A model generated the notes under the pieces. The model had not been told where the DNA came from and did not search any database. It was given only the letters and a program-made list of their open reading frames with translations. The position numbers were made by a program, and so were the translations under genes. Below, in pieces: positions 1-27,122 of a stretch of DNA of 27,122 bases. Origin of the DNA: a virus; IMG/VR virus record IMGVR_UViG_3300020195_000144, positions 1 to 27,122 of that record; one strand, given 5' to 3'. Position 1 is the first letter of the stretch. The number at the start of each line of letters is the position of its first letter.

Positions 1-4
1 CCTG

Positions 5-85
5 ATGCCCCACCCCTCCGAACTTGCCGTCGCTTTTGCCGGCGCCTTCACCCTGACGATGCTGCTGCTGGCGGCGCTGGCGTGA
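5..85 (+). CDS. Tiny hydrophobic peptide (26 aa), unknown
   Basis: A 26-codon ORF beginning MPHPSEL and ending in a hydrophobic stretch rich in Leu and Ala (about residues 8-26), which could be one short membrane segment. Its ATG overlaps a TGA at 3-5 (TGATG), which is probably the stop of a gene lying outside the window. Its own TGA at 83-85 overlaps the GTG start of the next gene (GTGA). Overlaps on both sides fit the translational coupling used throughout this locus and are the main reason to believe it is real. I do not recognise a family, and an ORF this short could occur by chance. Confidence 0.4.
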   Translation: MPHPSELAVAFAGAFTLTMLLLAALA

Positions 86-399
86 CCCTGCACCCCGCAC
101 CCGCCCGCGCGCCCGCCGCGTTGCCACCGCTGACCGCCGAGAGGCGCGCCTACGTCTGCGCCTTCGTGGCGCAGATCGACCTGGCCCTGGCGCTGGCCGA
201 CGGCCAACACACCAGTACAGAGGCTGCTTTGCGGGGATTGTACCGCACCTGGCGCGATGTCGGCTGGACGACCAGCCGCGACGGCGGCGAGACCACTATT
301 CTGCAGTTCCTCGGCATCGAGGGGATCGCATGCGTCTTTGGGGCCGACGCCGTCATCGCCTGGAAGAACGCCGCGCTTGACCGCCTGGCGGTGCGATGA
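82..399 (+). CDS. Hypothetical phage protein (105 aa)
   Basis: The start is GTG at 82, overlapping the preceding TGA by GTGA. The stop overlaps the next ATG (ATGA at 396-399). The first 20 or so residues are Ala/Pro-rich and probably unstructured. The rest looks globular and helical (for example AERRAYVCAFVAQIDLALAL), with a C-terminal hydrophobic patch around FLGIEGIACVFGADAVIAWK. No catalytic motif, signal peptide or clear membrane segment is visible, and I do not recognise the family. It belongs to a run of small co-directional genes leading to the HNH and DUF5131 genes, so it is probably an early or accessory phage gene. Confidence 0.7.
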   Translation: MTLHPAPARAPAALPPLTAERRAYVCAFVAQIDLALALADGQHTSTEAALRGLYRTWRDVGWTTSRDGGETTILQFLGIEGIACVFGADAVIAWKNAALDRLAVR

Positions 400-662
400 T
401 GACCGATCCTGTGGGCGCCGGCAAAGTGCGGGCGGTCCGCGAGCTCTCGATTGAGCAGCTGGCCTACGCGGCGGCATACCGCCTTTCCGACCAGCGCGAG
501 AACGCCCGCACGGCCGTGCTGATGGTCGACCGCGCCGCCAACACGGTCTCCGCCATCACCGGCGGCTGCGAATGTACCGACTGTCGCGAGGCGATGGTGA
601 CGGCCCTCCGCCACCTCGCCGACGCGATGGAGGCCCAAACCGGCACCCCCAAGATCCATTGA
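396..662 (+). CDS. Hypothetical phage protein (88 aa)
   Basis: It starts at ATG 396 in an ATGA overlap with the preceding stop; a second ATG at 399 is an equally possible start. The protein is mostly helical by composition. A small cysteine cluster (CECTDC, about residues 54-59) might bind a metal, but there is no matching second cysteine pair, so a zinc-finger call is not justified. It is followed 18 bp later by the next gene. No family is recognised. Coupling and codon use like its neighbours support a real gene. Confidence 0.65.
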   Translation: MMTDPVGAGKVRAVRELSIEQLAYAAAYRLSDQRENARTAVLMVDRAANTVSAITGGCECTDCREAMVTALRHLADAMEAQTGTPKIH

Positions 663-680
663 CCGAAAGGCACCTCCACG

Positions 681-926
681 ATGACGCGAAATCGCCTCAG
701 CGACCTCCTGTTCGCGCAGATGCGGCGCCTCGGCGACGATGGCCTGACGCCCGAGCAGATCGCGCATGAGGCGGCGCGCACCGCGGCGCTGGTCTCGGTC
801 GCCGACCGGATCACCGACACCGCCGACCTGCAGTTGAAGGCGGCCAGGCTCTTTGCCGAACACGGCAACAACATCCTGCCGATGCTGCCGCAGATCGGCC
901 GGGCGGCGGCGGGCGACCCGGAATGA
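681..926 (+). CDS. Hypothetical phage protein (81 aa)
   Basis: The ATG at 681 is preceded by a weak purine-rich site (AAAGG near 666). The stop TGA overlaps the ATG of the HNH gene (ATGA at 923-926). The sequence is highly helical and amphipathic (LSDLLFAQMRRLGDDGLTPEQIAHE, then AARTAALVSVADRITDTADL), without cysteines, membrane segments or a signal peptide. LTPEQIAHEAARTAAL resembles part of a helix-turn-helix, but the rest of such a fold is not evident. Its tight coupling to the HNH gene suggests co-expression; the function is unknown. Confidence 0.65.
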   Translation: MTRNRLSDLLFAQMRRLGDDGLTPEQIAHEAARTAALVSVADRITDTADLQLKAARLFAEHGNNILPMLPQIGRAAAGDPE

Positions 927-1555
927 GGGGCCGCGCGATCCGCTGGACCCTGGACGAGCTGGCCTGGATCGAGCTGAGCCGCGCCCTGCCGCGGGCCGAG
1001 ATGCTGCGCCGCTTTCGGGTCTGGTTCGACCGCCCCGAGGTGACCGACCGTGCGCTGAAGCAACTCTGCCTGCGCCACGGCTGGACGACCGGGCGCAGCG
1101 GCCGCTTCGAGCCGGGCAACGTCCCGGCAAACAAGGGCGGCCGGATGCCGTACCACCCGAACAGCGCCGCCACCCGGTTCCAGCCCGGGCGCGAGCCGCA
1201 CAACAGGAAATGTCTGGGCCACGAGCGGCTGTCGCAGGAAGGCTACGTCGAGATCAGCGTGGCCGAGACCAACCCGCACACCGGCTATTCCCGGCGTTAT
1301 GTGCAGCAGCACCGCTGGCTGCGGGAACAACTCCACGGCCCGGTGCCCGACGGCCACGCCCTGAAGTGCCTCGACGGCACCCGCACCAACACCGATCCGG
1401 CGAACTGGGCGGCAATCCCCCGCGCCCTGCTGCCCCGCCTGAACGGCCGCTTCGGCCGCGGCTACGACCGCGCCGACCCGCAGGTGCAGCCGGTGCTGCT
1501 GACGATCGCCAAGCTGGAACACAAGGCGCGGCAAGCGCGGAAGGGGAGAGGGTGA
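923..1555 (+). CDS. HNH endonuclease (phage type)
   Basis: A 210-residue protein with the layout of phage HNH nucleases. An N-terminal helical DNA-binding segment (about 1-55) contains the FRVWFDRPEVTDRALKQLC helices. A linker RFEPGNVPANKG (61-72) follows, which is characteristic of this group. The HNH fold lies at about 107-165: YVQQHRWL with His130, the segment GPVPDGH, a CLDGTRTNTDPANW segment with DG at 151-152 and Asn161. HNH proteins nick or cut DNA at a metal-bound beta-beta-alpha fold. In HK97-like phages an HNH protein beside the terminase assists packaging cleavage, but here the gene is far from the terminase and on the opposite strand, so a homing or accessory role is equally possible. 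Both ends overlap neighbours (ATGA at the start, TGATG at the end). Confidence 0.85.
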   Translation: MRGRAIRWTLDELAWIELSRALPRAEMLRRFRVWFDRPEVTDRALKQLCLRHGWTTGRSGRFEPGNVPANKGGRMPYHPNSAATRFQPGREPHNRKCLGHERLSQEGYVEISVAETNPHTGYSRRYVQQHRWLREQLHGPVPDGHALKCLDGTRTNTDPANWAAIPRALLPRLNGRFGRGYDRADPQVQPVLLTIAKLEHKARQARKGRG

Positions 1556-1974
1556 TGAACCGCAGTTTCGGGCCAGCGGCGACCGAGCGTGAGGGAGAAC
1601 CGCTCAAGGTGTCCTGCGTCACGTCTCAGACCTTCTGCTTCCTGCTGGTCGGCGGCGCATGCACCGACACAAAGCCGCCGCGGCCGGTCCCTGACCCAGC
1701 CGTCACGCCGGACTGGTGCAAGTATCGGCGCCAGATCGAGCAGGACGTGGCCGACGCGGCCGAGTTTCGCGCGATGTGCCTCGACACCCTGACCCGCGCC
1801 GAACTGTCGGCGCTGATGAGGGATTACCCCGCCAGATTTCGCGGCTGCCCGTACGGCACAGAGAAACCGTGGCGGCTCACCCAGATGAACGCCGAGATGC
1901 TGCGCCACGCGATCCGCAATGCGCGCAAGGCGGCGACGGGGACTGACGATGCCGCCAACGGGAGGGCAGACTGA
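1555..1974 (+). CDS. Hypothetical phage protein (139 aa)
   Basis: The ATG at 1555 shares a base with the HNH stop (TGATG) and follows a good ribosome binding site (GGGGAGAGGG, 1543-1552). The longer open frame upstream is only a shadow of HNH coding. The first 50 residues are low in structure; residues 20-35 (CVTSQTFCFLLVGGAC) are hydrophobic but too short and Cys-rich for a confident membrane call. The rest is helical and charged (DWCKYRRQIEQDVADAAEFRAM, then LSALMRDYPARFRG). The stop overlaps the DUF5131 start. I recognise no family. The real start could be further in, since the N-terminal part looks unlike a folded domain. Confidence 0.6.
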   Translation: MNRSFGPAATEREGEPLKVSCVTSQTFCFLLVGGACTDTKPPRPVPDPAVTPDWCKYRRQIEQDVADAAEFRAMCLDTLTRAELSALMRDYPARFRGCPYGTEKPWRLTQMNAEMLRHAIRNARKAATGTDDAANGRAD

Positions 1975-2870
1975 TGGCCGCGACAACCATTGAATGGACG
2001 GATTTCACCTTCAACCCCTGGGAAGGGTGTCAGAAGGTGTCACCCGGCTGCGACCACTGCTACGCCGAGGCCCGCGACAAGCGGTTCAGCGGCGGCAGAC
2101 TTTGGGGGCCGCACGCGGCGCGACGGCTGACCTCGGACGCGAACTGGCGCAAGCCGCTGGCGTGGAACCGGGCGGCCGCGGCAGCCGGCACCCGCGCCCG
2201 GGTGTTCTGCGCCTCGCTGGCCGATATTTTCGACACCCACGCCTCGGTCCTGCCCGCTTGGCGCGCGCGGCTCTGGGCGCTGATCCGGGCGACCCCGCAT
2301 CTCGACTGGCAGTTGCTGACCAAGCGCCCGCAGAACATCGCGCGCCTGCTGCCCGAGGACTGGGGCGACGGCTGGCCCCACGTCTGGCTCGGCACCACCG
2401 CCGAAAACCAGCCCGAGGCCGACCGCCGCGTGCCCGTCCTGCTTGCCGCCCCTGCGCGGGTGCGGTTCCTTTCGGTGGAACCGATGCTTGGGCCGGTGAA
2501 CCTGAGGCACCTGGACAATGGCCTGCGGGGCCATGCCAACGGCATCGACGCGCTCACCGGGTATCTCGGCAGCGGCATGTACGGCGACTGGGGACCGCGC
2601 ATCGACTTGGTGATCTGCGGCGGCGAGAGCGGACCCGGCGCGCGCCCGATGCACCCGGACTGGGCGCGATCCCTGCGCGACCAGTGCGTTGCGGCCAAGG
2701 CCGCGTTCTTCATGAAGCAGATGGGCGGGGCGCCGGGCGCGGAGGGTGACAACTGCGGGTGCGCTTTATCCCGCATTATTCGTAACCAACGCTTGACTTG
2801 CTACGCTTGCGGGCGTATATTCGTTACACGGGAGGCGATAGACGCCCCGAAAATGGAGAGACGCAGATGA
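1974..2870 (+). CDS. DUF5131 / phage Gp37-Gp68 family protein with altered C-terminus
   Basis: A 298-residue protein. Residues 1-30 carry the family hallmark NPWEGCQKVSPGCDHCYAE with Cys19, Cys26 and Cys29. Later conserved blocks are LLTKRPQNIARLLP, VWLGTTAENQ, RFLSVEPMLGPV and ICGGESGPGARPMHPDWARSLRDQC. The family is common in alphaproteobacterial phages and is usually placed near radical-SAM-like proteins because of the Cys motif, but its reaction is unknown. Residues up to FFMKQMGGAPG look normal. From about residue 257 the frame runs through the 123-bp promoter-leader cassette (2744-2866), so the last 41 residues are not family sequence, and the stop TGA overlaps the ATG of the next gene. 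The start ATG shares a base with the previous stop, with GGAGGG at 1961-1966. Confidence 0.88.
   Translation: MAATTIEWTDFTFNPWEGCQKVSPGCDHCYAEARDKRFSGGRLWGPHAARRLTSDANWRKPLAWNRAAAAAGTRARVFCASLADIFDTHASVLPAWRARLWALIRATPHLDWQLLTKRPQNIARLLPEDWGDGWPHVWLGTTAENQPEADRRVPVLLAAPARVRFLSVEPMLGPVNLRHLDNGLRGHANGIDALTGYLGSGMYGDWGPRIDLVICGGESGPGARPMHPDWARSLRDQCVAAKAAFFMKQMGGAPGAEGDNCGCALSRIIRNQRLTCYACGRIFVTREAIDAPKMERRR
2744..2866 (+). repeat. Promoter-leader cassette, copy 1 (direct repeat)
   Basis: A 123-bp segment that aligns without gaps to 3462-3584; I count about 16 mismatches (roughly 87% identity). It ends exactly at the ATG of the downstream gene, and both copies continue ATGACC. It contains a sigma-70-type promoter, a short leader with a possible hairpin (GGCG-ATAGA-CGCC) and the ribosome binding site GGAGAG. 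The genes downstream of the two copies are not homologous, so the repeat is a transplanted expression signal and not a duplicated gene. Copy 1 lies inside the 3' end of the DUF5131 gene. Confidence 0.9.
2793..2821 (+). promoter_or_regulatory. Sigma-70-type promoter in cassette copy 1
   Basis: TTGACT (2793-2798), a 17-bp spacer and TATATT (2816-2821). This is close to the TTGACA-N17-TATAAT consensus and stands out in very G+C-rich sequence. Predicted transcription starts near 2828, about 40 nt before the ATG at 2867. Related hexamers surround it (CGTAAC 2781-2786, GCTACG 2800-2805, CGTTAC 2822-2827) and could be repressor half-sites; that part is inference. Confidence 0.68.
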
Positions 2871-3124
2871 CCCAGTTTTCTGTCCACCCCACCGCCCACA
2901 CAGTGCACTCGGTGGTGGCGAGCTTCGTTCCGCTTGGTGGTGACGATCACGATATTCTCACTATCACGCTGGATACAGGCTACAGATTTTCTGTAGATGC
3001 TGAATGCGTGCACGACACGATCGAGGGCGCCGAAGCGATGGCTGCAGTGTGGAGACTGGCGGATGAGCCATTTGTCGAGCCGGAACAAAAGGGGCCGCCG
3101 TCTCTCTGGGCGGCGGTGTCGTGA
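2867..3124 (+). CDS. Small acidic hypothetical protein (85 aa), first gene behind cassette 1
   Basis: The start is ATG 2867, immediately after the cassette with GGAGAG at 2855-2860; it overlaps the DUF5131 stop (ATGA). The upstream extension of the frame is cassette sequence and is excluded. The protein is strongly acidic (13 Asp/Glu against 3 Lys/Arg), with several His and a beta-rich look (DILTITLDTGYRFSVDAE), then a helix (TIEGAEAMAAVWRLADE). No family is recognised. Its small size, acidity and private promoter resemble phage accessory (moron or host-takeover) proteins, but no specific function can be claimed. Its stop overlaps the next start. Confidence 0.72.
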   Translation: MTQFSVHPTAHTVHSVVASFVPLGGDDHDILTITLDTGYRFSVDAECVHDTIEGAEAMAAVWRLADEPFVEPEQKGPPSLWAAVS

Positions 3125-3354
3125 TGGACAAGCACAGCCCCGAAGCCAGGGCCGCGCGCCAGGAAATCCAGCGGCTTTACGGAGAGATCGCCTACGCGGC
3201 TCGCGGGGTGGCAAATCGCCGCCGTCACGCTGCGATCCAAGGATCGAAGCTGGGCCGCGCTTACACCTACATAGAGCCGCATGACGTGGCAGTTGCGGCA
3301 TGGCGTGCCGCGAGCGACGCCTACCACGCCGTCTACCATCCGCAGCGAGGTTGA
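3124..3354 (+). CDS. Small basic hypothetical protein (76 aa)
   Basis: The ATG at 3124 shares a base with the preceding stop (TGATG). A GTG at 3121 (GTGA overlap) is the alternative start and would add one residue. The protein is basic and helical, with ARAARQEIQRLYGEIAYAARG followed by an Arg/Lys-rich segment (NRRRHAAIQGSKLGRA) and a second helix (AVAAWRAASDAYHAVYH). The basic middle could bind nucleic acid, but no defined domain is visible. It is the second gene of the cassette-1 operon, directly after an acidic protein, an arrangement that might reflect an interacting pair (inference). Confidence 0.65.
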   Translation: MDKHSPEARAARQEIQRLYGEIAYAARGVANRRRHAAIQGSKLGRAYTYIEPHDVAVAAWRAASDAYHAVYHPQRG

Positions 3355-3358
3355 CGCC

Positions 3359-3418
3359 TGATGACCATCGCCCTGATCGCCGCCCTGCTGCCCGGCATGA
3401 AAGTGTCGGGCACGGTGC
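3359..3418 (+). repeat. 60-bp direct repeat of 4118-4177
   Basis: Bases 3359-3418 are identical to 4118-4177. The repeat begins at the TGATG overlap before the small gene and covers its first 19 codons. Perfect identity points to a recent duplication or recombination. Homology stops abruptly at 3418/4177, where 3417 onward switches to an inverted match. Confidence 0.93.
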
Positions 3419-3441
3419 CGGTGCCGGGCGTGGCGGGGTAG
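3361..3441 (+). pseudogene. Chimeric truncated copy of the 55-aa Cys-rich gene (26 codons)
   Basis: ATG 3361 to TAG 3441 encodes 26 residues. Residues 1-19 (MTIALIAALLPGMKVSGTV) are identical to the start of the protein at 4120-4287. The tail PVPGVAG is instead the C-terminus of the - strand protein at 4290-4592, which arrives here as an inverted copy of its 3' end (3417-3454 matches the reverse complement of 4277-4314). All the cysteines of the intact paralogue are missing. It is probably a rearrangement scar, although it remains an open frame and could make a short peptide. Confidence 0.75.
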
Positions 3442-3454
3442 GGTCAGGGCGGCG
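3417..3454 (-). repeat. 38-bp inverted copy of 4277-4314
   Basis: Bases 3417-3454 are the exact reverse complement of 4277-4314, the junction where the + strand 55-aa gene and the - strand secreted-protein gene converge. The inverted match overlaps the 60-bp direct repeat by 2 bases (GC at 3417-3418). The breakpoint is therefore a clean direct-to-inverted switch. Confidence 0.92.
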
Positions 3455-3461
3455 GCGTGGC

Positions 3462-3584
3462 GGGTGACAACTTCGGGTGCGATTTATCCTGATTTATTCG
3501 CAACCAACGCTTGACTTGTTACGCTTTATGGCGCATATTCGTTACACGGGCAGAGACAGACGCCCCGCAAATGGAGAGACGCAG
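3462..3584 (+). repeat. Promoter-leader cassette, copy 2 (direct repeat)
   Basis: Second copy of the 123-bp cassette, ungapped against 2744-2866 and ending at the ATG at 3585. It occupies nearly all of the gap between the chimeric ORF and the next gene. Differences cluster in the promoter spacer and leader. The -35, the CGTTACACGGG block and the last 16 bases with GGAGAG are conserved, and both copies keep a possible leader hairpin (GGGC/GCCC here). Confidence 0.9.
3511..3539 (+). promoter_or_regulatory. Sigma-70-type promoter in cassette copy 2
   Basis: TTGACT, a 17-bp spacer and CATATT, at the same offset as in copy 1. The -10 differs from copy 1 by one base (C for T in its first position), which predicts somewhat weaker activity. 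GTTACG inside the spacer start and CGTTAC just after the -10 are possible operator half-sites. It would drive 3585-4287. Confidence 0.63.
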
Positions 3585-3827
3585 ATGACCACCGCCGAGA
3601 AAATTGAAACGATCCGCAATCTTGCCGAAGTCGATTTTGTCAGCATCTGGAAGGGCGAGCGCGCTTACATCAACCTTAAATCTTGCGACAAGAGCTTCGC
3701 CGGCAACCGCACGCACCAGTTTTACGTTGATATCAAGAGCGGCGGTCTGGTCGATCAGATGGGCAAGGGCACGACCAGCCGGGCGTTTGACGCCCAGCGC
3801 GCAATCGTCGCCGCGGCGGTGCTGTGA
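3585..3827 (+). CDS. Small hypothetical protein (80 aa), first gene behind cassette 2
   Basis: The start is ATG 3585 after GGAGAG in the cassette; the longer open frame is cassette sequence. The N-terminus is a helix (TTAEKIETIRNLAEVDFVSIW), then a compact beta-rich region (GERAYINLKSCDKS, THQFYVDIKSGGLVDQ) and a C-terminal helix (SRAFDAQRAIVAAAVL). It is near neutral to slightly basic and unrelated in sequence to the first gene behind cassette 1. No family is recognised. G+C is lower than in the neighbouring genes over the first 150 bases, which may hint at separate acquisition. It is coupled to the next gene by overlap. Confidence 0.72.
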   Translation: MTTAEKIETIRNLAEVDFVSIWKGERAYINLKSCDKSFAGNRTHQFYVDIKSGGLVDQMGKGTTSRAFDAQRAIVAAAVL

Positions 3828-4120
3828 TGACCGCCCAGCCCGCCACCGTCTGGCTGCGCAAGACCGGCAGCGGATTTGCCAACATCGCCGATACATGGTC
3901 GGTGGTCGGCGGCGCCGACGACTGGACCGACGAGCCTGATGGCGGCGACTACCCCCCGGCGCTCTACGTGCTGCCCAACGGGCTTGTCGTGGACCCGCGC
4001 CAAATCATCCGCAACGCGGCTGGCGAAGCGTGCGACATCATCGACGGCTACGACGGGCAGCCGCGGCTGCTGACCGGGTGGCGCGCCAGCGACCCGGCCT
4101 ACAACCTGCAGGCGGCGTGA
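3827..4120 (+). CDS. Small acidic hypothetical protein (97 aa)
   Basis: The ATG at 3827 shares a base with the preceding stop (TGATG); GTG 3824 is an alternative start. The protein is acidic (about 13 Asp/Glu against 6 Lys/Arg) and rich in Trp, Gly and Pro (VVGGADDWTDEPDGGDYPPALYVLPNG), with a pattern of short beta strands and turns. No cysteine motif, signal or membrane segment is seen, and no family is recognised. It is the second gene of the cassette-2 operon. The stop overlaps the ATG of the Cys-rich gene. Confidence 0.68.
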   Translation: MTAQPATVWLRKTGSGFANIADTWSVVGGADDWTDEPDGGDYPPALYVLPNGLVVDPRQIIRNAAGEACDIIDGYDGQPRLLTGWRASDPAYNLQAA

Positions 4121-4177
4121 TGACCATCGCCCTGATCGCCGCCCTGCTGCCCGGCATGAAAGTGTCGGGCACGGTGC
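4118..4177 (+). repeat. 60-bp direct repeat of 3359-3418
   Basis: Parental copy of the 60-bp perfect repeat, covering the stop-start overlap and first 19 codons of the 55-aa Cys-rich gene. The gene here is intact, so this is probably the donor and 3359-3418 the derived copy. Confidence 0.9.
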
Positions 4178-4287
4178 ATTGCTGCGCCTACTGCCGCACG
4201 GCGTTCATCGGCCGGGCCGATGCGCTGTTCTGCTCGGCCTCCTGCCGGGTTGCATCGGCGCGGGCTGCGAAGGCAGCGCCGCCCTGA
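4120..4287 (+). CDS. Small CxxC...CxxxC zinc-ribbon-like protein (55 aa)
   Basis: The start is ATG 4120, overlapping the previous stop (TGATG). The N-terminus is hydrophobic (TIALIAALLPG). It is followed by a compact metal-site motif: His20, Cys21, Cys22, Cys25, then FCSASC with Cys38 and Cys42, and a basic tail (RVASARAAKA). The CxxC-x12-CxxxC spacing followed by Arg resembles small zinc-binding proteins of phages and bacteria that end in a CSxxCR motif. It probably binds zinc; the target is unknown. Its stop lies 2 bp from the stop of the convergent - strand gene. A truncated copy is at 3361-3441. Confidence 0.72.
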   Translation: MTIALIAALLPGMKVSGTVHCCAYCRTAFIGRADALFCSASCRVASARAAKAAPP

Positions 4288-4314
4288 CCCTACCCCGCCA
4301 CGCCCGGCACCGGC
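4277..4314 (+). repeat. 38-bp segment repeated in inverted orientation at 3417-3454
   Basis: This segment spans both stop codons at the convergent gene boundary (TGA 4285-4287 on +, TAG 4292-4290 on -). Its exact reverse complement is at 3417-3454. No U-rich terminator follows on either strand. Confidence 0.88.
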
Positions 4315-4592
4315 GCCGCGTCCCGCACCTGTTGCCACGACTCGCCGGAGGCAACGATGCAGGTCGGCCCGCTGGGTAGGGTGACAGTGATGGTCCATGT
4401 GCCGGTTTCGATTGAGGCATATAGTTCCACCATGGCACCATTTTGCCCCAGCCCAATGCCTTGCATGGTTTCGCCGTAGCCTTCGGCCAGACGGACCACA
4501 ATCTCTTGATGTGTAGCGCAGTTGCCCTGCTGTGCCGCCGCCGGGGCAGCAAGCAGCAGCGATGCGATGACGGCGCGAATGAGCGCGTTCAT
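4290..4592 (-). CDS. Secreted hypothetical protein with signal peptide (100 aa)
   Basis: The start is ATG 4592, with AAAGGA 8 nt upstream; a 15-codon upstream extension has no such site. Residues 1-22 form a typical Sec signal peptide (MNALIRAVIASLLLAAPAAA, with AAA-QQ as the likely cleavage site). The mature part has two Cys (CATHQ, TCIVAS) that could form a disulfide, and the pattern GYGETMQGIGLGQNGAMVEL then TWTITVTLP. Similar small exported proteins occur in alphaproteobacterial genomes and prophages, with no function known to me. It is the last gene of the leftward operon, so an envelope role at late infection is possible (inference). Confidence 0.8.
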   Translation of the reverse strand: MNALIRAVIASLLLAAPAAAQQGNCATHQEIVVRLAEGYGETMQGIGLGQNGAMVELYASIETGTWTITVTLPSGPTCIVASGESWQQVRDAAPVPGVAG

Positions 4593-4637
4593 AGGGTATC
4601 CTTTCGGTGGAGGGTGGCGGCCCCAACGGCCAGGCAC

Positions 4638-4739
4638 TCACAACACCTCCACCACCCACGCCGAGGCTGCGATCATCAGCACCAGCACGATCAGGACCAG
4701 CGCCAGGGCGATGATGAAGCCTGGCGCTTTCTCTCTCAC
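4638..4739 (-). CDS. Tiny single-span membrane peptide (33 aa)
   Basis: GTG at 4739 overlaps the TGA of the upstream gene (GTGA). The 33 residues consist of a short basic N-terminus (MREKAPG) and one long hydrophobic segment (FIIALALVLIVLVLMIAASA) ending in VVEVL. It is clearly a single membrane span with the N-terminus probably cytoplasmic. It lies in the lysis/accessory tail of the late operon, so an antiholin, holin-helper or membrane-depolarising role is conceivable, but nothing in the sequence decides this. Confidence 0.6.
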   Translation of the reverse strand: MREKAPGFIIALALVLIVLVLMIAASAWVVEVL

Positions 4740-4855
4740 AACAGTCCGGCCCTGCCGGGTTCCATGCCGACGAAGATCAGCGCCGAAGCCGCCAGAAGCA
4801 CCGCACCGGCGATAGCCTCGTCCGCCGCAAGCGCAATATCGGCGCGGGCGGTCAT
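4736..4855 (-). CDS. Tiny hydrophobic peptide (39 aa)
   Basis: ATG 4855 overlaps the methyltransferase stop (ATGA), and its own stop overlaps the next GTG. The N-terminus is acidic (MTARADIALAADEA), followed by a hydrophobic segment (IAGAVLLAASALIFVGM) long enough for one membrane span and a short tail (EPGRAGLL). Coupling on both sides supports translation. No family is recognised; with the 33-aa peptide it makes a pair of small membrane proteins after the holin-like gene. Confidence 0.6.
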   Translation of the reverse strand: MTARADIALAADEAIAGAVLLAASALIFVGMEPGRAGLL

Positions 4856-5772
4856 TCGGCGGCCTCCGCGAAAATATCCAGTTGCTCCGGCGCCGCGGCG
4901 ACCTTGACGCAGCCCGGCGAAAACCAGACGCATTCCTGATCCTTTGTCCCGGTGCCGCCGTAGGTGCTTTTCTTCCGGGACCATTGCAGGACGGTCCATC
5001 CGGGCATCTCGTGCTCGCCCATGTGACCGCACAGCGCGATCCGCATGGTGGCGTTTGCCCGCGCCCATTCGGCAACCGCGTCGGCCACCGGCTGCCCGCT
5101 GCCATAGACGCCATCGAAGCCGCGATATGGCGGGTCCAGCAGGACCGCGGCGCTGTCGCCGCCATAGTGCGAATTGAGGCACCTGTCCCAGTTGCCGTGA
5201 ATGACGCGAACCCGCTCAAGCCGCGCGGCAAGCCGGTGCAGCCATACCCATGCGGTCCTGCCGCCGGATGTCAGCATGTCGCCCTGCCCGGCGGTGCTCA
5301 CATGCGGCACCTTCCCCAGCGCCTGCACGCCCCGCCCGGCGTCTGGCGCCTTCCACCAGTCGCACCAGCCGCCGCCGATCCATGAGCATTGGCCCCACAG
5401 CCACCAGCCGGCGACCTGTGCATCTCCCGGCCATTCCGCATCGTGCAGCGCCGTCACCAGCGCCTCGCGCCGTGCCATCAACCAGACGTGGCGGGCGCCC
5501 TGATCGACGTGCAGAACCGGATAGTCGGCCCATTGCGCGACGGCGCCCGGATCGTGCTTTACCGCCCGCCAGAAGTTGGCAATGAAGCCGCTGGCGTCGC
5601 CGACAACCTCAAGCGACGCCGGCTTTCCGGGCTTGGCAAGCATCACCGCCAGCGACCCGCAGAACGGCTCGATATACTGTTTCGGGCTGCCGAAGCGGCG
5701 CCATATCTCCCTGGCAATGTCGCGCTTGCCGCCGAAATACGGGAACGGCGCCTTGAGGGCGGTCACCGCCAC
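4852..5772 (-). CDS. DNA adenine methyltransferase, D12 class
   Basis: A 306-residue protein if started at GTG 5772 (GTG 5766 is also possible); the longer open frame runs into the holin-like gene and lacks domain sequence. The SAM-binding motif PFPYFGGKR is at 9-17, the second conserved block EPFCGS at 35-40, and the catalytic DPPY at 213-216. This order is that of alpha-class (Dam/D12) N6-adenine methyltransferases, which transfer methyl from S-adenosylmethionine to adenine in DNA. The middle 120 residues, Trp-rich (WWLWGQCSWIGGGWCDWWK), are the likely target-recognition region. No restriction nuclease is adjacent, so this is an orphan enzyme, probably for protection from host restriction. 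The start region overlaps nothing essential and has a weak ribosome binding site. Confidence 0.9.
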   Translation of the reverse strand: MAVTALKAPFPYFGGKRDIAREIWRRFGSPKQYIEPFCGSLAVMLAKPGKPASLEVVGDASGFIANFWRAVKHDPGAVAQWADYPVLHVDQGARHVWLMARREALVTALHDAEWPGDAQVAGWWLWGQCSWIGGGWCDWWKAPDAGRGVQALGKVPHVSTAGQGDMLTSGGRTAWVWLHRLAARLERVRVIHGNWDRCLNSHYGGDSAAVLLDPPYRGFDGVYGSGQPVADAVAEWARANATMRIALCGHMGEHEMPGWTVLQWSRKKSTYGGTGTKDQECVWFSPGCVKVAAAPEQLDIFAEAAE

Positions 5773-5810
5773 ACCGCCGCCAGCGTTATCGCCATTTCCA
5801 TTCAGGTTCG

Positions 5811-6062
5811 TCAGGCATCCCCGTGAGCTGTCTCTGCGCGGCGGAAATAGCCCGCCACGAAGTTGACGACCGAGATCAGCGTGGCGGAGCCACCAGCGAC
5901 CACCCACAAGCTGAATTCGTTGGCGCAGGATGCTGAGAGATCGGGGATGCGGGTCGCGATGAAGCCAGCCAGGGCTGTGATCACGACAGTGCCGATGGCA
6001 CCGCTGGCGGCTACTGCGGCCATCTTTCGGGTCGGGGACGGAGATGGTTGGTCAATCAACAC
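5811..6062 (-). CDS. Holin-like two-span membrane protein (83 aa)
   Basis: GTG 6062 follows AAAGGA at a normal distance. A polar Ser/Pro N-terminus precedes two hydrophobic segments, about 14-37 (MAAVAASGAIGTVVITALAG) and 48-70 (FSLWVVAGGSATLISVVNFV), and a short charged tail (RRAETAHGDA). Size, two spans and charged C-terminus fit class II holins, which open the inner membrane at the end of infection. Its place after the tail genes and next to a peptidoglycan-binding fragment supports a lysis role. The family cannot be named from sequence alone; a non-holin membrane protein remains possible. Confidence 0.65.
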   Translation of the reverse strand: MLIDQPSPSPTRKMAAVAASGAIGTVVITALAGFIATRIPDLSASCANEFSLWVVAGGSATLISVVNFVAGYFRRAETAHGDA

Positions 6063-6073
6063 GGTATGTCCTT

Positions 6074-6265
6074 TCAGGGTTCGTTGATGATGGCAGCGAT
6101 CCGGGCGAGCTTGGCCGCCTCGGCCGAGACAGCGGGAACGGGCGCCAGCCCCGCCAGCAACCTGTGCAGCGCGCCACGGGTGTCGGGGCCGGGGTCGCCG
6201 TCAACCCAGAGGCCGGCGTCGCGCTGAAATCCCCGCACGTCGTTTGGTGCCCGGCCCAGCAGCAC
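6074..6265 (-). pseudogene. Peptidoglycan-binding domain fragment (63 aa)
   Basis: The frame encodes a PG_binding_1-like repeat: VRGFQRDAGLWVDGDPGPDT followed by RGALHRLLAGL, matching the FQ...GL.vDG..GP.T..AL pattern of cell-wall-binding domains. The only conventional start is GTG 6265, with no ribosome binding site. The homologous-looking frame continues upstream (to a TGA at 6362-6364) past the previous gene's stop without any ATG. No catalytic domain is attached. It looks like the remnant of an endolysin or wall hydrolase, or a gene with a frameshifted or non-standard start. The TGA at 6074-6076 lies 11 bp before the holin-like start. Confidence 0.55.
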
Positions 6266-6303
6266 CAGCGCCGTGCGGGTATAGGTGGCGAGGCGGCCAC
6301 TGG

Positions 6304-6615
6304 CTACCGCCGATCCAGCCCGCGCAAAATGTCGAGGGTCAGAATCTGCCCGGCTTTCAATTCATCGATCGCCTGTTTGAGCGTGTCAAACCGGTCGGAG
6401 TTGCGGCTGGATGTCAACTCGTTGGCCCTCGTCCGCCCCTCCATCGAGGCCTGCCATTCCCGCTGAGCCTTGATCGCCTCGCGAAACTCCCGGCTTTCTA
6501 CCGCCAGCGTCGCCATCGACGTTCCGAGGTAGAGTCCCGTGGCGACGAGTCCTGCCCCGATTGTCCAGATCAGTGGCAGGCTGAGCCGGACGCCCCTTTC
6601 GTCAATATCGCTCAT
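6304..6615 (-). CDS. Membrane-anchored coiled-coil protein (103 aa), lysis-region
   Basis: ATG 6615 has AGAGGA 8-10 nt upstream. A short charged N-terminus (MSDIDERGVR) is followed by one membrane span (about 14-38, LPLIWTIGAGLVATGLYLGT) and a long charged helical region with heptad character (REFREAIKAQREWQASMEG, then SDRFDTLKQAIDELKAGQ). One span plus periplasmic coiled coil is the layout of inner-membrane spanins (Rz-like), but such small proteins are also common as uncharacterised phage genes. No partner outer-membrane lipoprotein is seen embedded or adjacent, so the spanin idea is weak. It follows a 47-bp gap and precedes the peptidoglycan-binding fragment. Confidence 0.72.
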   Translation of the reverse strand: MSDIDERGVRLSLPLIWTIGAGLVATGLYLGTSMATLAVESREFREAIKAQREWQASMEGRTRANELTSSRNSDRFDTLKQAIDELKAGQILTLDILRGLDRR

Positions 6616-6662
6616 TACGTATTCCTCTACTCGACGCGCTGTCAGAACTGCCCTTTTCTCAC

Positions 6663-7016
6663 CTAAATTCCCAGCACGGCGCGAGCAGCTCTCCGCCCTG
6701 CCAAAACATCTGCCGGGATTGCAGCCCCGGTTTCGGTTTTGCGGTCAAGAAACGCCTGAGTTTCCTTCATGTATATTTTCGCCTTTACGATCTCGGCTTG
6801 GGCTGACATCGCGGCCAGTTCCGCCTTGGTCGGCCCCGGCGGGCGCGTCCATGTATCCCAGCCCAGCTCCTTGATGTAGTCGGCGGCGCCGTCCACCTCG
6901 GCCTGGAAGGCCGCCCGGTCTTCCGGACCATAGCCTCGGCGGTGGTTTCCGCCCTCGTCGTTCTCCCAGAGGACATTGGCGGTGCCGTCCCGCACTTCCA
7001 CGGTTTTCAGTTTCAT
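6663..7016 (-). CDS. Hypothetical protein downstream of DUF2793 tail gene (117 aa)
   Basis: ATG 7016 lies 1 bp after the DUF2793 stop. The N-terminal half is beta-rich and charged (VEVRDGTANVLWENDEGGNH); the second half is a long helix (TKAELAAMSAQAEIVKAKIY then AFLDRKTETGAAIPADVLAG). No domain is recognised with confidence. The position directly behind a tail fibre/tip gene is typical of tail-fibre assembly or chaperone proteins, which is the likeliest role by context only. The gene is complete, with no membrane segment or signal peptide. Confidence 0.75.
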   Translation of the reverse strand: MKLKTVEVRDGTANVLWENDEGGNHRRGYGPEDRAAFQAEVDGAADYIKELGWDTWTRPPGPTKAELAAMSAQAEIVKAKIYMKETQAFLDRKTETGAAIPADVLAGRRAARAVLGI

Positions 7017-7017
7017 A

Positions 7018-8061
7018 TCATGCCACCTTGTAGGTCAGGGAAATGCGGTAGTCGCTGGTCGCGCTGAAGTGCGCGTGGGTCAAAGCGGAGGTGCCGGTCG
7101 TTAAGAAGTAAACCAGCGTGGCGTAGCTCGTGTTCTGCAAGGGAAACAGTTTCGGGGCCTGCGCATCCGGTAGCGCCAGGCCGCTGCTGAAGCCGACTTC
7201 CCCGGACGTGCTGGCGGCGGACGAGTTGAAGACCACAAACGGCAACGCACTTATCCGCATTGCCCCGGAACACGCCCCGAGCGAGGTGACGACAATTCGG
7301 GCGGTCACAGTCACGAAGTCACCGACACGCTGGTAATGCCCGGTGGCTGTGGAAAGCGTGGCAAGGTTGGTCCCGTCGCCGAAAGTCGGGGTCCAGGTGC
7401 CGGTTTCGGCCTGCGCCGGCGCCAAGACGATCCAGTCGGTGCCGTTATACCGCGCCGCGCTGTCCCGGTCGGTTCTGATCCAGCCCGCGGGCAGCGCCGC
7501 GCCGGTCGGCGTCTTTGCCGTCTTGACGCCCAGCGCGTCGGTGTTGATCGTGGTGGCGCCGGTATTCGCGTTGGTGGCGCGGAACCTGATCTCCAGTCCC
7601 GTGGGAATGGAAGCAAGTGCCAGCCCCGTTGTGATGGTGATTGCATTCGCAGTGCCGCCATAGGTGACATAGGCGGACGGGACCAGATTGCCCTGGTGGA
7701 AGGCGAGATTGCCGCCGATGGTGGTCCCCGCCCGCGCCCAGGCGGCGGCCGACCAGATCACCTCTTCGGCGTCATCCTCGACCCATGCCCGCCAGCCATC
7801 GACAGGGACGAAGAACTGCCAGGCAGCATCGCGCCACTGGGCAACTTCGCCCTCGTGCCCGGTCCACAGTCCGGTCGCCACCGAGGCGACGATGTGGCGG
7901 TCGCCTTCGGTCGGGCTGCCGGGCGGCGCGGTGCCGACGCGGCTCAGCACCGACAGTTGCACGATGGCGTCGAGGTCGCTCAGCGCCTCGTTGACGGTGA
8001 CGTGCTTCTGCGCCTGGCTGGCGTCGAGCAGAGTCAGGGCAAGATGCGGTGTGTCGGCCAT
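7018..8061 (-). CDS. DUF2793 domain tail tip/fibre protein
   Basis: A 347-residue protein. Residues 1-110 are a DUF2793 domain: LALTLLDASQAQKHVTVNEA, then TAPPGSPTEGDRHIV and the Trp-rich WQFFVPVDGWRAWVED. The middle (about 120-215) is a linker with beta repeats (ITTGLALASIPTGLEIRFRA). The C-terminal part (TGTWTPTFGDGTNL, then YQRVGDFVTVTARIVV) resembles beta-sandwich receptor-binding or carbohydrate-contact domains at the end of tail fibres. DUF2793 proteins in Rhodobacterales phages follow the GTA gp15 homologue, as here (10-bp gap). Probable role: distal tail or host-recognition structure. The extreme C-terminus, SDYRISLTYKVA, is a typical terminal beta strand. Confidence 0.85.
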   Translation of the reverse strand: MADTPHLALTLLDASQAQKHVTVNEALSDLDAIVQLSVLSRVGTAPPGSPTEGDRHIVASVATGLWTGHEGEVAQWRDAAWQFFVPVDGWRAWVEDDAEEVIWSAAAWARAGTTIGGNLAFHQGNLVPSAYVTYGGTANAITITTGLALASIPTGLEIRFRATNANTGATTINTDALGVKTAKTPTGAALPAGWIRTDRDSAARYNGTDWIVLAPAQAETGTWTPTFGDGTNLATLSTATGHYQRVGDFVTVTARIVVTSLGACSGAMRISALPFVVFNSSAASTSGEVGFSSGLALPDAQAPKLFPLQNTSYATLVYFLTTGTSALTHAHFSATSDYRISLTYKVA

Positions 8062-8071
8062 GTCAAATCCT

Positions 8072-11000
8072 TCAGAACGTCAGTGCGACGGTGAAATTCG
8101 GGCTGGCGCCGCCGGCAGCGGTCTGGCGGATGCGGATGGTCAGGGTGTCGCCCTGCACGATGGCGCCGCCGAGGTCGGCAACCTGCTGCGCCTGAGTATA
8201 AGTCGCCTCGGGGGTCGTCGTGGTCAGCGTGCGCAGGACGGCGCTCGCGCCACTGAGGATGTCCACCTCGAAGCCCGTCGGCAGGTCGGTTTCGGGCACA
8301 TCCAGCCCGGTCCAGCTGTCGGCGGCAGGCGCGCGGTCGCGGCGGACCCAGCGCAGCACCTGGTCGCCGGCGACGAACGGGCGGCGGCCGGGATCCTCGG
8401 CCTGCAGCGGCGAGAACGGGAACAGGCCGCGGCCCAGCGGCGTGAAGCTTGCGGTGGCCCAGCTTGGGTCGGACGGCGCCCGCGCGGCCGGACCTGCGCT
8501 CCATGCCCAGGCCAGGCCAATTTCCGCAGCCGTGACCGGCAGCGGTACAAGCGCGTTGTCCAGCACCACCACGCGGGCGCCGTCCGGCGCCGGATCCCCG
8601 ATCGCCCACTCGGTGCCGCGCTGGCCGCGCAGCAGGCGGGTCAGCCGGTAGCTGCCCGGCGCAGTCAGCGCGACGGTGCCGGCCTGGACGATCTCCCACA
8701 CACCTGCGGCGGTTTCGATCGCCAGCGCGTTGCCGCCGGCAAACAGCGCGAGGTCGGTGATCGAGGCGAGCGTGCCGTAATCCAGATCGATGAGGATTTC
8801 ATTGGCGGTATCGAACCGGGCCACCGGGCCGGATGGCAGGGCGGCCGTCAGACGGCCGATCCGCGCCCGCTGTGTCGCGGTCGCGAAAGGGGCCACCGTC
8901 GCCGCCGAAGGGCCGCGCCAGATCGCCACCGTGCCGGGCCAGGGCGTGACCGATACCGCCAGCAGCGGCTGCTGCGCCTGAAGGCTGTCGTCAAGCTGCG
9001 GCAGGTCCAGGAACACCAGCGTGGGCGGCTGCAGCGCCACCGGCCGCGACAGTCGGGCCGGCAGCGGCTGCGCCGGCGGCAGGTCGTAAATCTCGCGGTC
9101 ATGGCGTATCGCGTCGATCTGGCGCGCGGTGCCGTCGGCGATCCTGCCGATGCGATAATCCGCAGTCCGGCCGTCGTGGGTGACGCCGATCACGTCGGAC
9201 GGGTCCAGCGCCAGCAGGGACGGCGGCAGCGTGGCGCCCAGCGTCTCCAGCCCGGTCCATGCCTCGCTCAGCGCCCGGCGTGCGCGCTTCTCGGCCTCCT
9301 CCGGCGGCACCGCCACCGGATGCGCTTCCAGCGCGATGCGCCGCACCGCGTCGCCGGCCCGCCGGACCTCGACCGGGGTCGGCTCGTATTCGCCGTCCGA
9401 CCGCATCACCGTCCATTTCAGCACCTGCGGCAACTCTTTGGGCTCGCCGCGGGTCAATTCAAACGGCTCGCCGTCGCCGGTGACGACAAGCGATCCGGTT
9501 GCCACAGTGGCAACCCGGCCGCGACCGCGGGGCAGGAAACGGATCACGCCCTGGCTTTCGACCGCGTCAAAACCGAAGTGCAGCGCCAGGGTGGCGATCG
9601 ATGCGCGCGGTGCCTCCAGCGCCCCGATGACATATCCCTCGACTGCGCCGACAAGGGCCGCCGCGTCGATCTGGGCCGTTGCCAGCCCGGCGCGCAGGCA
9701 CAGGTCACGGACCAGCGCCGCCAGCGATACCGACCCGAGCCGGCCGTTCAGCCAATGCCCCAGCCGCCAGTTTGCGCCATCGGCCCAGACATCATCCAGT
9801 CCCGGGAAAGCAGGATAGGGCCGCGCATCCCACGTCCAGGCGGCGCATTCGGACAGGTCCAGCATCGGCGCTGCGTAGACGCTGGACACCGGGTTGTTGG
9901 CGGTGACGGCCCACCACGGCAGCACCGCCTCGAAATAGGCGCGCTGGATCGCATCGTCGCGCCAGCCCCGCGAGAAATACGGCACGAGGCTTTCCGACGA
10001 CTTCGGGTCCACAAAGACGTTCGGCTGGTTGGTGCCACGGTCGATCGCCGGGCAGCCGAATTCGGTGAACCGGACCGGCTTCGACTGCGGCACCCATGCG
10101 GTGGGCGTGCCGCTTTCGGTGCCGCCGGGGCGGTCGTAATGCAGGTTCAGCCACCAATCCCTGATCGCCTTTGTCCGAAACACCCATGGCTTGGACGCCG
10201 CGCCATCGGTGATCGTGGTGCGGGTCTGCGCCGCGCGGGCGGCGTCGCTGGCGTAGAACCAGTCCCAGCCCTCGCCGCCCTCGATGTTGTCCTGCAGATA
10301 GGCCCGGTCGTGGACCCACGGCGCACCGGCCACGGCATCGAGATGCTCAAAGCCGTCGCGCCAGTCACTGAGCGGCATGTAATTGTCGATGCCGACAAAG
10401 TCGATGTTGGCATCCGACCAGAGCGGATCGAGGTTGAAGTAGACATCGCCGGTGCCGTCGCCCGGCTGGTGGCCGAAATACTCCGACCAGTCGGCCGCAT
10501 AGCCGATCTTGGTGCCGGACCCGAGGATGGTGCTCACGTCGGCAGCGAGGGTCTTCAATGCGGCGACGGCGGGATAGGTGCTCGCGCCAGAGCGGATCGA
10601 GGTCAGCCCGCGCATTTCCGAGGAGACGACGAAGGTGTCGACCCCGCCCGCCGCAGCGCAAAGGTGCGCATAGTGCAGCACCATGCGGCGCAGGCCCCAG
10701 TCGGTGCCGCCGGTCCATGTCACCGTCTCGCCGGACACGGCAAAGTCGGACGCCGCCGCGGTGCCCAGGAAAGCCGCGACCTGCGTGCCGGCGGTTGCCG
10801 TCTTGTCGACGGTGCCCGTGAACCCCGCCGCCGGCGAGCAGGTGATCCGCCCGCGCCACGGGAACGCCGCCTGGCCGTTGGTGGCCGCGTTGGCGCTGTA
10901 GGGGTTCGGCAGGGTGTTGGCCGCCGGCACGTCCATCAGGATGAACGGATAAAAGGTGACGCGAAAGCCTCGCGCTGTCAGTTCCTGGATCGCATCCACG

Positions 11001-12016
11001 ATCGACGCATCGTTCGGCGTGCCGCCATAGACCGGATCGGTGCCGGCAGGCACCCGGCTGATCAGATAAGCGCTCGAACGGGCGATGCCGTTCACCGCCC
11101 ACGCCATCGGCGTCGTGGACTTCACCGCCTGCTCGACGCCAGGCTTGAGCAGGCAACTGCCCGCCCGCAGGTCGTCGCCGAACCATGCCACCACCAGCGT
11201 CACGCTTTCGACCGCGGGCGCCAGCGCCTCCAGTTCGTCCAGCGCGGCGATCAGGTCGGGCTTGTCCAGCACGGCGTTCAGGTTCTCGGCGCCGACATCG
11301 GGCGCCGTCCGGCGCACCGTCTCGGGCGCATAGGCGAACTCGCCCGAGGCCGGGATCAGCGTGATCGCGCGGACCAGCCCCTCGGCAGTATCGGCATCGG
11401 CCAGCGGGCAAAACACCTCGAAGGATAACTGCGGGACGCGGTTGCCGAACGCCCCAAGCTGCAGATCCTCGAAGACGATATAGGCGGTGCCGCGATAGGC
11501 CGGGGCGCCGCCGGTGGCCGCAGCGATCAGCGCGTCGGCCACCTGCGCCTCGTCGCCGGGATACCAGCGCCACGTCGCCTCGGTCAGGTCCATCAGATCG
11601 CCGTCGGCCCAGATCCTGCCGATGCCACCGATCGGCCCCTCGCACAGGGCGACGGCAAAGCTCAGGCTGTAGGTGTACTCCGTCGTGTCGACCCTGGCAT
11701 TCTTGCTGCCGCTGCGGGTCGTGGTCGCCGTCTCCGCAAAGTCGGTGGCCCAGATCACCGTGCCGCCCAGCCGCATGCGCCCGTAAAGCCGCGGGATCAC
11801 CGCGCCCTCGCTGGCGCCGGTGATCTGCAGGGAATCCAGGCGCTGGCCGTCGATCCGCTGCGCCGGGGTCAGCGATGCCAGCAGCCACTGGTCGACCTTC
11901 GACCCCACCAGCAGGCCCAGTTGCGAGCCGATCACCACCGACGAGACGCCAAGGATGCCGCCACCGATGCTGGCGCCGATCGCCGATCCGGCAGCGGCAA
12001 GGGCAATACTGGCCAT
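8072..12016 (-). CDS. GTA gp15-like megatron / phage tail tip protein with TIM-barrel domain
   Basis: A 1314-residue protein starting at ATG 12016 (MASIALAAAG), which overlaps the peptidase stop (ATGA); the longer frame is shadow. A hydrophobic Gly-rich N-terminus (about 5-40) contains possible membrane-insertion helices. A beta-rich tail-tip region follows. The GTA TIM-barrel (glycoside-hydrolase-like) domain lies at about 340-735, with FRVTFYPFILMDVP, NIDFVGIDNYMPLSDWRDG and VRFTEFGCPAIDRGTNQPNV. A Phage-tail_3 type domain comes next (VIRFLPRGRGR, FELTRGEPKELPQ) and a C-terminal beta-rich domain. In RcGTA this protein forms the tip of the baseplate and the channel through which DNA leaves. 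Length is close to the RcGTA gp15 size (about 1300). It is the longest gene in the window. Confidence 0.92.
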   Translation of the reverse strand: MASIALAAAGSAIGASIGGGILGVSSVVIGSQLGLLVGSKVDQWLLASLTPAQRIDGQRLDSLQITGASEGAVIPRLYGRMRLGGTVIWATDFAETATTTRSGSKNARVDTTEYTYSLSFAVALCEGPIGGIGRIWADGDLMDLTEATWRWYPGDEAQVADALIAAATGGAPAYRGTAYIVFEDLQLGAFGNRVPQLSFEVFCPLADADTAEGLVRAITLIPASGEFAYAPETVRRTAPDVGAENLNAVLDKPDLIAALDELEALAPAVESVTLVVAWFGDDLRAGSCLLKPGVEQAVKSTTPMAWAVNGIARSSAYLISRVPAGTDPVYGGTPNDASIVDAIQELTARGFRVTFYPFILMDVPAANTLPNPYSANAATNGQAAFPWRGRITCSPAAGFTGTVDKTATAGTQVAAFLGTAAASDFAVSGETVTWTGGTDWGLRRMVLHYAHLCAAAGGVDTFVVSSEMRGLTSIRSGASTYPAVAALKTLAADVSTILGSGTKIGYAADWSEYFGHQPGDGTGDVYFNLDPLWSDANIDFVGIDNYMPLSDWRDGFEHLDAVAGAPWVHDRAYLQDNIEGGEGWDWFYASDAARAAQTRTTITDGAASKPWVFRTKAIRDWWLNLHYDRPGGTESGTPTAWVPQSKPVRFTEFGCPAIDRGTNQPNVFVDPKSSESLVPYFSRGWRDDAIQRAYFEAVLPWWAVTANNPVSSVYAAPMLDLSECAAWTWDARPYPAFPGLDDVWADGANWRLGHWLNGRLGSVSLAALVRDLCLRAGLATAQIDAAALVGAVEGYVIGALEAPRASIATLALHFGFDAVESQGVIRFLPRGRGRVATVATGSLVVTGDGEPFELTRGEPKELPQVLKWTVMRSDGEYEPTPVEVRRAGDAVRRIALEAHPVAVPPEEAEKRARRALSEAWTGLETLGATLPPSLLALDPSDVIGVTHDGRTADYRIGRIADGTARQIDAIRHDREIYDLPPAQPLPARLSRPVALQPPTLVFLDLPQLDDSLQAQQPLLAVSVTPWPGTVAIWRGPSAATVAPFATATQRARIGRLTAALPSGPVARFDTANEILIDLDYGTLASITDLALFAGGNALAIETAAGVWEIVQAGTVALTAPGSYRLTRLLRGQRGTEWAIGDPAPDGARVVVLDNALVPLPVTAAEIGLAWAWSAGPAARAPSDPSWATASFTPLGRGLFPFSPLQAEDPGRRPFVAGDQVLRWVRRDRAPAADSWTGLDVPETDLPTGFEVDILSGASAVLRTLTTTTPEATYTQAQQVADLGGAIVQGDTLTIRIRQTAAGGASPNFTVALTF

Positions 12017-12489
12017 CAGGCGGACTCCCCGGTCGCTGCCGGAAACAGGAAGGCAAAGGTGATGCTGCGCCGCCAGCGCGCGGACAGCGCATCCTCGACC
12101 ACGCCGCGGCGCGCATCGGCGTGCAGCATCTTGTCGGGCGCGGTCAACAGCCCGGCATGCCTGGCGATGCCGCGGCGGTGCCGGGCGAACAGCAGCAGCG
12201 CACCGGGACCGGCCGACGCGGGGTCGATCTCGACCAGCCACGGCCGCAGGCCCTCGGCCAGGCGCTGGCCGGCGGCACCCGGCGCCGCGGTATCGGCCCA
12301 GTGGAACTCGTAGGGCGGCGGCAACGGCGCGGGGCGGCCCGTCAGCGACGCCCAGATGCCGCGCACCAGCCCCAGGCAATCGCAGCCCGCGCCGCACAGG
12401 CTGGCCTGGTGGTGGAACGGCGTGCCGATCCACAGGCGGGCGGCGGCGATCACCCGGGCGGGGTCGGCGGATGGCACAGCGACGGTCAT
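12016..12489 (-). CDS. NlpC/P60 family tail peptidase (GTA gp14-like)
   Basis: A 157-residue protein from ATG 12489, overlapping the hub gene stop (ATGA); the longer frame is shadow. Cell-wall peptidase of the NlpC/P60 fold: RLWIGTPFHHQASLCGAGCD leads to the catalytic Cys38 in CDCLGLVRG, and the His block is RGIARHAGLLTAPDKMLHAD. These enzymes cut peptide stems of peptidoglycan; on the virion the protein sits at the tail tip and locally opens the wall during entry. In RcGTA the equivalent gene lies between the hub (gp13) and gp15, as here. Several extra Cys near the active site (Cys32, Cys36) are common in the phage subfamily. Confidence 0.92.
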   Translation of the reverse strand: MTVAVPSADPARVIAAARLWIGTPFHHQASLCGAGCDCLGLVRGIWASLTGRPAPLPPPYEFHWADTAAPGAAGQRLAEGLRPWLVEIDPASAGPGALLLFARHRRGIARHAGLLTAPDKMLHADARRGVVEDALSARWRRSITFAFLFPAATGESA

Positions 12490-13370
12490 TTCCCGCGCCT
12501 CTGGGTCGGCAACTCTGGCCGGACGCTGCGGATCAGCGCGTCCTGCCCGGGGATCGTCGGAAAGCCGCGGAACCGGGCGGTGTTGGCGAACTTGGTGCCG
12601 CAGGTGGAAAAGCGCTTGTCGCACCCGGCGACGACGGTGAACGTGTCATCCACATCCACCCCGCGCAGCGGCGCGTCCAGCAGGGTCAGCGTGACCACCC
12701 CGCCGGACAGATCATGCAGCAGCACGTCCGCCAGCCGGCCGGAATTTGCGCCAAGCGTCCAGGTCAACTCGCCAAGCGCGAACCACGCGCTGGCGAAGCC
12801 CGACAGCCCCGAGGCGACAAAGGCGCGGTCGCGCAGCACGTCGGTGACGGTGCCGGACCCGGCAAAGGCCGCCGCCGCGGTATTGACGCCGCAGCGCGTA
12901 TCGCCCAGCCGCGCGTCGCAGCCCTGCTGATAGACCCGGCCGACCGTCTGCCCAAGCTGCGCTGCCAGCGACCGCATTTCGGCGGTGAACGCGAGCCGCC
13001 CGCGGCGCAGATGCCCGACCGTGCCGACCCGCATCAGCAGCCGCTGCGCGACTGCGGACCAGTTGACCCGCCAGATTTCGACGGTCGCATTGTCCCAGCG
13101 GCCGTCCAGGATGTCAGTCTCGGTGATCCGGTCCGAGGTCAGCACCCCGGTCGCGTCCTGCGCATCGACGGCCAGATCGGTGCCGCCGGCGATCTCGGCC
13201 GCGCTGAACCCCGCCTCGGCCTCGAAGTCCGTACCATCGAAGGTCAGGGTCCGGTCGTGGTCGGTGAACCCCAGCACCACGCTGTCGGTGCGCGTCAGCC
13301 GCCAGCACCAGGCCAGTGTCGTCGCGCCGGTGTCCAGATGCGTCTGCATCCCCGCCGGCAGGGTCTTCAC
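12486..13370 (-). CDS. DUF2163 / BR0599 family tail hub protein (GTA gp13-like)
   Basis: A 294-residue protein. N-terminal DUF2163 features: LPAGMQTHLDTGATTLAWCW, LGFTDHDRTLTFDGTDFEA and ATGVLTSDRITETDILDGRWD. The C-terminal BR0599 domain carries the iron-sulfur-type Cys residues: YQQGCDARLGDTRCGV, then VVAGCDKRFSTCGTKFANTA and FRGFPTIPG. In RcGTA the gp13 hub contains a [4Fe-4S] cluster held by Cys of this region, and the four Cys here are consistent with that. It is the baseplate hub on which peptidase and megatron assemble. Both ends overlap neighbours by 4 bp, so the four tip genes are translationally coupled. Confidence 0.92.
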   Translation of the reverse strand: MKTLPAGMQTHLDTGATTLAWCWRLTRTDSVVLGFTDHDRTLTFDGTDFEAEAGFSAAEIAGGTDLAVDAQDATGVLTSDRITETDILDGRWDNATVEIWRVNWSAVAQRLLMRVGTVGHLRRGRLAFTAEMRSLAAQLGQTVGRVYQQGCDARLGDTRCGVNTAAAAFAGSGTVTDVLRDRAFVASGLSGFASAWFALGELTWTLGANSGRLADVLLHDLSGGVVTLTLLDAPLRGVDVDDTFTVVAGCDKRFSTCGTKFANTARFRGFPTIPGQDALIRSVRPELPTQRRGK

Positions 13371-13993
13371 CGGCGGACCTCGACCAGCGGGATCGCGTCG
13401 ATGCCGCCGATCGCCAGATTGTCCAGCGTCGCCTCGATGCTGTCCGAGTCGAACCTGACCGGCACATCGAAGGTGAAGCCTGCCGTCACGACGACGCCGT
13501 TGCCCGGCGCCGCGCTGAACGTGACGATGCCGGTGGTGGTGTCCACCGTCCAGCCCGATGCCGTCGGCGTCCCGTCCAGCGCGATCAGCACGCTGCCGGT
13601 CACCGGCTTGGTGATCGGCCGATACCAGGTGGTGCCGCCCGAGACATAGGCCCGGCGCAGCGCGTAGGCCACGACCACGGCGTTGCCGGTGCCCAGCGAC
13701 TGGTCCGTCGCCGCCTGCGTGGCGGACGGCAGGCCGGACTTCCAGTCCAGCGGATCGCGAAACCGGAAGCCGTGCAACCGGCCGTTGCGCGCCTCGAAGA
13801 ACGCGATCACCGCGGCCAGCTGGTCGGCGGTGCGGATGCCATACGAAACATCGTAGCGGCGGCGCGAATCAGTCCAGCTGGCGTTGCGTTCCTCTTCGCC
13901 GCTGTCCAGCGCAACGATCTGGGTGCGCCGCTGCGGCCCGCCTCGCGCCCCGCGGCTGACGGGCTCGGGAAAACGGACCTCGTGAAAGGCCAT
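13367..13993 (-). CDS. DUF2460 distal tail protein (GTA gp12-like)
   Basis: A 208-residue protein matching DUF2460 (TIGR02217): MAFHEVRFPEPVSRGARGGP, RRRYDVSYGIRTADQLAAVI, FFEARNGRLHGFRFRDPLDW and a C-terminal beta domain ending in FDSDSIEATLDNLAIGGIDA with IPLVEVRR. In RcGTA this family makes the distal tail ring that joins the tail tube to the hub. The length is usual for the family. The ATG shares one base with the tape measure stop and the stop overlaps the hub start. Confidence 0.93.
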   Translation of the reverse strand: MAFHEVRFPEPVSRGARGGPQRRTQIVALDSGEEERNASWTDSRRRYDVSYGIRTADQLAAVIAFFEARNGRLHGFRFRDPLDWKSGLPSATQAATDQSLGTGNAVVVAYALRRAYVSGGTTWYRPITKPVTGSVLIALDGTPTASGWTVDTTTGIVTFSAAPGNGVVVTAGFTFDVPVRFDSDSIEATLDNLAIGGIDAIPLVEVRR

Positions 13994-16900
13994 CAGCGCA
14001 CCCGCGATCCGGCTGCCAGGGCCCGCTGCATATCGCCCGCGATCTGTGCCCGCGACCGCCGAAAGCCTTCGATGTCCGGCGTGGCGATGTTGACGGTGAC
14101 CTGCACCGGCCGCTGTCTGGCGGCTGGGGCGCCGCGTTCAGCCCGGATGCCAAGCCTGCCGCCGACCCGGGCCAGCGGAAAGATCGCCTCCGGCCCGGCC
14201 TCGCCCATCAGCCCGGTGCGGCCGCCGGCCAGCGAGAACAGCGTCGGCCTGTCGACGATGCCGCCGCTGGCAAAGGGTATCACCCGGCCGCGGCTCACGA
14301 CATTCCCGTCGGCGCTTTTCACGGCACCGCCCAGCAGCCCGGTCAGGGCGCCCAGAATGCCGCCCAGCAGCCCCTGGCCGGCACCGCCGCCGGACAGCGG
14401 TCCCTCGTTGAACAGCAGCGCCTGCGCCGCCGCCCGGGCCAGCGCCCGGACCACGTTCTCCAGCGCATCGACAAAGCCGTCGCCGGCCTCAATCCCGTCG
14501 AGCAGCGCCGATTTGAGATCGGTCTGGATCTGCATCATGAACTCGGTCTTCTGCGCGCTCTGCTCGCGCGCCGCGTTCAGGCGTTCTTCCTCGGCGACGC
14601 TGGCGCCGATCGCCACGGCGGTTTCGCGGATCACCTGTGCATAGGTCTTTTCGGTGCCGGCGACCTTTTCGCTCAGGTCGATGCCGTCCCGTTTGGCCTG
14701 GTTGGTCAGCAGCAGCTCGGCCCGCAGCATCGCCTGCACCGCCGCCGACTTGCCGATCAGCGTGTTCTCGAATTCCTGGTCGGCCACCTGCTGCATCGCC
14801 GTGGCGCGCAGGTTGATCCTCACCGCCAGCAGCTTCTCGCGGTCGGCGATCTCCTGCTTCAGCGCTGCCGCCAGATCGCTCTGGGCCTGCCGCCCGGACT
14901 CCGTGACCTCCTGCACCGTGCCGCCGTGCGCCGCCAGCAGGCCCTCGGCCCGGGCCGCGTGCGGCCCCATCTGCTCGGTCACCTTGATCAGCGCGCCGCC
15001 GGGGGTGCCGCCGTTGGCGGTGTCGGACGCGGTGATGTTGTTCGGGTTGCCGGTCAGGATCGCCGCGTAGATGCGCAGCAGGGAATCGCCCGCCTTGATC
15101 CCGGCATCCTCCAGATAGCGGCCGGCGGCGATGACCTGGTCGGTGACGCTGGACTGCGCGCTGAGCCCGAACCGCTGCAGGTTCGCCGGGCTGAACTGGA
15201 TCAGCCCGGTGTGGCCCGTGGCGTTGGTGATGCCGGGGTCAAAGGTGCCGCCGCTCTCGAACGACATCACCGTCAGCAGGTCCTTGGCCGACAGCTTCAT
15301 CTGTTCGGCCAACGCGGTGACCGCGCGCACCAGCTCCTCGTCGCGGCTGCCGGCGCCCGACGCCGCCCGCGCCACGAACGCGGCCTCGAAGCTGGCGGCG
15401 TCGGCCCTGAACCCCTTCAGCTTGTCGGTCGACAGCCCGATCGACGCCAGGAACCCGTTCGCCAAGTTGACGATGCTGCGGAACCCGCCCTCCAGCGCCG
15501 ACAGGTCGGCCTCGTTCAGCCGGTCGACGTTCTGCAGCGCCAGCTCGATCGCCGACTTGAAGCCGTCGACCTGCTTGCGCAATTCGGCCTCGCCGTCGAA
15601 ATCGGTGACATCCATCGCCGCCTGCATCTCGGTCAGCGTGTCGAGCATGTCCTCCAGCTTGCTGGTGGAATCGAGCGTGTCGGCGATCTGCCCGCGGATC
15701 GCGTCGGCGGCCTCGCGCGCCTGCGCCGTCAGCGCCTGGTTGCCCTCGGCCCGCGCCGCGGTCAGGGCAGCCTCGGCGGTGATCAGATCGTCGGTCAGCT
15801 TCTTCAGCGTCTCGGTCGTTTTGGCGTACTCGTCCAGCACCCGGGTGGTGTTGGTCTGCTTCCCCAGCGCGATCAGCTCCAGCAACTTGGCGCGAACCTG
15901 CACGATCTGGTTGAAGAACTCGTCGCCCGGCACCAGCTTCACCTGGCTCGCCGCGGCCTGCATCCGCGCCAGCGCCGCCTCTGCCGCCTCGTAATCCTTG
16001 ACGCTCAGCGCATCGCGCATCTCGATGAAAAGACCTATGAGCGGTCGAACCTGGTCCTGCGTCAGCTTCAGCTTGTCGGCGATCAGGTCGACCTGATCCA
16101 GCGCCTCTTTCGTGGCAAAGGCGGCAGGCAAATCCAGCGCGAACGGATCGCCTTTCGCGGCGTCCAGGAGTTCGGCGACCTTGGCATCCAGTGCAGCAAC
16201 ACCAACGGCGGCAAGCCTCAGTTGTTCGGTCGAGATGCCGCCAAGCTGGGGAAAAAGGCCCTCGGCCAGCGCGCCGACCGACTTCTGCGCGCCGGCCCGG
16301 CCGATTTTGTCCAGCGCGTCGATCACTTCAAGAACCGCGCCGGTCACTTCGCCATAGACCTTCTTCAGGTCCGCCGCGCCGCCCTGCGCGGCTGTCTTCA
16401 TCGCCTGGTCGGCATCGGCCAGCGCCGACTTCGCCGCCGACAGCTTCTCCTCGAAGGTATTGACCTTCTCGGCCGCGTCCTCGCTGTTTTTGCCGAGCCC
16501 GAACAGCACCGCCGCCACCGGGATGCCAACGGCCGCGATGAGCCCCAGCAGCGGCCCGACCACCCCCAGCACCCCGCCGAGGGCGCCGAACCCGCCTAAC
16601 AGCTGCGGCAACTGCTGCGACATCACCCGCGACGGGCTGGTGCCCATCTGCAGCTGCACCGCCACGTCGCCCAGGTTTGCCGCGGTGTTCTGCAACACGA
16701 ACCGGCCGGCCCCGGAAACGTTGAAGAACGACCGCATGCCCTTGGTGGCCTGCGCCGTCGCTGGCACCAGCGACCCCATCGTGCTGTCGTACTGCGTCTT
16801 CACCAGGCGCATGGCCCGCGCATGTTCGGTGGCGTCGATGGTGCCGGCATCCAGCGCCCGGCTCAGCGTCATTTCCTGCGCCGCCAGCCGCTGGGCAGCC

Positions 16901-17376
16901 GCAGCGGCCGGGTCCAGCGATGCGATCAGGCTGCCATAGCCCTGCGACGCCCTGGCGGCCTCGGTGGCCTGTTTCTGCAACGCCAGGACGGCGGGGTTCA
17001 TCGCCGCCGCCGCGCTGCGGTATTCGCTTCGCACCAGGGCCAGCACCCGCGCATGTTCGGCCGCGTCGATGGTGCCCCGCTTCAGCGCCTCTGCCAGCGC
17101 CTCTTCCTGCGCGGCCAGCCGCTGGGCAGCCGCCGCCAGCGGATCGACCGACGCCACCACCGACCGATAGCCGGCGCCAGCCCTGTCCAGAGCAGCAAGC
17201 AGAACCTTGGCCGACCGTTCTGCGGAGCCTGCTGTCCGTCTGGACATCTCCGCGAAGCGCCGCTCGGTGTCGTTCGCAAAGCCCGCGGCAGCCTTCCGCC
17301 CGCCGTCCATCTGACGCTCGAACTTGTTCAGCGTTGCCTCCATCTGGACGAGGATGCGATCTCCGATCTCAGCCAT
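13993..17376 (-). CDS. Tail tape measure protein with lysozyme-like domain
   Basis: A 1127-residue protein from ATG 17376 (MAEIGDRILVQMEATLNKFE), overlapping the chaperone gene by 8 bp. The N-terminal helical region carries two copies of a repeated unit (about 70-120 and 146-196: AAQRLAAQE..L..AL..GTIDA.EHAR). Hydrophobic membrane segments lie near 240-290 (GGVLGVVGPLLGLIAAVGIP), followed by long coiled coil. A transglycosylase/SLT-like domain covers about 690-810, with LLTVMSFESGGTFDPGI and GLIQFSPANLQRFG (catalytic Glu near 707). The C-terminus has the standard FASGGIVDRPTLF, GLMGEAGPEAIFPL signature. It sets tail length and is probably ejected with the DNA. At about 1.5 angstrom per residue this predicts a tail near 170 nm, far longer than RcGTA, whose tape measure is much shorter. 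Confidence 0.95.
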   Translation of the reverse strand: MAEIGDRILVQMEATLNKFERQMDGGRKAAAGFANDTERRFAEMSRRTAGSAERSAKVLLAALDRAGAGYRSVVASVDPLAAAAQRLAAQEEALAEALKRGTIDAAEHARVLALVRSEYRSAAAAMNPAVLALQKQATEAARASQGYGSLIASLDPAAAAAQRLAAQEMTLSRALDAGTIDATEHARAMRLVKTQYDSTMGSLVPATAQATKGMRSFFNVSGAGRFVLQNTAANLGDVAVQLQMGTSPSRVMSQQLPQLLGGFGALGGVLGVVGPLLGLIAAVGIPVAAVLFGLGKNSEDAAEKVNTFEEKLSAAKSALADADQAMKTAAQGGAADLKKVYGEVTGAVLEVIDALDKIGRAGAQKSVGALAEGLFPQLGGISTEQLRLAAVGVAALDAKVAELLDAAKGDPFALDLPAAFATKEALDQVDLIADKLKLTQDQVRPLIGLFIEMRDALSVKDYEAAEAALARMQAAASQVKLVPGDEFFNQIVQVRAKLLELIALGKQTNTTRVLDEYAKTTETLKKLTDDLITAEAALTAARAEGNQALTAQAREAADAIRGQIADTLDSTSKLEDMLDTLTEMQAAMDVTDFDGEAELRKQVDGFKSAIELALQNVDRLNEADLSALEGGFRSIVNLANGFLASIGLSTDKLKGFRADAASFEAAFVARAASGAGSRDEELVRAVTALAEQMKLSAKDLLTVMSFESGGTFDPGITNATGHTGLIQFSPANLQRFGLSAQSSVTDQVIAAGRYLEDAGIKAGDSLLRIYAAILTGNPNNITASDTANGGTPGGALIKVTEQMGPHAARAEGLLAAHGGTVQEVTESGRQAQSDLAAALKQEIADREKLLAVRINLRATAMQQVADQEFENTLIGKSAAVQAMLRAELLLTNQAKRDGIDLSEKVAGTEKTYAQVIRETAVAIGASVAEEERLNAAREQSAQKTEFMMQIQTDLKSALLDGIEAGDGFVDALENVVRALARAAAQALLFNEGPLSGGGAGQGLLGGILGALTGLLGGAVKSADGNVVSRGRVIPFASGGIVDRPTLFSLAGGRTGLMGEAGPEAIFPLARVGGRLGIRAERGAPAARQRPVQVTVNIATPDIEGFRRSRAQIAGDMQRALAAGSRVR

Positions 17377-17890
17377 TCGGCAACATCCGCTGCAGCATGT
17401 CCTTGAACTCCTCTTCGGTGGGCGCCTGCACACCCTCGCGGCCGAACGCCCCGCACATCGCCACGAACGCCGGATAGGACATCTGCCGCAGGCTGTCGGG
17501 CGGCAGCCCCAGCTTGGCAAAGGCGGCAAAGATCGCACCCAGGTCATAGGGCTTCGCCGGGTCGCCGGGTGCGGCGGCGGCGGCAGAGTCGACCCCCGCG
17601 AACAGGCCCAGCAGGATCGTGCAGGCCAGCTCGGCGTTCCCCAGCAGCGGGATCGCGTCGAACCGGTCGCGCAGCAGCCGTTCGGCCTCGGCCGGGGCCA
17701 TACCGCCACCGATCAGCCCCTGGCGCAGGACGTGGAACACGTCCCGCACGTAGAACTCGGCCCGGACCAGCCGCTGGTAGATCAGGCCGATGCCGGTCTT
17801 GCCGCAGGCCTCTTCCAGATCCAGAACCTGGCCGAACGGCAGGTCGAACCGGCGCAGCGCGCCGGCCCATTCGGCAAAGGTCTCGGCCAT
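17369..17890 (-). CDS. Tail assembly chaperone, GTA gp10-like fused to a second chaperone-like domain
   Basis: A 173-residue protein. The N-terminal domain (about 1-95) matches the GTA gp10/TAC_11 pattern: DLPFGQVLDLEEACGKTGIG, FYVRDVFHVLRQGLIGGGMA and EAERLLRDRFDAIPLL. The C-terminal part (about 115-173: AIFAAFAKLGLPPDSLRQMS, YPAFVAMCGAFGRE) resembles the small TAC_6-type protein encoded separately in RcGTA (gp10.1). Many phages make a short and a long chaperone form by ribosomal frameshift; here both domains are in one frame. Chaperones coat the tape measure during tail assembly and are absent from the virion. The start shares one base with the tail tube stop. Confidence 0.85.
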   Translation of the reverse strand: MAETFAEWAGALRRFDLPFGQVLDLEEACGKTGIGLIYQRLVRAEFYVRDVFHVLRQGLIGGGMAPAEAERLLRDRFDAIPLLGNAELACTILLGLFAGVDSAAAAAPGDPAKPYDLGAIFAAFAKLGLPPDSLRQMSYPAFVAMCGAFGREGVQAPTEEEFKDMLQRMLPNG

Positions 17891-18336
17891 CAGGCGGCGT
17901 CGGTCCAGGTTCTGGCGCCGCTGCCAGAGATCGTCGCGGTGAATGTGATATTCTGCTTCAGTTCACCCGTGAGCTGGAACTGCCCAAGGAACGCCGAAAC
18001 AGCCCAGTATCCGCCACCGTCTGCGCCAGCCTCGTCGATCTGCGCCCTGATGTTCTTGGCGGTGCCGCCGTCGGCCCAGCCGCGCCATGCGATCAGCGAC
18101 GCACCCTTGGCCACCATTCCGGCAATCGACAGCGCGAAGTCCTGGCTTTCCAGATGGCGGATGATGACCGCGGGAGTGTTCAGCGGGTCGTCGCAGTCCA
18201 GCACGGTATCCTCGCCCAGGTTGTTGGTCAGGGTCAGATCGCGCGTTTTCGCGCCGCAGGGCTGGCCGAAAACCTCGGGGGACGCTCCATCCCCCAGCAG
18301 AATCAGCATCTTGCTGGTCAAATTCGGGGCCGTCAT
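17890..18336 (-). CDS. Major tail (tube) protein
   Basis: A 148-residue protein of the TP901-1/GTA gp9-like tail tube type: MTAPNLTSKMLILLGDGASP, DLTLTNNLGEDTVLDCDDPL, the helix IIRHLESQDFALSIAGMVAK and the closing beta strands FTATISGSGARTWTDAA. Hexameric rings of this protein stack to form the tail tube. The length is normal for the family. It lies directly before the chaperone and tape measure genes, as in all siphoviruses. A 5-bp gap separates it from the upstream 68-aa gene, whose end overlaps its ribosome binding region. Confidence 0.9.
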   Translation of the reverse strand: MTAPNLTSKMLILLGDGASPEVFGQPCGAKTRDLTLTNNLGEDTVLDCDDPLNTPAVIIRHLESQDFALSIAGMVAKGASLIAWRGWADGGTAKNIRAQIDEAGADGGGYWAVSAFLGQFQLTGELKQNITFTATISGSGARTWTDAA

Positions 18337-18341
18337 CAGAA

Positions 18342-18548
18342 TTACTCCTGTTCAGTGGGGGGTTCAGCCGCGGCAGCCGCGACATGGGGTTTCGCCGCGG
18401 CAGCCGCGACATGGGGTTTCGCCATGCCGCGCGCAATCAGCGCCTCGGCGGTGGCCTTCGGGACGGTCGCGGTGGTGCCGGCGGGGAACCACTGAAACTG
18501 GGCCGGCCCCAGCCGGTGGTCGCAATCCTGCAGGATGTCGATCTTCAT
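18342..18548 (-). CDS. Small hypothetical protein with a 9-residue tandem repeat (68 aa)
   Basis: ATG 18548 gives MKIDILQDCDHRLGPAQFQW, a short beta-rich head (about 1-30), a helix (ATAEALIARGM) and then the tandem repeat AKPHVAAAA in two copies followed by EPPTEQE. Small proteins of this size, in which a short N-terminal module precedes an Ala/Pro-rich tail, are frequent between tail completion and tail tube genes; their role is unknown. The repeat is a perfect 27-bp DNA duplication and so probably varies in number between related phages. A glutamine/glutamate tail follows directly. Confidence 0.68.
   Translation of the reverse strand: MKIDILQDCDHRLGPAQFQWFPAGTTATVPKATAEALIARGMAKPHVAAAAAKPHVAAAAAEPPTEQE
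18367..18420. repeat. Perfect 27-bp tandem repeat, two copies
   Basis: Units 18367-18393 and 18394-18420 are identical (GCCGCGGCAGCC then GCGACATGGGGTTTC on the + strand). Each unit encodes nine residues on the - strand, so expansion or contraction keeps the frame of the 68-aa gene. Confidence 0.93.
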
Positions 18549-18579
18549 CGGCGCCTCCTTGCCTTGTTCGGAATGATGG

Positions 18580-19056
18580 TCAGGCCGCCTTCAGCGCCTT
18601 GGTGATCGCCCGGCTGATCCGGGTCTTCACCCGGCGGCGCCAGACCCGCCACACCGGAAAGAAGAACGGGTTGGCCGGCATCTTGAGCGTGCCGAACTCC
18701 TGGAACCGGGCGGTGTCGCTGTCAAACGACCCTGTCCGTTTCTGGTCCGACTTGCGTGTCCCCGACGCCCTGCGCTGCTGCCGGGCAGTCCCCGGGGTTC
18801 CGCCGGAAAAGAAGGTGATCCTCAGCGTCCCGAACTCGCGCCCGCCGAAAAACCCGATCGTCAGCGTGCCCTTCGGCGCATCGCCGCTGGTCCAGCCGAT
18901 CGACGCCTTGAGCGCGCCGGTGTCCACCGGCACCAGCCGCTGCATGTCGGCGACGATCTCGTCGGCCGTCGACTCCATCACCAGCCGCACCGCCTCGCGC
19001 ACCCGCAGCGGGATCGCCAGCCAGCGCCGGTTCAGTTCGGCCAGACCCTGGACCAT
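18580..19056 (-). CDS. HK97 gp10-like tail completion protein
   Basis: A 158-residue protein with the HK97 gp10 hallmark MQRLVPVDTGALKASIGWTS after a helical N-terminus (LRVREAVRLVMESTADEIVA). It ends in QEFGTLKMPANPFFFPVWRV and a basic helix (RRRVKTRISRAITKALKAA). The EFGTxxMPAxPFxxPA-type ending is diagnostic. The family seals the end of the tail or joins tail to head. A basic loop insert (TARQQRRASGTRKSDQKRTG) in the middle is longer than usual. The start shares one base with the upstream stop. Confidence 0.88.
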   Translation of the reverse strand: MVQGLAELNRRWLAIPLRVREAVRLVMESTADEIVADMQRLVPVDTGALKASIGWTSGDAPKGTLTIGFFGGREFGTLRITFFSGGTPGTARQQRRASGTRKSDQKRTGSFDSDTARFQEFGTLKMPANPFFFPVWRVWRRRVKTRISRAITKALKAA

Positions 19057-19466
19057 CAGCGCTGCTCGATCTCGGCCGCCAGGGTCACCACGCCGTGCGC
19101 GGTGATTCCGTCCGGGTCACGCATCACCCGGACCGCCTCGACTTGCAGATGGGCCAGCGCGTGCGTCGCCAGCGGCAGATCCTGCAGGTGCAGCGCATTG
19201 ACGACCGCGTCCGTCAGTTCGCGCGCCGGGCGCTTGCGGCCGTTCTCCCGGGTCCAGACATCGACCTGCAGGCTTTCCAGCCGCAGCGTGATGCACTCCA
19301 GATCCTCGATCCCGGCGTCGCCGCCGCCAATGGTGATGTTCGGGAACTTGCGCCCGCTGGCCGGCGGCGGCTCGTCATAGACCCGGCCAAGGACGGCGGC
19401 GGCAACGGTGGCATCCGCCAGCAGGGCGGCGATCACGGCGTCCTGCAGCTCGGCCGATGCACTCAC
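19056..19466 (-). CDS. DUF3168 tail terminator-like protein
   Basis: A 136-residue protein matching DUF3168: ELQDAVIAALLADATVAAAV then LGRVYDEPPPASGRKFPNIT, IGGGDAGIEDLECITLRLES, LQVDVWTRENGRKRPAREL and ADAVVNAL-like helix (LTDAVVNALHLQDLP). The family forms the hexameric ring at the head-proximal end of the tail that stops tube growth (gp8 of RcGTA is of this type). Gene order (stopper, terminator, tail tube) agrees. It overlaps its neighbours by 4 bp and 1 bp. Confidence 0.9.
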   Translation of the reverse strand: MSASAELQDAVIAALLADATVAAAVLGRVYDEPPPASGRKFPNITIGGGDAGIEDLECITLRLESLQVDVWTRENGRKRPARELTDAVVNALHLQDLPLATHALAHLQVEAVRVMRDPDGITAHGVVTLAAEIEQR

Positions 19467-19801
19467 GTCGCCACCCCGCTTTCGACCGTCAGCTCCACCC
19501 AGGCCCGGTCGTCGCTGGGGATCGCGGTTCTGACGTTGTAGACCATGTCGTCCTCGTCGCGCATCCGCCAGTCGGAGGTGATTGTCCGCGCCGTTTCAGT
19601 GGCGCGGATCGTCACCACCACCGGCTGCCGGCCGTCCAGACGGGCCGCCTGCACCGTTTCGCCGCCGCGCAGATAGCGGAACCTGGCCCACGCATGCAGA
19701 ACGGCCGGGGTCCAGCCGTCGACCACGCCTTCCTCGTCCGTCGAGGGCGAGTCGAACACCACCCGTCGTGACAGTTCGCCGGCCCCGATCCGTCCCGCCA
19801 T
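19463..19801 (-). CDS. Head-tail adaptor / stopper protein (SPP1 gp16-like)
   Basis: A 112-residue protein with the phage head-tail joining pattern: IGAGELSRRVVFDSPSTDEE, GVVDGWTPAVLHAWARFRYL, RGGETVQAARLDGRQPVVVT and ITSDWRMRDEDDMVYNVRTA. The family forms a ring below the connector that closes the head after packaging (GTA gp7 position). The length is normal. The ATG lies 3 bp after the stop of the upstream 168-aa gene, and the stop overlaps the terminator start. Confidence 0.88.
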   Translation of the reverse strand: MAGRIGAGELSRRVVFDSPSTDEEGVVDGWTPAVLHAWARFRYLRGGETVQAARLDGRQPVVVTIRATETARTITSDWRMRDEDDMVYNVRTAIPSDDRAWVELTVESGVAT

Positions 19802-19804
19802 GGC

Positions 19805-20311
19805 TCAGGCCGAGCGGCCGATCACCGTGATCGTATAGGTGACCCCGGTCCCGGAACTGGAGTTGGTGATCTTCAGGTCATCGGTCGCCCCGGCGCCGAC
19901 CGCGAACTGCCCCGCGGCATTCGGCGCCGCCAGCAGGAACACGCCACCCGGCTTGACCGAGACGGTCGGGTTGGTGCCGCCGAACAGCGGCACCGGGGCG
20001 GTCGCATCGCCGACCACGACGTTGTTGGTGTTGGCGGCATCCGCCGTGATCATCAGCCCGACGACCTCGGCAAGGGCCACCGTCGCGCCAAAGGCATCGG
20101 TCAGCACCCCGGCAAGGTCCAGGTCTTCGGTCCCCGACGCCGACAGCGTCCTCGTGTCGGACCAGATGATGTCGAATTGCTTGGTCCCGGTCCCGTCCGT
20201 GAAACTCAGGACCCTGGAATGCACCGGGGTGAATTCGGGGCCGCCCAGATCGTGGGTGCCGACCTGGCGGGCTGTCAGCTCGACCGACAGACGCGCGGAT
20301 GCAATGGTCAT
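19805..20311 (-). CDS. Putative virion decoration/structural protein (168 aa)
   Basis: ATG 20311 is preceded by AGGAGA. A beta-rich, Thr/Ala/Gly-rich protein without Cys: SARLSVELTARQVGTHDLGG, KQFDIIWSDTRTLSASGTED, LDLAGVLTDAFGATVALAEV and a C-terminal GATDDLKITNSSSGTGVTYT. This composition and final beta strand are typical of phage head fibres or decoration proteins. It is inserted between the connector and stopper genes, where RcGTA has no gene. The role is inferred from composition and place; I recognise no named family. Confidence 0.7.
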   Translation of the reverse strand: MTIASARLSVELTARQVGTHDLGGPEFTPVHSRVLSFTDGTGTKQFDIIWSDTRTLSASGTEDLDLAGVLTDAFGATVALAEVVGLMITADAANTNNVVVGDATAPVPLFGGTNPTVSVKPGGVFLLAAPNAAGQFAVGAGATDDLKITNSSSGTGVTYTITVIGRSA

Positions 20312-20343
20312 TCTTGTGTCTCCTGTGTGTGGATGGAAGGATT

Positions 20344-20359
20344 TGGCGGCTCTCCGCCA
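20344..20359 (-). other. Small hairpin in the 81-bp gap before the 168-aa gene
   Basis: TGGCGG (20344-20349), loop CTCT, CCGCCA (20354-20359): a perfect 6-bp stem in the 20312-20392 gap. No run of U follows in the - strand transcript. It could only be an mRNA-stability or attenuation element. No promoter hexamers are evident in the gap. Confidence 0.35.
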
Positions 20360-20392
20360 GGATCAGCAGTAAACCCCGAGGGGGGGATGCGC

Positions 20393-20959
20393 TTATGCCC
20401 CGAACCAGCCCCGGCGGTGAAGGTTCACCATGTCGGCGACCCCGAACGGGATTGCACTCAGCGCCGTCTCGGCGATGGCCTCGCGGTTCTCGTACAGATG
20501 CGCGACCAGGAACAGGACCGCCTGCTTCAGCGCCGGCGGCACCGTCAGCTGGCCGGCGGTGAAGCTGACGGTCAGGGCGTCGTCACGTGTCTGCAATGTC
20601 GGCCACGACTTGCCAGGCTTTGGCCGCAGGGTGGCGCGAAAATCGTCCTTGAACAGATGGAAGTCGGTGACCACCGCCGCCTGCGAGACGCCATCGGCAT
20701 CGTAGTAACTGATCGACCCGACGCTCTGCACCGGCACCTTCGGCAGCGCCAGATCGCCCGACACGCTGGCGACCGCCATGCTCCAGACCTGCGTCGTCAA
20801 TTCCAGCCCGGACATTTCCGACACCACCGATGTCGCTGTCGCTATCTGCGCCGTCACCAGCGTGTCTTCGTCGGTGCCGATGATCCGCAGATCGGCCCGG
20901 GCCTCGGCCAGCGTCACCGGCCAGGCCGTCGCGGCGGTGTCCAGCGTCAGCAGCATCAT
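20393..20959 (-). CDS. Head-tail connector (HK97 gp6-like adaptor)
   Basis: A 188-residue protein of the phage gp6/connector type: PVTLAEARADLRIIGTDEDT, LVTAQIATATSVVSEMSGLE, the beta stretch VQSVGSISYYDADGVSQAAV and the final helix VPPALKQAVLFLVAHLYENR then EAIAETALSAIPFGVADMVN. The family makes the ring attached to the portal (GTA gp6 position). The start is ATG 20959, with a second ATG at 20956; both overlap the previous stop. It ends in the typical hydrophobic tail of this family. Confidence 0.9.
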   Translation of the reverse strand: MMLLTLDTAATAWPVTLAEARADLRIIGTDEDTLVTAQIATATSVVSEMSGLELTTQVWSMAVASVSGDLALPKVPVQSVGSISYYDADGVSQAAVVTDFHLFKDDFRATLRPKPGKSWPTLQTRDDALTVSFTAGQLTVPPALKQAVLFLVAHLYENREAIAETALSAIPFGVADMVNLHRRGWFGA

Positions 20960-21147
20960 CGCCGCACCGCCTTTTCGGCCCTGATCCGCGGCACCGCCTG
21001 CTCCGGCGCCTGCTGCCGCACCGGCTCGGCATGGCCGGCGGCGAACAGCCTGATCGCCTCCGCGTCAGCCACGTCCAGCTCGTCGCCGATGGATTGTGGC
21101 CCGTCGAGCGTTGCCCGCGACACCAGCAGCCGGATGCGCATGCTCAT
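20956..21147 (-). CDS. Small hypothetical protein (63 aa)
   Basis: ATG 21147 overlaps the previous stop (ATGA); ATG 21141 is an alternative. A beta-strand opening (MSMRIRLLVSRATLDGPQSI) is followed by GDELDVADAEAIRLFAAGHA, which resembles the short adhesive or tail-associated module found in many tiny structural-cluster proteins. The last 25 residues are basic and low complexity (RQQAPEQAVPRIRAEKAVRR). The first part resembles the start of the 68-aa protein at 18342-18548: both put a short strand before a helix with an ARGMA/AAGHA ending, so they may be related modules. Function unknown. Confidence 0.65.
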   Translation of the reverse strand: MSMRIRLLVSRATLDGPQSIGDELDVADAEAIRLFAAGHAEPVRQQAPEQAVPRIRAEKAVRR

Positions 21148-21593
21148 GCCACCCGGTAGACGACCCAGGTGTTGGCCGCCGAATATCGGGCGCGAAAGGT
21201 GCCGGACCCAGAGATGATCGTGGCATCGGTCAGCGACCCGACCGTGGGGTTGCCGACGATGGTCACGCCGGTGTTCACCGTCACCGTCGCATCGTCGGAG
21301 GCGCCGGTGCCGGTGTTGATCAGGGTGAAATCAAAGCTGTCGCCGACGGCGATCCCGGGGAACTCCGCTGCCAGCAGCGCGCCGGTCGGCAACTGGTGAA
21401 TCGACGGCCCGGTGACGCCGGTGCTGGTGATCAGCCGGGCGGCCAGCTCGGCCGCGGTGATCGCCGCGGTGACGGTCTTGGCCGCCGGGGCCGCCTGCGC
21501 GCGCAGCTCCACGCCGCGGCTCAGGAGCGACCCGCCGCTGGCAACGACCAGTGTGTCGCCGCCCTGGGGGCGGGAAACGAGAGTATTGGACAT
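21144..21593 (-). CDS. Putative capsid decoration protein (149 aa)
   Basis: ATG 21593 with AGGAG upstream, directly after the capsid gene. The protein opens with polar residues (MSNTLVSRPQGGDTLVVASG), a helix (AAELAARLITSTGV), then a strongly beta-rich, Gly/Thr/Ser-rich region (FTLINTGTGASDDATVTVNT, IISGSGTFRARYSAANTWVV) ending in YRVA. Proteins of this kind next to HK97 capsids are usually decoration proteins or head fibres that cement the shell. The family is not named from sequence alone. The stop overlaps the start of the 63-aa gene. Confidence 0.72.
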   Translation of the reverse strand: MSNTLVSRPQGGDTLVVASGGSLLSRGVELRAQAAPAAKTVTAAITAAELAARLITSTGVTGPSIHQLPTGALLAAEFPGIAVGDSFDFTLINTGTGASDDATVTVNTGVTIVGNPTVGSLTDATIISGSGTFRARYSAANTWVVYRVA

Positions 21594-21622
21594 CAGGCAA
21601 CTCCTGCCATCGGGGGGTGAAA

Positions 21623-21645
21623 CGGGGGCGGCTGACCCGCCCCCG
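21623..21645 (-). terminator. Strong G+C hairpin after the capsid gene
   Basis: On the + strand CGGGGGCGG (21623-21631), loop CTGAC, CCGCCCCCG (21637-21645): a perfect 9-bp stem with a 5-nt loop in the 68-bp gap between the capsid stop and the decoration gene. No U-run follows in the transcript (GTTTC comes next), so a full intrinsic terminator is unlikely. Partial termination or mRNA stabilisation that raises capsid message is more plausible. Confidence 0.5.
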
Positions 21646-21661
21646 CTGGATCAGGCGTCGA

Positions 21662-22921
21662 TCAGGCGTTGATCAGATGCTTGACCGCCGCCGTATTCAT
21701 CAGCTCGCCGTCAAAGCGGATGTATCCGGCGATGCCGAAGCCGGGCATGAAGTCCTTGTCCGAGCTCACAAAGATCATGGGCTGGCCGACCTTGCGGACG
21801 TAGTATTCCGAGAAGTCGCCGAACAGCATAACCTTGTTGCCGGTGCCCAGCGACGCCATCGCCTGGTTGATCGAAAATTGCCGGCCGTTCAGCATCGGCG
21901 GAACCCCGCCCTGCACGTTGCCCTGCTGCCAGATATACTGGCCATCGCCGCCCTTCAACTTGCGGATCGCCGACAGCGTCGCGTCGTTCAGCATGTAGCG
22001 GACCTTCGGCCCGACCCGATAGGCGGGGTCGACCGAATGCTCCAGGTCCATGATCTCGTCCCAGGTGATCGCCCCGATCGCCGCAGCGGTCTTGCCAAGG
22101 GCCGAGGCGGTGACGATGCCGTTCGGATCGCCGGTGCCATCCCCGATCGTCAGTTCGCTGTTGGCCCGGCGGCCCAGACGGGTGCCCAGCAGCCCGCCCA
22201 GATAGGTCTCGACGAAAAAGGCGCTGTCGTCGACCAGTTCCTTCGACACCCTGATCCATTCGGTGTTGAAAGGCCAGGCATCCAGTTGCTTCTGGCCGAA
22301 CACCACGTCCGACCCGCCATCGTCGGTCATGGTGGTGCCCTGGACGTGCTTGACCACCACCGAGGCGGTGTCGTCCACCGTCGTGAACGTGAGCGGCCCG
22401 CCGCTCTCGGTGATCATTTCGGTGGTGATGCCGGGGTCGTACATCGGCCCGTGCGCCAGCATCGAGGTGATGATGATATTCGCCAATTCGGTCGGCACGG
22501 TAAAGCCGCCCTGGGTGGTGGTGCTCGAGGTCTGCGCACGCTGCTCGATCCCGCCGGGGCCGGCCCGCAGGGAGTCGCGTTCCTCGGCGCTCAGCCCCGA
22601 AGCATCGCCGCGGTTGCGCAGATAGGCGTGGAACGCGTCGCGGTAGGTGACCGGCTTGCCGTCGTCCTGGCCGGGCTGCTCGCCATCGGCGCCGCGCGGA
22701 CGGCGCGGATCGCCGGCCCGGGCGGCACGCTCGGCGGCGTCCAGCTTCTCGGCCCGGGACGCGCGCTGGTCCAGCTTGTCATGGTCCGCCATCATCGCGT
22801 CGAACTCGCGTTCGATCTCGGCGGCCCTGTCGGGCGCCGTGTCGTCCTTGATCTCGTCGTACTTGCTCCGCGCATTCGTGGCGATGCGCGCCATCTGCTC
22901 GCGCAGTTCCTTGATCGTCAT
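21662..22921 (-). CDS. Major capsid protein, HK97 fold
   Basis: A 419-residue protein. Residues 1-110 form the charged coiled-coil delta (scaffold) domain (MTIKELREQMARIATNARSK, MADHDKLDQRASRAEKLDAA, then a disordered PRRPRGADGEQPGQDDGKP). The mature shell starts around residue 127-140 (EQRAQTSSTTTQGGFTVPTE), the usual place of prohead protease cleavage. The HK97 core then follows: IIITSMLAHGPMYDPGITTE, WPFNTEWIRVSKELVDDSAF, NSELTIGDGTGDPNGIVTAS and the ending MLFGDFSEYYVRKVGQPMIF. The length is normal. A very good ribosome binding site AGGAGG (22927-22932) precedes ATG 22921, as expected for the most abundant virion protein. Confidence 0.96.
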   Translation of the reverse strand: MTIKELREQMARIATNARSKYDEIKDDTAPDRAAEIEREFDAMMADHDKLDQRASRAEKLDAAERAARAGDPRRPRGADGEQPGQDDGKPVTYRDAFHAYLRNRGDASGLSAEERDSLRAGPGGIEQRAQTSSTTTQGGFTVPTELANIIITSMLAHGPMYDPGITTEMITESGGPLTFTTVDDTASVVVKHVQGTTMTDDGGSDVVFGQKQLDAWPFNTEWIRVSKELVDDSAFFVETYLGGLLGTRLGRRANSELTIGDGTGDPNGIVTASALGKTAAAIGAITWDEIMDLEHSVDPAYRVGPKVRYMLNDATLSAIRKLKGGDGQYIWQQGNVQGGVPPMLNGRQFSINQAMASLGTGNKVMLFGDFSEYYVRKVGQPMIFVSSDKDFMPGFGIAGYIRFDGELMNTAAVKHLINA

Positions 22922-23010
22922 GGCTGCCTCCTGGCATGATGTTCATGGGCTGGCGACGCGCGCCGCAGCCGTTCTCCCGACCGATCCGGCCGGGGTATGG
23001 TCGGGCTCAT
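22918..23010 (-). CDS. Possible 30-aa coupling ORF between protease and capsid
   Basis: ATG 23010 overlaps the protease stop (ATGA), and its TGA overlaps the capsid ATG (again ATGA). The 30 codons therefore exactly fill the gap between two genes. The peptide is Arg/Pro/His-rich (MSPTIPRPDRSGERLRRASP) and not protein-like in a conserved sense. Its last codons contain the capsid AGGAGG site. It may serve only to bring ribosomes to the capsid start; the product itself may have no role. It could also be chance in G+C-rich DNA. Confidence 0.35.
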   Translation of the reverse strand: MSPTIPRPDRSGERLRRASPAHEHHARRQP

Positions 23011-23603
23011 CCCCGGACCTTCAGGTCCAGTTCCAGCCGCATTCTCAGGCGCCGTCTGGCCGCCGCGAAATTGTCCTGCCGCACCGCCGACTCGCGGTAC
23101 CTGGCCAGACTGCGCAGCCCGATCGCGGTACCGTCATAGGCCGGCGAGGTCACGATCGAGACATCGAAAAGCTGCGCGCGCTTCACCGTGCGCAGCGGCA
23201 GGTCGCCGGTTTCGTCCCATTCTTCGACGTCAGGCAGGAACGCGAATGACATCTTGTCCAGGTCGCCGCGCTGCATCTTGCCGACGATGGCCTTCACGTC
23301 GGGGTCGTCCCCGGCAAGGTCGGCCCGGATCTTCAGCCCGTGATCGTCCTGGCTCAGCTCCAGCGTGCCCGTGCCGGCGCGCGATCGCGCCAGCGGCAAG
23401 CCCTGGTGATTGACCAGCAACGGCACGTCGTCGCGGGGGATCGCCTCGGTGAATGCGCCCGCCGCGATCACCTCGCGGAAATACCCGGCGATCTCAGCCA
23501 CCTGGCCGAAAACCGCCGCATAGCCCTCGATGCTGATCCCGCGGTCCGTCGACCGGACCTCGACCCGGTTCCGCACCCACTTGCCGCGTGCCTCACATTC
23601 CAT
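23007..23603 (-). CDS. Prohead protease (HK97 gp4 family)
   Basis: A 198-residue protein from ATG 23603, preceded by GGGG within the portal end; the upstream frame to 23648 is portal-coding shadow. The U35-type herpesvirus-protease-like fold is visible as GISIEGYAAVFGQVAEIAGY, AAGAFTEAIPRDDVPLLVNH (catalytic His), RSRAGTGTLELSQDDHGLKI and GDLDKMSFAFLPDVEEWDET (catalytic Ser), then LFDVSIVTSPAYDGTAIGLR. It cleaves the capsid delta domain and itself during head maturation. Overlap with the portal end is 11 bp. The position between portal and capsid is canonical. Confidence 0.93.
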   Translation of the reverse strand: MECEARGKWVRNRVEVRSTDRGISIEGYAAVFGQVAEIAGYFREVIAAGAFTEAIPRDDVPLLVNHQGLPLARSRAGTGTLELSQDDHGLKIRADLAGDDPDVKAIVGKMQRGDLDKMSFAFLPDVEEWDETGDLPLRTVKRAQLFDVSIVTSPAYDGTAIGLRSLARYRESAVRQDNFAAARRRLRMRLELDLKVRG

Positions 23604-24912
23604 CGTCTGCCCCTTCGGTATCGTCCTGCCCCGCATCCGGTGCCGCATCCGCCGCCGGCACCGCCGGCACCGCCGCGCCCTGCGTCTCCAGCGGCACCGT
23701 GGCGCCCTGGATCATCAGCCGGTCGCCACCCGGCAGCGCCTGGCGGTTCTCCAGCGCCCGCGCCTCGTTCGGCGTCAGGGTGCCGTTCTGGATCGCCTGC
23801 GCATAGCCTTCCATCCTGGTCTTGAAGTCGCCGCGCAGCAGCCCGGACAGCTCGAATTCCACATAAAACCGGCCGCCTCGGCCGAAGAACTTCATCGTCA
23901 GTTCCTGCTCGATCTGCTCGACCCAGCGCTTGATGGTGTGCTTGACCAGGTGCAAATCCTGCTGCTCGGTATTCGAGAAGGTACCGTGCGTCAGATCCTG
24001 CAGGAACACCGGCGGCAGGCTCCAGATGCGGGCGATCTGCTCGATGATGAACCGGTTCGTCTCGATCATCTGGCTCTTCTCGGCGTCCGACCCGATCGAC
24101 TTGATCTCCAGCCCGGCCGGCAGCACCAGCGCGTTCCGCTTTTCCTTGACCGCCTTGCGGGACGCTTCCTCCATGTCGTCGGCCGCCTGGCGCATCGCCC
24201 CGCCGCTCTGGAAGTTGCCGGTGACCACAAAGGGCGGGATGCCGCCGCCGCGAAAGAACCCGCCGGCGTGGCGGGTGATCGCCTGCGCCATGCCGATCGC
24301 CTCGCTGCACTGCAGGATCGGCGAGCGGTGCCGCAAGCCGTCGCTGCGCAGCATGAACGGCAGGTCCAGCACCTCGCCCGAGGCATATTCGACGTGCTTG
24401 CGATTTGCCTCCTTGTAGGCGTAGACTTTTCGGCCGTCCTTGCGCCGGATCGTCAGCAGCGTCGAATCCAGCGGCCACAGATTGATGATCCGGCCTTGCG
24501 CATTCTTCTCGACAAAGCTGACGCCGCGCCCGCCGGTCAGGGCATCGGTCATCCAGCCTTTGAGCCAGTCGAACGACGAGATCATGTCGTCCTGATTGGC
24601 GACCCCGTTGATGATCTGCGTCAGCGGGCTCTTTGCCGCGACCGGGCCGGACCCGGTCTTCTCGTAGATCTTCAGCGGCAGCCCGGCGACGGTGCCGGAC
24701 AGGAAATTCACCGCCGCCCAGACCGCCGGCACCCCCAGCGCCGAGTCGATGGTCACCGACTCGCCGGCCGAGGTTCCGCTGCCGGTCAGGCCGAACAGCT
24801 GCATGAACTCCGCCGACGACTGGGTCACGGTGTAATCCGACCGGACCTCCGGCCTGGCTTCGGACCGGGCTTCTGGGCGAAGCTCTGGCCGGCGGCGGAA
24901 CAGGCCGAACAT
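23593..24912 (-). CDS. Portal protein (HK97 gp3 family)
   Basis: A 439-residue protein from ATG 24912 (MFGLFRRRPE), sharing one base with the terminase stop. The first 30 residues contain a short degenerate repeat (RPEARSEARPEVRS), then the portal domain: SALGVPAVWAAVNFLSGTVA, GLPLKIYEK, DWLKGWMTDALTGGRGVSFV, GGIPPFVVTGNFQSGGAMRQ, QMIETNRFIIEQIARIWSLP and HGTFSNTEQQDLHLVKHTIK. The last 30 residues are Ala/Pro/Asp-rich (AAVPAVPAADAAPDAGQDDT) and probably disordered. Twelve copies form the ring through which DNA enters the head. The longer frame up to 25722 is a terminase shadow. Confidence 0.95.
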   Translation of the reverse strand: MFGLFRRRPELRPEARSEARPEVRSDYTVTQSSAEFMQLFGLTGSGTSAGESVTIDSALGVPAVWAAVNFLSGTVAGLPLKIYEKTGSGPVAAKSPLTQIINGVANQDDMISSFDWLKGWMTDALTGGRGVSFVEKNAQGRIINLWPLDSTLLTIRRKDGRKVYAYKEANRKHVEYASGEVLDLPFMLRSDGLRHRSPILQCSEAIGMAQAITRHAGGFFRGGGIPPFVVTGNFQSGGAMRQAADDMEEASRKAVKEKRNALVLPAGLEIKSIGSDAEKSQMIETNRFIIEQIARIWSLPPVFLQDLTHGTFSNTEQQDLHLVKHTIKRWVEQIEQELTMKFFGRGGRFYVEFELSGLLRGDFKTRMEGYAQAIQNGTLTPNEARALENRQALPGGDRLMIQGATVPLETQGAAVPAVPAADAAPDAGQDDTEGADDGM

Positions 24913-26642
24913 CAGCCCACCATCCGATACGCCGGATCGCGGTCCCAGGGCGTGATCCCGCCCCGGGCGGCGACCGGGTTCCAGCTCATCAGCGTGACGG
25001 CGTTGTACAGCGCCATCAGCGCGTCGATCTTGCCGGCGCCGCTGACCGCCTTTGTCACCACCACCGCATTCCCCTTTGCTTCGCATTTCGCGTTGTCGAC
25101 GCACCACTGCATGATCGGCTGCGCCGCGTGTTTCAGGGTTCCGTCGAACAGCCGACGTTCGGTGCCCTTGATCGCCCCGGTCAGCTTGTACCCCTGGGTC
25201 ACCGGCACCAGTTGCTCGGTCGACAGGCCGGCCTCCTCGATTGCATCGACCACCGCGTTGATGCTGGACGCCGGGTCCAGCCCCACCGCATGTTTCGCCG
25301 GCAACAGACCGCCGGCGTTCAGCCGAGCGCAGAGTGCGGCGATGTCCTCGATGTCCTGCGTCGGCCGCCGGCAGATCACCAGATCGCCCATCCGCTCGAA
25401 ATCCAGCAACAGTGGCGCGATCGACTTGCGGCGCTCCAGCACCACCGGATGGATCCACGCCCGCGACCAGGTCAGCCATTGCCGGGTGTCGGCATCCCGG
25501 CCGACCAGCGTCAGGCCCAGCATGTCGTCCATGCCGCCGCCGTCGATCCCGACCACGATCACTTCGGACCGCTCGATGATCCCGTCCAGCGTCAGACCGG
25601 GCTCGGCCGCGCCCGGCCAGAACTCGCTGCCGATCCAGCCGTCGCCGCCGTGGCCCATGCCGATCTGGATGTTCAGGTGCTGCGACACCCAGCGGGTTTC
25701 GTATTGCGGCCCCTTGTCGCACTCGGCCCGGTGCAGCTCGACCAGTCCTTCCAGGCTGAACGGCCGGCCGATGTTCGGCAGCACCGCGGCCCAGGTCGCC
25801 GGGTCGCGCCAGGGCTTGTCTTCGGCAAGCTGCATATGTTCCGGGAACTCGTACAGCACCGGCAACATCCGCACCGACCTGGTGATCTGGCCGTCCCGCA
25901 CCTTGCGGGCGTAATCCAGCTCGGCCTTGAACACGCCCTGCGGCACGATCTCGCTCTGCGTCGAGATGATGATCAGCAGGCTGTCCGGGTTGGTGATCAT
26001 CCCGCCCCTGATCTGGCCGATGACCCGCTCGGCCTGGTGCATCTCGGACATCAGGTGCAGCTCGTCAATGATGGCAAAGGCCGGAATCGAGCCGGTGACG
26101 ATTTTCGGGTCGAAGGACTTGATCTTCAGCCGGGCGTTCATCCTGATCCCGGTTTCCTCGTCGACATGCTGGTCGACGATCAACTGGCGATGGTCGATCA
26201 CCCGGAAGCGCCGGGTCAGATAGGGATCGGCGGCGATCATCGCCGCCGCCTGGCTGAAGCACTTCTCGGCGACTTCCTGCGTCGGCCCGACGATCATGCC
26301 GTCGATGTTGGGGCGCCGGTTCATCATCATCGCCACCAGTCCCAGCGCCGCCGCATGGGTGGTCTTGCTGTTCTTCTTCGGCACCAGGTTGAACAGCTCG
26401 CGCACCAGGCGCGCGCCGCTGACCGGATCGACCGCGCCAAAGACGTTGCGCACGATGTCCCTGATCCACTCGGCACCGACCTCGCCAAAGGTCGGCTGGC
26501 CCGGAATGTCCGGCACCCGCAGCTTGTTGAACAGATCCACCGCGGCGGTCGCCTCGACCGCGTCCAGCGGCAGATCGGCGATCGGCGTCTCGCCGCGCTG
26601 CAGCTTCTGCCACCAGTCCGGGCAGGCCAGCGAGATCGTCAT
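24912..26642 (-). CDS. Terminase large subunit (HK97-like, Terminase_1)
   Basis: A 576-residue packaging motor and nuclease. The ATPase domain has an atypical Walker A, LVPKKNSKTTHAAALG (87-95 core), as in HK97 relatives that use (K/R)KNxKT instead of GxxxxGK(S/T). Walker B FAIIDELHLM follows with Asp193/Glu194, then the coupling segment LLIIISTQS. The RNase H-like nuclease carries acidic residues in VVGIDGGGMDDMLGLTLVGR (Asp367), HAVGLDPASS and the last GAGKIDALMALYNAVTLMSW. It cuts concatemeric DNA and pumps it into the head. The length is normal for the family; ATG 26642 shares one base with the small-subunit stop. Confidence 0.95.
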   Translation of the reverse strand: MTISLACPDWWQKLQRGETPIADLPLDAVEATAAVDLFNKLRVPDIPGQPTFGEVGAEWIRDIVRNVFGAVDPVSGARLVRELFNLVPKKNSKTTHAAALGLVAMMMNRRPNIDGMIVGPTQEVAEKCFSQAAAMIAADPYLTRRFRVIDHRQLIVDQHVDEETGIRMNARLKIKSFDPKIVTGSIPAFAIIDELHLMSEMHQAERVIGQIRGGMITNPDSLLIIISTQSEIVPQGVFKAELDYARKVRDGQITRSVRMLPVLYEFPEHMQLAEDKPWRDPATWAAVLPNIGRPFSLEGLVELHRAECDKGPQYETRWVSQHLNIQIGMGHGGDGWIGSEFWPGAAEPGLTLDGIIERSEVIVVGIDGGGMDDMLGLTLVGRDADTRQWLTWSRAWIHPVVLERRKSIAPLLLDFERMGDLVICRRPTQDIEDIAALCARLNAGGLLPAKHAVGLDPASSINAVVDAIEEAGLSTEQLVPVTQGYKLTGAIKGTERRLFDGTLKHAAQPIMQWCVDNAKCEAKGNAVVVTKAVSGAGKIDALMALYNAVTLMSWNPVAARGGITPWDRDPAYRMVG

Positions 26643-27106
26643 CAGTTGACCGCAGCGCCTTTCCGGCGCCGGGCAAAGATGTCGCCATAGTCGTCGGGCA
26701 CATCCTGCGCCGCCAGCAGCGCCTGCGCCTTCTTGCCAGGCGCTGCTGCAGCGACGGTGTGCCCGGCGTCGGGTTGCCTCGGCGCCCGGCGCGGCGGCGC
26801 GGTCTCGATCATCTCGCGCAGTTGCCGGATCGACGCCACGTGTCCGGTCCGCGCCTGCCGCATCAGAACGTCCAGCGTCATCCCCTCCACCATCGTCGCG
26901 CCCGAGACCAGCTCGCGGGAAAAATTCTTGCGCAGCGTCTTCGGGTCGATCCCCATGTCCTCGGCGATCCGCTCGTGGCTCCAGCCCCGCGCCGCCCGCA
27001 CGGCCACAAAGTCTTGATTTTCCTTGCTTATCTTGTAACTCGGCCGCCCCCGCCGGTCCCGCAGCGGTTCCAGCGGATTGCCGAACAGGTCAATCTCCCC
27101 GCCCAT
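26642..27106 (-). CDS. Terminase small subunit
   Basis: A 154-residue protein from ATG 27106; GTG 27109 is an alternative and has better spacing from GGAGGG at the window edge (27117-27122). The N-terminus has DLFGNPLEPLRDRRGRPSYK, followed by a helix-turn-helix (about 41-66: GWSHERIAEDMGIDPKTLRK) that would bind the packaging site. A helical oligomerisation region (MVEGMTLDVLMRQARTGHVA) and an Ala/Pro-rich disordered tail follow. The DLFGNP beginning and location before the large subunit are characteristic in Rhodobacterales phages. The upstream gene or promoter lies outside the window. Confidence 0.88.
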   Translation of the reverse strand: MGGEIDLFGNPLEPLRDRRGRPSYKISKENQDFVAVRAARGWSHERIAEDMGIDPKTLRKNFSRELVSGATMVEGMTLDVLMRQARTGHVASIRQLREMIETAPPRRAPRQPDAGHTVAAAAPGKKAQALLAAQDVPDDYGDIFARRRKGAAVN

Positions 27107-27122
27107 CACCCAAAACCCTCCC

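Follow-up and report, generated by a model that had tools for sequence, protein, structure and literature searches.

The window, by which we mean the whole stretch of DNA that was analyzed, is a 27,122-bp metagenomic virus record that was classed as lacking end repeats and represents part of a phage genome. Its late genes are carried on the minus strand and encode a terminase, a head protease, a major head protein, a tail tube protein, a major tail protein, and a tape measure protein. The major head protein has 180 relatives in IMG/VR, with identities of up to 66%. Within the tape-measure gene region, we also noted two 174-bp direct repeats (16768-16941 and 16999-17172) that are 70% identical. 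On the plus strand, a DUF5131 gene (1974-2870) is followed by two modules of small genes, each headed by one copy of a repeated segment, here called the cassette (copy 1, 2742-2872; copy 2, 3460-3590; both plus strand). The first module consists of orf85 (2867-3124), for which no family match below E = 0.05 was obtained, and orf77 (3121-3354), whose start overlaps the orf85 stop and which likewise had no family match. The second module consists of orf80 (3585-3827), orf98 (3824-4120), and gene A (4120-4287), which encodes a cysteine-rich product of 55 amino acids (CCxxC...CxxxC). The convergent gene B (4290-4592, minus strand) follows. The product of orf80 matched phrog_16984, a family of unknown function, and is 45% identical to homologous proteins of Mannheimia phages. 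Searches with orf80, orf85, and gene A in viral contigs found no relatives, and neither did searches with orf80 in 385 genomes and in plasmids.

We then compared the two cassette copies with each other. A preliminary description of this DNA had reported a 123-bp ungapped repeat with about 107 identical positions, and the exact count between 2744-2866 and 3462-3584 was indeed 107/123 (E = 2.3e-39). The homologous register widens to 131 bp, still without a gap, with 17 differences between 2742-2872 and 3460-3590, and both ends of the block are sharp. Each copy comprises an upstream stem-loop region, a predicted promoter, a leader, a ribosome-binding site (RBS), and a start codon plus one further codon, and has a G+C content of 51 to 55%, compared with 68% for the window. 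Seven of the differences fall in the first 51 bp, ahead of the −35 element, four in the spacer, one in the −10 element (T/C), and five in the leader, while the −35 element, the 15 bp preceding the start, and the ATGACC at the start itself contain none; the RBS-to-start part of copy 1 (2852-2872) is thus identical in copy 2. The repeat had been described as ending exactly at the ATG. It does end in the start region, but homology reaches one codon past each start, to ATG ACC, before identity drops immediately to background. ATGACC also opens orf80, orf98, and gene A, so the extra codon carries little weight, and homology in effect ends with the start codon. We found no similarity between the two downstream genes, so each copy heads an unrelated small gene, as proposed. 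A five-codon frame (ATG-GAG-AGA-CGC-AGA-TGA; 2852-2870 and 3570-3588), whose stop overlaps the downstream ATG, is present in both cassettes and may be due to chance.

Both copies contain the previously reported TTGACT-N17-(T/C)ATATT arrangement, a predicted σ70-type promoter. In copy 1 it reads TTGACT-N17-TATATT (2793-2821, plus strand), with transcription expected to start near 2828, and in copy 2 it reads TTGACT-N17-CATATT (3511-3539, plus strand), with a start expected near 3546. The match scores were 10/12 and 9/12, respectively. On both strands of positions 1 to 7000 these were the only two σ70-like matches, compared with 0.7 expected from shuffled sequence, while positions 7001 to 27000 contained one weak match against 1.3 expected. 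Shuffled cassettes attained the promoter score in 0.8% of trials for copy 1 and in 7% for copy 2, and the match in copy 2 is therefore not significant by itself (P = 0.07). Moreover, because the copies are homologous, the two matches amount to approximately one independent observation. From these sequence matches, we infer that both sites function as promoters. The GGAGAG noted earlier in each copy was found at 2855-2860 and 3573-3578 (plus strand), 6 nt upstream of the ATG in both cases, and is the putative Shine-Dalgarno sequence of orf85 and orf80, respectively. In contrast, the suggestion that the leader is prone to form hairpins did not hold up: folding of the region downstream of the expected transcription start was no better than that of shuffled sequence (z-scores of −1.7 to +0.35). 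A search of Rfam gave no match at the cassette.

The identity of the core elements in the two copies, together with GTTAC-type repeats flanking the promoter, could also point to a pair of operator-bearing promoters controlled by a phage repressor, in which case the modules would form a co-regulated lysogeny or early regulon. We regard this explanation as quite improbable. Copy 2 does not preserve the inverted GTAAC...GTTAC or the spacer palindrome seen in copy 1 and has no inverted repeat of at least 6 bp, and the window yielded no identifiable repressor gene.

Upstream of the promoter in copy 1, the sequence TGCGGG-N10-CCCGCA followed by TTATT (2754-2775, plus strand) could form a weak stem-loop. 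This raised the question of a composite element, similar to the promoter early stem-loops (PeSLs) of T4-type phages, in which a stem-loop terminator followed by a promoter and start codon would provide an insulated joint at which recombination could exchange gene modules. Copy 2 retains five of the six stem pairs, one of them through a double change, which agrees with such a composite, but approximately 9 to 10% of random trials did likewise, and the fold z-scores were −1.78 for copy 1 and −0.28 for copy 2. In addition, the loop is 10 nt long, the T run is weak, and only two copies exist. Taken together, the upstream stem-loop is at most suggestive of a weak terminator, and we consider the PeSL-like composite unlikely.

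To define the left edge of copy 1, we examined the DUF5131 gene, the last approximately 43 codons of which run through the cassette. Residues 4 to 252 of its 298-residue product match positions 2 to 217 of the 243-position Pfam profile, and the match to the corresponding PHROG profile reaches position 234 of 299. The terminal part of both profiles is unmatched, and DUF5131 similarity gives out roughly a dozen bases short of the cassette. Most of the 80 viral DUF5131 homologues end with a GKxxxGRxLDG motif (69/81 records by a simple pattern), which is missing from the gene in the window. In copy 2, a stop closes the same reading frame, and the cassette is therefore not a conserved coding region. 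The left edge of copy 1 therefore falls where an older gene has lost its end, the conserved DUF5131 C terminus having been replaced by cassette-encoded residues. The amount of C terminus lost is uncertain, because the tail of one homologue (L130) is naturally shorter and different. The DUF5131 gene also matches the PADLOC candidate-defense models PDC-M41B and PDC-M30B.

A second truncation lies directly upstream of copy 2. Here, a fragment comprising the 5′-most 63 bp of gene A (3356-3418, plus strand), which is a 98% copy of 4115-4177, is joined through an overlap of approximately 6 bp to a 42-bp inverted copy (3413-3454, minus strand; 98%) of 4277-4318, where the convergent ends of gene A and gene B meet. 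The patch as a whole (3356-3454) represents either a fold-back rearrangement or a chimera. Inspection by eye gave no convincing sign of the terminal inverted repeats or target duplication that would mark an insertion element. The two modules are laid out in parallel, as cassette, orf85, orf77, and gene A fragment and as cassette, orf80, orf98, and gene A. With an identity of 98%, against 87% between the cassette copies, the duplicate of gene A is of much more recent origin than the split between the cassettes, indicating that at least two events of different ages took place. Since short-overlap junctions of this kind are typical of chimeras and the window is a metagenomic contig, an assembly or amplification artifact could have linked variants of the locus from two strains in a tandem that does not exist. 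Such an origin is unlikely, given that the modules carry entirely different open reading frames, the cassettes differ at 17 positions, and no simple collapse or duplication fits. Morons are extra phage genes that carry their own promoter. With a predicted promoter at the head of each, the modules may resemble them in this respect. They differ from them in that no terminator closes either module, as we found no terminator-like site on the plus strand after 3354 or after 4287.

To place the locus in the context of related phages, we turned to the closest relative, a 61.6-kb record (L188) that was reached via gene B and is 93% identical to the window over 6298-7730. The block common to both ends on the left at window position 4283, and the relative lacks the cassette, orf80, gene A, and both modules. 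The relative thus shares the flank yet lacks the modules, which places the modules in a part of the genome that varies among close relatives.

The preliminary description had anticipated further copies of the repeat, forming a multicopy set that marks co-regulated genes, but our searches did not bear this out. We found no third copy at any useful score in the window, no match by blastn among 50,697 phages and 72,556 plasmids, and no copy in the 80 related viral records (48 plus 32). Two exact gapped patterns found no cassette in IMG/VR, although exact patterns overlook diverged copies. Searches of 385 alphaproteobacterial genomes returned only two 27-nt pieces, which is about the level expected by chance for that many searches. 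A genome-wide pattern scan gave 14 matches over unrelated taxa, none of them named as Rhodobacterales, and these were judged to be chance. A 16S pattern used to find a Rhodobacterales reference genome gave four matches, all of the mismatched variant. A family of such elements was therefore not shown by these searches. The alternative put forward earlier, a single recent duplication absent from all relatives, agrees with the absence from the relatives searched, but its recency is contradicted by the 87% identity of the copies.

A related possibility is a one-off segmental duplication without special mobility, in which a second gene set captured a neighboring promoter once and selection kept its expression. 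With only two copies, adjacent and in the same orientation, and nothing similar in the phages, plasmids, and viral or bacterial genomes searched, this explanation comes close to an even chance. It fits less well with the divergence values, 13% between the cassettes and 2% for the duplicate of gene A, which require at least two events of different ages, and the parallel layout suggests duplication at the level of the module rather than of the promoter.

We next compared the cassette with known systems. Mobile promoters, or promoter propagation (Matus-Garcia et al. 2012; van Passel et al. 2014; both cited in PMC8049555), are described as repeats spread in bacterial genomes. As in that account, a short repeated promoter-bearing segment, nearly identical between copies, precedes nonhomologous genes of one genome; unlike in that account, the window has two adjacent copies in a phage and none elsewhere, with no recurrence at other sites or in other genomes among incomplete collections and a partial phage genome. 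PeSLs (Arbiol et al. 2010; Comeau et al. 2014; both cited in PMC4503421) are reported to be elements of T4-type myoviruses that occur in many copies. The cassette may likewise pair a promoter-like site with a stem-loop among accessory genes, in a phage region where genes are shuffled, but it is present in two copies in an unrelated phage, with a siphophage-like late cluster (terminase, head, tail-tube, and tape-measure genes, by family names only), and its stem-loop is weak and not significant. The cassette resembles a mobile promoter or a T4 PeSL in how it may work, and membership of neither class can be claimed.

The preliminary description had also likened the repeat to the start-associated sequences (SAS) of actinobacteriophages. 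In Cluster K mycobacteriophages, SAS are 13-bp elements (GGGATAGGAGCCC) located 3 to 7 bp before the start codon in the nonstructural half of the genome, with optional 17-bp inverted repeats (ESAS) and 11 to 19 copies per genome, and a role in translation initiation has been suggested (PMC3203893). The cassette is likewise repeated immediately upstream of start codons of nonstructural genes. It differs from SAS in sequence, reading AAATGGAGAGACGCAG-ATG at this position, in size (131 bp, including a promoter), and in copy number, with two copies in 27 kb of a partial genome, and its likely level of action is different. The repeat is therefore not an SAS.

A self-repeat scan of the relatives revealed a separate start-associated repeat of 63 to 72 nt, with the consensus GCGCCTTGGGCAAGCGC...CGTCGTGAGACG...CCCTTAGATGGAGGCC-ATG. 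A model of this leader, built from 15 examples and searched in the 80 relatives, matched most of them, commonly twice and always on the coding strand, before the major head gene and again approximately 3.3 kb downstream before a tail protein gene. Of the 132 matches listed, about 60 were strong, and the weakest are probably chance. Examples include L084:474-563 and 3778-3866, L045:5318-5408 and 8627-8713, and L034:7512-7597 and 14973-15062, and many of the records L017 to L096 carry the leader. The first hairpin (GCGC-CTTGGGCAA-GCGC variants) was paired in 98.5% of cells and showed 22 double-change cells compared with 3.5 ± 1.5 in shuffles, counts of a kind that relatedness inflates, from an alignment that had been fitted to the model. 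A second hairpin with a GTGA loop changes in step, as judged by eye. Rfam gave no match to the leader at gathering level (eight sources) or at E values of up to 1 (two sources), and the leader model found no match in the window. Two further repeats came from individual relatives: CCCGCCCGCGCAAGCCGAGGGCGTGACGG precedes two tail-region genes (L027:15332-15415 and 18284-18365), and the GGAGACGCAGATGA and GGAGACGCAGATG leaders before two genes (L168:5672 and 5966) resemble the last bases of the cassette, a candidate that we rejected as only a short shared RBS-like match.

The locus contains a duplication with promoter-like and RBS-like sequences, truncations, and local rearrangements, and we describe it as a duplicated expression cassette, of a known kind and with a predicted function, in a rearranged accessory locus. 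On balance, we think it probable that the repeat is a compact expression cassette heading short operons made up of small accessory genes, in a siphophage region prone to recombination. In this model, a housekeeping-type promoter, 5′ leader, RBS, and start codon would drive small accessory operons at the boundary between rightward accessory genes and leftward late genes, giving each gene set its own transcription and translation, uncoupled from the upstream operon. Illegitimate or homology-assisted recombination would have joined two versions of one locus in tandem, with the C terminus of DUF5131 being lost where copy 1 begins and gene A being cut short to the left of copy 2. On the simplest reading, the two modules would be former alleles of a single accessory slot, and this order of events is presumed. 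The homology of the cassettes may aid further exchange, and the cassette would thereby promote it. Mobility of the cassette would be hypothetical, as no relative carries it. The only two copies are in one 27-kb metagenomic fragment. The broader proposal, that the cassette is one of a set of lineage-specific transplantable stem-loop, promoter, and start units serving as recombination joints for accessory gene pairs, with the tandem representing two alleles, has a low probability in our judgment.

If the cassette works as proposed, the phage would express newly acquired genes by means of a ready-made promoter and start. This would provide an example outside the T4 and mycobacteriophage groups, in which comparable elements have been described. 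It is a modest example, limited to two copies, and the covarying hairpin leader that precedes capsid and tail genes in related marine phages offers a lead that is easier to test and may matter more than the cassette.
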